From Candidatus Izemoplasma sp. (GTDB lineage Bacteria > Bacillota_I > Bacilli_A > Izemoplasmatales > Izemoplasmataceae): a DNA stretch of 64,000 nucleotides. The DNA is taken from contig JAXKVY010000001.1 of assembly GCA_036172455.1 (NCBI GenBank), positions 496,001 to 560,000 of the forward strand. The letters run 5' to 3'. A program made the position numbers and the translations under genes. This document shows positions 1 to 64,000 of the stretch, in pieces (position 1 is the stretch's first letter; each line of letters starts with the position of its first letter). A model generated the notes under the pieces. That model made no database searches, was not told the DNA's origin, and was given only the letters and a program-made list of their open reading frames with translations.

Positions 1-255
1 GTTTATTGTGGACGGCATTCAGGAAGAGATGTGGATAAAATTACAGAATGTAATCTTACTTTATTACCAGGAAGGCAAGTAAATGTACCGGTTATAAAAG
101 AGTGTGAAACACATTATGAATGTAAGATTATTTATAAACAAGCGATGGAACCGAGTAACATTCCTGATGATGTTAAAGATAGATTTTATAAAAAGCATGA
201 TTATCACGTAATGTATTTTGGTGAAATATTGGATTCATATCAAACTAAGGAGTGA
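1..255 (+). CDS. Flavin reductase family protein, C-terminal part
   Basis: This is a partial gene that enters from the left edge. The frame is open from base 1 to the stop at 253-255. The visible residues begin with a CGRHSGRDVDK motif, followed by LTLLPGRQVNVPVIKEC, which resembles the C-terminal half of flavoredoxin/flavin-reductase-like proteins (FMN-binding split barrel). Those proteins bind FMN and pass electrons from NAD(P)H or a partner protein. The GTG at 31 is inside this conserved motif and is unlikely to be the true start. Only about 84 residues are visible, so the cofactor site cannot be fully checked. The stop lies 5 bases before the folD start. Confidence 0.75.
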   Translation, partial: VYCGRHSGRDVDKITECNLTLLPGRQVNVPVIKECETHYECKIIYKQAMEPSNIPDDVKDRFYKKHDYHVMYFGEILDSYQTKE

Positions 256-260
256 TCGTA

Positions 261-1115
261 ATGGCAGAAATTATAAGTGGTAAAACCTTATCAAAGGCAA
301 TTAGAAGTGAAGTTAAAAAAGATGTTACATCTGCAATTGAAAAGTATGGGAAAACGCCTCATTTAGTAGTTGTTCTTGTTGGAGATGATCCTGCAAGTCA
401 GAGTTACGTAAGAGCAAAAAAACGTGCCTGTGAAAAAGCGGGTATTCGTTCCACAACAATTTTAAAGTCAGAAACGATTACTGAAGAAGACCTCTTAAAT
501 ATTGTAAGTGACTTGAACAATGATGAGGATGTTCATGGTATTTTGGTTCAATTACCATTACCGGATCATATTAACGAAGATACTATTATTGATGCTATTG
601 ACATAAGAAAGGATGTTGATGGCTTTCATCCATTAAATATTGCATATTTGCACCTTGGAAGAGATGCCATAGTTCCTGCAACCCCTAAAGGAATTTTGAC
701 GATGTTAAAAAGTGTTGATCTCGAGATAGAAGGGAAAGATGTCTTAGTTATTGGCCGTAGCAACATAGTGGGAAAACCCGTATCTGCGCTCTTAACGAGA
801 CATAATGCAACAGTTACATTAGCACATAGTAGAACTAAAAATCTAAAGATGAAATCACAGCGAGCAGATATTATTATTGCCGCAGTGGGACGACCTAAAA
901 TGGTAACGGCAGATATGGTTAAAGACGGAGCGGTTGTTATTGATGTGGGTGTTAACCGAGTTGATGGAAAACTTGTTGGGGATGTAGATTTTGATGCAAT
1001 CTCTAAAAAAGCGAAATATATCACACCTGTCCCTGGTGGCGTTGGACCTATGACAATAACCTCATTGCTACAAAATACACTCATTTGTTATGAAAGGATT
1101 ATGAAGAATGATTGA
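261..1115 (+). CDS. folD: Bifunctional methylenetetrahydrofolate dehydrogenase/cyclohydrolase FolD
   Basis: FolD interconverts 5,10-methylene-THF, methenyl-THF and 10-formyl-THF in the cytoplasm, supplying formyl groups for purine synthesis. The product is 284 residues, the normal family length. The sequence shows the substrate-site segment SYVRAKKRACEKAGI with its catalytic Lys, the QLPLPDHI and DVDGFHPLN motifs, the nucleotide-binding VIGRSNIVGKP segment and the PVPGGVGPMT signature near the end. I chose ATG 261 because aaggag lies 8 bases upstream; an in-frame GTG at 252 overlaps that site. The 3' end overlaps purB by 8 bases, so the two are probably translationally coupled. Confidence 0.97.
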   Translation: MAEIISGKTLSKAIRSEVKKDVTSAIEKYGKTPHLVVVLVGDDPASQSYVRAKKRACEKAGIRSTTILKSETITEEDLLNIVSDLNNDEDVHGILVQLPLPDHINEDTIIDAIDIRKDVDGFHPLNIAYLHLGRDAIVPATPKGILTMLKSVDLEIEGKDVLVIGRSNIVGKPVSALLTRHNATVTLAHSRTKNLKMKSQRADIIIAAVGRPKMVTADMVKDGAVVIDVGVNRVDGKLVGDVDFDAISKKAKYITPVPGGVGPMTITSLLQNTLICYERIMKND

Positions 1116-2406
1116 TCGTTACAGTAAAGAAGAGATGCGAGACATTTTCTCTAAACAATCAAAGTATGATGCTTGGTTAAAGGTGGAAATCGCTACATTA
1201 AGGGCTTTTTCTAAACTTGGCGTTATTCCTTTTAAAGACGTGAACAAGATAGAGGACAAAGCAAAATTTACTATTGATCGTATAGAAGAGATTGAACAAG
1301 AAACGAGACACGACGTAGTGGCATTTACTAGAACTGTTTCGGAAAGCTTAGGCGATGAAAAAAAATGGGTGCACTATGGTTTAACCAGCACAGATGTTGT
1401 AGATACTGCAAACGGTATTATTTATAAACGCGCGAATGATATTTTATTTGATGATTTACTAAAACTCAAAGAAGTTCTGAGAACACAGGCACTGAAATAT
1501 AAGAATACACCATGTATGGGAAGAACGCATGGGATTCATGCTGAGATTACAAGCTTTGGATTAAAATGGGCACTTTGGTATGATGAACTTAACCGCAATA
1601 TTAAGCGATTTACCACTGCTAGAAAAGATGTTGAATGTGGGAAGATTAGTGGTGCAGTAGGGAACTTTGCCAATACACCACCAACCGTACAAGATGATGT
1701 TTGCGAGCAATTAGGACTTGAGAGTGCCTCAATTTCTACACAAACATTGCAAAGAGATCGTCATGCACATTATGGATCAGTCTTAACTCTAATTGGATCA
1801 ACGATAGAGAAAATAGCATTAGAAATTAGACATTTACAACGAACAGAGGTTAGAGAAGTAGAAGAGTACTTTAGAAAAGGACAAAAAGGATCTAGTGCTA
1901 TGCCTCATAAACGTAACCCCATTGCCTCAGAAAATATCACAGGCTGTGCAAGAATGTTAAGAGGATATATGGTGACACTTTTTGAAGACATTCCTCTTTG
2001 GCATGAACGGGATATTTCTCATAGCTCTGTTGAACGAGTTGTGTTACCAGATGCGATTATGTTACTTGATTATATGTTAAAACGTTATATGAAGGTACTA
2101 GAAACATTAACTGTCTTTGAAGGACGTATGAAAGAAAATATCTATTTAACCAATGGCGTAATATTCTCACAACGTGTTATGACACAATTGATAGAAGGTG
2201 GGTTATCGCGTGAGGAAGCCTATGATCTAGTTCAACCACTTGCCATGAAGGCGTTTAATCATAATAAAGATTTCATTCAATTAATTAAAGATAATCGTGA
2301 AATTAATAAAGTATTATCACAAAAGGCGATTCAAGAATCTTTTGATATAAATTACTTTTTGAAAAATGTAGATAGGATTTATCAACGAGTTGGTATTTCA
2401 GAATGA
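1108..2406 (+). CDS. purB: Adenylosuccinate lyase PurB
   Basis: PurB cleaves SAICAR and adenylosuccinate, releasing fumarate, in purine biosynthesis. At 432 residues it has the normal bacterial length. The family signature GSSAMPHKRNP, carrying the flexible catalytic loop Ser, is present around residue 264. TSTDVVDTAN and GRTHGIHAE supply further active-site residues. The start overlaps the end of folD and the stop overlaps the next start by ATGA, so folD, purB and the DUF1461 gene form one operon. Pairing with folD makes sense because FolD provides 10-formyl-THF for the same pathway. Confidence 0.97.
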   Translation: MIDRYSKEEMRDIFSKQSKYDAWLKVEIATLRAFSKLGVIPFKDVNKIEDKAKFTIDRIEEIEQETRHDVVAFTRTVSESLGDEKKWVHYGLTSTDVVDTANGIIYKRANDILFDDLLKLKEVLRTQALKYKNTPCMGRTHGIHAEITSFGLKWALWYDELNRNIKRFTTARKDVECGKISGAVGNFANTPPTVQDDVCEQLGLESASISTQTLQRDRHAHYGSVLTLIGSTIEKIALEIRHLQRTEVREVEEYFRKGQKGSSAMPHKRNPIASENITGCARMLRGYMVTLFEDIPLWHERDISHSSVERVVLPDAIMLLDYMLKRYMKVLETLTVFEGRMKENIYLTNGVIFSQRVMTQLIEGGLSREEAYDLVQPLAMKAFNHNKDFIQLIKDNREINKVLSQKAIQESFDINYFLKNVDRIYQRVGISE

Positions 2407-3056
2407 AGATAATAAGAGATTTGTCAAAGGGGATACTGTTTATCACCATCCCCTTTATCTTAGTGATTATTAATGCTAATATATTAACCACAACACCATA
2501 TTTGAACCTTTCTAAAGGGATATATGACTCCCATGATGACATATATTATAATCATGATTACGCAATCGAACGCATTATTGGATATTTAAATTACCGGTAT
2601 GATGATTTATACTTTGGGATTGATGCTGAAGATGACAATGTTATAATGCGGGATATTGAAATTAGACATATGGTAGACGTAAAGAATGTGTATACAGGCT
2701 TAAGATTAGCAGCATTAGGTAGTTTTATTCTAATGACAGGCTCATTGATGTTCCTTTACAAAAATAAGAAAAATGAGATCATAAATACACTTGATAAAAT
2801 GTGGATAGGCCCATTATTTTTTATTCTTTTTGTAGGTGGATATATAGTTATTGATTTTGACACTGCATTTACTGTATTCCATAAATTATTTTTTACTAAT
2901 AATGACTGGATATTGCGATCAGATGATGTATTGATATTATTATTACCAACCACGTTTTGGATGGTGAGTGGAATTATAATACTAATAGGATTGATATTGG
3001 AGCTATTCGGAATATATTGGTTAAATAACAAATTTCTAAAGAAACGCTTACAATAG
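2403..3056 (+). CDS. DUF1461 (TIGR01906-type) integral membrane protein
   Basis: This 217-residue membrane protein has about four hydrophobic segments: near residues 8-28, 100-120, 135-155 and 178-205. After the third there is a conserved-looking FTVFHKLFFTNNDWILR stretch, which resembles the His/Phe-rich motif typical of DUF1461 proteins. The family has no firmly known function. The gene starts inside purB (ATGA overlap) and ends in an intrinsic terminator, so it closes the folD-purB operon. Family assignment is by motif recall only. Confidence 0.7.
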   Translation: MKIIRDLSKGILFITIPFILVIINANILTTTPYLNLSKGIYDSHDDIYYNHDYAIERIIGYLNYRYDDLYFGIDAEDDNVIMRDIEIRHMVDVKNVYTGLRLAALGSFILMTGSLMFLYKNKKNEIINTLDKMWIGPLFFILFVGGYIVIDFDTAFTVFHKLFFTNNDWILRSDDVLILLLPTTFWMVSGIIILIGLILELFGIYWLNNKFLKKRLQ

Positions 3057-3066
3057 CGTTTTTCTT
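3042..3066 (+). terminator. Intrinsic terminator of the folD-purB operon
   Basis: The stem aaacgct/agcgttt with a six-base loop is followed by a T-rich run. The upstream arm lies inside the last codons of the DUF1461 gene. Confidence 0.7.
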
Positions 3067-3126
3067 TTGAAAACGCTTGCAATCTATTGTATTCGTTTAT
3101 GGGATTTGGTACTATAAAATCAGTTG

Positions 3127-3198
3127 GTATCATATATGATCGAAAATAAGGTTCGATTGTCTCTACCCTACAGCCGTAAACAGTAGGACTATGATGCA
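3127..3198 (+). ncRNA. Purine riboswitch aptamer, guanine type
   Basis: The core elements of the purine aptamer occur in order. P1 is atcat/atgat with flanking pairs (3129-3133 with 3191-3195). A TATGATC joining segment is close to the consensus TATAATC. P2 is atcgaa/ttcgat (3139-3144 with 3152-3157) with an AATAAGG loop. J2/3 is GTCTCTACC. P3 is cctac/gtagg (3167-3171 with 3183-3187) with the conserved CCGTAAA in its loop, and J3/1 is ACTATG. The specificity base in GGACTATG is C, which in this family means guanine/hypoxanthine; adenine switches have U. It lies about 95 bases before the permease start. I could not resolve a convincing expression platform. Confidence 0.93.
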
Positions 3199-3290
3199 AG
3201 AAAAGCGATAAAAACAATTTGGAGATAATTCTCTTTTTTGATTTTTGTGTGGTACTGACTACAAAAAAATTAAAATGGAGGATTTTTTTA

Positions 3291-4721
3291 ATGGAGTTTA
3301 TTAAGGACTTTTTCAAGTTTGATGAGCGCGGTACAGACTTAAGTACTGAAATCATCGCAGGGATCACAACATTTTTAGCAATGGCGTACATTTTACCTGT
3401 TAACAGTACAATGTTAAGTGCGACAGGTATTCCATTTGCAGGTGTTTTCTTTGCTACTGCTGTAGCTGCCGCAATTGCATCAATTTTGATGGGAATTTTG
3501 GCAAATATACCAGTGGCTTTAGCGCCAGGTATGGGACTTAATGCTTTTTTCACTTATACTTTAGTTTATGGTGCTGCAGGACTATCTTGGCAAGCAGCAT
3601 TAGCAGCCGTATTAGTGTCAGGGGTATTGTTCTTTATCATCTCAATTTCAGGACTACGTAAAATGGTAATCAATGCGATTCCGACAGGATTAAAGTATGC
3701 TGTTGGGGCAGGAATTGGATTCTTTATCACCTTTATCGGTTTACAAGGTGCAGGAATCATCGTTGGTGGACCAACATTAGTTGAACTTGGTGATTTATCT
3801 CATCCAACTGTTCTTCTTGGTATTTTTGGTATCTTCTTGGTTATTATTTTACATGCAATGGGTAACCGATTCGCATTAATTCTTTCAATTTTTGTTACAG
3901 CTATTGTAGGATTATTGCTTGGATTAATATTCCCAGATGCATTTACAACAGTTGCACAGTTTTCAACAGGTGAAGAAGTTGATCTATTATTAATGCCTTC
4001 TTATAAAGCTGAAGGTCTTGAGGGATTATGGGTTGGTATTAAAGGAACTGTTGGACAAGCCTTCACTGGATTCGGTGAATTATTTAGAAATCCTGGTGTT
4101 TTTGGCATTATTTTCACATTATTATTTGTTGATTTCTTCGATACAGCCGGAACATTGATGGCAGTTGGTAATGAAGCAGGATTAGTCGATGAAAATGGTG
4201 AATTAATTGGTTCGGAAAATGCCTTATTAGTTGATTCAATTGGGACAATGACAGGTGCTGTCTTAGGGACAAGTAATGTCACTTCTTATATTGAAAGTGC
4301 AACAGGTATTGAACAAGGTGGCCGTAGCGGACTAAGTAGTATTGTTGTCGGCGTATTGTTCTTACTTTCACTTTTAATCTACCCGTTACTAAGCGTTGTA
4401 AATGGTGTCGCAGTTGGTATTGATTCATTTGATGGATTCATTGTGTATTCACCAGTTACTGCGATGGCACTGGTTTTAGTTGGTGCTTTAATGGTAAGAC
4501 AATTTAAAGATATTGATTGGTCAGATAAAGCTATCGTAATCCCATCTTTCTTAACTGTTATCTTTATGATATTAACCTACAGTATTGCACAAGGAATTGC
4601 GGTTGGATTTATTTTCTACCCTATTATCATGTTAGCTCAAAAACGTTATAAGGAAGTAAATCCTGTTATGTATGTGTTAGGATTACTCTTCTTACTTAAT
4701 TTTGTTATTACGGCAATCTAG
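3291..4721 (+). CDS. NCS2-family purine permease (guanine/hypoxanthine type)
   Basis: This 476-residue, highly hydrophobic transporter is predicted to import purine bases by proton symport. It carries the AzgA/PbuG-type pattern: the N-terminal TEIIAGITTFLAMAYIL segment, ALAPGMGLNAFF, and VDFFDTAGTLMAVG followed by SYIESATGIEQGGRSGL. The start at 3291 has ggagg 10 bases upstream; the frame extends further upstream only through leader sequence. The guanine-type riboswitch in the leader supports guanine/hypoxanthine uptake rather than adenine or uracil. A strong terminator follows, so it is probably monocistronic. Confidence 0.92.
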   Translation: MEFIKDFFKFDERGTDLSTEIIAGITTFLAMAYILPVNSTMLSATGIPFAGVFFATAVAAAIASILMGILANIPVALAPGMGLNAFFTYTLVYGAAGLSWQAALAAVLVSGVLFFIISISGLRKMVINAIPTGLKYAVGAGIGFFITFIGLQGAGIIVGGPTLVELGDLSHPTVLLGIFGIFLVIILHAMGNRFALILSIFVTAIVGLLLGLIFPDAFTTVAQFSTGEEVDLLLMPSYKAEGLEGLWVGIKGTVGQAFTGFGELFRNPGVFGIIFTLLFVDFFDTAGTLMAVGNEAGLVDENGELIGSENALLVDSIGTMTGAVLGTSNVTSYIESATGIEQGGRSGLSSIVVGVLFLLSLLIYPLLSVVNGVAVGIDSFDGFIVYSPVTAMALVLVGALMVRQFKDIDWSDKAIVIPSFLTVIFMILTYSIAQGIAVGFIFYPIIMLAQKRYKEVNPVMYVLGLLFLLNFVITAI

Positions 4722-4743
4722 TTAATATATAACCCTTTTAAGG

Positions 4744-4780
4744 AAAAAGGAACATCAACTCAGAGTGATGTTCCTTTTCT
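4744..4780. terminator. Strong intrinsic terminator, probably bidirectional
   Basis: A 13-bp stem (aaaaggaacatca paired with tgatgttcctttt, loop of eight) ends in T-rich sequence on the plus strand and has an A run upstream. It lies between convergent genes, and the minus-strand gene ends inside the stem. Confidence 0.9.
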
Positions 4781-5463
4781 TAATGGGTAATAGGACTTGC
4801 CCACCACAGGTTATTTTATCGCATGATGAACAATGAAGAAGGGCGTTAGATTGCTTATAAAAGCGCTCAGAATGTTTCCAGTGTAAAACTTCCCATTGAA
4901 TAAAAATTAATAGTGCAATAATAAGTACTGTTATAGTAAAAATATTCGGTATAAAAATAAGAATGCTAAATTTCATGAGACGATCCCAATTACTTATTCG
5001 ACAACTATTACAGCAGCTACTTTTGAGAAATAATGAACTGAATGGACACCATATCATTATACAAAAATAGTCCGCAAAATTGATGGCAAAAAAAAAATAT
5101 ACAAGTGTTTATTAGTGAACCAATCATATGATATAAAAAGCGCACCAATTAGGCCTATAACACTAAAGTATAAGACAAAAATTAATAATGCTTTTTTATT
5201 TGTGTTTTGTTGGATTTCTGTGAGATGATTATGTTTAAAGTATGGAGATGTCTTATAGTGTTTTTCAACATTTTTTTAGAATAGATATCCGTGTTGTACT
5301 TAGGAATAAGAACGCTTAATGAATCAAAAATAAAGTAGAGAAAAAACAATGGAAACATGAATGGCTCTATTAATTCAAATGTACTAGGATACAAAAATAA
5401 TAGTAGTAATGCATTGATCAGTAGAACAAATGATAAGGCAAATTTAAATATTAGCTTATTCAT
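4755..5463 (-). pseudogene. Frameshifted membrane-protein gene with a C-terminal cysteine motif
   Basis: Two minus-strand reading frames make one protein when joined. The first (from ATG 5463) gives a hydrophobic N-terminus ending near IYSKKMLKN. The other frame then continues without a stop as KHYKTSPYFKHNHLTEIQ, a two-helix segment, and IMIWCPF...CCNSCRISNWDR...HSERFYKQSNALLHCSSCDKITC. One extra A in an A-run on the coding strand (plus-strand T5 at 5261-5265, or T7 at 5271-5277) would restore a single product of about 235 residues with a sensible KKMLKKHYK junction. I recall similar Cys-containing membrane proteins of unknown function in Bacillota. It could be a true frameshift, transcript slippage or a homopolymer sequencing error. 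Confidence 0.7.
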
Positions 5464-5500
5464 ACAATCACCATTACTATTATATAACGCAAAGAAAAGG

Positions 5501-5529
5501 TTTACAACACAAGAATAATTTAATACAAT
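5501..5529 (+). promoter_or_regulatory. Promoter of pyrR-glyA
   Basis: TTTACA at 5501-5506 and TACAAT at 5524-5529 are separated by 17 bases. The predicted start of transcription leaves only about 15 bases before pyrR, so there is no room for a PyrR-type attenuator here. Confidence 0.65.
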
Positions 5530-5551
5530 GTGTGTATGGAGTAGGTGATTT

Positions 5552-6067
5552 ATGATGAAAAAATTAATAGATGACGTAACAATGAACCGTACATTACGTC
5601 GTATTACGCATGAAATAATTGAACAAAATGCGCAGTTAGAACAAATAGTATTAGTCGGTATTAAGAAAAAGGGATATCCCTTAGCTAAAATGATATCTGA
5701 AAATATTAAAAAGTTTGAAAGTGTCGATATTCTGGTTTATGGATTAGATGTATCGCCTTATCGAGATGATGATAAAAAACAAGAAATTAGTATTGATCAC
5801 TTTCCTGTTCAAGATAAAGTCGTTATTTTAGTTGATGATGTTTTACAAACAGGACGAACAGTCCGCGCCGCAATGGATGCAATCATTGATTTTGGACGAC
5901 CACATAAAATTCAATTCGCAGTACTTGTAGATCGTGGTCATCGAGAATTACCTATCAGACCAGATTATATCGGGAAGAACATCCCCACTAGTTCAGATGA
6001 GGTTGTTAAGGTTCAGTTTGAGACAGAACCTGGCATATATATTTTGAGTAAAGGAGAAGTTGAATGA
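5552..6067 (+). CDS. pyrR: Bifunctional pyrimidine regulator/uracil phosphoribosyltransferase PyrR
   Basis: PyrR binds pyr mRNA in a UMP-dependent way and in many species also makes UMP from uracil and PRPP. The 171-residue product has the type I PRTase fold. The PRPP loop is [20 protein letters not shown] (about residues 91-110), and [20 protein letters not shown] is typical of PyrR. No pyr biosynthetic gene is in the window and its own leader is too short to be a PyrR target, so any regulated genes must be elsewhere. The stop overlaps glyA by four bases. ATG 5555, one codon downstream, is an equally possible start. Confidence 0.95.
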
Positions 6068-7305
6068 GTTACTTAGAGAAGCAAGACAAAGAGCTTTATG
6101 ATGCGATTTCCAAAGAAAAAAAACGACAACAGTCACATATTGAGTTGATTGCTAGTGAGAATTTTGTCAGTAATGCGGTATTAGAGGCACAAGGAAGTGT
6201 TCTTACAAACAAGTATGCTGAAGGATATCCTGGTCGTCGTTACTATGGTGGATGTGAATATGTAGATATTGCTGAGAATCTAGCACGCGATAGAGTGAAA
6301 AAACTCTTTAATGTTAAATATGCTAATGTTCAAGCCCATAGTGGTTCTACAGCGAATATGGGGGCTTATAGAGCACTATTAAAGCACGGCGACAAAGTTC
6401 TAGGCATGAGTTTAGATCATGGTGGACATTTAACACATGGACACCCTCTTAACTTTAGCGGGATTGATTATGAATTTATTAGTTATGGTGTAGATCCGAA
6501 AACAGAAAGACTTGATTATGATGCATTAGAAAATATTGCCTTAGAACACAAGCCAACATTGATTGTTGCAGGGGCAAGCGCTTATTCAAGAGAAATTGAC
6601 TTTAAGCGAATCCGTGCAATAGCAGATAAAATTGATGCCTTATTTATGGTTGATATGGCACATATTGCAGGGCTCGTAGCCGCGGGATTACATCAAAACC
6701 CATGTGATTATGCAGATGTTGTTACTTCTACAACACATAAAACATTAAGAGGGCCACGTGGCGGAATAATTCTCACCAATAATTTTGACTTATATAAGAA
6801 GATCAACCGTGTTGTTTTCCCTGGTATTCAAGGAGGACCGTTAATGCATGTCATTGCAGCAAAAGCTGCAGCTTTCGAAGAAGCGTTATCCGATGACTTT
6901 AAAGAATACCAAAAGCAGGTTGTTAAAAATGCAAAAGCATTAGCCCAAGCATTAAAAGACTTTGGCTTTCATATTGTATCAGGAGGAACAGATAACCACT
7001 TAATGTTAGTGGAAGTTAAATCCCTTACCGGATTAACTGGGAAAGATGCAGAAAAATTATTGGATGAAGTGAATATCACATGTAACAAAAACACCGTTCC
7101 TAACGATGAAGAAAAGCCTTTTATAACTAGTGGGATACGCCTTGGTTCACCGGCAATCACAACTAGAGGATTTAAACAAAAAGATATGGTTATTATCGCC
7201 GAATGCATTTATAATGCACTAATGAACCATGAAAATAAAGAAGTATTAAAAGATGTTAAAGAAACTGTAAAAACACTAACAGATAACTATCCACTACACT
7301 ATTAA
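6064..7305 (+). CDS. glyA: Serine hydroxymethyltransferase GlyA
   Basis: GlyA is the PLP enzyme that converts serine plus THF to glycine plus 5,10-methylene-THF, feeding the folate pool used by FolD and thymidylate synthesis. The length of 413 residues is normal. The PLP-lysine site [14 protein letters not shown] is clear near residue 226, preceded by [12 protein letters not shown]. The N-terminal [11 protein letters not shown] and [13 protein letters not shown] motifs are intact. Its start overlaps the pyrR stop (ATGA), so the two share the promoter at 5501. Confidence 0.98.
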
Positions 7306-7346
7306 AAGTAATAGCTCATAATACGCAATCACAAAGGGGTGATCTT

Positions 7347-7904
7347 ATGCGTTTAGCAATTTACAATAGTAAAGGTCCGGCCTTTCAAAAAATAGTACGT
7401 TTTCTGCGCCAAAAAGGATATAAAATCAACATTATAAAACAAGTGACTAGCCATACAATCAAAAATCATGAGATACTTATCTTTCATGAAGAACTACAAA
7501 TACCTAACTTAATTAAAGTCATTGAGCAAATTGTTCTTGAGCAATCAATTCTGGTTTTATATGCACACGAAGGGAAAACATTGCATCGCTTTTATAATGT
7601 ACAACATCATCCATTTTTTATCGATATCAATATTAAGTCATTACATATTGAATGGGACTACAAAGTAGTCTTGGCGATGAAATATATTAAAACATTGATG
7701 CAGAATTATCAAGAAATTGATAATATAAAATCTGAATTAAGCGCATTAAAAATGGAAGTTAAAGCGAAACGATTCCTTATGAATAAAGGTTTAAGTGAAG
7801 CGGAATCCCATCGTTTTATTCAACGTAAGGCAATGCAATTAAGAAAAAGCAAAAAAGACGTTGTAAACCTTATCATTGAAAATGAGATTGACTTCACTAA
7901 CTAA
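7347..7904 (+). CDS. ANTAR-domain RNA-binding regulator, upstream of glnA
   Basis: This 185-residue protein has a C-terminal segment (about 125-183) fitting the ANTAR fold: a coiled coil (SELSALKMEVKAKRFLMN) then a three-helix unit containing KGLSEAESHRFIQRKAMQ. ANTAR proteins bind paired hairpins in leader RNA and prevent termination. The first 120 residues look like a divergent receiver-type domain without a clear phospho-acceptor Asp. The gene is immediately followed by a glnA leader that begins with a hairpin bearing an AxxG hexaloop and ends in a terminator. This strongly suggests control of glutamine synthetase. RBS aaaggggtgat precedes ATG 7347. Confidence 0.85.
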   Translation: MRLAIYNSKGPAFQKIVRFLRQKGYKINIIKQVTSHTIKNHEILIFHEELQIPNLIKVIEQIVLEQSILVLYAHEGKTLHRFYNVQHHPFFIDINIKSLHIEWDYKVVLAMKYIKTLMQNYQEIDNIKSELSALKMEVKAKRFLMNKGLSEAESHRFIQRKAMQLRKSKKDVVNLIIENEIDFTN

Positions 7905-7915
7905 GTTGTTATAAT
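7888..7915 (+). promoter_or_regulatory. glnA promoter
   Basis: TTGACT (7888-7893), a 16-base spacer and a perfect TATAAT (7910-7915) sit inside the last codons of the ANTAR gene. Transcription should begin near 7922, exactly where the hairpin leader starts. Confidence 0.8.
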
Positions 7916-7918
7916 AAA

Positions 7919-7940
7919 GTTAGGACAAAGGCGTCCCTAA
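7919..7940 (+). promoter_or_regulatory. Putative ANTAR-binding hairpin in the glnA leader
   Basis: The stem ttaggac/gtcc(c)ctaa, with ggac/gtcc as its core at 7923-7926 and 7933-7936, encloses the six-base loop AAAGGC. Position 1 of the loop is A and position 4 is G, as in known ANTAR target hairpins. I could not identify the second hairpin of the usual pair with confidence. Confidence 0.55.
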
Positions 7941-7960
7941 TAAGACAAATAATAAAATAC

Positions 7961-8005
7961 AATGGTGTCGCACTCTAATGGAGTGTTTTTGACACCATTT
8001 TTTAT
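7961..8005 (+). terminator. Leader terminator (attenuator) before glnA
   Basis: A 9-bp outer stem, aatggtgtc (7961-7969) with gacaccatt (7991-7999), encloses an inner cactc/gagtg hairpin and is followed by a T run. It lies between the glnA promoter and its start codon, so it should cut off transcription unless prevented. That is the arrangement expected for ANTAR antitermination. Confidence 0.8.
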
Positions 8006-8021
8006 TGAAAAGGAGAGAAAA

Positions 8022-9353
8022 ATGACGAAAGAACAAATTTTAAAAGACGCAGAAGAAATGAATGTGAAGTATGTTCGTTTATGCTTTACTGACATTAATG
8101 GGGTTTTAAAGAATGTTGAAATCCCAGCCCCTAAATTAGAAGAAGCATTGGACAACGAGGTTATGTTCGATGGATCTTCAATCGATGGCTTCGCTCGTAT
8201 TCAAGAGGCAGATATGTACCTATATCCGGATTACTCTACATGGACAATTTCAACATGGGAAACAACGACCTATGGTACTGTCGCAATGATTTTTTGTGAT
8301 ATTTATTTACCAGATGGAACACCATTTGAAGGTGATCCTAGACAAATATTAAAACGTAATCTGAATCAGATGAAAGACCTTGGGTTTTCACGTTTTAATA
8401 TTGGTGTAGAACCAGAATTTTTCTTATTTAAATTAGATGAGAATGGTGATCCTACACTTCGTTTTAACGATAATGGAGGATATTTTGATTTAGCACCAGT
8501 GGATGGTGCAGAAGATTGTCGCCGAGACATTGTATTAGAACTTGAAAAAATTGGTTTCAGTATGGAAGCATCGCACCATGAAGTTGCGCCAGGGCAACAC
8601 GAGATTAATTTTGAATTTGAAAATGCACTACAGGCTTCTGATTCATTACAACTATTCAAATTAATTGTTAAGAATGTCGCTAAGAGACATGGGTTACATG
8701 CAACATTTATGCCAAAACCAATTGCGAGTATTAATGGATCAGGAATGCATACAAACTGTTCACTTACAGACAAAGACGGAAACAATGCCTTCTATGATAA
8801 AGATAAAAATTTACAGTTAAGTGATACAGCAAGACATTGGATCGCTGGAATTATTAAACATGCAAGAGGCTTTACAGCCTTAACAAATCCAACGGTTAAC
8901 TCGTATAAACGCTTAGTCCCAGGATATGAAGCACCATGTTATATTTCGTGGAGTGACGCTAATAGAAGTGCTATGATTCGTATCCCTGCAAAACGTGGAA
9001 AAGCAACGAGAACAGAAATTAGAAGTGTTGATCCGGCTGCTAATCCTTATTTAGCATTCAGTGTTATCCTTGCAAGTGGCCTTGACGGTATTAAAAATAA
9101 ATTAAAAGCGGTGGATCCCGTATATATTAACTTATATGACCTAACACGTATAGAAAGAGAAGAACAAGGGATCAAAAACTTACCAGAAAATCTAAAAGAC
9201 GCCTTAAAAGCTTTAAAAAGTGATGAACTCATTCAAAAAGCACTTGGTAAGCATGTTACAGATCGATTTATTTTTGAAAAACAACTTGAATGGGATGACT
9301 TTAGATTAAGTGTTACTGAATGGGAGATTAAAAAATACTTACGTGTTTTCTAA
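8022..9353 (+). CDS. glnA: Glutamine synthetase, type I
   Basis: GlnA makes glutamine from glutamate, ammonia and ATP. The 443-residue length matches the short GSI-alpha form of Bacillota. Visible motifs include [14 protein letters not shown] and [12 protein letters not shown] at the N-terminus, EPEFFLFK (metal ligands), [21 protein letters not shown], the ATP-site [10 protein letters not shown], and [15 protein letters not shown]. The 25-residue GSI-beta insertion and adenylylation tyrosine region appear absent, as expected for this length. ATG 8022 follows aaggagag; upstream in-frame codons lie within the leader terminator. It is preceded by an ANTAR gene and a terminator-type leader, so regulation is probably by antitermination. 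Confidence 0.97.
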
Positions 9354-9399
9354 ATTTCGTGTAAACTATAAATAAGAGATTACATGAAGAGGTGACACT

Positions 9400-10263
9400 A
9401 TGAATATTGTTGTCATAGGTGGTATTAGCTATGATACCATCATTGATGTAGATGAATTGGTTATCAATAGCCAAGACCAAAGCATATTCGCTAAAGATAA
9501 ACGTCATAGTATCGGTGGTACAGGCGCTGGGAAAGCTTTTACCTTAGGCGCTTTAGGATATTTTCCTAAATTTATTACAACAATTGGTAGGGATGATGAA
9601 GCTAAGCATATTAAAGAAAGTTTAAAAGAGAGAGAGTTAGATATTTCTTATTGTATTGCTGATCAAACAACTAGCCATACAAATATAATGTATGGCGATG
9701 GACATCGATTAAGTATATTTACTCAAATCCCTACAAAAAGTCAAATACAGTACAAAGATCATAAGGATGATATTAAGAATGCAGATTTAATCTTTCTAAA
9801 TATTGATCCATTTGCACAATATTATTTTAAAGATATTGAACAGTCTAAAGCTAAAATCGTTGTTGATATTCATGATTATGATGAAGGAAACGTCTATCAT
9901 GAGCCATTTATCAAACTTTCAAATATTTTGATTGGAAATGCTGTAAATATACCTAATCATATGCAATTTTTACATACACATGTCAATAAGGGTAAAGAGT
10001 TAGTTGTTCTAACAAAGGGAAAAGATGGGTATATTGCAATGGATAAAAATAAGCAAATTTACAAATCTAAAGCTATTCAGTTAGCATCTATTAAAGATAC
10101 AAACGGCGCAGGTGATGCGTTTGCTGTAGGTCTTAGTCTTTGTTTGCTAGAGACATCAGATATAAAAAAAGCGCTCGATTACGCTAATATTTGTGGTGCA
10201 ATTGCATGTAAAAGTAGTGATTTATTTCCAAAAAATATAAATCCGGATGACTTTACAATTTAA
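9400..10263 (+). CDS. PfkB-family carbohydrate/nucleoside kinase
   Basis: This 287-residue ribokinase-fold protein phosphorylates a sugar, nucleoside or similar small molecule with ATP. The N-terminal NIVVIGGISYDTIIDVDEL and GGTGAGKAFTLGALG segments correspond to PfkB signature 1. The C-terminal DTNGAGDAFAVGLSLCL matches signature 2, with the catalytic Asp. The substrate cannot be told from sequence alone. RBS gaggtga precedes the ATG and a strong terminator follows, so it seems to be a single-gene unit. Confidence 0.88.
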   Translation: MNIVVIGGISYDTIIDVDELVINSQDQSIFAKDKRHSIGGTGAGKAFTLGALGYFPKFITTIGRDDEAKHIKESLKERELDISYCIADQTTSHTNIMYGDGHRLSIFTQIPTKSQIQYKDHKDDIKNADLIFLNIDPFAQYYFKDIEQSKAKIVVDIHDYDEGNVYHEPFIKLSNILIGNAVNIPNHMQFLHTHVNKGKELVVLTKGKDGYIAMDKNKQIYKSKAIQLASIKDTNGAGDAFAVGLSLCLLETSDIKKALDYANICGAIACKSSDLFPKNINPDDFTI

Positions 10264-10267
10264 TAAG

Positions 10268-10300
10268 AAAACCAGTAGATGGCTTATCTACTGGTTTTTA
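10268..10300. terminator. Bidirectional terminator between the PfkB gene and hslO
   Basis: The stem aaaaccagtagat with atctactggtttt has a five-base loop and T runs on both strands. It serves both convergent genes; the end of hslO lies inside it. Confidence 0.88.
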
Positions 10301-11163
10301 GTTTCTTTGATTAATGTTTGAATCTCTTCTATACTAAAGGCATATTGTGTGTTGCAAAATTGACATGTTGTTTCAACTTCTTCGCCCTCATCATAAAGCG
10401 ATTGGAGCTCTTTTTGTCCTAAAGATAATAAACCTTTTTCAAATTTCTCTTTAGAACATGGACACGAGTAAGTTAAATCTAAATTTTCTAACAATGTGAA
10501 ATCTCCATTGGTCATTTTGTCAATGATTTCTTCTGGTGTTATATTATCTTGGATCATTTCACTCACAGGAGGGAGGTCTTTAATTTGTTTTTCAATCATA
10601 CTGAGAGTTTCATCTGAAATCCCAGGCATGACTTGTAAGATAAAGCCACCGCTTGCTATTACTGAGTTATCCTCATCAACTAAAACACCTAAACCAACAG
10701 CACTTGGAATTTGCTCACTAGCGGTAAAATAATAGGCAAAATCTTCAGCTAACTCACCAGTTTGAATGGGTGCGCTGGAGGTGAATGGCTGTTTTATTTT
10801 TAAATCCTTTGTGACATGAATAAAGCCATTTCCCACTGCTTGACCAACATTTAATTTTCCGCTATTGTACTGAAGGAATACATGATTATTTTCAAGGTAT
10901 CCACGAACCTCGCCTTTCGCATTAGCAACAGTTACCATATTACCAATTGGACCATCGCCTTCAATGCGTATGGTAAGTTCCTGTTCGCCCTTATACATTG
11001 CGCCCATTGTTACTGAGGCAGTAAGTAACCGACCAAATGCTGCGGCGCTAGTCGGCCATAAATCGTGTATTTTCTGTGCTTTATTGACAAGTTTTGTTGT
11101 TCTTACTGCATAGATTCTAACAGAATCATTAAAACCATATGCTTTCACTAAATAGTCTTTCAT
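10288..11163 (-). CDS. hslO: Redox-regulated chaperone Hsp33
   Basis: Hsp33 is a cytosolic holdase switched on by oxidation, which releases zinc from four C-terminal cysteines. The 291-residue protein has the usual N-terminal start (YLVKAYGFNDSVRIYAVRTT) and the GDGPIGNMVTVANAKGEVRGY region. The CPC and CQFC cysteine pairs are near residues 235 and 268, the CxC...CxxC pattern needed for the switch. The length is normal. It is divergent from dusB, with its own promoter in the 110-bp gap. Confidence 0.97.
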   Translation of the reverse strand: MKDYLVKAYGFNDSVRIYAVRTTKLVNKAQKIHDLWPTSAAAFGRLLTASVTMGAMYKGEQELTIRIEGDGPIGNMVTVANAKGEVRGYLENNHVFLQYNSGKLNVGQAVGNGFIHVTKDLKIKQPFTSSAPIQTGELAEDFAYYFTASEQIPSAVGLGVLVDEDNSVIASGGFILQVMPGISDETLSMIEKQIKDLPPVSEMIQDNITPEEIIDKMTNGDFTLLENLDLTYSCPCSKEKFEKGLLSLGQKELQSLYDEGEEVETTCQFCNTQYAFSIEEIQTLIKETKNQ

Positions 11164-11178
11164 ATTATCACCGTAAGT

Positions 11179-11206
11179 ATTATATCATGTTTTTTGTAAA
11201 ATCAAA
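11179..11206 (-). promoter_or_regulatory. hslO promoter
   Basis: On the minus strand a perfect TATAAT (11184-11179) lies 16 bases from TTTGAT (11206-11201), with a ggtga ribosome site just before the hslO start. Confidence 0.55.
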
Positions 11207-11216
11207 GTCATTAACA

Positions 11217-11245
11217 TTGCATTTAAATGTGTTATTATGTAAAAT
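11217..11245 (+). promoter_or_regulatory. dusB promoter
   Basis: TTGCAT (11217-11222) and TAAAAT (11240-11245) are separated by 17 bases, about 28 bases before the dusB start. Confidence 0.55.
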
Positions 11246-11273
11246 ATAACTACTGTTTTAATGAGGTGAAAAA

Positions 11274-12251
11274 ATGTTTAAAATAGATTACATAGACATA
11301 AAGAATAAAGTTGTTGTTGCTCCTATGGCAGGTGTTACAAATCACGCATATAGAACAATTATGAAAGAGTTTGGCGCAGGTCTCATTTATACTGAGATGG
11401 TGAGTGATAAAGCGTTAGTTTATGGCAATGAAAAAACATTCAAAATGCTTTTTATTGAAGATGATGAGAAGCCTGTCGCTATTCAGTTATTTGGATCAGA
11501 CGTGAACACAATGGTAAAAGCAGCTAAAATTATTGAAAAACACGCAAACTGTGATATTTTAGATATTAATATGGGATGTCCGGTTAAAAAAGTTACTAAA
11601 ACGGGGGCTGGGTCTAAGTTGATGACGACTCCAAAACTCGCCGAAGATATTGTACGAGGGATTGTTAATGCTATTACTTTGCCAGTCACAGTCAAAATAA
11701 GAAGTGGGTGGGATCATCATTCTATTAATGCTGTAGATATTGCAAAGCGATGTGAAAAGGCAGGCGCTAGTGCAATTGCTGTTCACGGAAGACCAAAGTC
11801 TCAATTATATCGTGGTAAAGCAGATTGGGATGTTATAAAAGCTGTTAAACAGGCAGTAAGTATTCCTGTTATAGGAAACGGTGATATTACATCACCTGAA
11901 GATGCTAAAGCTATGTTAGAATTAACTGGTTGTGATGCGATAATGATTGGCCGCGCCACACAAGGAAACCCGTGGATTATCAAACAAACAGTATCTTACT
12001 TATCTAATAATAATTATGTTAAAAACATTACTGATGAACAGAAAATAACGATGCTGCTTGAACACATGGACAGACTCATTGAATTAAAAGGTGAAAAGCT
12101 AGCAATGCTTGAAATGAGAACGCATGGGCCATGGTATATAAAAGGTATGAAAAACGCTACTTATATGAAACGGGAAATGGCTCAAATAAATGATAAAGAG
12201 AGTTTTATAAAGATGATAAAACAATATAAAAACGAATCAATGCTTAACTGA
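11274..12251 (+). CDS. dusB: tRNA-dihydrouridine synthase (DusB type)
   Basis: This FMN enzyme reduces specific uridines in tRNA to dihydrouridine using NADPH. The 325-residue TIM barrel shows APMAGVTNHAYRTIMKEFGAGLIYTEM split over the first strands, DINMGCPVKKVTKTGAGS with the catalytic Cys, VKIRSGWD, AVHGR and VIGNGDITSPEDA, and a terminal IGRATQGNPW. These are standard Dus motifs and fit the DusB subfamily. RBS gaggtg precedes ATG 11274. It ends convergently with hflX with an 8-base overlap. Confidence 0.95.
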   Translation: MFKIDYIDIKNKVVVAPMAGVTNHAYRTIMKEFGAGLIYTEMVSDKALVYGNEKTFKMLFIEDDEKPVAIQLFGSDVNTMVKAAKIIEKHANCDILDINMGCPVKKVTKTGAGSKLMTTPKLAEDIVRGIVNAITLPVTVKIRSGWDHHSINAVDIAKRCEKAGASAIAVHGRPKSQLYRGKADWDVIKAVKQAVSIPVIGNGDITSPEDAKAMLELTGCDAIMIGRATQGNPWIIKQTVSYLSNNNYVKNITDEQKITMLLEHMDRLIELKGEKLAMLEMRTHGPWYIKGMKNATYMKREMAQINDKESFIKMIKQYKNESMLN

Positions 12252-12262
12252 TTCGTTTTTTT
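12228..12262. terminator. Terminator between dusB and hflX
   Basis: The stem aaaacgaatca/tgattcgtttt has a T tail on the plus strand and A-rich sequence upstream. The stop codon of dusB is part of the 3' arm, and the hflX stop lies within the loop region. Confidence 0.8.
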
Positions 12263-13497
12263 GTTATATAGGGTTCATACATACTAAATTGTTCTTGAGA
12301 TAATTCCACATCTAGGTATGTACCATCATCATGATAGGTTTGTGTAATGATATGTGCTTCATCATTTAACTTTGAAACAATATCGCCATCTTCAAATGGG
12401 ATTAACAATGAAACTTTTCGATAGTCTTTGAAGAGCTGTTCTTCTATGAATGATTTTACTCTTTGAATCCCTTTATCTTCTTTAAGAGACACCACAACAT
12501 TTGGGAAAAAGTGTGTATTTAAGTCATTTTGCAATAAATCTGCTTTGTTATAAATGTATAATGTTGGGATGTCTAATACACCTATATCTTTTAGTGTTTT
12601 GTGGGTTGTGTCAATTTGCTGATCATGGTTAGGATTGCTTCCATCAACAACATGTATCAAGTAATCTGCTTCTGTGATTTCTTCAAGTGTAGACTTAAAG
12701 GCATCAACTAAACCATGAGGTAAGTGCGAAACAAAGCCAACGGTATCTGTTATAATATAGTTTTTATTTGATGCAGGTTCAATTTTACGAGTTGCTGTTT
12801 CTAATGTTGCAAAGAGCATATCTTTTGCAGTAACGTGCTTCTCTGAGGAAGAGTGGTGTTTGACTAAGGCATTCATTAATGTGCTTTTCCCAGCATTTGT
12901 ATACCCTACAATCGCCGCCTTTAATATAGGTGCTTCTTGGCGTTTACGGCGTTGTATTTGACGTGACTGGACGACGCTTTTTAATTCTTTTTTAAGTTTT
13001 GTTCGCTCTTTTTCAATTTTACGTCGATCTGTTTCGAGTTTTTTCTCACCTGGTCCTCTTGAACCGATACCGCCTTGTTGTCGCTCTAAAGAAGGTCTTA
13101 ATCCTTGTAATCTAGGTAACATATACTCTAATTGAGCAATTTCAACTTGAAGCATCGCTTCTTTCGTTTTCGCTCTTGTTGCAAAAATATCTAGAATAAG
13201 GAGTGTTCGATCAATCACTCGACAGTTTAGAATATCTTCTAAATTGCGAATTTGGGAGCCAGATAATTCATCATTAAATACACATATATCAGCATCCAGA
13301 TTACCTACAAATGTAGCGATTTCCTGGGCCTTTCCTGTACCGATATATGTAGCTGGGTTAATAGATTTCAACGCTTGTGTAAATGTGTAAACAACTTCAA
13401 GGTTTCTTGCATGCGCTAAATTTTCTAATTCTTCCATATAGTAATCGATTAAACGGTCCTGTCTTATATCTGGACCGACTAATATTGCTTTTTGCAT
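12244..13497 (-). CDS. hflX: GTPase HflX, ribosome-associated
   Basis: HflX is a translation-factor GTPase that splits stalled or stressed ribosomes. The 417-residue protein has the N-terminal HflX domain, with GTGKAQEIA and the FNDELSGSQIRNLE segment. A basic coiled linker follows, containing the conserved GGIGSRGPGEKKLETDRR region. The GTPase domain has GYTNAGKST (G1), DTVGFVSHLPHGLV (G3) and NKAD (G4). The start has an aggagt site upstream. It runs in the same direction as nrdJ but is separated from it by a terminator. Confidence 0.96.
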   Translation of the reverse strand: MQKAILVGPDIRQDRLIDYYMEELENLAHARNLEVVYTFTQALKSINPATYIGTGKAQEIATFVGNLDADICVFNDELSGSQIRNLEDILNCRVIDRTLLILDIFATRAKTKEAMLQVEIAQLEYMLPRLQGLRPSLERQQGGIGSRGPGEKKLETDRRKIEKERTKLKKELKSVVQSRQIQRRKRQEAPILKAAIVGYTNAGKSTLMNALVKHHSSSEKHVTAKDMLFATLETATRKIEPASNKNYIITDTVGFVSHLPHGLVDAFKSTLEEITEADYLIHVVDGSNPNHDQQIDTTHKTLKDIGVLDIPTLYIYNKADLLQNDLNTHFFPNVVVSLKEDKGIQRVKSFIEEQLFKDYRKVSLLIPFEDGDIVSKLNDEAHIITQTYHDDGTYLDVELSQEQFSMYEPYITKKRIS

Positions 13498-13529
13498 TGT
13501 ATCAACTCCTGTAGCATAATGATAGCATT

Positions 13530-13560
13530 AAAAAAAAGAAAGCGCAACAGAGCGCTTTCT
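13530..13560 (-). terminator. Terminator of nrdJ
   Basis: On the minus strand agaaagcgc pairs with gcgctttct across a short loop and is followed by eight T. It lies between nrdJ and hflX. Confidence 0.88.
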
Positions 13561-13565
13561 AAATA

Positions 13566-16097
13566 TTATAACCCACATTTTAATTGAGCATTACAGTTGG
13601 TGCATGTATGACATCCACCCAGGTCTTCTACCGTTCCTTCAAGACATATTGGGCAGATATCTCCAACGTCTACCCCAATATTTCTATCTTGTCTATCCGC
13701 ACGTAGGCCTTGTGTTTTTGTCTCTTTAGGTTCTTTTTTCTTCTCATCGACATCCACTCCTAGTTCGGCTATATCCACCTGTTTAGGGTGTGTTGTTTTT
13801 TCATCTTCATCTTTTGATAATGACAAGACTTGTGTGTCGCGAGAACCATCGACATATACGGTGCCACCTTTAGCACCACCGTTGTAGAGTCTCATGTAGA
13901 CATCTTCTACTTCTTCTACAGAGTAGCCTTTAGGGGCATTAACCGTTTTAGAAATAGATGAATCTACCCAGTTCTGGATTGTACATTGAATATCAACATG
14001 CGCTTCTGGAGATAATTCCATTGCACTCACAAATGTTTCAGGTAGCGTTTCTTTTGTTAAGTCAGGATGTCTTTCTAGATACTCATTTACAATAGGTGCG
14101 TTAACTTCAATATATTTACCTAAACGACCACTTCTAAAGTACGTAAATGCGAAATATGGTTCGAGGCCTGTTGAGACGCCAACCATTGTACCTGTTGAAC
14201 CAGTTGGTGCGATGGTTAATAGGTGCGAGTTACGGATACCATATTTAACAATATCGTCTTTAATGTCTTGAGGTAATTTTTTGATATATCCACTTTGAAT
14301 AAATTGCTCTCTGTTACCTTTCTCATCTAAGAATGGGAAAGGTCCTTTTTTCTTAGCAATCTCAATTGAAGCACGATATGCAGTTGTTGCAATAAAATTG
14401 AATAACTTGTCAACTAAACGATTTCCCTCTTTTGATCCATAGCGTTTACCAGTCCAAATTAGTAAGTCATGAAGCCCCATAATACCAAGGCCTATACGCC
14501 GTTCACCTAGTGCTTGTTTTTTATTCTCTTCTAAGAAGTAATGCGTTTTATCAATGACATTATCTTGTAAAGAAATAGCGGTTTTAACAGTATTTTCTAA
14601 TTGCCCCCATTTAATTTCTTTAGCTTCTTTATCAACCATATTAGCGAGATTGATTGCAGCTAAGTTACATACTGAATATGGTGCTAATGGCTGCTCTCCA
14701 CAAGGGTTTGTAGATACAACTTTTTGATTATATCCTTTGGCATTAGTCATTTCATTCGCATTATCAATAAAGAAGATACCAGGTTCAGCTGAATAAGTTG
14801 CACAAATGTTAATTAAATTCCATAGTTCACGGGCTTTGAGGGTATGATAGTCTTTGATTGGATAGCCCATATTTTCCCATTCACGAACATCTCCGACTTC
14901 TCCCCATTTGTTATCATAAGCTTCTTTTAACTCATCATTATAATTGTCAATGTCAGGAAAGCGAAGTGTATAGTCTGTATCATTTTGAACAGCGTCCATA
15001 AATTGTTTAGTGATTGCAACACTGATGTTAGCACCACTTAGAAAATCGGGATCATTTACTTCGTAGTGCCCGCCTTTATTGATGCGTTCGAATGCAGTAT
15101 CAACGATTTTCTTTGAAAAAACACCCGGATTAGTTTTGGATTGTTCTAAAATGTACTCGTTAATTTCAATTTCTGAATCTGTTAATGGAACAAATTTAAG
15201 TTTATTTTTAGCGGCATTAATAATTAGTGGGTCATCTAAAGTATCAATTAGAAATTGTAATATCTTTGGATTTTGCATTTTTGAAATAATGAATTGAACA
15301 ATGTCTGGATGCCAATCGGCAAGCATAATCATCTGTGCCCCACGGCGTGATCCACCTTGTTCGACTAAGTGGGTTAATTGACTTAAATCGTTTAACCAAC
15401 TAACAGCACCACTAGATTTCCCGTTTACGCCCTTGGCTAAAGCATTTTTAGGTCTAAGGGTACTTCCGTTTGTACCAACACCGCCACCACGACTCATAAT
15501 TTCCATTACTTGTTTACGATGGTCACTAATGCCACCGCGAGAATCATCAATAAACGGCATTACAAAGCAGTTAAAGTAAGTTACATTAGTTTCGCTTCCA
15601 GCGCCAAATAAAACTCGTCCTGCAGGAACTAAATTTAGACTTGAAACTTCTTTATAATATTGTTCAATAACTTCTTGGCCTTCATTTTCGCCTAAATGAT
15701 GGGCTAAGCGTTTTGCAATTTGTTCAAAATACAACTCAAGAGGCTTATCAATTTGGCGGATATTACGAATGATAATACCGTCTTTATCAGCATCCTCAGC
15801 ATTAACAACATATTCTTTTTCAAGTTGAATATGAACTTTATGCCCATCTATAGTCTTTACATTACCGATACCTCTTGCGGGGAAATTAGGATCATCTTTG
15901 ACGATTGTTACCACTAAATCGCCTTTTTTTAAGGTATTTAAAGCTAAATCCTTTTGTGTATAGCGATCAATCATAACCAATCTTGAAACCCCATCAAATG
16001 TCATATGCATATCATCAGTTATAGGAAAAAGATGGCTAAACCCATCTTTTATATCTTTATTTATTCGTTCAATTAGCGTTTTTTCATATGTTATCAT
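13566..16097 (-). CDS. nrdJ: Class II (adenosylcobalamin-dependent) ribonucleotide reductase
   Basis: NrdJ makes deoxyribonucleotides using a 5'-deoxyadenosyl radical from coenzyme B12, with or without oxygen. The 843-residue protein begins with an extra domain of about 100 residues. The catalytic barrel then has GGGVGTNGSTLRPKNALAKG, GGSRRGAQM, the NPCGEQPL motif with an active-site Cys, and APTGSTGTMVGVSTGLEP. The C-terminus has a cysteine-rich tail (CPIC, then CHTCTNC and a final C), fitting the NrdJ redox/zinc-ribbon tail. The preceding 250-bp gap shows no cobalamin riboswitch. The coding strand is opposite to cdaA. Confidence 0.95.
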   Translation of the reverse strand: MITYEKTLIERINKDIKDGFSHLFPITDDMHMTFDGVSRLVMIDRYTQKDLALNTLKKGDLVVTIVKDDPNFPARGIGNVKTIDGHKVHIQLEKEYVVNAEDADKDGIIIRNIRQIDKPLELYFEQIAKRLAHHLGENEGQEVIEQYYKEVSSLNLVPAGRVLFGAGSETNVTYFNCFVMPFIDDSRGGISDHRKQVMEIMSRGGGVGTNGSTLRPKNALAKGVNGKSSGAVSWLNDLSQLTHLVEQGGSRRGAQMIMLADWHPDIVQFIISKMQNPKILQFLIDTLDDPLIINAAKNKLKFVPLTDSEIEINEYILEQSKTNPGVFSKKIVDTAFERINKGGHYEVNDPDFLSGANISVAITKQFMDAVQNDTDYTLRFPDIDNYNDELKEAYDNKWGEVGDVREWENMGYPIKDYHTLKARELWNLINICATYSAEPGIFFIDNANEMTNAKGYNQKVVSTNPCGEQPLAPYSVCNLAAINLANMVDKEAKEIKWGQLENTVKTAISLQDNVIDKTHYFLEENKKQALGERRIGLGIMGLHDLLIWTGKRYGSKEGNRLVDKLFNFIATTAYRASIEIAKKKGPFPFLDEKGNREQFIQSGYIKKLPQDIKDDIVKYGIRNSHLLTIAPTGSTGTMVGVSTGLEPYFAFTYFRSGRLGKYIEVNAPIVNEYLERHPDLTKETLPETFVSAMELSPEAHVDIQCTIQNWVDSSISKTVNAPKGYSVEEVEDVYMRLYNGGAKGGTVYVDGSRDTQVLSLSKDEDEKTTHPKQVDIAELGVDVDEKKKEPKETKTQGLRADRQDRNIGVDVGDICPICLEGTVEDLGGCHTCTNCNAQLKCGL

Positions 16098-16251
16098 TTC
16101 TATCGGCCCCTTTTGTATTTAAGTTGTATTTTTATTATATAATAAAGTTTACTAAAAAGATAGAGAATATATTTAGTGAATTGATGTGAAATCGCTTTAG
16201 TGTGCGACATCAAGTGCAATACTCTTGTTTAAAAAAATTTTACTATCAAGA

Positions 16252-16311
16252 ATGAAAAATTTTCATGATTGAATGAAACAAGTTTCATAATTTTGTCATT
16301 TTTGTTTCATG
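16252..16311 (+). repeat. Tandem inverted repeats (ATGAAA-n-TTTCAT) upstream of cdaA
   Basis: Two adjacent imperfect palindromes, ATGAAAAATTTTCAT (16252-16266) and ATGAAACAAGTTTCAT (16273-16288), are followed by a lone half-site GTTTCAT (16305-16311). They are spaced about 21 bases apart and overlap the place where a -35 element would be for the promoter at 16325. This is the look of a repressor or activator operator array. No binding protein can be named. The rest of the 16098-16352 gap holds only AT-rich sequence. Confidence 0.55.
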
Positions 16312-16324
16312 ATTATTTGGTGTA

Positions 16325-16333
16325 TGCTATAAT
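16325..16333 (+). promoter_or_regulatory. Extended -10 promoter of cdaA
   Basis: TGCTATAAT is a perfect extended -10 element 20 bases before the cdaA start. The -35 region is poor (tttcat) and overlapped by the inverted repeats, consistent with a regulated promoter. Confidence 0.65.
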
Positions 16334-16352
16334 ATTAATGGGAGTGATAACT

Positions 16353-17090
16353 ATGAGTAATTTTGACATTATAGCTATAAACATCTATCTAATAGTACTT
16401 ATTATAAATATACTAAAAAATAAGACAATTATTCAAGTATATCGCTTTTTTAAATTGATTATTTTTGCAATGTTTATTTTTGCAATAGCTATTGGCATTG
16501 AAGATCAGATATCGCTAATAAATCTCTTATTGAAGGGTATTCCACTACTATTAGTTGTAGGGCTTGTGTTAGAACCTGAAGTAGCGGCCATTTTTAAAAA
16601 GATCGGAATCTTTAAAACGGGATTGTTTTCTGAGACAATTGAAGATCAGACAAAAAATGAAGTTTTAAAAAGTATTGAATTTATGAGTCATCGCAATATA
16701 GGGGCGTTAATTACCTTTGAAAAAAATGCCTCTTTGCAAGAATTTATTCAAACAGCATATCCAATTAATACTAAGTTAAGCAATGAATTGCTTTCTACGA
16801 TATTTGTACCAGAAACCCCATTACATGATGGTGGTGTGATTATACGAGGAGACCAAATTATTTGTGCGGGGGCATATTATCCACCGACAGATCGCTTAGA
16901 TATTCCAAAACAATTAGGGTCTCGACATCGCGCTGCTATTGGTGTAAGTGAAATCTCCGATGCATTAACAATTGTTGTTAGTGAACAAACTGGGAATATT
17001 AGTGTTGCTTTAGATGGATACCTGGATTTAGATGTTGATCACGAAACATTGGTGAATTATTTAGAGACACATTTACAAGGGAAAAAATAG
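16353..17090 (+). CDS. cdaA: Diadenylate cyclase, CdaA type (c-di-AMP synthase)
   Basis: This membrane enzyme condenses two ATP into c-di-AMP, the second messenger that controls potassium and osmolyte balance. The 245-residue protein has two or three N-terminal hydrophobic helices (about residues 5-70), the LEPEVAAIFKKIG linker, and a DAC domain. The domain contains PLHDGGVIIRGD near residue 159 and SRHRAAIGVSE near residue 190. The usual DGA triplet reads DGG here. ATG 16353 is chosen because ggagtgat precedes it and the promoter lies just upstream; the longer frame from 16269 would run through the promoter. No CdaR-like partner follows, unlike in Bacillus. Confidence 0.93.
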   Translation: MSNFDIIAINIYLIVLIINILKNKTIIQVYRFFKLIIFAMFIFAIAIGIEDQISLINLLLKGIPLLLVVGLVLEPEVAAIFKKIGIFKTGLFSETIEDQTKNEVLKSIEFMSHRNIGALITFEKNASLQEFIQTAYPINTKLSNELLSTIFVPETPLHDGGVIIRGDQIICAGAYYPPTDRLDIPKQLGSRHRAAIGVSEISDALTIVVSEQTGNISVALDGYLDLDVDHETLVNYLETHLQGKK

Positions 17091-17120
17091 CGAAATGATG
17101 CGAATCATTCGCTTTTTATT
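17086..17120 (+). terminator. Terminator of cdaA
   Basis: The stem agcgaa(a)tgat with atcattcgct, with one bulged base, precedes a T5 run directly after the cdaA stop. Confidence 0.7.
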
Positions 17121-17150
17121 TAATAATGTATTAATTGTCAATAAAAACTA

Positions 17151-17159
17151 TGTTATAAT
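17151..17159 (+). promoter_or_regulatory. Extended -10 promoter of the oxidoreductase/SCP2 gene
   Basis: TGTTATAAT lies 28 bases before the GTG start, with no good -35 match. Confidence 0.5.
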
Positions 17160-17187
17160 GAGTTAAGAAAAAAATAGGGTGATTGCT

Positions 17188-19521
17188 GTGGAAAAATATG
17201 ATGTAGTCATTATAGGCGGTGGATTAGGAAGTTTAACCACTGCGACTTACCTGACAAAGCGATTGAGAAACATCGCTGTTTTTGAACAGAATTCTAAACG
17301 TAAAATAGCTAGCTACACGAAAAACTTTCGTGACAGTGACAGACACAAGTTTGAATTTAAGTATTTTCATCAAGATCTTGGTGGTGTACATAACGGAGAT
17401 TTATTTTATGAATACCTTAAACGATGTGGCTTAGAAAAACAATTTGAATATGTGGATAATCGCCAGACAATGGTCATTACCGAAGACCAAAGAATGATAA
17501 AACGCGCTAATACTTATAAAGAATTCAAAATTTATTTGGTGAGACACTATCCGAAACAACGCGATAATACCTATCATTTATTTGAAGATATTGAACGTCA
17601 TTATAATGATTTTCGAAAACAAAAATTAGCCCGATTATCAAATAAAGAATATACCATTTCTTCATTAATGATAGAATGGGGAGATTTAAGTTTATATGAT
17701 GTGTTAATTCAGTATTATAATCAAGAGAAAATAATGGATGAATTTACTTTGGTTCACAATGCTATTGGCTTACCGCTAAAAGAAATAAACGCTCATAACT
17801 ATTTTGTAAAGTGGTTTGATACATTTATTGATGGGAATCACCTTATAGCAACATCATTTGATGATATCGTTGAACAACTAACAAAAGAGATATCTAAAAG
17901 TCGTCAAAAAATATTCACAAACCGTAAGATAGGTAAGGTCATTACCAAGGACAATGAAATCGATTATATGATTGATACTGAAGGCAATGAGATACAGGCA
18001 AAACATTACGTAATCAATATGCGTATTGATGAGTTTGCAGACATGTACTTAGATGGTGATGAAACCATTAAGAGCGCTTTTTATAAGTACTATCCGCATG
18101 TCAAAAATGAGGTGAACACAAATCGTGTTTACTTAGGGTTATCAATCCCACCTGAGACTTTCGGAATGAATCACTTACAGTATTTTTTTAGTGATATTGA
18201 AGAAGATGATGTGCGATTTCTAACGGTGACGAACTATAACAAACTAGACCCGACATGTTGTACAGGTGATCGAAGTGCCGTAATGATTGAGTTTATTGAT
18301 ACAGGTAATACTAAAAAAGAACAGTTAGCACAAGTAAAAAAACAATTTTTGAAGTATTATCCAAAAGCAAGTGGACATATTGTCTTAGAAAGAATTGATC
18401 AAAAAACACCATACTTTGGAAGCCAATCAAAGGAAAGTTTTTGGCATGGGAAATCGCTTAATGACTTGTTTTTAATCGATGATTACTCAGCTTTAAATCC
18501 GTTTAGTAATAGTTATTTTATTGGTTATTGGACAAAACCTGAATCGGGAATTACAGGCATATTACAAACTGGTGTAGAGTATGGGGATATTATTGATGAA
18601 GATATTTATCATGGCGATGATGATGATTATTTTATTACGCATGATGAATTAATGAATATTATTGCTAATCAGTTTATTCCTCATAGTTTAAGGAAAACAG
18701 AAAAAAATATTCAGTTTTTCATTGGTAAAGACTCCTACTTTATTCGTACAAAAGGCAAGCATCAACGATTATATAAAGGGACCAGTGAGATTTCTGACAT
18801 TATCATTGTAGCTACAAATGAATGCTTATACGACCTTAGTGTAGGAAATACCACACTCGAGCAAGCATTGGATAATGGAACACTTGAATATGTAGGTAAT
18901 CGCGAATTTTTAAATACTGTTATTGAAGCGTTTGATATGGGCATTGTCATTTCTAAGCCTGACCGATATAAATATGTACCTGGTAGATGGGGACTTAAAA
19001 TTATGTTAGCCCAGTTATCAATAGTATTTCTATCTAATTTGTTAGGGAATTATCATTTGTACATTTATTTAGCGCCTCTAACACTTTTGGCCTTTGGCTC
19101 TACTGTATACTATAAATATCGTAAACTCGATAAAATAACGCTATTTGAGTATGTTGTGATGGGAATCTACTTGCTATTGTCAGTTATTAGTATCTTTATA
19201 GAAGAAGTTAATTATTTAAAAGATAGTTCCTATACGCTTATGTTTTTTACAGTTTATTTCATTGGTACATGGCTAATCAATTATCCGATTGCATTGGGAT
19301 ATATAAGACATGATTATCGCATTGATTACACAAGAACTAAGTTATTTCAAATGATGTCTGGTGGGTTAACCTTTATTTGGGGTGTCACCTTCTTGGTCGT
19401 ACTTGTAGCTGATTTAATGATAGATCAAAGTTATGCCGCATTATTCTATTATTTAGTACCATTAGCGTTATACTTATCATTTTATTATCCATCCAACTAT
19501 ATTCGTGGATATTTTAATTAA
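17188..19521 (+). CDS. FAD-dependent oxidoreductase fused to an SCP2-like domain and a membrane domain
   Basis: This 777-residue protein appears to have three parts. Residues 1 to about 450 begin with the dinucleotide-binding motif VVIIGGGLGSLTTATYL and resemble the phytoene-desaturase/carotenoid-isomerase group of FAD enzymes. Residues 495-590 (FFIGKDSYFIRTKG, then SDIIIVATNECLYDLSVGN, then GTLEYVGNREFLNTVIEAF) look like an SCP2-type sterol/lipid-carrier fold. Residues 600-777 hold about six hydrophobic helices. I infer oxidation, reduction or isomerisation of a membrane lipid or isoprenoid, with no evidence for the exact substrate. I chose GTG 17188 because agggtgat sits just upstream; GTG 17179 is the alternative. 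Confidence 0.75.
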   Translation: MEKYDVVIIGGGLGSLTTATYLTKRLRNIAVFEQNSKRKIASYTKNFRDSDRHKFEFKYFHQDLGGVHNGDLFYEYLKRCGLEKQFEYVDNRQTMVITEDQRMIKRANTYKEFKIYLVRHYPKQRDNTYHLFEDIERHYNDFRKQKLARLSNKEYTISSLMIEWGDLSLYDVLIQYYNQEKIMDEFTLVHNAIGLPLKEINAHNYFVKWFDTFIDGNHLIATSFDDIVEQLTKEISKSRQKIFTNRKIGKVITKDNEIDYMIDTEGNEIQAKHYVINMRIDEFADMYLDGDETIKSAFYKYYPHVKNEVNTNRVYLGLSIPPETFGMNHLQYFFSDIEEDDVRFLTVTNYNKLDPTCCTGDRSAVMIEFIDTGNTKKEQLAQVKKQFLKYYPKASGHIVLERIDQKTPYFGSQSKESFWHGKSLNDLFLIDDYSALNPFSNSYFIGYWTKPESGITGILQTGVEYGDIIDEDIYHGDDDDYFITHDELMNIIANQFIPHSLRKTEKNIQFFIGKDSYFIRTKGKHQRLYKGTSEISDIIIVATNECLYDLSVGNTTLEQALDNGTLEYVGNREFLNTVIEAFDMGIVISKPDRYKYVPGRWGLKIMLAQLSIVFLSNLLGNYHLYIYLAPLTLLAFGSTVYYKYRKLDKITLFEYVVMGIYLLLSVISIFIEEVNYLKDSSYTLMFFTVYFIGTWLINYPIALGYIRHDYRIDYTRTKLFQMMSGGLTFIWGVTFLVVLVADLMIDQSYAALFYYLVPLALYLSFYYPSNYIRGYFN

Positions 19522-19536
19522 TATGGAGGGAACACT

Positions 19537-20688
19537 ATGATAGATCAGATTATTCTTGGCATTATATGTCTATGGTTTCTTTATGCTATAGCAATAAGGT
19601 TAACGAAAAAGCGCAAACATGACTATAGTTTTTTTATAGCCCTTTTAGCAGCTATTGGGTATGGGTATTTTTATTACTATGATAATCATCCAGAACTATA
19701 TAAGGAGATTTACCAGTATAGTGTGGTAGGTATTTTTGCGTTTTGGATGATTGTGGATAATACACTCGTTCTCTTTAAAAAGAATGTATCTGAGTTTGAT
19801 TTCTATCATCTCGAAAAAGAGTTGGAGGAAATGAAACATAGTTCAGAACTTATGCGTCAACGCTTTATCTCAACAATCGAATTATTAAGCGATGGCATCG
19901 CATTTAGAGAGGATAAAGGTATTTTTGGTACGGATCAATATATCGAGTATCTTGGATTGTCTGAAAACGAATTTAAGGTTGACACATTAGAAAATATTAT
20001 GGTTAAAGATGATTTGGTGCAATATCGAATGATTATTGAAAAACTATCAAAAAGAAATCCTGTATATTCTATAAGTTATCGGATTATAAAAGACAATCAA
20101 CAATTGTGGATAAAAGAAAAAGGAAAAGCAATTTTTATTGGCAAGAAAAAACATATAATTTCAATCATCAGACCAATGGATGTTAGACGCTTTCCAACCA
20201 CAGAAGTTGATGTTCTAAATTCATTGCCAAAGTTTAAAGAAATGTATAATGAAATGCAACGATTAACTCGTAAAAAAACCCCATATCATTTAGTGGTTAT
20301 TCAACTAACAAACATACCAAAAATTAATGAAAAATATGGGCGAGATTTTGGTGATTTAATGATGGGAGAATATTTATCAAAATTGCGTTTTAAATTCATT
20401 AAAGACAACCTAAGTTTATTTCGCATTTCTGGAATCAGATTCGGTCTATTAATTAAAGATCAGAAAAAGTTTGAATTACTTGATAGAGCACTTGTTGGCA
20501 CAGGAGAAATTTTGACTATGAGAATGAAATTTGGTGGTGTTTCACAAGTTATTTATCCTAATTTAGGAATCTCAGAATCACCTTATGAAGGTAAAAACCC
20601 AGATGATGTGTATAATGAAGCAATAACTGCATTAGAGCGAACTGAAAAGGAATCTTATCAAAAAAGTTTTGCGTATTATGAAAAATAA
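19537..20688 (+). CDS. Membrane protein with PAS-like and degenerate GGDEF-like domains
   Basis: The 383-residue protein starts with about three hydrophobic helices (residues 1-85) and a short coiled segment (EKELEEMKHSSELMRQR). A PAS-like region (about 105-215, with YIEYLGLSENEFK and SYRIIKDNQQLWIKEKG) follows, then a GGDEF-like fold (about 235-375) with the pattern NEKYGRDFGDLMMGEYLSKLR. The signature position reads SGIRF instead of GGDEF, so cyclic-di-GMP synthesis is unlikely. A similar decayed GGDEF occurs in GdpP-type c-di-AMP phosphodiesterases, but no DHH domain is present. The start lies 15 bases after the oxidoreductase stop, with ggaggg ahead, so they form an operon. Confidence 0.75.
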   Translation: MIDQIILGIICLWFLYAIAIRLTKKRKHDYSFFIALLAAIGYGYFYYYDNHPELYKEIYQYSVVGIFAFWMIVDNTLVLFKKNVSEFDFYHLEKELEEMKHSSELMRQRFISTIELLSDGIAFREDKGIFGTDQYIEYLGLSENEFKVDTLENIMVKDDLVQYRMIIEKLSKRNPVYSISYRIIKDNQQLWIKEKGKAIFIGKKKHIISIIRPMDVRRFPTTEVDVLNSLPKFKEMYNEMQRLTRKKTPYHLVVIQLTNIPKINEKYGRDFGDLMMGEYLSKLRFKFIKDNLSLFRISGIRFGLLIKDQKKFELLDRALVGTGEILTMRMKFGGVSQVIYPNLGISESPYEGKNPDDVYNEAITALERTEKESYQKSFAYYEK

Positions 20689-20955
20689 AATCACAAAAAT
20701 AATGTCATAATAATAGCAGTATATGGAACAGTAAGTCTTTACTCAAATAAGATGTTTTATAAGAAATAAAAATTTGAATTAATTGTATATATTTTTACTT
20801 ATTAATTAACAAAATTATTCATATTCATTTTATTTAAATTTATGATATTTAAATTCAATTTAATAGTAAATTAAATGTCATTAAATTTATAAAAATAGTC
20901 ACCCTAATAATATGAATATAATGATTACATAATTTCTAAATTTCAGGTGATAAAA

Positions 20956-21612
20956 ATGAAATATTCTGTATTAATAATGGCCGCAGGAAAAGGGACTCGA
21001 TTAAAGCTGGAATACAACAAAATATTTTATAAAATTAATGACCATTATATCATTGAATATAGTGTGAATTATTTTGTTCAAGATAGCAGATGTGAATCAG
21101 TTTGTATAGTATGCAGTCACAATGATTATGATCAAATTAAAACGTTATTTAATGATATCAAAATTTATGTAGTAATTGGTGGTTCTACTAGACAACAAAG
21201 TGTTTTTAATGGCTTAATGAAGATTAATAGTGAATATGTATTAATACATGATGCTGCGCGTCCTTTTATAAATGGGAATGTTATTGACGAGTTGTTACAT
21301 AAATTACCGGAATATCAAGCTTGTTCGTTAGCTTTGCCATCAAAAAACTCATTAGTAGAAGTAGATGGAAACCGCTTTGTTAAGTCTATTAATAGAAGAA
21401 ATATTTTGCAAGTCCAAACTCCTCAAGCTTTTAAAACAGAGCTTATTAAACATGCTCACCAAAAAGCTATGGAAGATCATTTTGAAGTAACAGATGATAT
21501 AACACTAGTTGCAGCATATACAAATGTAACACCAAGGTATATTATCGGTGATGAGCGCTCAATAAAACTCACAACTCCGAATGATATTCAAATTTTAGAG
21601 GTGATTTTATGA
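20956..21612 (+). CDS. ispD: 2-C-methyl-D-erythritol 4-phosphate cytidylyltransferase IspD
   Basis: IspD couples CTP to MEP in the non-mevalonate isoprenoid pathway. The 218-residue protein shows the nucleotidyl-transferase N-terminus MAAGKGTRL, a downstream Lys in EYNKIFYKI, LIHDAARPFI, and VTDDITLVAAY. These fit IspD rather than other sugar-nucleotide enzymes. ATG 20956 is preceded by aggtgat; the GTG at 20947 is inside that site. The stop overlaps ispF by four bases, which supports the pathway assignment. The preceding 267-base gap (20689-20955) is very AT-rich and I see no gene or structure in it. Confidence 0.95.
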   Translation: MKYSVLIMAAGKGTRLKLEYNKIFYKINDHYIIEYSVNYFVQDSRCESVCIVCSHNDYDQIKTLFNDIKIYVVIGGSTRQQSVFNGLMKINSEYVLIHDAARPFINGNVIDELLHKLPEYQACSLALPSKNSLVEVDGNRFVKSINRRNILQVQTPQAFKTELIKHAHQKAMEDHFEVTDDITLVAAYTNVTPRYIIGDERSIKLTTPNDIQILEVIL

Positions 21613-22085
21613 TACGTATTGGAAAGTCTACTGATATTCATCGGCTTGTACCGGGTAATAATATTATTATTGGTGGTGTTACGATTCCAAGTACTGTCAA
21701 AAGTGTTGGTCATAGTGATGCAGATTGCTTATTACATACAGTTGCTGAATCCCTTATTGGGGCGCTTTCCCTGGGTGATTTAGGGAAATTATTTCCAGAT
21801 ACAGATCCTCAATATAAAGGAATTAATTCGCAAGAACTTGTTAAAGAAGTTATGTATCTTGTTAGAAATCAGGGCTATAGTGTCATAAATATTGATTCAA
21901 CCGTTATTTTGGAAAGACCTAAATTACAGTCATATATTAAAGAGATGCGTAAGATCATTGCAGAGTTACTTGATATTGATATGCAATATGTGAGTGTGAA
22001 GGCCACTACAAGTGAGGAAGTAGGCATTGTTGGTCGTGGTGAAGCCATTATTGCTGAAAGTGTTGTCTTAGTGACAAATGATTAA
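21609..22085 (+). CDS. ispF: 2-C-methyl-D-erythritol 2,4-cyclodiphosphate synthase IspF
   Basis: IspF cyclises CDP-ME 2-phosphate with loss of CMP. The 158-residue length is typical. The metal-binding Asp-x-His near residues 8-10 (STDIHRL) and the HSDADCLLHTVAESLIGALSLGDLG block with its His/Asp ligands are intact. The C-terminal SVKATTSEEVGIVGRGEAI is the trimer-contact/CMP-site signature. It starts inside the end of ispD. No transcription terminator is obvious in the AT-rich gap that follows (22086-22254). Confidence 0.97.
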   Translation: MIRIGKSTDIHRLVPGNNIIIGGVTIPSTVKSVGHSDADCLLHTVAESLIGALSLGDLGKLFPDTDPQYKGINSQELVKEVMYLVRNQGYSVINIDSTVILERPKLQSYIKEMRKIIAELLDIDMQYVSVKATTSEEVGIVGRGEAIIAESVVLVTND

Positions 22086-22254
22086 TGAGTGCTATTTTAT
22101 GAGATTACATAATATAACTAATTATGACTATACGGGCCTTTATAAAAGCATTTCCCATTCATTATTTTAAAATAATATTTAATCAAAAATATATTTAACT
22201 TTTATTCCTTCTTATAATGCATTATAATATTTTTCAGATAGTAGAGGTGATTTT

Positions 22255-22500
22255 ATGATAGAAACAGATCATGGCAAATTTGAAGTCATTAAAGATTATA
22301 AAGAAGCACTAGAGATTAAAACATTCAACGACAGATACACACCATATTTAAATAAATATATGTATATTGTTGGAGATGTTAGTGCTGAAATGTTACGCCT
22401 TAAAGGCTTCAGTAAAAAGAATTATAATACTATTCCAGATTATTTAGCAGAGAGCTGTAATCCAAACACACCATACTTTGTTTTGAAGCGATTGAAATAA
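22255..22500 (+). CDS. YutD-like (DUF1027) protein
   Basis: This 81-residue protein matches the general pattern of YutD-family proteins: FEVIKDYKEALEIKTFNDRY, then KYMYIVGDVSAEMLRLKGF, then IPDYLAESCNPNTPYFVLKR. The family is small, common in Bacillota and of unknown function. A taaga-type promoter region (gcattataat) lies in the AT-rich gap before it, with gaggtgat as ribosome site. It ends in a terminator, so it seems to be a single-gene unit beside nfu. Confidence 0.75.
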   Translation: MIETDHGKFEVIKDYKEALEIKTFNDRYTPYLNKYMYIVGDVSAEMLRLKGFSKKNYNTIPDYLAESCNPNTPYFVLKRLK

Positions 22501-22514
22501 TTGCTTCTTTTTTA
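22485..22514 (+). terminator. Terminator of the YutD-like gene
   Basis: The stem gaagcgatt/aattgcttc, with one G-T pair, is followed by a T run. Its 5' arm is in the last codons of the gene. Confidence 0.75.
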
Positions 22515-22581
22515 TTAGCATATGATTTAACAATATAAGAAAGATTGAGTATAATAAACCTTGAAATAAGAGGTGAACATA

Positions 22582-22821
22582 ATGAGTAACGATACGATAG
22601 AAAAGCAAATACAAGAAGTTATTAATAAGGTTCGTCCATACATTCAACGTGATGGTGGAGACATCCGATATGTTAAATTTGAAGATGGTATTGTATATGT
22701 TGAAATGTTAGGTGCCTGTGTTGGATGTGGCTTTGTTGATACCACATTAACTGATGGTGTTGAAGCGATATTGCTTGAAGAAGTTCCAGGAATTATTGGA
22801 GTTGAAAACGTAGGACAGTGA
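22582..22821 (+). CDS. NifU-like iron-sulfur scaffold/carrier (Nfu)
   Basis: The 79-residue protein is a stand-alone NifU C-terminal domain. It has the RPYIQRDGGDIRYVKFEDG block and the CVGCGFVD motif, whose CxxC binds an Fe-S cluster between two subunits for delivery to target proteins. The product ends in VPGIIGVENV as usual. I chose ATG 22582, which has aggtga upstream, over the GTG at 22573. A terminator follows. Confidence 0.93.
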   Translation: MSNDTIEKQIQEVINKVRPYIQRDGGDIRYVKFEDGIVYVEMLGACVGCGFVDTTLTDGVEAILLEEVPGIIGVENVGQ

Positions 22822-22846
22822 TTTTTAATAGATCACTTCCTTTTTT
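22816..22846 (+). terminator. Terminator of nfu
   Basis: The stem agtgat/atcact has a nine-base loop and is followed by a T-rich run. It overlaps the nfu stop codon. Confidence 0.6.
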
Positions 22847-22847
22847 A

Positions 22848-22877
22848 TTGGCTAATTTGCGACTTTTTTGGTATACT
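22848..22877 (+). promoter_or_regulatory. Promoter of the S1-domain gene
   Basis: TTGGCT (22848-22853) and an extended -10 TGGTATACT (22869-22877), with an 18-base spacer, precede the S1-domain gene by about 34 bases. Confidence 0.55.
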
Positions 22878-22910
22878 ATACACAAGTAATCTTAAACGAG
22901 GTGTTTCATC

Positions 22911-23237
22911 ATGAAAGTTGGAGACATTGTTAAAGGAGAGATTACAGCAATAAAACCTTATGGAGCATTTGTTAAAGTAAGGAATGATTATGTCGGTTTA
23001 ATTCATATTTCTGAAATTAGCGACAATTATGTGCGTAATATTGAAGATTATGTATCTAAAGGAGATGTTCGAACACTTAAAGTATTAGCCATTGATGGTA
23101 ATAAATTAAGTTTAAGTTTTAAGGCGCTACATAAACGTAAGAAGCGCTATAAAGTCACATTAGATACTGGATTCACTCCTTTGCAAGAAAAACTGCAAGA
23201 ATGGGTAGAAAACTATTCACTTAAAAACGGCGATTAG
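22911..23237 (+). CDS. S1-domain RNA-binding protein (general stress protein 13/YugI-like)
   Basis: The first 70 residues form one S1 domain (VGDIVKGEITAIKPYGAFVKV, then GLIHISEIS, then VLAIDGNKLSLSFKAL). A basic linker (HKRKKRYK) and a short helical tail follow. Single-S1 proteins of this size in Bacillota bind RNA or ribosomes and act in stress or cold adaptation. The exact role here is inferred from the family. It has its own promoter and terminator. Confidence 0.88.
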   Translation: MKVGDIVKGEITAIKPYGAFVKVRNDYVGLIHISEISDNYVRNIEDYVSKGDVRTLKVLAIDGNKLSLSFKALHKRKKRYKVTLDTGFTPLQEKLQEWVENYSLKNGD

Positions 23238-23247
23238 CCGTTTTTTA
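23224..23247 (+). terminator. Terminator of the S1-domain gene
   Basis: The stem aaaacggc/gccgtttt with a five-base loop is followed by T6. The stop codon lies in the loop. Confidence 0.85.
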
Positions 23248-23320
23248 ATTTGTGAAAATCTATACAAATAGGATATTATATGATAATATTTATACGTAAA
23301 ATATAATGGAGGTAGAAGTA

Positions 23321-24652
23321 ATGAAAGAAATTAGTATTAACTTAGACAATGCGATTGATTTTATACATCAAAATGCATTAGACAAAGCGCGTGAAGAGGT
23401 TAAAGAAGCGCATCAAAAATTACAAAATAAATCAGGAGAAGGAAATGATTTCTTAGGGTGGACAACATTACCAACAGATTATGATAAAGAAGAGTTTTCT
23501 CGTATTAAGAAAGCTGCGAAACGCATTAGAGAACAATCAGATATCTTATTAGTGATTGGTATTGGGGGATCTTACTTAGGAGCAAAAGCAGCGATTGAAT
23601 TATTAAACAAGCATTTTAATCGTGATAAAGAATTAGAAATTATTTTTGTAGGCCACCATATTTCAAGTAGCTATATGCGAGATCTAATGGATTATATTGA
23701 TGGACATGATTTCTCCATCAATGTTATCAGCAAATCAGGAACAACTACAGAACCTGCGATTGCCTTTCGACAATTTAAAAAGATGTTATTTGCTAAATAT
23801 GGCAAAGAAGGCGCAAAAGATCGTATTTATGCTACAACTGATAAAAATCAAGGGGCATTACGCACTTTAGTTGATGAACAAGGTTATGAATCATTTATTG
23901 TACCCGATGATGTTGGGGGACGATATAGCGTTTTAACAGCTGTTGGGTTATTACCAATTGCAGCAAGTGGTGTTAACATTGATCAAATTATGTCAGGAGC
24001 ACAGGATGCTCAAGAATTATATACAAAAGGTGAAAATGGAAATGCAGCCTTTGAATATGCGGCAATGCGGAATGTATTGTATCGTGATGGAAAGAAAATT
24101 GAGTTGCTTGTTAACTACGAACCGTCATTATTCTATTTTGGAGAATGGTGGAAGCAGTTATTTGGTGAAAGTGAAGGAAAAGATCAAAAAGGTATATTTC
24201 CAGCAAGTGCATCATTTAGTACAGACTTACACAGTTTAGGGCAATATATTCAAGAAGGTGAAAGACATTTATTTGAAACAGTTATTAATGTTCAAACACC
24301 AAGTCGTGAAGTTGTTATTGAGGAAGATGATGCGAATTTAGATGGACTAAACTACTTAGCTGGAAAAACAGTCGATTACGTCAATAAACAAGCATTTTTA
24401 GGAACTGTGATGGCACATAATGATGGTGGCGTTCCAAATATTATTGTAGGTTTACCTGAAATATCACCATATTACTTTGGAAAACTTGTCTATTTCTTTG
24501 AATATGCATGTGGTTTAAGTGGATATATGTTAGGGGTTAATCCATTTAATCAACCTGGTGTTGAAGCATATAAGAAAAATATGTTTGCCTTATTAGAAAA
24601 ACCAGGATATGAATCTCTAACTAAAGAGTTAAAGAATCGTTTGGATGACTAA
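23321..24652 (+). CDS. pgi: Glucose-6-phosphate isomerase
   Basis: Pgi interconverts glucose-6-phosphate and fructose-6-phosphate. The 443-residue length matches the short Bacillota form. Visible motifs include [13 protein letters not shown] (phosphate site), [30 protein letters not shown], and [22 protein letters not shown] split over the active site. [16 protein letters not shown] near the end carries the catalytic Lys. ATG 23321 has ggagg at the right spacing; the ATG at 23306 overlaps that site. Confidence 0.97.
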
Positions 24653-24655
24653 ATA

Positions 24656-25549
24656 ATGGCCGATAAAAAGGTTTTATTTGCGGAAGTATCATTATTTTTT
24701 GTTACAATAATATGGGGATTGGGGTTCCCAATTACCCGTATTGCCTTTGATTTAGGTTTTGGAGCAAATACAATTATGGTTGGCCGTTTTCTAACGGCCG
24801 CTATTGTCCTTGCGGTTGTTTATCGTAAGAAACTAAGACAAATTGATTCTAAGTTATTGGTATATGGATCAATTGCTGGTGTCTTTTTATTTTTAGGATT
24901 CTTTTTTCAAACACTGGGAAATGCTTATACTACGCCTTCTAAGAATGGATTTATTACGCAATTAAATATTGTCTTTGTTCCGTATTTGTATTTTCTTTTT
25001 TTCAAGAAAAAAGTTGATGTCTATAATGGATTTAGTATTATTCTTGCTGTGTTTGGACTCTTTTTACTAAGTTATGAACAAGGATCTTTTGATAACTTTA
25101 ATATCGGTGATTTTTATACATTGATTTGTGCTATAATGGTGGCTTTTCATGTTGTAACAGGAAGTTATTTTCAAAAAACTCATGATTTTGACCCAGCGTT
25201 GTTTGTACTCATTAATATTGCTATATCAGCAATCTTTTCTATATTAGCTGCAGCTATTTTTGATACATTACCACCAGTATCACTCATAATGTATTGGCCT
25301 CTTATATTTCTTGGGATCTTTAATACGGCATTAGGCTTTTTAGTACAAAGTTATGCATTAAAACTGAGTTTGCCGACAAAAGTTAGCTTAATTGTTGCAC
25401 TAGAAAGTGTTTTTGCAGCAATAGGATCTGTATTTATTGTAGATGAAATTTTGAGTATTGAGTTAGTCCTGGGTGGTCTTTTAATTATAGGAGCAGTTTT
25501 ATTCTCAGAATTAAAGCCATTTAGAAGACGTTTTATTAAAATTACATAA
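24656..25549 (+). CDS. EamA/DMT-family transporter
   Basis: This 297-residue protein has about ten hydrophobic helices in two related halves, as in drug/metabolite exporters. The first half has IWGLGFPITRIAFDLG and RFLTAAIVLA. The second has GDFYTLICAIMVAFHVV and the ALESVFAAIGSVFIVDEILS block typical of EamA repeats. The substrate is unknown. It starts four bases after the pgi stop with only a weak ribosome site, so translation may be coupled to pgi. The end is followed closely by another membrane gene. Confidence 0.9.
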   Translation: MADKKVLFAEVSLFFVTIIWGLGFPITRIAFDLGFGANTIMVGRFLTAAIVLAVVYRKKLRQIDSKLLVYGSIAGVFLFLGFFFQTLGNAYTTPSKNGFITQLNIVFVPYLYFLFFKKKVDVYNGFSIILAVFGLFLLSYEQGSFDNFNIGDFYTLICAIMVAFHVVTGSYFQKTHDFDPALFVLINIAISAIFSILAAAIFDTLPPVSLIMYWPLIFLGIFNTALGFLVQSYALKLSLPTKVSLIVALESVFAAIGSVFIVDEILSIELVLGGLLIIGAVLFSELKPFRRRFIKIT

Positions 25550-25563
25550 AAGGAGTTATAAAT

Positions 25564-26226
25564 ATGTATTATATGATTATCTTATCGCCAGTTGTACTTG
25601 AGTGGATTGGGTATATTGCATCACTTATTGTATTAATTAGCTTGTTAATGAGTTCTTTGAAGAAACTTCGATGGATAAACCTAGTTGGATCATTACTTTT
25701 TGGAACTTATGGATTTTTAATTGGATCAGTACCTACTGGGCTAATGAATGTTGGTATTGCCCTAATCAATATCTACTACTTAATAAAAATGTACGGTTCT
25801 AAAGAGTACTTTAAAGTTCTATTTGTTGATCAAGATAGTAGTTATTTAAAGGCTTTTATTGATTTCTACAAAGAAGACATATATGATTTCAAAACAATTG
25901 ATTATACAACTATAAAAAAGGCAGATATCAAATTATTTATATTACGGGATATGGCTCCAGCTAGTGTTTTTGTTGCCAATAAAATTGACGATAATACTGC
26001 TGAAGTTATGTTAGATTATGCTATACCAATGTATCGAGATTTTAAACTTGGTAAGTTCCTATTTGTTAAAAATAAAAATATTTTTGAAAACAATAATATC
26101 CAAACGCTAATCACCAAAACAACAGTGAATGAACATGTTGAGTACTTGAGAAAGATGGGATTTAAACCTGTTAGTGATCAAGAAGACGTATACAAACTTA
26201 GTCTACAAAAAACACATTCTAATTAG
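25564..26226 (+). CDS. YgjV-like membrane protein with a C-terminal acyltransferase-like domain
   Basis: Residues 5-75 of 220 form three hydrophobic helices with the pattern RWINLVGSLLFGTYGFLIGS, which resembles YgjV-type inner-membrane proteins. The remainder is soluble. Its order (VANKIDDNTAEVMLDYAIP, then GKFLF, then VNEHVEYLRKMGFKPV) looks like a divergent GNAT-type fold with a closing KMGF helix, but acetyl-CoA residues are not clear. It lies 14 bases after the transporter, with aaggag ahead, and ends in a terminator shared with the convergent lipid-kinase-family gene. Confidence 0.6.
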   Translation: MYYMIILSPVVLEWIGYIASLIVLISLLMSSLKKLRWINLVGSLLFGTYGFLIGSVPTGLMNVGIALINIYYLIKMYGSKEYFKVLFVDQDSSYLKAFIDFYKEDIYDFKTIDYTTIKKADIKLFILRDMAPASVFVANKIDDNTAEVMLDYAIPMYRDFKLGKFLFVKNKNIFENNNIQTLITKTTVNEHVEYLRKMGFKPVSDQEDVYKLSLQKTHSN

Positions 26227-26240
26227 AATGTGTTTTTCTA
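26208..26240. terminator. Bidirectional terminator between convergent genes
   Basis: A near-perfect palindrome, aaaacacattct with agaatgtgtttt around an aatt loop, has T runs on both strands. Both convergent reading frames end in it. Confidence 0.9.
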
Positions 26241-27082
26241 TATTTACGTAAGTGTATGTGTTTATTAGTCGAAGATGCGCTTAACTCAGTAATGTCATCA
26301 AATTTTTCACCATCTGTTTGGGCAATTTGGGGGCTGTTGAATATAACAGAGATGTTATGACATTTTGTACTGAAAACGTATTTTTTAAATTTAGTATGGA
26401 GTCCGAGATAGACAGTAATAAAGATAAAAAATAACAATATTTTTGGTATGGAGTGAATAATGATGATATCGAGTTGATCATCAGATAGATTAGCGTTAGG
26501 TGTCATTTTCATTCCCCCACCAACAAATTTGCCATTATTGATCATGATAGAATAGGTTTTATTAAATGTGTAAGGTATATCATCAATAACACATCTTGCT
26601 TGGTCAGGGACATAATTAATCATTGCCTTTAGTGTTGATAAGTAATAGGTAAATTTTCCTTTATTATGAGCTTTATCAACATAATCAATAACAAGACCAT
26701 CAATGCCAATACCTGCACCATTCATGAAGTATCGTGTGGTATTATCTAGAGACACTTGCATAATCGTTTGAGCTTTGCTGTCTTGGTCTTTTAAGGTTCT
26801 TAAATAGTCATTGCCGGATCCATTACGTTTGATATAAATCTCTTGTTTAATATCTTCATTGTAAAGACTGTTGATCATAAAGTTGATTGTGCCATCACCA
26901 CCGAGTAAGATGATGTTATCGATATGGTCTTTATCTCTTAAGTAAAGCTTAATATCATCAATTTTTAAAAGACTTTTTAGACGAAACGGATATTGATGTT
27001 TTTTATAGTAACGAACTAGCTTATGTGTTTGTACGTTACTGCGGCTATTTTTAGATTTGGGGTTGTACAAAATTAGATCCAT
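26219..27082 (-). CDS. Diacylglycerol/lipid kinase family protein
   Basis: The 287-residue protein has the DAGK catalytic layout: an N-terminal LILYNPKSKNSRS segment, ILLGGDGTINFMINSL with the GGDGT nucleotide-binding motif, and NGSGNDYLRTL. A DgkB/YegS-like C-terminal half contains NNGKFVGGGMKMTPNANLSDDQLDI. Members phosphorylate diacylglycerol or related lipids at the membrane; the substrate here is not fixed by sequence. I chose ATG 27082, with aaggag 8 bases upstream, over the GTG nine bases earlier. It is transcribed divergently from tsaE. Confidence 0.93.
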   Translation of the reverse strand: MDLILYNPKSKNSRSNVQTHKLVRYYKKHQYPFRLKSLLKIDDIKLYLRDKDHIDNIILLGGDGTINFMINSLYNEDIKQEIYIKRNGSGNDYLRTLKDQDSKAQTIMQVSLDNTTRYFMNGAGIGIDGLVIDYVDKAHNKGKFTYYLSTLKAMINYVPDQARCVIDDIPYTFNKTYSIMINNGKFVGGGMKMTPNANLSDDQLDIIIIHSIPKILLFFIFITVYLGLHTKFKKYVFSTKCHNISVIFNSPQIAQTDGEKFDDITELSASSTNKHIHLRKYRKTHSN

Positions 27083-27140
27083 ACCAATCACTCCTTGGGT
27101 GTATTATATCACATATACTATATATATTATTAGATAAGTA

Positions 27141-27149
27141 TGTTATAAT
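27141..27149 (+). promoter_or_regulatory. Extended -10 promoter of the tsaE operon
   Basis: TGTTATAAT, a perfect extended -10 with no good -35, lies about 30 bases before tsaE. It may drive the long run of genes that follows. Confidence 0.55.
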
Positions 27150-27179
27150 TTTTAATAAGAATTAATTATGGTGATAAAA

Positions 27180-27626
27180 ATGAGAAAAGCGTTTATTATT
27201 GAAAATTTATCAGAGATGGAATCCTTAGCTAAGGCATTATCTAGACATTTATTTCCAGGTTTTGTACTGTGTCTAGAAGGTGATTTAGGGGCTGGTAAAA
27301 CGACATTTACTAAGTTCTTAGGAAAACATATGGGCATTACAGATACAATTAACTCGCCAACGTTCACAATTCTTAAAATCTATGAGCATGAATTACCCTT
27401 ATACCATATGGATGTCTACCGTTTGCAAGGGATAGGTGCTGATTATGATCTAGAAGAATATATTTATGATGATGGCGTCTGTGTTATTGAATGGTATCAG
27501 CATATTATTGAAAGTTTACCAGAAGATTTTTTAGCCATGACAATCACGATAGCCAATAACAAAAGACGAGTTATTTTGGAAGGAAGTGGCGAATATGAAC
27601 ACATCATTTCATCGATTGATTATTGA
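27180..27626 (+). CDS. tsaE: tRNA threonylcarbamoyladenosine biosynthesis ATPase TsaE
   Basis: TsaE is the ATPase that drives cycles of the TsaB-TsaD complex in t6A37 tRNA modification. The 148-residue product has the P-loop GDLGAGKTTFTKFLG near residue 35, the NSPTFTILKIYEH segment and the DVYRL motif, with an EWYQHI element later. ATG 27180 fits ggtgat upstream. It overlaps tsaB by 32 bases, so translation of the two is tied together. Confidence 0.95.
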   Translation: MRKAFIIENLSEMESLAKALSRHLFPGFVLCLEGDLGAGKTTFTKFLGKHMGITDTINSPTFTILKIYEHELPLYHMDVYRLQGIGADYDLEEYIYDDGVCVIEWYQHIIESLPEDFLAMTITIANNKRRVILEGSGEYEHIISSIDY

Positions 27627-28206
27627 TTCCGCAACACCTTATTTGTACGTTGCACTATTAGAGGGAAATCGCTCCATTCAAACATATTATAAAAAAGGCG
27701 ATAATAATCATTCTGAAGTTCTTATGCCGACTGTTGAAACGTTATTTAAAGATAGTGGACTATCGATTAATGATATTGATGAAGTCATTGTAGGTATTGG
27801 ACCAGGTAGTTATACAGGCGTACGTATTGGTGTTGTGGTGGCTAAAATGATTGCATGGAATCAACGGATTACCATTAAGACAGTGAGTTCATTAGCCCTT
27901 ATGGCATCATCTGAATCTTCTGATGGATATATCCTCGCACATATTGATGCACGGAGAAAAAATGCATTTATGGGCTTATATCTTAAACAAAACGGTTTAA
28001 TTGAACCAATAGGTGATGAGGTGTTTATGTCTTCAAAAGCCTTTCAAGAGAAAGTTCCATACCCCTTTACAATCGTAGAGTCGGGGGAGCCTGATCCTAA
28101 AGTATTGCTTGCATCTAACATATTAACACCAGTTGAGAATGTACATCATTTAGCCCCGAATTATTTACGAAAGACAGAAGCAGAGAGAAACTTAAGTAAT
28201 TCATAG
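27595..28206 (+). CDS. tsaB: tRNA t6A biosynthesis protein TsaB
   Basis: TsaB is the inactive paralogue of TsaD and forms the core heterodimer with it. The 203-residue protein has the ASKHA-type start (LIIDSATPYLYVAL), the HSEVLMPTVE motif, and the VGIGPGSYTGVRIGV segment typical of TsaB. ATG 27595 follows aaggaagtgg; the longer frame to GTG 27586 overlaps that site. Its usual downstream partner genes rimI and tsaD are 18.4 kb away, behind the ABC/LRR block. Confidence 0.95.
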   Translation: MNTSFHRLIIDSATPYLYVALLEGNRSIQTYYKKGDNNHSEVLMPTVETLFKDSGLSINDIDEVIVGIGPGSYTGVRIGVVVAKMIAWNQRITIKTVSSLALMASSESSDGYILAHIDARRKNAFMGLYLKQNGLIEPIGDEVFMSSKAFQEKVPYPFTIVESGEPDPKVLLASNILTPVENVHHLAPNYLRKTEAERNLSNS

Positions 28207-28222
28207 GATTTTCATATGTATT

Positions 28223-28231
28223 TGATATAAT
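28223..28231 (+). promoter_or_regulatory. Possible internal promoter before the ABC/LRR block
   Basis: TGATATAAT is a perfect extended -10 in the 46-base gap after tsaB, 22 bases before the first ABC gene. The -35 is poor. If active, the block can be expressed apart from tsaEB. Confidence 0.5.
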
Positions 28232-28252
28232 TGCCGATAGGTGGTGATTTGG

Positions 28253-29710
28253 TTGAGTATTCTTCATATAGAGAACCTTCATAAAACATATAAAAATGGC
28301 ACAACAAAGACACATGTTTTAAAAGGGATTGATTTAGATATTGAGGAAGGTAGTTTTGTTTCGATCTTAGGTAGAAGTGGATCGGGTAAAACGACTCTTT
28401 TGAATGTCATAAGTACCTTGTTAGATTTTGACAAGGGAACCATTATTATTGATGGAGAAGATGTTCAAAAAGCCAAAAACAAAAAACTTAATAGTATTCG
28501 AAATAATTATATTGGTTTTGTTTTTCAAGACTTTAATCTTGTGAATGAAATGAGTATTTTGGATAATGTGGCAACACCATTAATTTTAAATGGCGTTGCT
28601 TTTAGAAAAGCTAGGGAAAAAGCTAAAGAAGCGTTAGAAGATGTTGGATTAGGTCAATATACCAAAGTAAGACCACCAGAACTTTCAGGTGGGCAACAAC
28701 AACGTGTTGCGATTGCTCGTGCAATTGTAAATGATCAAAAAATACTGCTTTGTGATGAACCGACTGGCGCGTTGGATGATTACACAGCAACAGAGATACT
28801 AAACATATTAAAACGCTTATCAAAGACCAAGACAGTGATTATGGTTACGCATGATGAAGAGTTTGCTAAAAAATATAGTGATCGTCTCATTATGCTTGTG
28901 GATGGAAAAATTGTAAAAGATTATACAACTGAAGATGGAAAACTATTTAATGCAGAAATTGTCGAGGATAGAGCCTTGAGAATACGTTCTGCAGGTTTTT
29001 TAAATCTTTTGATGTACTCTTTTCTAAGTATGGATATTGATAAAAAGAAATTCGGGAAAACGTTTAAGACATTTAGCCTGTCATTAACGCTTTTCATTGT
29101 GATTAGTATTATCAATGAGAATCTAGATGTTTTTACAGAGCGTTATCTCGACTTTTTTGTGACCAGAGAGGTTGCAAATACTAATGTTTTGCTTGATTTT
29201 GTTTATCAGTTTTTTGAACAAAACGTTACGGTATTGGTCCAAACAATCTTGTTTATTTTAATTGGGTTTTGTGTAGTGTCATATCTATTTGTGTTCACCA
29301 TTAATATCATAAATAAGAAAAGGGAAATCGCTGTACTAAAAGCATTTGGGGCATCACAAGAAGCGATTGCTATTCTCTTTATGTTACGCCCGATCAAGTT
29401 TACATTAGCTATTTTTAAAGATACTTTAATCTATACTGTCATACTCATGCTTTTGGTGAACGGCATCTTAAACTTTAGGGCATTATTTTATACGGAGTAT
29501 CTTAGTTTTGTAGCAAATATATTTATTGTTTCATTTAATTTAATTAAAGCATTTGTCATTAATTCCACTACTCCAATAGACTTTCCATTGTTATTGAAAC
29601 ATATCTATCCGATATTTTTACTTGTTTTAGGATTATTTATGATAGGTAGTTTACTGCCTGCATATTATATTTCTAAAAGTGACACAATAAGGATGTTGGC
29701 AAAAGAATGA
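28253..29710 (+). CDS. ABC transporter ATPase-FtsX permease fusion 1 (short ectodomain)
   Basis: Residues 1-225 of 485 are a MacB/LolD-type ATPase: Walker A GRSGSGKTT near 40, signature LSGGQQQRV, Walker B ILLCDEP, and THD for the H-loop. The C-terminal half has four hydrophobic segments (about 274-292, 325-352, 385-408, 452-475). The FtsX-type cytoplasmic loop KKREIAVLKAFGAS follows the second. Only a short stretch lies between the first two helices, unlike the three following paralogues. I place the start at TTG 28253, because aggtggtgat is upstream. The stop overlaps the next gene by four bases. It is the first gene of the block; substrate unknown. Confidence 0.88.
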   Translation: MSILHIENLHKTYKNGTTKTHVLKGIDLDIEEGSFVSILGRSGSGKTTLLNVISTLLDFDKGTIIIDGEDVQKAKNKKLNSIRNNYIGFVFQDFNLVNEMSILDNVATPLILNGVAFRKAREKAKEALEDVGLGQYTKVRPPELSGGQQQRVAIARAIVNDQKILLCDEPTGALDDYTATEILNILKRLSKTKTVIMVTHDEEFAKKYSDRLIMLVDGKIVKDYTTEDGKLFNAEIVEDRALRIRSAGFLNLLMYSFLSMDIDKKKFGKTFKTFSLSLTLFIVISIINENLDVFTERYLDFFVTREVANTNVLLDFVYQFFEQNVTVLVQTILFILIGFCVVSYLFVFTINIINKKREIAVLKAFGASQEAIAILFMLRPIKFTLAIFKDTLIYTVILMLLVNGILNFRALFYTEYLSFVANIFIVSFNLIKAFVINSTTPIDFPLLLKHIYPIFLLVLGLFMIGSLLPAYYISKSDTIRMLAKE

Positions 29711-32700
29711 TACGTTTAAAAAACTTAACTAAAGTCTATGAGACAATTAATTACAACATTATTGCACTAAGTGATTTAACAATGACATTTGATATCGGAG
29801 AAGTTATTGTATTACTTGGTAAAAGCGGAAGTGGAAAAAGTACATTATTAAATATTATTGGCGGATTTGATCGAGATTATGTCGGAGAATGCCAGATTCT
29901 TGATACGGATTTAAAAAGCAAGAGTGAACGGGATATGGATACGGCCCGCAAACGACATATTGGTTTTGTTTTTCAGCAATACATTCTATTAAATAATCTT
30001 ACTGTCATTGAAAATGTTGAGTTAGCACTGAGAGTAAGTGGGGTTGTTAATGCGGGAAGCCGAAGACGGGCAGCAAAACATGCCTTAAAGCTTGTTGGGT
30101 TAGAGGAGCATATGAATAAGTTCCCTCATCAAATATCAGGAGGACAAAAACAACGCGTCGCAATTGCACGAGCTTTTGTTAAAAACCCAGACATTATTAT
30201 AGCGGATGAACCAACAGCGGCTTTAGACAGCCGAACATCTAAAGAGATTTTAGATTTACTTGCAGATTTATGTCGTAATAAGCTTTTAATTATTGCGACA
30301 CATAATAAATCCATTGTCAGGGATTATGCTTCACGTGTTATTGAATTAAGAAGTGGGTATGTTGTTAGAAATCAGTTAATTACAGACCCTTCTAAAGTTC
30401 ATGTTGATGAATTAGACTTAGTGATTGATAAAGAAATAGAAGATGATGATGAAAAGATTCAAAAACTTATCGAAGTAGAAAAAACTGTATCTGACGAGAA
30501 TAAATCAACTGTTTTAAAAGATATGGGGTTAAATATTGAGAACTTCAGACTAAATAATGATCAACCATTCAGTATTGATGAAGAACTAAAAAAGCGTATT
30601 ATTAAAGAGCATATGCACAATTCTAAGTTATCCACACGAATTTACCGGTTTTTACAAACATCTGATAAGTTTTATGGTAAGAAGTCATACGCTAATAAGG
30701 CGTTTTTCAGGAATATTGGCCTTCATTTATTTAGTGCTATTATCTTTGCGATATTTTTACTGACAATTGTATTTGGCCTCAATTTTGTTTCAGAAACATT
30801 TGGTGGATTTAATGAAAAAGCCTTATATAAGAGAAACATGAACAATAATAATCATGTCTATTTCGCCCCAAGTGAATTTACCATGGAAGATTATGAGACA
30901 ACACTCTATGATTCAATGGAACAACCATTCATCAATGATTTTTCACAAACTGAACTTAATCGCAATGATTTTTATGAGGTCCTTTTAAGTGATCCATATG
31001 TGGAATACCAATATTACCAAGATAAATTACTATATTTAGACCAAGAATTATCTCAATATGGTGCGATTAACCTGTACTATAACAATGCCAGTATTATTAT
31101 GCGAGAAGACAATCCTGACATCATTTTTGAACCACTACAATATCAGTATCAAAATATTGTTACATTTCCTGAACCATATGTATATGTTAGTAGCTTTATG
31201 GATACTGAGTTAGAAGAAAATAAGATATATCAGTTTAATTACTTATACGCTGAAAATAATGAAGCGATCTTAACAAACCACTTACTCGAAGGTGGAGAAT
31301 TACCAGATGAGGTAAATGAGATTGTTGTGCCTGTAGCGTATTTGTTTCAGTATGAGATTTTAAATCCAAGTGATTTCAAAGATGATTATGGGAATGATTT
31401 AAGAATGATACCATCCGAACGTATACAAGAAGCGTTCGATAACTTAAACCCAGAACAAAAAACGATTGATATCACTAAAACAACTGTGACTTTTAATGAT
31501 GCCACAGAAGGCTATAATGAGACATATACTACGTCTACAGAAACATTTAACATTGTTGGTTTAATTAATTTTGATGGAGATATCAATCCTGAATTGGCCT
31601 TACGGGAAGATTTATATATTCCAAATGCGGCATCTCAACATTTTAGTTTTATTGTCAGTAAAGCATCAGAAGAGCAAGTTAATTTTGACATTATTGATAA
31701 TGTCTCTGACAAGATGTTTACTAAAAGCATCCAATATGCCGAAATTAATAACGAAAACTATGAGCGCTACAATGTGAGCGATTTAGAAGAAATATTTGAA
31801 ACAGAATATCAAAACACGATGTATAGTGCATTCTCAGATAATTTCTCAGAGTGGATTGATACATTAAATTCTGCAACTGCATTGGTGAGTGCCTATGTGC
31901 AAGATGATTTAGCAGGATTAAACCCTGATGGTAGTTTTTTAGATACAGAAATTGACAATGCTATGTTCGAAGGACTAACTTACCGTGATTTGTTACGATA
32001 TTATATTGCGGATCATATGGCTGTCATCAGTGATGAAGCAGAATTTAACTATCTATGTCCTTCTTGTGATTTTGACAATCGTAGTATTGAGTCACTTTAT
32101 CTTGTAGCGATGGACGCCTACCCAAGAATCAAACAAAGTAGTGAATATGTCGATATGCTGGAACATTATGGCGATGTGAGAAGACTCACCTATCAAGAGA
32201 GTACAAATTATATTATGTATCAAGAATATGCACACCGTTTTAATAACCACTTCTATGAAACAGCACAGTCTCAAACATACGAACTCTCTTTAGTAAGTGC
32301 ATTCGAAGAAGAAAGAGGCAGTATTACATCGCTAGTATACGTCGTTTTACCACGTGTACTTATTGAAAATATGCCATTCTTGGATACGTTTGTATCAATG
32401 ATCGAACGTATGGAGGCCAATCAATCATTCCAAAACGTTATGCAACAAACTAACCTCGATTTATTAATCAGTAGTATCAGCACGAACGCGATAAGAAGTA
32501 TGGTAATGATTATCTTGTATATTGTTATCTATTTAGCACTGACATTATCGATTGTGTTCTTGAGTTTCGTACTCATTAATCTATATGGCAATATTTATGA
32601 GACTGCGACCCGCAAAAGGGTCCGGGAATTGGCTAGTTTACGTGTTTTAGGAACTAGTTATGATGATATACATGATATGGTTAAAATTGAAAATAAGCGA

Positions 32701-32982
32701 GTAGCATTATTTAGTTATCTCTTATTTGCACTCACGCTATTTGGTCTAAGTCGATTAGACTTATTTGTAGCAGCGCCAATAGAACATTTCTATATGCCAT
32801 TATTTGGCTTGTTCTTTGACTTTAATTTATATGATGTTTTTGTCATTAATCCTATGGTTATTGCATTTGCCACATTGTTGTTCTACTTCTTTATCTATCG
32901 CTTTATTATTCGTAAAGTTTCAACCAAAAAAATACAAAATATCGATACGATTCGAGCAATTAGGGATGGTGAGAACGTATGA
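29707..32982 (+). CDS. ABC transporter ATPase-FtsX permease fusion 2 (largest ectodomain)
   Basis: This 1091-residue protein starts with an intact ATPase ([29 protein letters not shown]). An acidic linker of about 100 residues follows. Helix one is near 338-362, an extracellular region of about 560 residues runs from 363 to 925, and three more helices lie near 932-958, 1000-1018 and 1048-1070. The loop RKRVRELASLRVLGTS after helix two is the FtsX/MacB signature. The ectodomain is rich in Tyr, Asp and Asn, has a CPSCDF pair, and is not a domain I recognise. Topology matches type VII (MacB-like) ABC proteins, which move a periplasmic or surface domain rather than carry a solute across the membrane. 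It overlaps its neighbours by 4 bases on both sides. Confidence 0.88.
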   Translation: MIRLKNLTKVYETINYNIIALSDLTMTFDIGEVIVLLGKSGSGKSTLLNIIGGFDRDYVGECQILDTDLKSKSERDMDTARKRHIGFVFQQYILLNNLTVIENVELALRVSGVVNAGSRRRAAKHALKLVGLEEHMNKFPHQISGGQKQRVAIARAFVKNPDIIIADEPTAALDSRTSKEILDLLADLCRNKLLIIATHNKSIVRDYASRVIELRSGYVVRNQLITDPSKVHVDELDLVIDKEIEDDDEKIQKLIEVEKTVSDENKSTVLKDMGLNIENFRLNNDQPFSIDEELKKRIIKEHMHNSKLSTRIYRFLQTSDKFYGKKSYANKAFFRNIGLHLFSAIIFAIFLLTIVFGLNFVSETFGGFNEKALYKRNMNNNNHVYFAPSEFTMEDYETTLYDSMEQPFINDFSQTELNRNDFYEVLLSDPYVEYQYYQDKLLYLDQELSQYGAINLYYNNASIIMREDNPDIIFEPLQYQYQNIVTFPEPYVYVSSFMDTELEENKIYQFNYLYAENNEAILTNHLLEGGELPDEVNEIVVPVAYLFQYEILNPSDFKDDYGNDLRMIPSERIQEAFDNLNPEQKTIDITKTTVTFNDATEGYNETYTTSTETFNIVGLINFDGDINPELALREDLYIPNAASQHFSFIVSKASEEQVNFDIIDNVSDKMFTKSIQYAEINNENYERYNVSDLEEIFETEYQNTMYSAFSDNFSEWIDTLNSATALVSAYVQDDLAGLNPDGSFLDTEIDNAMFEGLTYRDLLRYYIADHMAVISDEAEFNYLCPSCDFDNRSIESLYLVAMDAYPRIKQSSEYVDMLEHYGDVRRLTYQESTNYIMYQEYAHRFNNHFYETAQSQTYELSLVSAFEEERGSITSLVYVVLPRVLIENMPFLDTFVSMIERMEANQSFQNVMQQTNLDLLISSISTNAIRSMVMIILYIVIYLALTLSIVFLSFVLINLYGNIYETATRKRVRELASLRVLGTSYDDIHDMVKIENKRVALFSYLLFALTLFGLSRLDLFVAAPIEHFYMPLFGLFFDFNLYDVFVINPMVIAFATLLFYFFIYRFIIRKVSTKKIQNIDTIRAIRDGENV

Positions 32983-35225
32983 TAGAAATCCGCGACCTAG
33001 AAAAGATATATTATACAAAAGAACGTGATTATATTGCCTTAAAAGATGTTAACTTAACGTTTGAACCAGGTGAATTTATCGCTGTTTTAGGCGAGAGTGG
33101 TAGTGGCAAAACAACATTTCTAAATATGATCAGTGGTGTTGATAAAAAAACTGATGGTGAGATCTTATTTAATGAGGAAAATACCAATAAGTGGAAAGAT
33201 AAAAAATGGCGTGAGATCAGAAACACAGAGATTGGCTTCATTTTCCAACGGTTTAACTTGATTGAACATTTAACAGTGATGGAAAATGTAACACTACCGC
33301 TTATTTTAACCGGGAGCGACGATAAAGTCGCAAAAGAGATTGCGAGTAGATTATTAAAAGAAGTCGGACTAGAAAGCACAGAGGAGAAACTAGCAAGTGA
33401 GTTATCTGGTGGACAACGGCAACGTGTTGCTATTGCAAGAACGATTATTATCAATCCAACAGTTATTTTAGCTGATGAACCTACGGGGGCATTAGATAGC
33501 ACCACAGCTAAAGAAATTATGGCTCTTTTACAACACTTTGCACCAGGTAGAATTATCATCATGGTTACCCATGATGAAGATTTAGCTTATGACAATGCCA
33601 CGCGTGTTGTCAGACTTCATGATGGCAAAGTCATTAGTGATGAGATTGTTAAAGAAAAGAACGCAAGTAAGCGACTTACCACAGATTCGTTATTGTCTTA
33701 TGAGACGAAAATCACACGACGAAAACGTAAGCATTTAATGAAACAATTTCCTGAGTTAGAGGGGCAACTCCAAGTAGGCGACACAACGAAAGTGCCACTA
33801 CATCGGAAATACATTGCGAATAATCCTGTATTTACACGCAAAATTGCACGAGAGAACTACCGCCAAAAACACGCGATTAATCGACGTATTTTATGGAGTT
33901 TTGTGATTGGCATTAGTTTGTTACTTATTGTTAATATTGTGATGAAAAATATTACAGCTTATAATTTTCATTTATTTGACATTAATAACAACTATGAACA
34001 GTATTTAGTCACTGATATTGGCCCATATGATGAGAATACAACGACAGAAGATGCGCATATTCAAGCATTGATGTCCTCGCTTCAAGCTGAAGAGAATGTA
34101 GATAATGTTTATATATATTATGAACATTATGTTCAGGAACTCTACATCGCAACGACGAATAATTTTTATAGTTCAGATGCTGGAGAACGGACCTATAACA
34201 CGGGGGTTTATAGCCCGCGTATCACAACTTTAGGATCAACGACAATACAAAAAGAAGACTTTTATTTGAGTGATCAAATCTATGTTGGAGATTTTCCTGA
34301 CCCAGAGGCAGATATACCTGAAGTATTGATTAGTAGTGAGTATCTATTATCACAATTTCTTGGGATTAGTTTAAATGAAAGTTTAAACGACGGAATTAAT
34401 ACATCAAGTATACGGCTTGAAGGGTTTATTGATAAGACATTATACATCTGTGGTGAAACCGTTAAATTAGGGGATACAGAACCGAATGTGACGATTGTGA
34501 AGGATTCCTGTTTCGCCTATACCATATCCGGTATTTTAAATAGTTATTATCAAGGTATTAATTATGTGGGTAATATCTATATGTATAATGATGGCTTTGA
34601 AGATTATGTTACATATTTGAAAGAAGATAAAGGATTTACCCGTGCAGATGAATATTATGATAAGTACATTGCACTCACCCCTGTGAACGTCAAAGAGCCA
34701 TTAGATATTACACAATTAAATACAACATATGATATTTCAGTTGAAAACTCAGAATTTAGACAATATCAAGAAACACGGGATTTAGAGCTTATGTTAGAGT
34801 ATATGTATTATGCCATTTTTGCGAGCTTATTTGTGATAAGTGGTACAGTCGCAGTAAATATTGTGATTTCTAGTATTCATGAACGGATACGGGAAATCGG
34901 GATTTATTCAAGTATTGGCGTTAGTAAGAAAAGTATTCGAAATATGTTTGTATTTGAAACAGTAGAAACAGCTATTAGAATCTTATTTATGACAGGATTA
35001 TTATACGGACTTATAGTGTTTTCTTTCCGTTATTTTTACCGATTCGTTGTAGTGGATTTAACAACACTAGAACCTTTATTTGGCTATAACCCTGTGTTTA
35101 GCTATGAAACAACATTTAGTATAGGTGTCATTATTGGCGCAGTCGTATTTTTATTTGTTAGTGTGTTAGTCCCATCCTTTAAAGCGGCTAACATGCGTGC
35201 TATTGATGCCTTGAGAAGTGGGTGA
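32979..35225 (+). CDS. ABC transporter ATPase-FtsX permease fusion 3
   Basis: The 748-residue protein has a complete ATPase ([31 protein letters not shown]) and a basic cytoplasmic linker. The first helix is near residue 302. An extracellular domain of about 280 residues contains two separated Cys (near YICGETV and DSCFAY). Three C-terminal helices follow, with the FtsX loop HERIREIGIYSSIGVS between helices two and three. The start overlaps the end of gene 2 by four bases and gene 4 starts six bases after its stop. It probably pairs with another of the four fusions, since each carries one ATPase and one permease unit. Confidence 0.88.
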   Translation: MIEIRDLEKIYYTKERDYIALKDVNLTFEPGEFIAVLGESGSGKTTFLNMISGVDKKTDGEILFNEENTNKWKDKKWREIRNTEIGFIFQRFNLIEHLTVMENVTLPLILTGSDDKVAKEIASRLLKEVGLESTEEKLASELSGGQRQRVAIARTIIINPTVILADEPTGALDSTTAKEIMALLQHFAPGRIIIMVTHDEDLAYDNATRVVRLHDGKVISDEIVKEKNASKRLTTDSLLSYETKITRRKRKHLMKQFPELEGQLQVGDTTKVPLHRKYIANNPVFTRKIARENYRQKHAINRRILWSFVIGISLLLIVNIVMKNITAYNFHLFDINNNYEQYLVTDIGPYDENTTTEDAHIQALMSSLQAEENVDNVYIYYEHYVQELYIATTNNFYSSDAGERTYNTGVYSPRITTLGSTTIQKEDFYLSDQIYVGDFPDPEADIPEVLISSEYLLSQFLGISLNESLNDGINTSSIRLEGFIDKTLYICGETVKLGDTEPNVTIVKDSCFAYTISGILNSYYQGINYVGNIYMYNDGFEDYVTYLKEDKGFTRADEYYDKYIALTPVNVKEPLDITQLNTTYDISVENSEFRQYQETRDLELMLEYMYYAIFASLFVISGTVAVNIVISSIHERIREIGIYSSIGVSKKSIRNMFVFETVETAIRILFMTGLLYGLIVFSFRYFYRFVVVDLTTLEPLFGYNPVFSYETTFSIGVIIGAVVFLFVSVLVPSFKAANMRAIDALRSG

Positions 35226-35231
35226 TTAGGT

Positions 35232-37970
35232 ATGAGCCGAGGCGATATTATTTTACGTTTAGTAGGTGTTAAACGGACCTACCATACTAAAGCAAACCGT
35301 GAGATTGTTGCGCTTAATGGCGTAACAACATCTTTTAAGCGTGGAGAATTTGTTGGAGTCGTAGGGAAAAGTGGTAGTGGAAAAAGTACGTTAATCAATA
35401 TCCTTGGTGGATTGGACGCCCCAGATGCTGGTGATTATTTTCTAGAAGGAAATAACATTACAGCGATTAATGAAGGACAATGGGATGCGATAAGAAATGA
35501 GAAAATTGGATTTATTTTTCAAGAGTATCATTTGCTTGAATATTTAAGTGTTTATAAAAATGTAGAGATCGCATTAAAATATCAAAAAGGCAATAGTCGA
35601 AAAGAAAAAGATGCCAAAGTTAAAGATATCTTAAACAAGGTCGGATTAATTAATCATATTCATAAATTACCCAGTCAACTATCAGGTGGACAACGGCAAC
35701 GTGTGGCGATTGCCCGGGCATTAGTAAAAGATCCTGCGATTATTTTAGCTGATGAACCTACCGGAGCACTAGACTATAATACTAGTCAGACAATCATTGA
35801 TTTAATCAAAGGGTTAAGTAAAGAACGATTAGTGATTGTTGTTACGCATGATCGCGGTATTGCCAATGAACATGCCACACGGATTATCGAGTTATCAGAA
35901 GGACAGTTTACAAATGATTTGATTAAACAAGATATTCCTCAAACCTACCAAAATACATATCGTAAAACAGAACCGACAGATTTATCTGTATGGGATAAAT
36001 TTGAGTTAACATTTCAAAAAATTCGCTCACGATTTTTTAGAACATTATTTACGGCATTATCACTTGCGTTAGCTTTTAGTTTTACAATTCTGTTTAATGG
36101 AATCGAGCGAGGCGTAACTGAAGCATATGATGCCTATTATGAAGCGTTAAATAAAGCGAACAGCTATGCTTTTAGTTTAGTACCTGAAGAACCTGTCATT
36201 GATGATGCAGACTACATGTTAGCGCAAGAAGACCTTGTGGCGACATATGAAGGGTATTTTGAAGATAAAGATAGCGAGTTAGTCAGTAGCTATTCGACAG
36301 ACGTAATGATTTCCCCTATTACTAGTGGAGTTGAGCGTGTTGTCGATGATCCAAACCATCCAGATTTACTCGCAGATCATAAATTACGACTCTTTCAAAG
36401 TGAACGCATTAATGCCTATAGTTATGATGACTTATTTATTGGGAATAGTTATTATCCTGAACCCAATGAGAATGAAATCATGGTTACGAGTCGTTTTTAT
36501 CGGGATGTCATGCAGCTATCAGATAATATCGTTAATCTTTCAGGGTATGTCAATGATGAGATAGAAGTGCCTTTATATAGTTTTACCATTCAAGAGGGGA
36601 TTTTTGGCGTCTCTGCGTACTTAGATACTTTAGCTGAGAATGAGAACCAAGCAATCGTTGAAGGCAATGACAATGATGATACATTAGTCCCAATTCGTTA
36701 TTTATCCTTCAATTTACCGTTATACTGTTATCATTACGATAGCTTAGGTGAATATTATCAAGATAAATGTGAAGCCCGTATTCGTGACCAAAAGGCCACA
36801 GACTATGTTAACTCTGTAGATGAGTTTATTGAGTATATGGATGATTTTAAGTCACAAGTAAATCAAATTGCACCAAATTATTTTGATTTACTTTTACGTA
36901 GTAATGCCATTTATTATATGGTAGATGAACGCGATGCTTTCTTAGAACCCGGAGAACCACGCTATATTGAACGGGTTTATCAAGCTGTGTATGATGAAAC
37001 AACCAATCCATTCCCCCAAGTGGATATTCATGATGCCGTGTTTAAAAGCCAAGAAACAACTATCACGATGACAATCACGGCCATTATTGATAATGAAAAT
37101 GAATCAGTGATCTATATCGATAAAGATACCTATGAAAACACATTATTCCAAAAACAAGCGTCATTAGAGTATGTTAATGGGTATTTTAGTGTCAATTTAG
37201 ATAGTGGTATCTTAGAAAGCAGTTTATTAGAGAACATTAATGAAGAAGATATCTTAGAAATTGTCACAATTGAGAACTTTCATGACCCAATTAACGACTT
37301 TGCCCAAGGCTCAGGCAACAATTATGCTGATACGTTTAATCTGATTCGTAAAGAACCAATAGAACAAGGGGATGAATGTGCTATTTATACCGTCGATAAT
37401 GTCTTGAGACAAAGCAATATTGAATTGTCACCAATTGTCGATGATATCTTTACAGTGACAGATTATTCTAACTGTAAAGTCAATAGTGAGGCGTATCACT
37501 ATCTAACGAGTATTCGAACACTCTTTGGTGTATTCTTTAATGCCCTTTTAATCATCAGTATTGTCTTTTTTAACATCTTACTGAAAGTTATTTTAGGCGA
37601 ACGTATTAAAGAAATTGGTATTTATAGGAGTGTCGGTTCTACAGCCAAAGATATTAAAATGCTTTTCTTTATTGAAATTGTCACAGAAGTGATTATGGCA
37701 ATTATTATGAGTGTAGTCATTATTTATTATGCAAATATGCTAATTAATGCCGTCTTTATTGATGTTATTAATCAAGGAACTGGTGTCATTAGTTTTGCAG
37801 GTATGAAACTTAGTATTGGAAACAATCGTATGTTAACGGATATTTCATTCTTTAACTTATTATTTTATAGTTTCATCGTATTTGCTTTACTCGGTTTCTT
37901 AAGTTATCGAAATGTAACAAAACTTGCCAATACGAAACCAATCGATATTATTCGGGAGGTGCAATCATGA
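35232..37970 (+). CDS. ABC transporter ATPase-FtsX permease fusion 4
   Basis: The 912-residue protein repeats the same plan: ATPase ([31 protein letters not shown]), helix one near 268-288, an extracellular domain of about 470 residues, and helices near 762-785, 811-835 and 875-900. The loop [16 protein letters not shown] is present after helix two. The ectodomain differs in sequence from those of fusions 2 and 3 and contains four Cys (YCYHYD, DKCEAR, DECAIY, SNCKVN). RBS gggtgattagg precedes ATG 35232. The stop overlaps the start of the giant lipoprotein gene (ATGA), which ties the transporter and the surface protein together. Confidence 0.88.
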
Positions 37971-40900
37971 GCTACTTGAAACAATTACCAAAAATACTTT
38001 TAGTGATGATGACTGTCATCATTCTTTCAAGTTGCAGAGAAACTGTGGAGAATACCCATTTACCTGAATATTGTCGTACGTATGCGGGGTTTGCGGATGT
38101 TGCGAGTAGAGATTTATATGCGTTAATTGCGACATCCACACCTGAACGCGAAACCATCAACGAAGATAACTTTACTCAAATCATTAACATGACTGAGCTT
38201 GTGTTTGAAGAAAACACACCAGATCGTAATATTGATCTCGGTGGAATCCAATGTTTTCAAAACCTTACATCTTTGACATTAATCGGGCAAGGCTTCAAAG
38301 ATATTAGCGAGATTAGTGCCTTACAAAATATCCAATCACTAGAGTTACGCAACACACAAGTTGTGAGTATTGATAGCTTTAAAAATCTTAGTAAAATTAG
38401 CGAGTTAATCTTAAATAATAATGCTGCTTTACAGAGCGTTGAAGGCGTCGAAGAAATGACAAAACTTACATCCCTTGATCTCAGTGATAACGGAATTGTC
38501 AATATTGAGGGATTAGACAATCTAATCAACTTAGAGTCGTTAATATTGAGAAATAACGATATTTATGAATTGCCAGCCATTACACAACTCTATAAACTAG
38601 AAACATTGGATGTCTCAAACAACAATATCCAACAATTTGGCGATAGCTTAACGGGATTGTCTAACTTACGTGAATTCAACGCAGAAAACAATAATATTTG
38701 CGACTTAGAGCCATTGGGGGCTATGGATAGTCTAAGAGTCTTAAATCTTGCTAATAATGATTTAGGATGCGATTTAGACGGTTTAGGAGACGGTCCAAAC
38801 TTCAGTAGCTTACAAAATGCAACCGAGTTAGAAGAACTGTATCTCAATGATAATAATCTGACCTCTATTGCGGATTTAAATGATAAAGTGTTGCCTATTA
38901 CAACACTCCATTTACATAATAATCAATTATCAGATATTACACCTTTATCACAGTTTACAAGTGTGACAACATTAACGCTTTACAACAATAATATTAACAA
39001 TATCGGAATTCTTTCTGGTATGACAGGACTAACGGAGATAGATTTATCCGATAATAATCTCACTGATTTTACAGAACTTCTTGATATCCCAAACCTAGAG
39101 AGGGTATATCTTAATGGTAATGAAATTACCCATATTCCAGATCTTTCACCTTGGTCTAATTTGAGTGTGTTAGATTTACACAGTAATTTTAATGATTTAG
39201 GTCCTACATTAACCGATACATCAGGTGTCTATGGTCATCAATCATTGGAATCGCTTATTTTATATGATAATGGACTGGATACCTTAATTGGTATCAGCGA
39301 TATACCTAACCTTGATCATCTTTTAATTGATACACCTGATAGTGAGTCGTTACCAGACGATTTTACAGAGACACACCCTAATATCATTACCCGTATAGAA
39401 AATAGTTTTAATAATCTACCAGAACTAGATATGCAAGCGCTAGATGAGTCTGGCGAAATTATTGAAGGCTACTTTACCTTTGGTTTTCAAACAGGGATTG
39501 GCTTAGAGATTATTAACTCATTTAAAGAGGTCCCTAACATCACTGTAATGGATTTATCAAATATGAATATTGATCATATTGATGAACAATCAATCGTGAT
39601 ACCTACCTTAGAAACACTTCTCGTTAATGAGAATAACTTAACAGATATACGGTTTATTTATGATAATCCTGAGCTTATCAGTATTGATGCATCAAACAAC
39701 CAAATAACGAATCTAACAGAGGTAACACAAGCGGATTCACTCAGCCATTTAATCTATTTTAGTGCGGCCGATAATCCATTGAATGATTTAGATGGAGCAT
39801 TTGAAAACTTAGAAAACTTAGAAATATTAGACTTAAACAACACACCACTTTCAACAATTAATCAAAGTTTTAATAACTTAAGTGACTTAACTGCGCTTAC
39901 GGTCTCTTTAGATCAAACAACTACAATTACAGATGCATTTAATGACATATTCACGGTCTATTTTGATAGTAACGTCATTACAATTGAAACGGGTATAATA
40001 GAGTCCATTTCTAATAGTTTTAATAATGGACAATATGACTACATTTTGATTGATAACAACACACCAAGTACACAAACAACAGATATTAGTGGATCATTTA
40101 ATGATCTGTCCTTTAATAATGACTTAGGGCTTCAAATTACAGATAGTCATTTTGATAGTATGACAGATAGTTTCAATAGATTGAATCTTACACAACTTAT
40201 CTTACGTAATAATGATACAAGCACCATCACCTCAAGTTTCACTGACACACAGATTGAACAAACACTAGATTTATCTCAAAACCACTTAAGCAATATACCA
40301 AGTATTAATACAGTGCTCAGTGTTGATACGATCGACATAAGTCAAAATCGCTTAACAACGCTTACGGATTTTGATAGTATACCTGATTTAACAACGCTTG
40401 ATATATCTACTCAGTATAATGAAGAAACATTACAACATACATTAACAATCATTGATGGGATTAATAATTTAGTAAGTCTTACTGCATTAAGCTATAATGA
40501 TTTGGCTATTACAGAAATTACGGGGTTACAAAATACAGCATTATCAAGTTTTCAACTAAACTATGCCAATAATAATGCGACACCAATTATTACTATTGGT
40601 GACAACGCATTTGATGGGAGTCCAATAACGACACTAGATTTGGGGAATCACCAAATTACGTCGTCAGCCTTTTTAAGTAATTTGACACATTTAGAGTTTT
40701 TAACCATTGGCCTTGACTATGTAGATTACTCTGCATTTTCAGGATTAGCTATGGCATCAACCTTACAATCACTAGTCTTACAAAATACACAAACCGTGTC
40801 TGATTTACAACCGTTTGAAGTGTATGATCAACTTATTGGGTTAACATATGATAATGACGCAACAATTATTGAAAACCTAAGTGGCTTAGATAATCTAGGC

Positions 40901-43900
40901 ATTATTACCCTTGAAAACAGTAATAACATTACAACTTTTACAGACAGTTTTAATGCGTTACCACAAGTTAATCTAACGACAGATTATCTAACAACATACC
41001 CAAATCTAACGAGCATTACACGCTCATTTGATGCCTATCAATCAACGCCAGTAGAGATTCCCAACACAATAACGATCGTGGATGGGTTTAATCAAGCTAG
41101 AGACGTGATATTACGTGCACAAGGGGATCCATCAAGTGTTTTATTTGATACCGACTCATTTGATAGTATGGTTAATCTAACCATTGAAGAAGCTGCTTAT
41201 AACTCGTATAGTTTCTTAGATAATTATACAACTTTAGATCATCTAACGATTAGCCTTTTATCAGCCAACATGACAGATTTATCCAATTCTACAATCACCG
41301 CATTAACGATTGAAGACTTAGATAACACTATTACTGAGCTAACGACTGAATTAAATATGAGCGCAACATTGACACTAACAGGGGATGTCGCCAACACACT
41401 TACTTTAACCACAAATTACCAGAATTATCAATTGACAATGCCAACGACAACACTCCTCTTATCATCAACAGCAACGACGCATGTTTTAAATGGAGATGTT
41501 GCCGATTTAACGATTAACAATAGTGCGTTAACGGCCTTAACATTTGATCAATTTACATCAGTATCCAGTACGTTCAATGCCGATAATTTAACCACGATTA
41601 ATACATTAGATGATACGTATAACAACGCGACATCACTGATTGTAAATAGTGGGATAGATACGATAGATTACACACTACAAGCAACGAATTTAACCGTTGT
41701 TAATAATGCACTTACTAATGGAATAGTAAGCAACGTGGCGTATAATACTACAATTGAGACAAACCAATCTTCGTTAACCTTAAATCTATTAACAGATACA
41801 TTAGTACTCGATAATGATACTCTTACGAATGGGACTTTTACTGGTACTGTGAATACAATAACGGTATCCTCGACTAATCTACAAAATCTTGTATTAAATG
41901 ACACAAGTATAGCGCAATTAGAAGTGACATCAAGTCATTCAGATATAACCATTTCAGGGACCAATGTATCTAATATGCAGCTGAGTAATGATCAATTAAC
42001 CAACCTCTCACTTGACTTACCAGGGAGTACAGTAGTGATTAACAGTAATACATCATCAGCGGTAAGTATGTCATTAAATAGTAACGACCTGACACTTGCT
42101 CTTTTACAAGCCCCTACTGTAGAACTATTAAGTACATCAGTCATCGATACCTTAACCGTAAATGGGGATCATGTCGCGACCCTGACATTACATGATGCGT
42201 CAATCTCAACGTTAAATTATACAACGCTTGAATCAGCACTTACTGTCACTGGGAGTGCGGTATCAACCGCCAGTATTATAGCTCAACAAGCAAGTACATT
42301 AACCGTTACGTTGCCATCTAGTACATTGAATATTACTGATAGTAACAATATTGCTACGATGACACTAGATGCCAACACAGTGAATATGACAGATACTGAG
42401 TTAACCGCATTAACACTGAATAGCACCAGTAGGATCAATACATTACTATCGTTAATATCGCCATCACTGTCCTCGCTAGACGCGGTTAATATTCAGGTTC
42501 CATCATTAACTATTGATAGTAATGAAACAACATTAGATATTGCTGCGAATAATGCTATAAGCACAGTCTTAACAGCGCCTAATATCACAAGTTTGATACT
42601 TGATGTTGGCACTAATCAAGTAACGATTGATGCTGACAGTACGACAAATCTGTCTTTACAAGCTTTAGCTAATCAATTAACACTAAATTCAAGTGTATCT
42701 ACCCTCACCTTAGACAGTGCATCAAGTATTAATGAGTTTATTATTGATAGCACATCTTTATCTAATATTAGTGCCTTTAATGCGAATATCGATACGATAT
42801 CAACAAGTGTAACATCCCCATCATTAACGATGTCAGGGACCAATATTACCACGGCTGATATTAGCGGAGAAATGACCTCGTTTACAGGCACCTTAGATCA
42901 AACAAATTTAACAGTCACGTCTGTTGCTCAATCACCGTTTGATGTTACTACTGATACCGAAAACATTGTAATCAGTGCTTTAGATGACATTACCTTGCAC
43001 AGTGCTGTTTTAAATAGTGCACAGGTCACATCACCAACAGGGGACCTCACGTTAGATATTACGACACCAGCTGTTACCTTTAATTTAACAGCTGATGTTG
43101 ATACTGCGACATTTAATACAAGCCATATCAGTGGTGTAACATTTGGAGTAGATACTACCATCAATACACTAAATCTTACGAACACGAATATTGATACCTT
43201 ATTTACAGGGGATGCTGTAACAACGCTTAATGTGACAACGAATCAAACAAGTTTTACTGTTGGTGGAACAATAGAATCTATGACGTTTACATCACCTGAG
43301 TTATCGACTTTAGATGTCAATAGCGATGATTTATCAGCTAATTTATCTATCACCGCAGAAACGACGTCAATGACACTTACTGGAACATTGCCTACCGTTA
43401 GTGTTATCAATGATACGATGACAACATTAGATATGACAGGCATGTTAACAAATGATTTAACCGTAGATAGTGCATCATTACAAACGTTAGATACAGGCTC
43501 AGTAGCGTTAAATAACCTTGAGTTAATTCTAAATCAAGATAATTATGATATTACAACAGCTTCGACAACAATCGCACTAACAGGTAGTAGTTTAGATACA
43601 GGCTCACTGACAGTAACTTCAGAGTCCCCAAGTGTAACAACTAATATAAAATCATTGAATATATCAAGTAATGTTATGACATCACTTAATATCACGGCAC
43701 CGACTACTGACTTGAATGTGACAGGTAATCTGATTGCTTCGCTAATAGGAGAGGTCTCTACGCTAATTATTGATACACCTGTGAGTCTGACATCAGCGAT
43801 TATTACGCCATCCATAACACATCTTACAGGTGATACGTTAACCATTCAAAATGGAGAAGATGTAGACACACTAGAAACAGACGCCTCAACCATTACTGTA

Positions 43901-44935
43901 TCGGCTAGTTCCAACACCAGTATCACCTTAATTGGAAATAGTGGCTCAAATACAAGTATTACCGCGTCTCAAGAGATTACGACACTTGATGTATCTTTAC
44001 CAAATGCAGGTGAGACAACAATCAATGCATCTAACGCTGAGGTCACTATGACAGGATCAAATATGACAAGTGTGGCAGGTGCTATGGCGAATTTATCGGT
44101 TATTGACGCAGATAACACATTATTGACTGTCAATGCAGCCGTTACAGATATTATCATTTCAGATAATGACATATTAAGTGCCGTTACGCTCACAAATAAC
44201 GCGAGTAATGTAGATATCTCATCAACGACGTTAGATACCCTAACAATTAGTACAACATCTTTAACGTTGACAATTAATGGGAGCACTACAACACTAAATA
44301 TTACAGGCACTAATCTAGATACATTTAATACAGAAAATGTCAGCGCAACAACATTGAGTGTGCTTGATACAACGTATATAGATTTAAGTTTCATGAGTAC
44401 AACCGTGTTAAACGCAGTGAGCACACTGACAGTTAATACATTAACAGTTGCTAATATTGAGAACATTGTTACAACACTAGATGGCTTAACCGTTGAGTTA
44501 ATTAGTCCAATTACACAAGCTGACGTCAATAATTATTATTATCAAACAGAGTACAATCGTCTTTGGGGGATTGAAAATAATGATAACGTGCGTTATGATA
44601 ATTTCTATCAAGAAGCTGTCGATAACGCCTATCAAGTTATGGTGAGTAATCAATATCTTGATCATATTGCAGAAGCTACGTTAAGAAATCATATCCAAAA
44701 TGGGTATCTTACTGTTGATGAATATTATCAAAGCTATTTAGACAGTGAAGGACTACCCACTTCCCCTGATGAAGAGACCATAAAAGCGAGTATTCAAAGT
44801 ACATTAGACGATGAGGCATTGACGATTACTGAGGCTGAGATTAATGCTCAAGTAGAGATATCTATTGTGACAGATGCAGAAACGTATCGTGATACTCAAG
44901 AAGTTAATCAGACCTTCACAATAACACTCAATTAG
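37967..44935 (+). CDS. Giant lipoprotein with leucine-rich repeats and a Thr/Ser/Asn-rich solenoid-like region
   Basis: This 2322-residue protein has a lipoprotein signal peptide with lipobox LSSC and Cys 23 as the lipid-bearing residue, so it is probably anchored on the outer face of the membrane. Residues from about 85 to 465 are canonical 22-residue LRRs (for example LTSLDLSDNGIVNIEGLDN). From about 478 to 1090 the repeats degenerate, with a recurring SFN motif (ENSFNNLPEL, QSFNNLSDL, GSFNDLSF). Residues 1090-2180 are built of short beta-type repeats of roughly 10-11 residues, rich in T, S, N, L, D; I count one Lys and one Arg and no Cys or Trp there. A Tyr- and Glu-rich tail of about 135 residues closes it. 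No sortase motif or membrane anchor is seen at the C-terminus. Probably an adhesin or surface scaffold; the function is unknown. Confidence 0.9.
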   Translation: MSYLKQLPKILLVMMTVIILSSCRETVENTHLPEYCRTYAGFADVASRDLYALIATSTPERETINEDNFTQIINMTELVFEENTPDRNIDLGGIQCFQNLTSLTLIGQGFKDISEISALQNIQSLELRNTQVVSIDSFKNLSKISELILNNNAALQSVEGVEEMTKLTSLDLSDNGIVNIEGLDNLINLESLILRNNDIYELPAITQLYKLETLDVSNNNIQQFGDSLTGLSNLREFNAENNNICDLEPLGAMDSLRVLNLANNDLGCDLDGLGDGPNFSSLQNATELEELYLNDNNLTSIADLNDKVLPITTLHLHNNQLSDITPLSQFTSVTTLTLYNNNINNIGILSGMTGLTEIDLSDNNLTDFTELLDIPNLERVYLNGNEITHIPDLSPWSNLSVLDLHSNFNDLGPTLTDTSGVYGHQSLESLILYDNGLDTLIGISDIPNLDHLLIDTPDSESLPDDFTETHPNIITRIENSFNNLPELDMQALDESGEIIEGYFTFGFQTGIGLEIINSFKEVPNITVMDLSNMNIDHIDEQSIVIPTLETLLVNENNLTDIRFIYDNPELISIDASNNQITNLTEVTQADSLSHLIYFSAADNPLNDLDGAFENLENLEILDLNNTPLSTINQSFNNLSDLTALTVSLDQTTTITDAFNDIFTVYFDSNVITIETGIIESISNSFNNGQYDYILIDNNTPSTQTTDISGSFNDLSFNNDLGLQITDSHFDSMTDSFNRLNLTQLILRNNDTSTITSSFTDTQIEQTLDLSQNHLSNIPSINTVLSVDTIDISQNRLTTLTDFDSIPDLTTLDISTQYNEETLQHTLTIIDGINNLVSLTALSYNDLAITEITGLQNTALSSFQLNYANNNATPIITIGDNAFDGSPITTLDLGNHQITSSAFLSNLTHLEFLTIGLDYVDYSAFSGLAMASTLQSLVLQNTQTVSDLQPFEVYDQLIGLTYDNDATIIENLSGLDNLGIITLENSNNITTFTDSFNALPQVNLTTDYLTTYPNLTSITRSFDAYQSTPVEIPNTITIVDGFNQARDVILRAQGDPSSVLFDTDSFDSMVNLTIEEAAYNSYSFLDNYTTLDHLTISLLSANMTDLSNSTITALTIEDLDNTITELTTELNMSATLTLTGDVANTLTLTTNYQNYQLTMPTTTLLLSSTATTHVLNGDVADLTINNSALTALTFDQFTSVSSTFNADNLTTINTLDDTYNNATSLIVNSGIDTIDYTLQATNLTVVNNALTNGIVSNVAYNTTIETNQSSLTLNLLTDTLVLDNDTLTNGTFTGTVNTITVSSTNLQNLVLNDTSIAQLEVTSSHSDITISGTNVSNMQLSNDQLTNLSLDLPGSTVVINSNTSSAVSMSLNSNDLTLALLQAPTVELLSTSVIDTLTVNGDHVATLTLHDASISTLNYTTLESALTVTGSAVSTASIIAQQASTLTVTLPSSTLNITDSNNIATMTLDANTVNMTDTELTALTLNSTSRINTLLSLISPSLSSLDAVNIQVPSLTIDSNETTLDIAANNAISTVLTAPNITSLILDVGTNQVTIDADSTTNLSLQALANQLTLNSSVSTLTLDSASSINEFIIDSTSLSNISAFNANIDTISTSVTSPSLTMSGTNITTADISGEMTSFTGTLDQTNLTVTSVAQSPFDVTTDTENIVISALDDITLHSAVLNSAQVTSPTGDLTLDITTPAVTFNLTADVDTATFNTSHISGVTFGVDTTINTLNLTNTNIDTLFTGDAVTTLNVTTNQTSFTVGGTIESMTFTSPELSTLDVNSDDLSANLSITAETTSMTLTGTLPTVSVINDTMTTLDMTGMLTNDLTVDSASLQTLDTGSVALNNLELILNQDNYDITTASTTIALTGSSLDTGSLTVTSESPSVTTNIKSLNISSNVMTSLNITAPTTDLNVTGNLIASLIGEVSTLIIDTPVSLTSAIITPSITHLTGDTLTIQNGEDVDTLETDASTITVSASSNTSITLIGNSGSNTSITASQEITTLDVSLPNAGETTINASNAEVTMTGSNMTSVAGAMANLSVIDADNTLLTVNAAVTDIIISDNDILSAVTLTNNASNVDISSTTLDTLTISTTSLTLTINGSTTTLNITGTNLDTFNTENVSATTLSVLDTTYIDLSFMSTTVLNAVSTLTVNTLTVANIENIVTTLDGLTVELISPITQADVNNYYYQTEYNRLWGIENNDNVRYDNFYQEAVDNAYQVMVSNQYLDHIAEATLRNHIQNGYLTVDEYYQSYLDSEGLPTSPDEETIKASIQSTLDDEALTITEAEINAQVEISIVTDAETYRDTQEVNQTFTITLN

Positions 44936-44945
44936 GAGAGATAAC

Positions 44946-45800
44946 ATGAGACGATTCCTGATGATTACATTATCCCTATTTTTCCTCACAGGTTGTGGGG
45001 TCTTTGATCGTGGCAATTATGAAAAAGATCGTGAGGGGTATGTGATCAATGATGAACTCATTGTCAAATACCATACCAACGCTGTTGGTGAAATTGATTT
45101 ATTTATCTTAGATGAGCGATTACCGTTCTTTGAGGCTCTTAAGCGGATTGGTTTTAACGCAGAAGAACTCACGGACCATCCCACGGTATCAAATTATATA
45201 ACACCTGAGGTCTTAGATGATGCCTGTGGGATTACTTCAGACAGTGCAATTCCTAGGTTTTTGAACATTAACGACCAACATTACTTTTATCATATACGGG
45301 ATAATGGGTATTGTACCTATGATGAATATGTCTTCCACGAGACCGGTTTTGATTCAGGCAATGTCGATATTGAGACGACATCCCCTATTGAGAACATTGA
45401 TGTGTTGCGCTTTAATCGAACGAATTTCTTAATTAATCCGTTCATCGATATTGTTTCAATTGAAGAAATCACATATAATGCAGAAGATTCTATTTGGCAA
45501 AGAGCGTTCGTCAATGTTTTACCGATGAGTTTAAGCCAGGCAGGGAATGTCTTTGAATCAAACCAACAATACTTGGCTCAACTAAGTATCATTGAGCAGT
45601 ATGTTTTGACAAATCAATCCATTAATTTACTCATCTTAAAAGAAGATTTTGATTCGACAGAATCAACGATGATTTGGTCTGAAGAAACCGTTAACTATCT
45701 TGGTCGTAACCATGATATTATCCGTCATGTCGATACAGAAAATATGGGCGAGATCATTGCTTTAATCAATGATGTCTTAAGTCGATTGGGGATGTTTTAA
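44946..45800 (+). CDS. Small lipoprotein 1 of the ABC/LRR block
   Basis: The 284-residue product begins MRRFLMITLSLFFLTGCG, a clear lipoprotein signal with Cys 17 as the first mature residue. The mature part has two separated Cys (DDACGI and NGYCTY) and no family I recognise. It resembles the next gene in length, lipobox, cysteine pair spacing and the order of hydrophobic strands, so the two are probably tandem duplicates. It lies 10 bases after the giant gene with aggag upstream, and is followed directly by its paralogue. It may be an accessory subunit of the ABC/giant-lipoprotein apparatus. Confidence 0.82.
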   Translation: MRRFLMITLSLFFLTGCGVFDRGNYEKDREGYVINDELIVKYHTNAVGEIDLFILDERLPFFEALKRIGFNAEELTDHPTVSNYITPEVLDDACGITSDSAIPRFLNINDQHYFYHIRDNGYCTYDEYVFHETGFDSGNVDIETTSPIENIDVLRFNRTNFLINPFIDIVSIEEITYNAEDSIWQRAFVNVLPMSLSQAGNVFESNQQYLAQLSIIEQYVLTNQSINLLILKEDFDSTESTMIWSEETVNYLGRNHDIIRHVDTENMGEIIALINDVLSRLGMF

Positions 45801-46658
45801 ATGAGACGTTTACTATTAATGAGTGTTGTTTTGTTATTGACGTTATTCCTTGTTGGATGCCAAAATGATACAACTGTAGAATATAATTTTAAAGCACGTA
45901 GAAATAGTTATTATATTGATTCGACTAAGCAAGTTCTAATCACCTATGAGACAGACAATAATGGGAAAATGATTGACTTAGCCATTAATCGGCTACTTAC
46001 CGTCGAAGAATTATTATTAATGGACCCAAGCATTGATTATGATATGATCGTTGAAGGTTTTGACGGAGATATCTTTGTGGAACCATCAAATACCTGTACA
46101 ACAGTTTCTAATACGTTGTTAGTCCCGATTAATTTAGAAGTTGGAAATACACGCTACAAGTATAACGAGAACGCCTGTCAATATCAGATTGTGGATAGTT
46201 ATAATCAATATAAATCAGGATATGATGAAGAATACTATTTATCGGATACGATTGCGGTGAGTCCAACTACTCCAATCTCTATCATCATTTATGATGAAGA
46301 TGCGGTTGTCCGATTTGTAGAAGTCAAAACACTGTATAATTCAGTTAAAGATTTAGGACTCCATACCTTACGGTACAATGAAGATAACAATGCGTATTTA
46401 AATACGCCTTATCATTATTATCATGACATAAAGATTTATGAACAGCTATATTTGAAATATCAATTAAACGAAACAACAATTGATGAAATTAGTGGCTATT
46501 CAACAGATATTAACATTCTTGATATTGGTAGTTTGGACGAAGTGAATCCTCTGATTACCAATTTTAGTGAACGTTTTAGTTTAGAAATTAATGCCATGAA
46601 TGAATTAGAAGCCGAGATAGGTGAGAATTTACAGTCTGATGAGGAAGAAAGCGAATGA
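45801..46658 (+). CDS. Small lipoprotein 2 of the ABC/LRR block
   Basis: The 285-residue product has a lipoprotein signal with lipobox LVGC and Cys 20 as the lipidated residue. The mature part has Cys near SNTCTT and ENACQY, spaced as in the preceding lipoprotein. Shared features include a YYID/YVIN segment after the signal, a TSPI/TTPI motif and a repeated T-Y-N segment. It ends in an acidic tail (LQSDEEESE). The ATG follows the preceding TAA without a gap, and the stop overlaps rimI by four bases. Confidence 0.82.
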   Translation: MRRLLLMSVVLLLTLFLVGCQNDTTVEYNFKARRNSYYIDSTKQVLITYETDNNGKMIDLAINRLLTVEELLLMDPSIDYDMIVEGFDGDIFVEPSNTCTTVSNTLLVPINLEVGNTRYKYNENACQYQIVDSYNQYKSGYDEEYYLSDTIAVSPTTPISIIIYDEDAVVRFVEVKTLYNSVKDLGLHTLRYNEDNNAYLNTPYHYYHDIKIYEQLYLKYQLNETTIDEISGYSTDINILDIGSLDEVNPLITNFSERFSLEINAMNELEAEIGENLQSDEEESE

Positions 46659-47098
46659 TTTTGTATCAAAGAGCTAAATTAGAAGATTGTACGTATATTT
46701 TTCAGTGTGAACAAGAGATATTTCATCAAGGATTATCATATGATACATTAAAAGAAGACGTATTATATCATTCGCAAAGTGAATATATTGTTGCAAAGGA
46801 TGAACGAAAGCCAATTGGCTATATTGGGGCACTTGTTGTTGGTCATCAAGTCGATATCATCAACCTTTATGTTGAACCAGATTATCGTCGTCAAGGGGTT
46901 GCAACCCAGTTGTTTAAAACATTATTGAACAGTGAGAAAGAGATTTCTTTGACGGATATTACATTGGATGTAAAAGAAAATAATCACGTAGCAATTAGCT
47001 TATATAAAAAAATAGGATTTAGCGTTATAGGTAAACGAAAGCAATATTATCAAGATGGATCAAATGCATTAGTAATGAAACATACTAGGAGTGAGTAA
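46655..47098 (+). CDS. rimI: Ribosomal-protein-alanine N-acetyltransferase RimI-like
   Basis: This 147-residue GNAT protein has the acetyl-CoA site [19 protein letters not shown] (the RRQGxA pattern), then [29 protein letters not shown], the standard C-terminal half. In Bacillota rimI is usually next to tsaB and tsaD, and here it lies directly before tsaD. The known substrate in E. coli is ribosomal protein S18; that is assumed, not shown, for this organism. The start overlaps the preceding lipoprotein stop. Confidence 0.9.
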
Positions 47099-47099
47099 G

Positions 47100-48092
47100 A
47101 TGATTGTATTGAGTGTTGAAAGTTCATGCGATGAAACCAGTGTCAGTATTTTAAAGAATGGCACAACTGTATTAAGCAATATCGTATTTAGCCAAATAGA
47201 TGTCCATAAAGCCTATGGCGGAGTTGTCCCTGAAATTGCATCAAGAGAACATGTCAAAGGGATTACAGTGGTGTTTGAAGAAGCGCTAGATGAGGCAAAT
47301 GTCCGTAAAGAGGATATTGATTTAGTCGCTGTGACAAAAGGGCCAGGACTAATTGGTAGCTTACTTGTTGGTATAAATGCAGCTAAGGCTTTTGCCTTCA
47401 CAAATGACATCCCGCTTGTTGGGGTTCATCATATCGCTGGACATATTTATGCCAATGCGATTAGAGAACCATTAGAGTTTCCCCTTATTTGTCTAGTTGT
47501 GAGCGGAGGACATACAGAACTTATTCTAATGACAGAGCATTATAAGTTTGAAAAACTAGGGGAAACACAAGATGATGCAGTTGGAGAAGCCTATGATAAA
47601 GTCGCAAGAACCGTTGGCTTAGGATATCCAGGCGGACCTATAGTGGATCGATTGGCTAGTAAAGGAAAAAATACCTATCCGATGCCAGACTTAACAAAGC
47701 AACCGGATTATATGTTTTCTTTTTCAGGAATTAAGTCACATGTGATTAACCTTGTTCATAATACCAAACAACGAGATGAAACACTGCGTGTGAATGATTT
47801 ATGTGCCTCTTTTCAGGAAGCAGTAACAGAGGTGCTTGTGACCAAAAGTGAACAAGCTATTCAAGAATTTGATGCGAAAATGTTTATCGTCGCTGGTGGT
47901 GTTGCGGCCAATAAAGGATTGCGTCAAAAAGTATTTGAACGCTTATCAAATGTAAAGATATCTGTCCCTAATTTTGAATATTGTACAGATAACGCGGCCA
48001 TGATTGGCGTGGCGGGCTACTATAAATATATAACACATAAAACAATAGATAATATGAGCTTAAAAGGCGTTAGTCGAGCACCGTTAGTTTAA
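47100..48092 (+). CDS. tsaD: tRNA N6-adenosine threonylcarbamoyltransferase TsaD
   Basis: TsaD transfers the threonylcarbamoyl group to A37 of ANN-decoding tRNAs, working with TsaB and TsaE. The 330-residue protein has the N-terminal [12 protein letters not shown], the [14 protein letters not shown] loop, and the metal-ligand pair in [23 protein letters not shown] and [12 protein letters not shown] follow, and [16 protein letters not shown] near the end. ATG 47100 is used because aggag lies 9 bases upstream; the GTG at 47091 overlaps rimI. No terminator is evident after it. Confidence 0.97.
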
Positions 48093-48188
48093 ATTCACAA
48101 TATAACAAAATCATATTCATAAAATTTACACAATATTTCTATATACTAGGGTTGTATATTAAGAAAATATTATGACAGGAGCGATAAC

Positions 48189-50072
48189 ATGAAAAAATTA
48201 TTTATGGCAATTTTTGTTCCAATATTAGTCATCCTTGGAACACCCGCATTAGTGGCAACACTAATGTATGATGGAACTGGTGATGAACACATGCCAGTAG
48301 ACCTTTACACAGAAGATGCCGATGCGAAGGAAATGTTATTTACTGAGTTAAATAACTCCATCACTGATGTTGAAAACGGCACAACAGAAGACGTCTATTT
48401 CAATATTCATGAAGACATCATTAATGTCGCAATCTATGAGTATTTCAAAGGGGAAAATCCCGATTATGCCCCAGGACCAGATTGTGAAACAGATAACGAA
48501 TGTTATGTCTATGCACAAGCACAACAAGTAGAAGGCTATAATTTATCTCTACGTTTAGTAGGTGCATGGGTATCATTTTATGAAGGGGCTTCAAGTGTTG
48601 ATCCGGGACGGTTTGTATTTAATGTCTTTTTAGAAGTAGATATTAGTAACGATGTAACATACAAAACAGTTCTTGAAGTGCACTTCTTATTTGAAGATGA
48701 TCCAGATTATTACTATTTAGAGTTTGACAAGGTTCAATTAGGACGTCTACCAGTGCCTAAATCACTCATTTCATCGATTGTTTCAATGGTTGACGAACAA
48801 GCTAACTTAAATCTTGAAAATGAGTTATCAGACTTGCCAATGGGAGATTTCAATTTAGAAAATATTTCTTATACAATTCCTAAAGATGATATTTTAGAAC
48901 AAATATCCGCTAATTCAGACGGTGCAGACGCAGGATCTAAATTAGCACAAGAATTACTCAGTATAACATTTGATCAAAAACTAGTAGAGTTCTATATTGA
49001 GAATGAGGAATTTGTTGTTGAAGCAGGTATTTCTCAACTTGAAAATGAAGATCCAGTAAACTTCCCGGAATACTTATATGATTTGCACGATAAAGAAGTT
49101 GTAAATGGAGAAGTTGTTATTGGAGAATATAATCCGGAGTTATTCAATCCAGATGAGCATTTACAAGATTTATTCACTGACTACATTTTTAACAGCAGTT
49201 TAACCGACGACAGTGGATTTAAGATTCGAGAACGTGTCTTCAATAAATTAATCTACAGTTCTCAAAATGGCTTTACAGAGATGCGAAGCGTTAAAGAAAT
49301 TCAAATTTCAGATACAGAAACAAAAGAAATCGAATTTGGATTAAAAGGTCTCTGGTTTGAGATAGAAGAGACAGAGATATATGCCAATGCACTTTTCAAA
49401 ATTGGTGAAATTGATTCTTTATTAGTAATCCGAGCTGAAGAAGTATCGGCTACACCAACTGAATTACAGTTAGAATTTGTTGAAATTACTGTTGGTAAAG
49501 ATGCTGATGAGACAAACCTAGAGTACCTTGAAGTTGTTGATTTAGAGGTATTCAAATCAGTATTTGCTGATATTGGTGATGTTGAGTTTGGTGAATTTAA
49601 TGCCGACGGGGATCTCATCATTAGTACCGCACGATTAACTGCATTAATGGAAGATGGAACTAATACAGGTGTTGTTGAAGTGACGAGTATCGATTTAGCA
49701 ACCAATGCCATTGTTTTAGAAGTGACATCTCAATATGACAATGTATTAGCATCCTTCCAAACTGCATTAGAAGATGCTGTTTCAGACCCACAATTATTAA
49801 CCAATTTAGATACTGTGCTTGATCAAAATGATGGCGGAAGTCAAGAAGCTGTCTATGATAGTGTACAAAATATCCAAGCATCACTAACATCATCTGAAGA
49901 CGTTAACCCTGAAGATGTTGAAACACTAGTAAATAACTTACAAAATTTAGATCCAGCAACTCAGGAAGCAGTACTTGATTCATTTACTACCTTAATTGAT
50001 TCATCAACTGTTTCAAGTTTTGAAGACTTATTCGGTGAGTTAGATGGATCTGCGGATGACACAACACAATAA
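48189..50072 (+). CDS. Anchored envelope protein with YpmS-like (DUF2140-like) repeats
   Basis: The 627-residue protein has an N-terminal hydrophobic anchor (about residues 2-26, no lipobox) and an acidic exported part. The segment LEFDKVQLGRLPVPKSLISSIV (about 177-198) resembles the VGxLPLP motif of YpmS/DUF2140 proteins. A second region of similar predicted strand order is near 395-450, suggesting a duplicated domain. The C-terminal 130 residues are Ala/Gln/Asp-rich and helical, with no membrane segment. No enzymatic motif is visible. It is preceded by tsaD with a 96-base gap, has aggag upstream, and is closed by a terminator. Confidence 0.65.
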   Translation: MKKLFMAIFVPILVILGTPALVATLMYDGTGDEHMPVDLYTEDADAKEMLFTELNNSITDVENGTTEDVYFNIHEDIINVAIYEYFKGENPDYAPGPDCETDNECYVYAQAQQVEGYNLSLRLVGAWVSFYEGASSVDPGRFVFNVFLEVDISNDVTYKTVLEVHFLFEDDPDYYYLEFDKVQLGRLPVPKSLISSIVSMVDEQANLNLENELSDLPMGDFNLENISYTIPKDDILEQISANSDGADAGSKLAQELLSITFDQKLVEFYIENEEFVVEAGISQLENEDPVNFPEYLYDLHDKEVVNGEVVIGEYNPELFNPDEHLQDLFTDYIFNSSLTDDSGFKIRERVFNKLIYSSQNGFTEMRSVKEIQISDTETKEIEFGLKGLWFEIEETEIYANALFKIGEIDSLLVIRAEEVSATPTELQLEFVEITVGKDADETNLEYLEVVDLEVFKSVFADIGDVEFGEFNADGDLIISTARLTALMEDGTNTGVVEVTSIDLATNAIVLEVTSQYDNVLASFQTALEDAVSDPQLLTNLDTVLDQNDGGSQEAVYDSVQNIQASLTSSEDVNPEDVETLVNNLQNLDPATQEAVLDSFTTLIDSSTVSSFEDLFGELDGSADDTTQ

Positions 50073-50104
50073 ATAATGTCATAACAACCCTAAACGTTAT
50101 ATAG

Positions 50105-50135
50105 AAAAACCCTTTTAAACGAAGGGTTTTTCTTG
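50105..50135 (+). terminator. Terminator after the YpmS-like gene
   Basis: The stem aaaaaccctt/aagggttttt has a seven-base loop and T-rich tail. Confidence 0.88.
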
Positions 50136-50162
50136 CAAGTTTAGAACAATGGGAGGGACCTT

Positions 50163-52499
50163 ATGATTGTTAATGTAATACCTGAAATCGCCTATCAGTT
50201 TAATTTTGATAGTGTGCTTATACTTATCTTGTTAGCCTATATTTGCTATGGGTATTTTTCAGGTGGCCATAAACAAATACGGCTTTCTATCAATTTGATT
50301 TTACCTTTTGTGATTATTTATTATATGGGCCGAAATATTACAAAATATTTATATGACCCATTATCAAATACATTACTTTATGAAGTTATTGCCGAATTGA
50401 CGCCCATTTTTAAATATACCTTAGGCATGCTTATTGCTTATTTTATAACCTATTTCTTATTATTTTTTATCATTTTCTTGTTATCACTTTATGCAAAGAA
50501 ATATATATTAAATGAGAACATGCGCGCTAAATTAGGTAAGAAAAATAATATTATTGGTGGTATCTTTGCTTTTATTAATGGGTATGTTCTAATATACTTT
50601 TTAATCTTACCAGCCTTATCGCTGAATTTAGTTGGTACCAACGCACACGCGACAAACTTTGTCTTAGAACATCCCCCACCATTTTCACGGATTGCCCGTA
50701 CAGCGGAAACCGCTGTACCGATAAAAAATCTCGCGGATAAAGCAGAAGAGTTTCAACAACTCTTAAGTGTTGAAGGGATTGAAGGGTACTATAACGATGC
50801 GATATATACCTATCAACAACAATATGTTGGCGCTAGCGATTCTTATGAAGCACAGTTTATGAATGATGTATATCCTGAGTTGACAGATGAAGCTAGACAA
50901 CTCGTTGAAGATGCATATTTTGATTTATATGGTACGGCGCTGATGCCATCTAATTACTTTGGCGTCTCGATCGCACTTATCTATGAACAAAATGACAGGA
51001 TTGTATATGAATTAATGTTACAAGAAGAAAATGCCTTCGATGATAAACTAGATATGTCCTTGCAAATAATGAATGATCATGAGAATGCGATAGACGCCTA
51101 TGAAATAGCTCTTAAAAACTATAATTATCAAGTCGCATACAATCAGTACATATCGGATTTAGAACAGTATACGAGTGATTTAGAAGATCACTTAAACGAT
51201 AAATTAGACGCGTTTAAGACTGGTACAGACTTTACTGACGAATTTAATCATGAAAGACCCGTTTTAACAATAGAAAAGCCAGATCCATATCAAGAAGTTA
51301 GTGTAACAAATGTCCCTGTTGATCCAGAAGAGAATGTCTCTCAGGAAGTTATTGACGCAGAAGCGTTTATCAATCGATACCAAAATAAAGAAGACATCAA
51401 AGATGAGTTATCATCGCTAAGTCGAGCGATTTATAATCATAGAGGATTGGTTCAGTGGTTTGTCGAAGAATTCAATGAAGGCACTGTCTTTAATCCAGAT
51501 CAGGGTGATATTAGTCCTGTTATTGTGAGCTTTAAAGAACATTATGATGATATTGAGAGTCAAATTGATGATGATACACTAAAGACACAACTCTATCAGG
51601 TTAGAATGAGTGTTCAAACGTATGATGTGTTTACCTTATGGCTAAGTTGTACAGAAGACAATATTGCCAATGTGCCACTCGATGAGTTAGAAAATGCTAA
51701 TCATCGTTGTGATCAGTTTGATACGAGTACAGTGACAACTTATGATTTTGACAACAATGCACTTCGTGTTGTATCAACGCTTTTTGAAGGTGAACAGGTT
51801 TCATGGATTATTATGCAATATAAGTATGATTACGAAGCTGGGCTTTTTGATGAGGCATTTCAGGAGTATCAAGAAGTGTCTGAGATATTAACACAAACCA
51901 AATCTTTAGTCGATGAATATGATTTATATTATAAAGATATTGCATCAAGTATAGAAGGTAATGTCTCGATGGTTGTTAAGATTGGAATTAGTGTTATGAA
52001 ATACCATTTAGATGTCTACGATACTATGCAAAACACACCGCTCTTATCTGCGTTATTTAATGATATGGCAAGAATGTGTGCAAGTAGAGAAACGTCTCCG
52101 ATTAATCCTACAGTTGATATATGCATGAAATCTGAAGGCGATAGTGGCTTGTTAAGTGAGCTCTTCAATATGCAGTATTTAACGAGTGAAGTAGCGATCA
52201 AAGCATATGTCATGATTGATGAAAACAATGAGACAATAACATATGATACACAAACAATGGAAACGTTTCTTGCTAAACTCAATCAGTCTGTTGAAGATGA
52301 TGTATTAACCAAAGAAGTCATTGCCGTGATGGGAGATCAGTTTGCGTTTAATATTCCCGAGAATGCGAATGAGAGTTTGCTTGAACAAATGTATCATGAT
52401 GGTGATATTACTATAGAAGCAATGCGCATGTTGGCTGATGATGACTATGAGTTATTTAGTGACGCCTTTACACAATGTGTAAAGAGTTTAATCCGTTAG
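50163..52499 (+). CDS. CvpA-like membrane protein with a large extracytoplasmic region
   Basis: The first 165 of 778 residues contain four hydrophobic helices in a CvpA-like order (SVLILILLAYICYGYFSGG near 18-36, then ILPFVIIYYMGRNI, ITYFLLFFIIFLLSL, and NNIIGGIFAFINGYVLIYF). The remaining 600 residues are soluble, rich in Glu, Asp and Tyr with long predicted helices, and hold no motif I recognise. The topology suggests the soluble part is outside the cell. It has gggagg before the ATG. It heads a three-gene unit (10- and 1-base gaps), so its product probably acts with the next two. Confidence 0.68.
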   Translation: MIVNVIPEIAYQFNFDSVLILILLAYICYGYFSGGHKQIRLSINLILPFVIIYYMGRNITKYLYDPLSNTLLYEVIAELTPIFKYTLGMLIAYFITYFLLFFIIFLLSLYAKKYILNENMRAKLGKKNNIIGGIFAFINGYVLIYFLILPALSLNLVGTNAHATNFVLEHPPPFSRIARTAETAVPIKNLADKAEEFQQLLSVEGIEGYYNDAIYTYQQQYVGASDSYEAQFMNDVYPELTDEARQLVEDAYFDLYGTALMPSNYFGVSIALIYEQNDRIVYELMLQEENAFDDKLDMSLQIMNDHENAIDAYEIALKNYNYQVAYNQYISDLEQYTSDLEDHLNDKLDAFKTGTDFTDEFNHERPVLTIEKPDPYQEVSVTNVPVDPEENVSQEVIDAEAFINRYQNKEDIKDELSSLSRAIYNHRGLVQWFVEEFNEGTVFNPDQGDISPVIVSFKEHYDDIESQIDDDTLKTQLYQVRMSVQTYDVFTLWLSCTEDNIANVPLDELENANHRCDQFDTSTVTTYDFDNNALRVVSTLFEGEQVSWIIMQYKYDYEAGLFDEAFQEYQEVSEILTQTKSLVDEYDLYYKDIASSIEGNVSMVVKIGISVMKYHLDVYDTMQNTPLLSALFNDMARMCASRETSPINPTVDICMKSEGDSGLLSELFNMQYLTSEVAIKAYVMIDENNETITYDTQTMETFLAKLNQSVEDDVLTKEVIAVMGDQFAFNIPENANESLLEQMYHDGDITIEAMRMLADDDYELFSDAFTQCVKSLIR

Positions 52500-52509
52500 G
52501 AGGGATATA

Positions 52510-53535
52510 ATGACATCTGGTGAAGAATTAATGTTGCTACTAGAATTAAACAACTATGACATAACAAAATACCGGATTAAAAAGTTTCTTGAATTTGATC
52601 AGGATTTTCATGACGTCTCCTTGGTGAATCAACGGACGCTAAAAGACTTGTTAGTAACCTATTATACTTATGATTCAAGCAAAGACGCCCGGTACAAAAA
52701 TCCTTTGGCATATCAATCTTCATGGCCTATGCAGATTGATACAATCGATAAGTTTTATGTATCACATGTTGATTTAGATAAGCCGATGACATTAAAAGCT
52801 TTTATCGAACTGGATACCTTTGAACCTTTAACAAAAGAAAGTATTTTATATGATATATTTGATCGTTGGATAGAAGCGTACCGAAACGCATCAATCCAAC
52901 AAATGGAAGATTTAGAAACCTTAGTTGAACTGTTACCCAAAAAAATTAAAAAGCAACGGAAACCAAGTTTTTTAGCCTTTATATTGACGGTTTTACTTGG
53001 ATTATTTCTTGCTTTATTGTATCAATCACCCGAATCATTAACACCGGCTATGTTTCCTTTTCTAGAAGGGATGGTGAGGCGTTTGAATGGGTTGTTATAC
53101 GAGCAACCATGGTATAGTTTATTTGGTGTTGTTACAATCTTTTTACTGTTTACACATGCAATTGCCAATGTCTTTTTTAAACGCTTTATCAAAGATGTTA
53201 GGGGCGAGAAAAGTAAATATGCCAAACGCATGTTTACAAAATGGAAAGATGATATGGAAAACGCGCGTTTAAAACAATCGGGTATCCTAGAAGATTATGT
53301 AGAAACTGTTATGAAAGACCCAAAACAATCAGGACTAGATATGGCTGTCTTAGCCGGGCCTGAGAAACTATTAGATAAATTTAAGAATTATGTGCGCTCA
53401 ATTAATAACCGATTCGATAAAATGACAAAATATCATAAGCGGTTTATGCGCTATTTACGCATCTTACTATTTTTAAGTTTACTTGCGACAATAGGGTTTA
53501 TCGCAATTGGGTTAACCACACAAGGAGGGGCATAA
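52510..53535 (+). CDS. Membrane protein of the CvpA-like operon, unknown function
   Basis: The 341-residue protein has a soluble N-terminal part of about 155 residues, then hydrophobic helices near 156-175, 200-225 and 316-335. A basic helical linker (KRFIKDVRGEKSKYAKRMFTK and the following coil) separates the last two. No known family is evident. The ribosome site aggagg precedes it, and the next gene starts one base after the stop. Its neighbours suggest a membrane complex with the CvpA-like protein and the Lys-rich protein. Confidence 0.72.
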   Translation: MTSGEELMLLLELNNYDITKYRIKKFLEFDQDFHDVSLVNQRTLKDLLVTYYTYDSSKDARYKNPLAYQSSWPMQIDTIDKFYVSHVDLDKPMTLKAFIELDTFEPLTKESILYDIFDRWIEAYRNASIQQMEDLETLVELLPKKIKKQRKPSFLAFILTVLLGLFLALLYQSPESLTPAMFPFLEGMVRRLNGLLYEQPWYSLFGVVTIFLLFTHAIANVFFKRFIKDVRGEKSKYAKRMFTKWKDDMENARLKQSGILEDYVETVMKDPKQSGLDMAVLAGPEKLLDKFKNYVRSINNRFDKMTKYHKRFMRYLRILLFLSLLATIGFIAIGLTTQGGA

Positions 53536-53536
53536 G

Positions 53537-54001
53537 ATGGCTAAGAAAAAACAAGAATTAAAGTTCAAGTGGGCCGATAGAGATGCTTCGTCGTGTAAAG
53601 TTGACACAAAGACGACACAGGTTATCCCCGATATTGATAGTTTTTTTGATACGGATGAGTCATTAAAAAAAGATTCTATAAAAACCAAGACAAAGCAAAA
53701 GAAAAAAAAGAAGAAAAAACAAAAGACAAAAGACAGTAAGACACCATCTAATATGATGGAAATAGCCGCAAAGGCTACAACATCACAAAAGCGCAAGTAT
53801 CGTATTAAGAAGAAAAAATTTAAGTCGATTGATGACATTATAAGTTATATGAATGATCATTATTTAGAAATTGATAATATCGCAGAAACGTTATTAGAAG
53901 ATTCAACTTTCTTTGGATTTCTTAAGAAAAAGAACGCCCATCAGTATGAAGAAAGTCTTGCGTTATTAAACGTATTAAAAGAAAAAATAGAGAAAAAGTA
54001 A
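53537..54001 (+). CDS. Lys-rich cytoplasmic protein, unknown function
   Basis: The 154-residue protein is strongly basic. A tract of about 25 residues (near 49-73) is almost only Lys with some Gln and Thr, encoded by A-rich DNA at 53690-53750. The C-terminal 60 residues look helical and more ordered (SIDDIISYMNDHYLEIDNIAETLL, then a FGFLKKKNAHQYEESL segment). Such tails bind acidic partners such as nucleic acid, phospholipid head groups or acidic proteins. No homologue is recognised. The ribosome site aaggagg is strong, and it is the last gene of its unit. Confidence 0.72.
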   Translation: MAKKKQELKFKWADRDASSCKVDTKTTQVIPDIDSFFDTDESLKKDSIKTKTKQKKKKKKKQKTKDSKTPSNMMEIAAKATTSQKRKYRIKKKKFKSIDDIISYMNDHYLEIDNIAETLLEDSTFFGFLKKKNAHQYEESLALLNVLKEKIEKK

Positions 54002-54068
54002 CGTTCTCATTTTTTCTTAGATAACTTTATGTTAAACTATTGATAGATTGTTTTTAGAGGTGAAAAGA

Positions 54069-55709
54069 ATGGAAATGAACAACTTTGTAAACACCATAAT
54101 TGAAGAAGATATTAAACAAGGAAAACATGACAAAGCCATTACTCGCTTTCCGCCTGAACCAAATGGATTTCTCCATTTAGGACATGCACGAGCAATTATT
54201 ACCAATTATTTTATGGCTAAAAATCATGGTGGATATTTTAATCTACGGTTTGATGATACCAACCCAACAAAAGAAGATATTTCGTTTGTTAACGCGATTA
54301 AAGAGGATATCAAATGGTTGGGATGCGACTGGGAAAATGAACTTTATGCCAGTGATTATTTCGATGAAATGTATAACCGTGCGATGTTATTGATTGAACG
54401 AAAAAAAGCATATGTAGATGATTTAAATAGTGAAGAAATCCGTGAATATCGCGGAGACTTAAAGAATCCGGGAAGAAATAGCCCATACCGTAACCGTTCA
54501 GTTGACGAAAACAAAACATTATTCATAAACATGAAAAATGGTGAATATCCAGATGGTTCTAAAGTCTTACGAGCCAAAATAGATATGGCAAGTCCAAATA
54601 TGAATATGAGAGATCCTATCATTTACAGGATTCAACGTGCAACCCATCATCGTACGGGGGATAAATGGTGTATTTATCCTATGTATGACTTTGCTCATCC
54701 AATTGAAGATGCAATAGAAGGAATTACACATAGTCTATGTAGCTTAGAGTTTGAAGATCACCGCCCATTATATGATTGGGTTGTTGAACATTGTGAAATG
54801 GAAAATGTTCCTCGGCAAATTGAATTTGGTAAGTTATATATTCGTAATGCGGTAACGGGAAAACGCTACATTAAGCAGTTAGTTGATAATAATGCTGTTA
54901 TGGGTTGGGATGATCCTAGATTAATTACATTAAGCGGATTACGCCGAAAAGGCATTCCTCCAAAAGCGATTCAAGAGTTTATTAAAGCACTTGGGTTACC
55001 AAAAAGCCAAGGTGAAACAGATATTGAAATGTTAGAACAATTTGTTCGTGAAACATTCCGCTTTGATGCATTACGAACAAATGCTATTACAGAACCACTA
55101 TTATTAGAAATTGATAATTATCCGGAAGATAAAGTTGAGTATTTAGAGGTCACGAATAATCGTGATAATCCAGAATTAGGATCACGCATGATTCCCTTCA
55201 GCAAATATGTCTATATTGAACGAGAAGATTTCTTAGAAGAGAAACCGAATAAGAAATGGCGTCGTTTATCATTAGGATTAGAAGTTCGGTTAATGCATGC
55301 CTACTTCGTCAAAGCCAACAAAGTAGTTCGTGATGATGACGGTAATATCATTAAAGTTCACTGTACCTATGATGTGAATACAAAAAGCGGATCAGGTTTT
55401 AAAGAACGGAAGCCAAATGGCAATATTCACTTCGTAGACGCATCGCATAATAAACCTGCTGAGTTCCGTTTATTTGACGACTTAGTAACCGACTTTGATA
55501 ACGAAGAGATACCGTTTTATGAGAAAATAAACCCACAATCTCTGGTTGTTAAAAAGGGGTATGTTGAAGAAAATATGGCACCTGATATTGGTGAATCATT
55601 CCAGTTCACACGTAATGGCTACTATACCGTAGACCCAGATAGTACAGATGATGTATTAGTCTTTAATAGAACGGTCTCATTACGTTCATCATATAAAGTA
55701 AAAAAATAA
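54069..55709 (+). CDS. glnS: Glutaminyl-tRNA synthetase
   Basis: GlnS charges tRNA-Gln with glutamine. The 546-residue protein has FPPEPNGFLHLGHARA (HIGH-type motif), the NLRFDDTNPTKE segment, and the CIYPMYDFAHPIEDAIEGITHSLCSLEFEDHR stretch, all typical of the class I GlnRS family. The usual MSK motif position reads VTGKRYIKQLV, which I recall from some other Bacillota. I set the start at ATG 54069 after agaggtg; ATG 54075 is also possible. The 67-base leader is too short for a T-box. The gene stops two bases before the ATL gene. Confidence 0.95.
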   Translation: MEMNNFVNTIIEEDIKQGKHDKAITRFPPEPNGFLHLGHARAIITNYFMAKNHGGYFNLRFDDTNPTKEDISFVNAIKEDIKWLGCDWENELYASDYFDEMYNRAMLLIERKKAYVDDLNSEEIREYRGDLKNPGRNSPYRNRSVDENKTLFINMKNGEYPDGSKVLRAKIDMASPNMNMRDPIIYRIQRATHHRTGDKWCIYPMYDFAHPIEDAIEGITHSLCSLEFEDHRPLYDWVVEHCEMENVPRQIEFGKLYIRNAVTGKRYIKQLVDNNAVMGWDDPRLITLSGLRRKGIPPKAIQEFIKALGLPKSQGETDIEMLEQFVRETFRFDALRTNAITEPLLLEIDNYPEDKVEYLEVTNNRDNPELGSRMIPFSKYVYIEREDFLEEKPNKKWRRLSLGLEVRLMHAYFVKANKVVRDDDGNIIKVHCTYDVNTKSGSGFKERKPNGNIHFVDASHNKPAEFRLFDDLVTDFDNEEIPFYEKINPQSLVVKKGYVEENMAPDIGESFQFTRNGYYTVDPDSTDDVLVFNRTVSLRSSYKVKK

Positions 55710-55711
55710 TT

Positions 55712-56014
55712 ATGCAAGCATTTACCGAGGATGTTATACACATTATCCAAATGATTCCAAAAGGATACGTGATGACTTATGGCCAAATTGCTGCTCTAGC
55801 AGGACAACCCCGTTCTGCAAGACAAGTTAGTCGAATTTTACATGGTATGAGTGAAAAATACCACCTTCCATGGCACCGTGTTATTAATAGCCAAGGTAAA
55901 ATATCATTATCAGGTGAGATGGGTAATCGTCAAAAAAATCTATTATTACAAGAAGGCATTGTATTTAATAAGCAGCGTATTTCGCTTAAAAAATATCAGT
56001 ATAAGTTATCCTAA
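55712..56014 (+). CDS. Alkyltransferase-like protein (ATL, MGMT family)
   Basis: The 100-residue protein has the MGMT fold: FTEDVIHIIQMIPKGYVMTYGQIAALAGQ with the helix-turn-helix and RSARQVSRIL carrying the Arg finger. The active-site segment reads PWHRV where repair enzymes have PCHRV. Trp in place of Cys is the defining mark of ATL proteins, which bind O6-alkylguanine but do not repair it; they hand the lesion to nucleotide excision repair. It lies two bases after glnS and immediately before pcrA, with uvrA close by, which fits that role. Confidence 0.9.
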   Translation: MQAFTEDVIHIIQMIPKGYVMTYGQIAALAGQPRSARQVSRILHGMSEKYHLPWHRVINSQGKISLSGEMGNRQKNLLLQEGIVFNKQRISLKKYQYKLS

Positions 56015-56020
56015 ATTTAT

Positions 56021-56053
56021 GATTAAAGCACTATTAATATAGTGCTTTTTTTG
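56021..56053 (+). terminator. Terminator after the ATL gene
   Basis: The stem aaagcactat/atagtgcttt around a taat loop is followed by T7. Confidence 0.9.
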
Positions 56054-56076
56054 ATATACTTTTTACAGGTGATTTG

Positions 56077-58242
56077 ATGCAAGAATTATTACAAGGCTTG
56101 AATGAAAAACAACGAGAAGCCGTCCTAAAAACAGAAGGACCAGTTATGGCAATTGCTGGCGCAGGAAGTGGGAAAACAAGCGTCCTAACAAAAAGGATCG
56201 CTTATTTAATCTATGAATTAAATGTTCCCACTAATAATATATTAGCCATTACCTTTACAAACAAAGCCGCAGAAGAAATGAAACACCGTATTTATGATGC
56301 AATTGGTGTGTACTCTAGAAATATGTGGATTTCGACGTTTCATTCAATGTGTGCACGTATTTTAAGAGAACATATTGATTTACTTGGCTATGATCGACAT
56401 TTTCAGATTATCGATGATGATGATACTAAGCAATTAGTGAAAAATTTACTCAAAAAACAAAATGTTGATATCAAACTTTTTCCACCAAAGACAGTGCGCA
56501 ATCTTGTTTTTAAAGTAAAACAAGATCCGGCGTTTTTAGATAGTATCGAAATGCCACTTAAAGAAGTTGTCGGCAACATAAAAGACAAGTATGTGGCGTA
56601 TTTAGAAGAAAGTAACTTAGTGGATTTTGATGATCTATTGCTTTTAACTATTCGCTTACTCAAAGAACATGACACCATTAAAGCCTATTATCATGAATTA
56701 TTTCAATATATCTTAGTCGATGAGTTCCAAGATACAAATGACGTTCAATATGAACTCGTTAAATTACTTACCAATGAGAATGAAAATGTCTTTATTGTTG
56801 GGGACGAGGACCAAAGTATCTATGCATTTAGAGGGGCTAATATTCGGAATATACAACGGTTTAAACAAGAGTTTAGCCACCCCCATATTGTTTTGCTAGA
56901 ACAAAATTATCGTTCTACAAATACCATTTTGAATGCGGCGAACGCAATTATTAAAAATAACTCAACACGGATTCCTAAGAATCTCTTTTCAACGAAGGGA
57001 GATGGAGATAAGATTGTTCATTATAAAGGGCCTACAGGCCGTGATGAAGTTGAATATGTCGCAACTACCATTTTAAAACATATTAGACAAGGCTATGATT
57101 ATAATGATTTTGCGGTGTTATACCGCGCTAATAGTACTTCTAGACAATTTGAAGAAGTCTTTATGCAAAAACAAATGCCCTATAGACTCTTTGGGAACAC
57201 CAGTTTCTTTAAACGTAAAGAAATTAAAGATTTTACAGCCTATTTAAGATATATTATCAACCCTGATGATGCGTTCAGTTTTTTAAGAATCATTGCGACA
57301 CCACGCCGTGGTATTGGGGCCAAAACAATCGAAAAAATTATGGATTATGCAGCTGAGAACACACTACCTTTAAGCGATGCTTTAGACCAAGCAGGTGAAT
57401 TTTTATCTTCAAGACAAGCCGCTAATATAACTGCCTTTTCAAAGATCATTCACCACTTAAACGAACGACTAGAAAGTGAGCCTATTGATGACATCATTGA
57501 TGCCATCTTAGAAGAAACCGGGTATCTTGAGATGTTAAAGAAGGACGACAAAGGTGATGTTCGCTATGAAAACATATTAGAGTTAAAGACCATTTTAAAA
57601 GAAACGAGTGAAACCTATCAGGAATTTGATAAAACAGAACAACTCTCTTTCGTTTTAGAAGACATTGCCTTAAAAAGTGAAGAAACGAAAGAAGATGTTG
57701 AAGATGGTGTCACCTTATGTACGTTACATGCCGCCAAGGGATTAGAGTTTCGTGTTGTCTTCATTGTGGCAGTTGAAACAGGCATGTTTCCGTTATATCA
57801 AAGTTTAGGTAACGCCAAAGATTTAGAAGAAGAACGTCGATTGATGTATGTTGGTGTCACAAGAGCCCAAGAGAACCTCTACTTAACGAATGCTAGTGTT
57901 AGACAAACATATGGACAAACAAATCAAAACATGGATAGTCCATTTCTAAAAGAAATTCCAGAGAAGTATTTAGATTATGAAGGATATGTCCGCAAACATC
58001 ATCAATTTAATCAGACAAAAAGTAAAACACATAACGCCAAAAACCAATTTATAAAACAACGTAAAGAAACACTCGATACCTATAGTGAAAACACTCTAAA
58101 TAAAGGGGATAAGGTTACCCATAAGACGTTTGGAGATGGTGTTGTTGTAAGTGTTGCTGGTAAACAATGTGTCATTGCGTTTAGTCATGGCGTAGGGATT
58201 AAAAAACTCTTAAAGGATCATCCTGCAATCAAGAAAAAATAG
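56077..58242 (+). CDS. pcrA: ATP-dependent DNA helicase PcrA (UvrD/Rep family)
   Basis: PcrA is a 3'-5' DNA helicase used in excision repair, plasmid replication and removal of RecA filaments. The 721-residue protein carries the SF1A motifs in order: GAGSGKTSVLTKRIA, VDEFQDTND, GDEDQSIYAFRGA, TLHAAKGLEFRVVFI, and LMYVGVTRAQENLYL. The basic C-terminal tail (GDKVTHKTFGDGVVVSV onward) is the RNA-polymerase-binding Tudor-like segment of PcrA. I chose ATG 56077 over TTG 56074; aggtgat is just upstream. A possible extended -10 TGATATACT sits in the terminator before it. Confidence 0.96.
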   Translation: MQELLQGLNEKQREAVLKTEGPVMAIAGAGSGKTSVLTKRIAYLIYELNVPTNNILAITFTNKAAEEMKHRIYDAIGVYSRNMWISTFHSMCARILREHIDLLGYDRHFQIIDDDDTKQLVKNLLKKQNVDIKLFPPKTVRNLVFKVKQDPAFLDSIEMPLKEVVGNIKDKYVAYLEESNLVDFDDLLLLTIRLLKEHDTIKAYYHELFQYILVDEFQDTNDVQYELVKLLTNENENVFIVGDEDQSIYAFRGANIRNIQRFKQEFSHPHIVLLEQNYRSTNTILNAANAIIKNNSTRIPKNLFSTKGDGDKIVHYKGPTGRDEVEYVATTILKHIRQGYDYNDFAVLYRANSTSRQFEEVFMQKQMPYRLFGNTSFFKRKEIKDFTAYLRYIINPDDAFSFLRIIATPRRGIGAKTIEKIMDYAAENTLPLSDALDQAGEFLSSRQAANITAFSKIIHHLNERLESEPIDDIIDAILEETGYLEMLKKDDKGDVRYENILELKTILKETSETYQEFDKTEQLSFVLEDIALKSEETKEDVEDGVTLCTLHAAKGLEFRVVFIVAVETGMFPLYQSLGNAKDLEEERRLMYVGVTRAQENLYLTNASVRQTYGQTNQNMDSPFLKEIPEKYLDYEGYVRKHHQFNQTKSKTHNAKNQFIKQRKETLDTYSENTLNKGDKVTHKTFGDGVVVSVAGKQCVIAFSHGVGIKKLLKDHPAIKKK

Positions 58243-58250
58243 TAATAGTG

Positions 58251-58259
58251 TGATATAAT
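58251..58259 (+). promoter_or_regulatory. Extended -10 promoter of ligA
   Basis: TGATATAAT, a perfect extended -10, lies 22 bases before ligA in the 39-base gap after pcrA. There is no strong -35. Confidence 0.5.
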
Positions 58260-58263
58260 ATAG

Positions 58264-60267
<2,004 letters not shown>

Positions 60268-60277
60268 GTGAAAATAT

Positions 60278-63085
60278 ATGTTAAATAACATTGTAATAAA
60301 AGGCGCTAAAGAGAATAACTTAAAGAATATTGATTTATCAATCCCTAAAAATCAGTTTATTGTTATGACGGGTCTAAGTGGGAGTGGGAAATCCTCTTTA
60401 GCATTTGATACGATATATCGCGAAGGACAAAGACGTTATGTCGAAAGCCTTAGTGCTTATGCACGACAGTTTTTAGGGAATATGGAAAAACCCAATGTCG
60501 AAAGCATTGAAGGGTTAAGCCCGGCCATCAGTATCGATCAAAAAACAACATCAAAAAATCCCCGAAGTACTGTGGGAACGGTAACGGAGATTTATGATTA
60601 TTTACGGTTACTATATGCTCGTATTGGACGGCCTATTTGTCCAACTCATGGGATTGAAATCACCGGACAATCGATTGAACAGATGACAGATAAAGTACTT
60701 AATGTAGCGGAGGGACGTTGTATCATTTTAGCCCCAATCGCAAAAGAGCGTAAAGGTACTCATGCCAAACTCTTTGATGAGTTAAAAAAAGATGGGTTTG
60801 TTCGTGTTCGTGTCAATGGTGAGATAATGGACTTAGAAGATGAGATTGACTTAGAGAAGAACAAACGCCATACTATAGAAGTTGTTGTAGATCGCTTAAA
60901 GATTCGAGACGGTGTGAGAAGTCGCTTATTTGACTCATTAGAGATTGCCGCAATGCACGGAAATGGCAAAGTAATCGTTTTAATAAATGACGAAGAACAT
61001 GTCTTTAGTGAGCATTATGCCTGCCCAAAATGTGATTTTAGTATCGGTGATTTAGAACCACGGTTATTTTCGTTTAACGCGCCATATGGTGCATGTGAAG
61101 AGTGTTCTGGATTAGGGCATAAACGTAAAATAGATCCCGATTTGTTAATACCTGATAAAACCAAGTCCTTAGAACAAGGGGCTATTAAGGGATGGCAAAA
61201 TACAGATACTTACGGATTTGCAAAAATACGTCAAATCGCAGAGTATTATAATATCGATTTAACAGTTCCAGTAAAAGATATGAAAGAGAAAGACTTGAAT
61301 GTATTTCTTTATGGGACAAAAGATAAAATACAGTTTGAATTTGGTAAAAAAGATAAAGGCTATCAACATGTTAATAAAGAACGCTATGAAGGTATTATCC
61401 CGAACTTAGAACGACGCTACACAGAAACGTCATCACGGTTTATGCGTGAGTGGATTGAAGGGTTAATGGCAGAAATAACATGTCCGGTATGTCAGGGTAA
61501 GAAATTAAATGACAAAGCGTTAAGTGTTAAAGTGGGGAGTAAAGATATTTCAGAACTTACGGACTATAGTGTTAAAGATATCATTCACTTCTTTGATCAT
61601 GTTGAACTGAGTGAACAAGAATCACAAATTAGTGAGATGGTACTAAAGGAAGTCATTGAACGTCTCAGTTTCTTAGAAAATGTTGGACTGAATTATTTAA
61701 CATTATCTCGTCAAGCCGCAACTTTAAGTGGTGGAGAAAGTCAACGTATCCGCTTAGCAACGCAGATAGGTTCACAATTAACCGGTGTCTTATACGTTTT
61801 AGATGAACCGAGTATTGGACTGCATCAAAGAGACAATAGTAAGTTGATTCATACCTTGAAAAAGATGCGTGACTTAGGAAATACCTTAATTGTTGTTGAA
61901 CATGATGAAGAAACAATGATGGAAGCAGACCAAATTATTGACATTGGGCCAGCCGCAGGTTTAAATGGCGGAAATGTTACTTTCCAGGGGACTTATGATG
62001 AAATCTTAAAAGACGACAAAAGCATAACCGGTAAGTATTTATCAAAACGTTTGAAAATAGATATTCCTAAAAAGCGACGATCACCTGATAATGGCTACAT
62101 CAAGATAAAAGGCGCAAGACAAAATAACTTAAAAAATATCGATGTCGATATTCCTAAAGGGTTGTTAAATGTCGTGACAGGTGTTAGTGGAAGTGGAAAA
62201 TCAAGTTTGATTAATGAATGTTTATATAAAGGTCTCTCTAATCAGATATATCGTAAAAAGCAAACGCAAGGTGAGTTTGATGCCTTAGAAGGTGTAGAAG
62301 ACTTTGAAAAGATTATCAATATTGATCAATCACCGATTGGGCGAACACCACGCAGCAATCCGGCAACCTATACCAAAGTATTTGATGATATTAGAGACAT
62401 CTATGCGATGACCAATGAGGCAAAGAAACGTGGATATAAAAAAGGACGTTTTAGCTTTAATGTCAAAGGTGGGCGTTGTGAAACGTGTCGTGGTGATGGG
62501 TTAATTAAAATAGAGATGCACTTTTTGCCGGATGTTTATGTACCATGTGAAGTGTGTAACGGAGCACGTTATAATAAAGAAACGCTAGAAGTAAAATATA
62601 AAGGAAAAACCATTAGTGATGTGTTAGAAATGACGATTGAAGAAGCCAGTGAGTTTTTTAAAAACATTCCTAAAGCTAAGAAAAAACTAGATACATTGGT
62701 TAATGTAGGACTAGGATATCTCAAAATTGGCCAACCAGCCACAGATTTAAGTGGTGGAGAAGCACAACGTGTTAAACTTGCTCGAGAATTACACAAACGC
62801 ATTACAAGCAATACGTTATATATCTTAGATGAACCTACGACAGGTCTTCATTCTGATGATGTTAAGCGTTTATTAAAAGTGATTAATCATATCGTTGATA
62901 AAGGCGCTACAGTGGTGATTATTGAACACAATTTAGATGTTATTAAAGTGGCTGATCATATTGTGGACTTAGGACCCGAAGGTGGCGATATGGGAGGGAC
63001 TGTCATTGCGACAGGGACACCAGAACATATTACAACCGTTAAAGAGAGTTATACTGGACAATATTTAAAACATGTATTGAACTGA
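60278..63085 (+). CDS. uvrA: Excinuclease ABC subunit A
   Basis: UvrA finds bulky DNA lesions and loads UvrB. The 935-residue protein is full length. It has two ATPase halves ([19 protein letters not shown] near residue 32 and [16 protein letters not shown] near 640), each with signature and Walker B ([12 protein letters not shown] and [12 protein letters not shown]). The first zinc region is CPKC...CEEC; the second is CETCRGDG...CEVCNG. The RHD-like [20 protein letters not shown] segment is normal. UvrB and UvrC are not in this window. It starts 10 bases after ligA with aggtga upstream. Confidence 0.98.
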
Positions 63086-63095
63086 GGTGATGACT

Positions 63096-63692
63096 ATGGA
63101 CAATGAAGAAAAACATGATGAAGAGTCGACAGAAACAAAAAAGACAAATGAAGAAGAAAAGAAACAAACATCAAATGAGAAGACTCCCTCTAAAGAAGAC
63201 TTAGAGAAGGATTTAAAGCGCGTCATGGATGAACTTAAACGACAACAAAAAGGCAATAAAAAAGGGGGGAAACCCCGTGTATTTGCCCTTGAGTTTGGCG
63301 GAGTGTACCACGCCAATCAGTTCATTAATTTCCTGTTTAGCTATTTACTGAATGTCACTTTAATTTTTCTTGTGATTGAAGTATTCAACTTTGCATCGTA
63401 TGATTCAATACTGATTGTCTTCGCAGTCGGAGGGGTATTTACGATCATAGAGACCATGCTTAAGGTGTATATATTCTCACACCATTTTAAATGGGTCTTA
63501 AGAACATTTGGCACAATCTTCTATTTTGCCTATGTCTTCATATTTTATGCGATTGATCGATATATTTTTATCGACTCATTCCGCTTTGTTAATGAAACAT
63601 TACTTGTCTTTTTCGTCTTAATCTTTGCTTCATTACGCTATGGTGTGGGGCTGATGATTAGACGGTATTTAAGACAAGGATTAAGAGGGTGA
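63096..63692 (+). CDS. Four-helix membrane protein with a charged N-terminus (YvlD/phage-holin-like)
   Basis: The first 65 of 198 residues are very rich in Glu, Lys and Thr. The rest contains four hydrophobic helices (about 75-95, 105-125, 138-158, 165-185). The pattern and position between uvrA and hprK match a group of phage-holin-fold proteins (YvlD-like) of unknown function. ATG 63096 is best because gaggtga is directly upstream; the frame from 63087 includes that site. The stop is four bases before the hprK start. Confidence 0.7.
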   Translation: MDNEEKHDEESTETKKTNEEEKKQTSNEKTPSKEDLEKDLKRVMDELKRQQKGNKKGGKPRVFALEFGGVYHANQFINFLFSYLLNVTLIFLVIEVFNFASYDSILIVFAVGGVFTIIETMLKVYIFSHHFKWVLRTFGTIFYFAYVFIFYAIDRYIFIDSFRFVNETLLVFFVLIFASLRYGVGLMIRRYLRQGLRG

Positions 63693-63696
63693 TCCG

Positions 63697-64000
63697 ATGT
63701 TAACAGTAAACGATATTATTACAGATCATAAGTTGGATTTAAGAAGTGGTGAAGGGGGTATTAATGGCGAAGTAAGGCGCGCTCAAGTATCACGACCAGG
63801 AATTGAACTCGCTGGATTGTTTGATTTTTATGAATATGACAGAATCCAAGTATTTGGTTCAAAAGAAGTGACATTCTTCTGGTGGTTAACTGAAAACGAT
63901 CAAGAGATCCGTGTTGATATGTTATTCCAAAAACGGCCGCCAATGTTTATTTTCTCTAAAAATACTGAAATACCAGAAATATTTATTCGTAAAGGGAATG
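63697..64000 (+). CDS. hprK: HPr kinase/phosphorylase, N-terminal part (runs off the window)
   Basis: The frame is open from ATG 63697 to the window edge (about 101 residues). The product starts MLTVNDIITDHKLDLRSGEGG. It continues with VSRPGIELAGLFDFYEYDRIQVFG and VTFFWWL, the typical N-terminal domain of HprK, which controls carbon catabolite repression by phosphorylating HPr on Ser46. The catalytic P-loop half lies outside the window. RBS agggtgat precedes the start, and the gene order uvrA-(holin-like)-hprK is familiar in Bacillota. Confidence 0.88.
   Translation, partial: MLTVNDIITDHKLDLRSGEGGINGEVRRAQVSRPGIELAGLFDFYEYDRIQVFGSKEVTFFWWLTENDQEIRVDMLFQKRPPMFIFSKNTEIPEIFIRKGN

Follow-up and report, generated by a model that had tools for sequence, protein, structure and literature searches.

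The window analysed here, a stretch of 64,000 nucleotides from Candidatus Izemoplasma sp., a member of the wall-less Bacillota family Candidatus Izemoplasmataceae, carries the t6A genes tsaE, tsaB, rimI and tsaD, all of which pass their NCBIfam cut-offs. Between tsaB and rimI (28253-46658, forward strand) lie seven genes: four encode proteins of the ABC/FtsX type (ABC1 to ABC4), one a 2,322-aa LRR lipoprotein (LRRg), and two small, paralogous lipoproteins (lp1 and lp2). ABC1 starts 46 bp after tsaB, the intergenic distances within the block are, in order, -4, -4, +6, -4, +10 and 0, and lp2 and rimI share 4 bases; tsaE and tsaB also overlap. The seven genes, the gaps of -4 to +10 and the lp2-rimI overlap given in an earlier note on this DNA were thus confirmed from the ORFs and their junctions. 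We place the start codon of ABC1 at TTG 28253, which is preceded by GGTGGTGA, and not at the mechanical GTG 28241. The base composition of the block is that of its flanks. A large, unrelated module is here stably carried within a housekeeping tRNA-modification operon. The rimI gene of the window's genus (46655-47098) is strongly diverged, with ~30% identity to that of other family members, while tsaD mostly exceeds 60-70%.

ABC1 (28253-29710, 485 aa) is an ABC ATPase fused to an FtsX-like membrane domain with a small ectodomain, and ABC2 (29707-32982) combines an ABC ATPase with membrane helices and a ~560-aa ectodomain that carries a conserved CPxC. ABC3 (32979-35225) and ABC4 (35232-37970) are ABC-FtsX proteins whose ectodomains span ~290 and ~480 aa, the latter with four invariant Cys. 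ABC_tran is clear in all four (E 1e-32 or better), each has its Walker A, signature, Walker B and H-loop, and the ABC domains resemble LolD/MacB/FtsE. The description of all four as ABC-FtsX fusions stood for the ATPase part; Pfam FtsX scores above its cut-off in ABC3 and ABC4, is sub-threshold in ABC1 and was not found in ABC2. The hydropathy layout of ABC2 does fit, with one hydrophobic stretch, ~560 aa outside and then more hydrophobic stretches, and each ABC protein has about four to six such stretches. Mean pairwise identity of ABC1 among relatives is 0.77, and the ABC2 ectodomain has no sequence match in the PDB. Paired, nearly invariant Cys residues occur in the ectodomains of ABC2, ABC3, ABC4, lp1, lp2, LRRg and a further protein, CvpE, described below, and this pairing suggests that they form disulfides. 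Another adjacent ABC-FtsX pair lies elsewhere in the same genome, G000 (L121:8632-13291, C4), beside genes for an OLD-like AAA ATPase and a helicase.

LRRg (37967-44935) displays both the lipobox, with its Cys at position 23, and the LRR repeats (LRR_4, E 2e-35) of bacterial LRR surface lipoproteins. Cys23 is conserved in 7/7 sequences, all copies whose N-terminus can be read have the lipobox, and conservation is highest in the first ~400 residues and lower in the rod. For the second half of the protein, AlphaFold predicts a beta-solenoid of ~720 residues (rod model pLDDT 82), a weak stretch and then a helical domain at ~2145-2314; from the residues per coil, the modelled rod would be an estimated ~45 nm long. 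The two small lipoproteins, lp1 (44946-45800) and lp2 (45801-46658), are paralogues (E 4e-8), and the predicted fold of lp1 (pLDDT 71) has no match in the PDB.

A candidate promoter of the block, with the extended -10 element TGATATAAT, lies at 28223-28231 on the forward strand, ~21 bp 5' of the ABC1 start. Between 26001 and 52500, this strand has TGNTATAAT at two sites only, 28223 in front of ABC1 and 27141 in front of tsaE. Over the whole window the motif shows no significant excess above chance, so that what counts is its position alone. In relatives, the tsaB-ABC1 interval likewise has A+T-rich sequence that resembles a promoter. These features suggest that the block has its own transcription start, which may also drive rimI-tsaD, and co-transcription of the block with the t6A genes is likely here. 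A strict dependence of the t6A genes on the block is weakened by block-free relatives, which keep tsaB, rimI and tsaD contiguous, and by an lp2-rimI spacing that ranges from -4 to +26.

Sixty-one genomes of the order were searched with LRRg, lp1, lp2, tsaB and tsaD. Ten carry the block, all of them members of the family and representing five genera, and it always lies between tsaB and rimI in the same gene order as far as the contigs reach. In G000, G009, G011, G013, G025 and G031, tsaB and tsaD are on one contig, separated by ~18.7-18.9 kb that contain the block; in G001, G002, G014 and G029 the block meets contig ends, and all ends that can be read agree with this order (ABC3 of G029 is broken in the assembly). 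The remaining genomes with tsaB and tsaD on a shared contig have the two within ~1.3 kb. A search of named genomes gave nine loci with lp1-lp2-rimI-tsaD, some in genomes that are also among the 61, the named carriers being Candidatus Izimaplasma/Izemoplasma genomes, including HR2 and Izemoplasma acidinucleici.

On an rpoB tree, the carriers with usable rpoB fall within one subclade of 13 genomes, and the block-free G003, G008, G023 and G035 nest among them. The tree requires five changes, best read from these sequences as one gain and about four losses. A tree of seven concatenated system proteins (ABC1-4, lp1, lp2 and CvpE) from nine genomes has 6/6 splits in common with the rpoB tree, and inheritance of the block thus looks vertical. 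In comparisons of G000 and G002, dN is low and dS saturated, which makes their ratios rough. The 135-bp tsaB-rimI interval of G035 (L046, minus strand) holds two pieces of lp2 that lie in different frames. One resembles residues 173-190 of G009 lp2 (72% identical) and the other the acidic C-terminus of that protein; 500 dinucleotide shuffles gave no score as high for either piece. Judged by these fragments, the interval is a deletion scar of a lost block. No scar was detectable between tsaB and rimI in G003, G008 or G023. On the congruent trees and the G035 scar, the recent insertion that had been suggested was rejected, and the block appears old in one subclade, vertically inherited and lost several times. 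A mobile element was likewise rejected: the tested ends carry no repeats, the composition is flank-like, and neither lp1 patterns in viral contigs nor the ABC2 ectodomain in plasmids and phages gave a match.

Other members of the family have a single gene of ~250 aa between tsaB and rimI (L047:2647-3387 in G005, L048:5398-6156 and L051:5020-5838); in G005 this gene matches TMEM164 (PF14808, E 5e-28). Insertions may thus recur at the tsaB-rimI junction.

We searched 392 genomes of the phylum with an ABC2 ectodomain profile, our wider searches sampling ~400 genomes each. Outside the family it matched G067 and G089, both from a different family within the class; G534 gave one more match, which is weak and probably due to chance. 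Both genomes have ABC1-ABC2-ABC3-ABC4 in the order of the window, and each protein matches its positional counterpart far better than the other ABCs. In G067 a 1,649-aa LRR lipoprotein follows ABC4, and the G089 contig ends in ABC4. Neither locus has a recognisable t6A gene in its vicinity, lp1 and lp2 were not found there, and a counterpart of the LRRg C-terminal domain was not detectable in G067. Looking for the seven proteins away from tsaB, as the earlier note had proposed, recovered ABC1-4 (G067 and G089) and LRRg (G067), with lp1 and lp2 missing. This co-occurrence of ABC1-4 and a giant lipoprotein gene in the same order, in another family and away from tsaB, upholds the view that they form one system, a multi-gene envelope system present in two families of one class, most of whose parts lack a named family.

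The three genes 5' of ABC1 in this distant family match three genes that lie 3' of tsaD in the window. These are CvpE (50163-52499), with a CvpA-like membrane part and a ~600-aa ectodomain, g52510 (52510-53535), a 341-aa membrane protein whose distant counterpart stands after the CvpE-like gene and before ABC1, and g53537 (53537-54001), a small, Lys-rich and probably cytoplasmic protein of 154 aa whose counterpart stands just before ABC1, all on the forward strand. The respective hhalign E-values are 8e-7, 5e-7 and 8e-6, against 0.12 or worse for non-counterpart pairs; E-values of single profile pairs are rough, but the contrast is clear. As a separate line of evidence, the small one of these three genes in G089 matches g53537 in HMMER (E 1e-3). 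The limits of 28253-46658 are hence too narrow, and on these homologies the system is larger than first noted and lies on both sides of rimI-tsaD, being split here around rimI, tsaD and the gene at 48189. That last gene (48189-50072) encodes a 627-aa secreted or membrane-anchored protein with no Pfam or NCBIfam match and is found 3' of tsaD in most family genomes examined, with or without the block; some loci have an extra gene of ~211 aa, distantly related to it, between it and tsaD (L035:12843-13478, L060:13201-13836). CvpE co-occurs with the block in 10/10 carrier genomes, and block-free genomes gave no full-length match to it. The genes g52510 and g53537 are retained in the block-free G008, G023 and G035 and so can exist without the block; they were not found at the locus in the examined genomes outside the subclade.

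Gene content and order thus establish, at the level of sequence, a conserved set of ABC1-4, the giant LRR lipoprotein, CvpE and two further genes that is inherited as a unit, to which lp1 and lp2 have been added in the window's family. We read this set as one ATP-driven surface machine, in which type VII (MacB/LolCDE-like) ABC motors would act on a co-encoded, giant rod-shaped lipoprotein, and give this reading a probability of about 0.5. In type VII ABC systems, ATP powers a motion that is passed on to partners outside the cytoplasm, and a partner protein defines each system (PMC12646458). Here, the four ABC/FtsX-type half-transporters would pair into two type VII transporters, which would move no substrate through the membrane and would transfer movement powered by ATP to their ectodomains, which are large and probably disulfide-bonded. 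The ectodomains could act on the membrane-proximal LRR part of LRRg, with its estimated rod of ~45 nm; lp1, lp2 and CvpE would be accessory anchors, and the small cytoplasmic protein would be an adaptor. The likeliest use would be to display, pull on or let go of a rod at the surface to which an extracellular ligand or surface binds, and the location beside tsaB would be an old accident, by now stable. Several points weigh against the machine reading: the FtsX match is sub-threshold in ABC1 and absent in ABC2, lp1 and lp2 were not seen in the distant family, lp1 lacks a PDB fold match, g52510 and g53537 are kept without the block, and about four losses are needed. A search of the literature found no description of the gene set. 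The single giant lipoprotein partner and the natural losses in sister genomes make the role of the system testable.

Among the alternatives, a Lol-like extraction, in which the ABCs would pull lp1, lp2, LRRg or lipids of the membrane out of the outer leaflet, to be released or passed on, is in our view possible and clearly less probable than the surface machine. It accords with the similarity of the ABC domains to LolD/MacB/FtsE, the three lipoproteins encoded in the operon and the recurrence of lipid-like substrates among type VII systems (PMC12646458); however, no LolA-like carrier gene was recognised in the cluster, the lipobox of LRRg is retained wherever it can be read, and four dedicated ABCs with very large ectodomains are unlike Lol. 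It seems distinctly unlikely that the block is a module of the BceAB kind, which would sense or remove a membrane-active compound with the LRR protein as decoy or receptor. Type VII-like ABCs with large ectodomains and a patchy loss, as in a conditional defence, would suit such a module, but each protein has only about four to six hydrophobic stretches, against the ten helices of BceAB and YbbAP permeases (PMC12646458), no two-component genes were seen beside the block, and the giant rod would be left unexplained. That a generic efflux ABC cluster and an unrelated surface LRR protein are chance neighbours in a housekeeping operon, as the other ABC-FtsX fusions in the same genome might allow, is strongly disfavoured by the order conserved in 10 genomes, the fact that a second family has them together at another site, and the congruence of the block and rpoB trees.

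Two further functions were rejected. A defence system was discarded because PADLOC matches only the generic ATPase part, and FtsEX-type wall remodelling because transpeptidases are missing: a search of 37 genomes, G000 among them, found no penicillin-binding transpeptidase (PF00905), with 10/14 control genomes positive, and a cultured member of the group is reported to lack a cell wall (PMC8397711).

A more specific form of the machine reading, in which type VII motors actively move the ~45-nm rod as a mechanical device on a wall-less cell, is speculative and, we judge, improbable. If true, it would mean that adhesion, capture of a ligand or movement is powered by ATP in a way that no described system shows, by a machine built of motors which elsewhere do mechanical work outside the membrane. 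Mycoplasma mobile gliding relies on ATP-driven surface legs of ~50 nm on a wall-less cell (PMC4937208); the likeness is one of description, and the motor there is an F1-like ATPase. A cultured member of the window's family has been described as non-motile (PMC8397711).

With internalins and other bacterial LRR surface proteins, LRRg shares its N-proximal LRR part, which matches internalin A (E 2e-38), but it is an N-terminal lipoprotein, runs into a long beta-solenoid and is co-encoded with ABC motors. The best PDB fold match of its second half is the beta-solenoid of the S-layer protein RsaA, which is weak and not significant (E 0.005), and no S-layer secretion genes were seen. The hydrolases that FtsEX controls act on the peptidoglycan of a walled cell, whereas no PF00905 transpeptidase was found in the host here; LolCDE hands lipoproteins to LolA and the outer membrane; MacAB-TolC requires the adaptor MacA and the outer-membrane TolC, neither recognised in the cluster; and BceAB joins its permease to a sensor kinase, while no kinase or regulator stands among the annotated neighbours here. 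With the type VII systems as a whole (the MacB superfamily: FtsEX, LolCDE, MacB, YbbAP, BceAB), the block shares an ABC ATPase, a membrane part that scores as FtsX in ABC3 and ABC4, an extracytoplasmic domain and dedicated partner proteins encoded alongside. It differs from them in the ABC2 ectodomain of ~560 aa without a PDB sequence match, in having four ATPase-permease fusions in one operon, in its giant lipoprotein partner and in its wall-less host.
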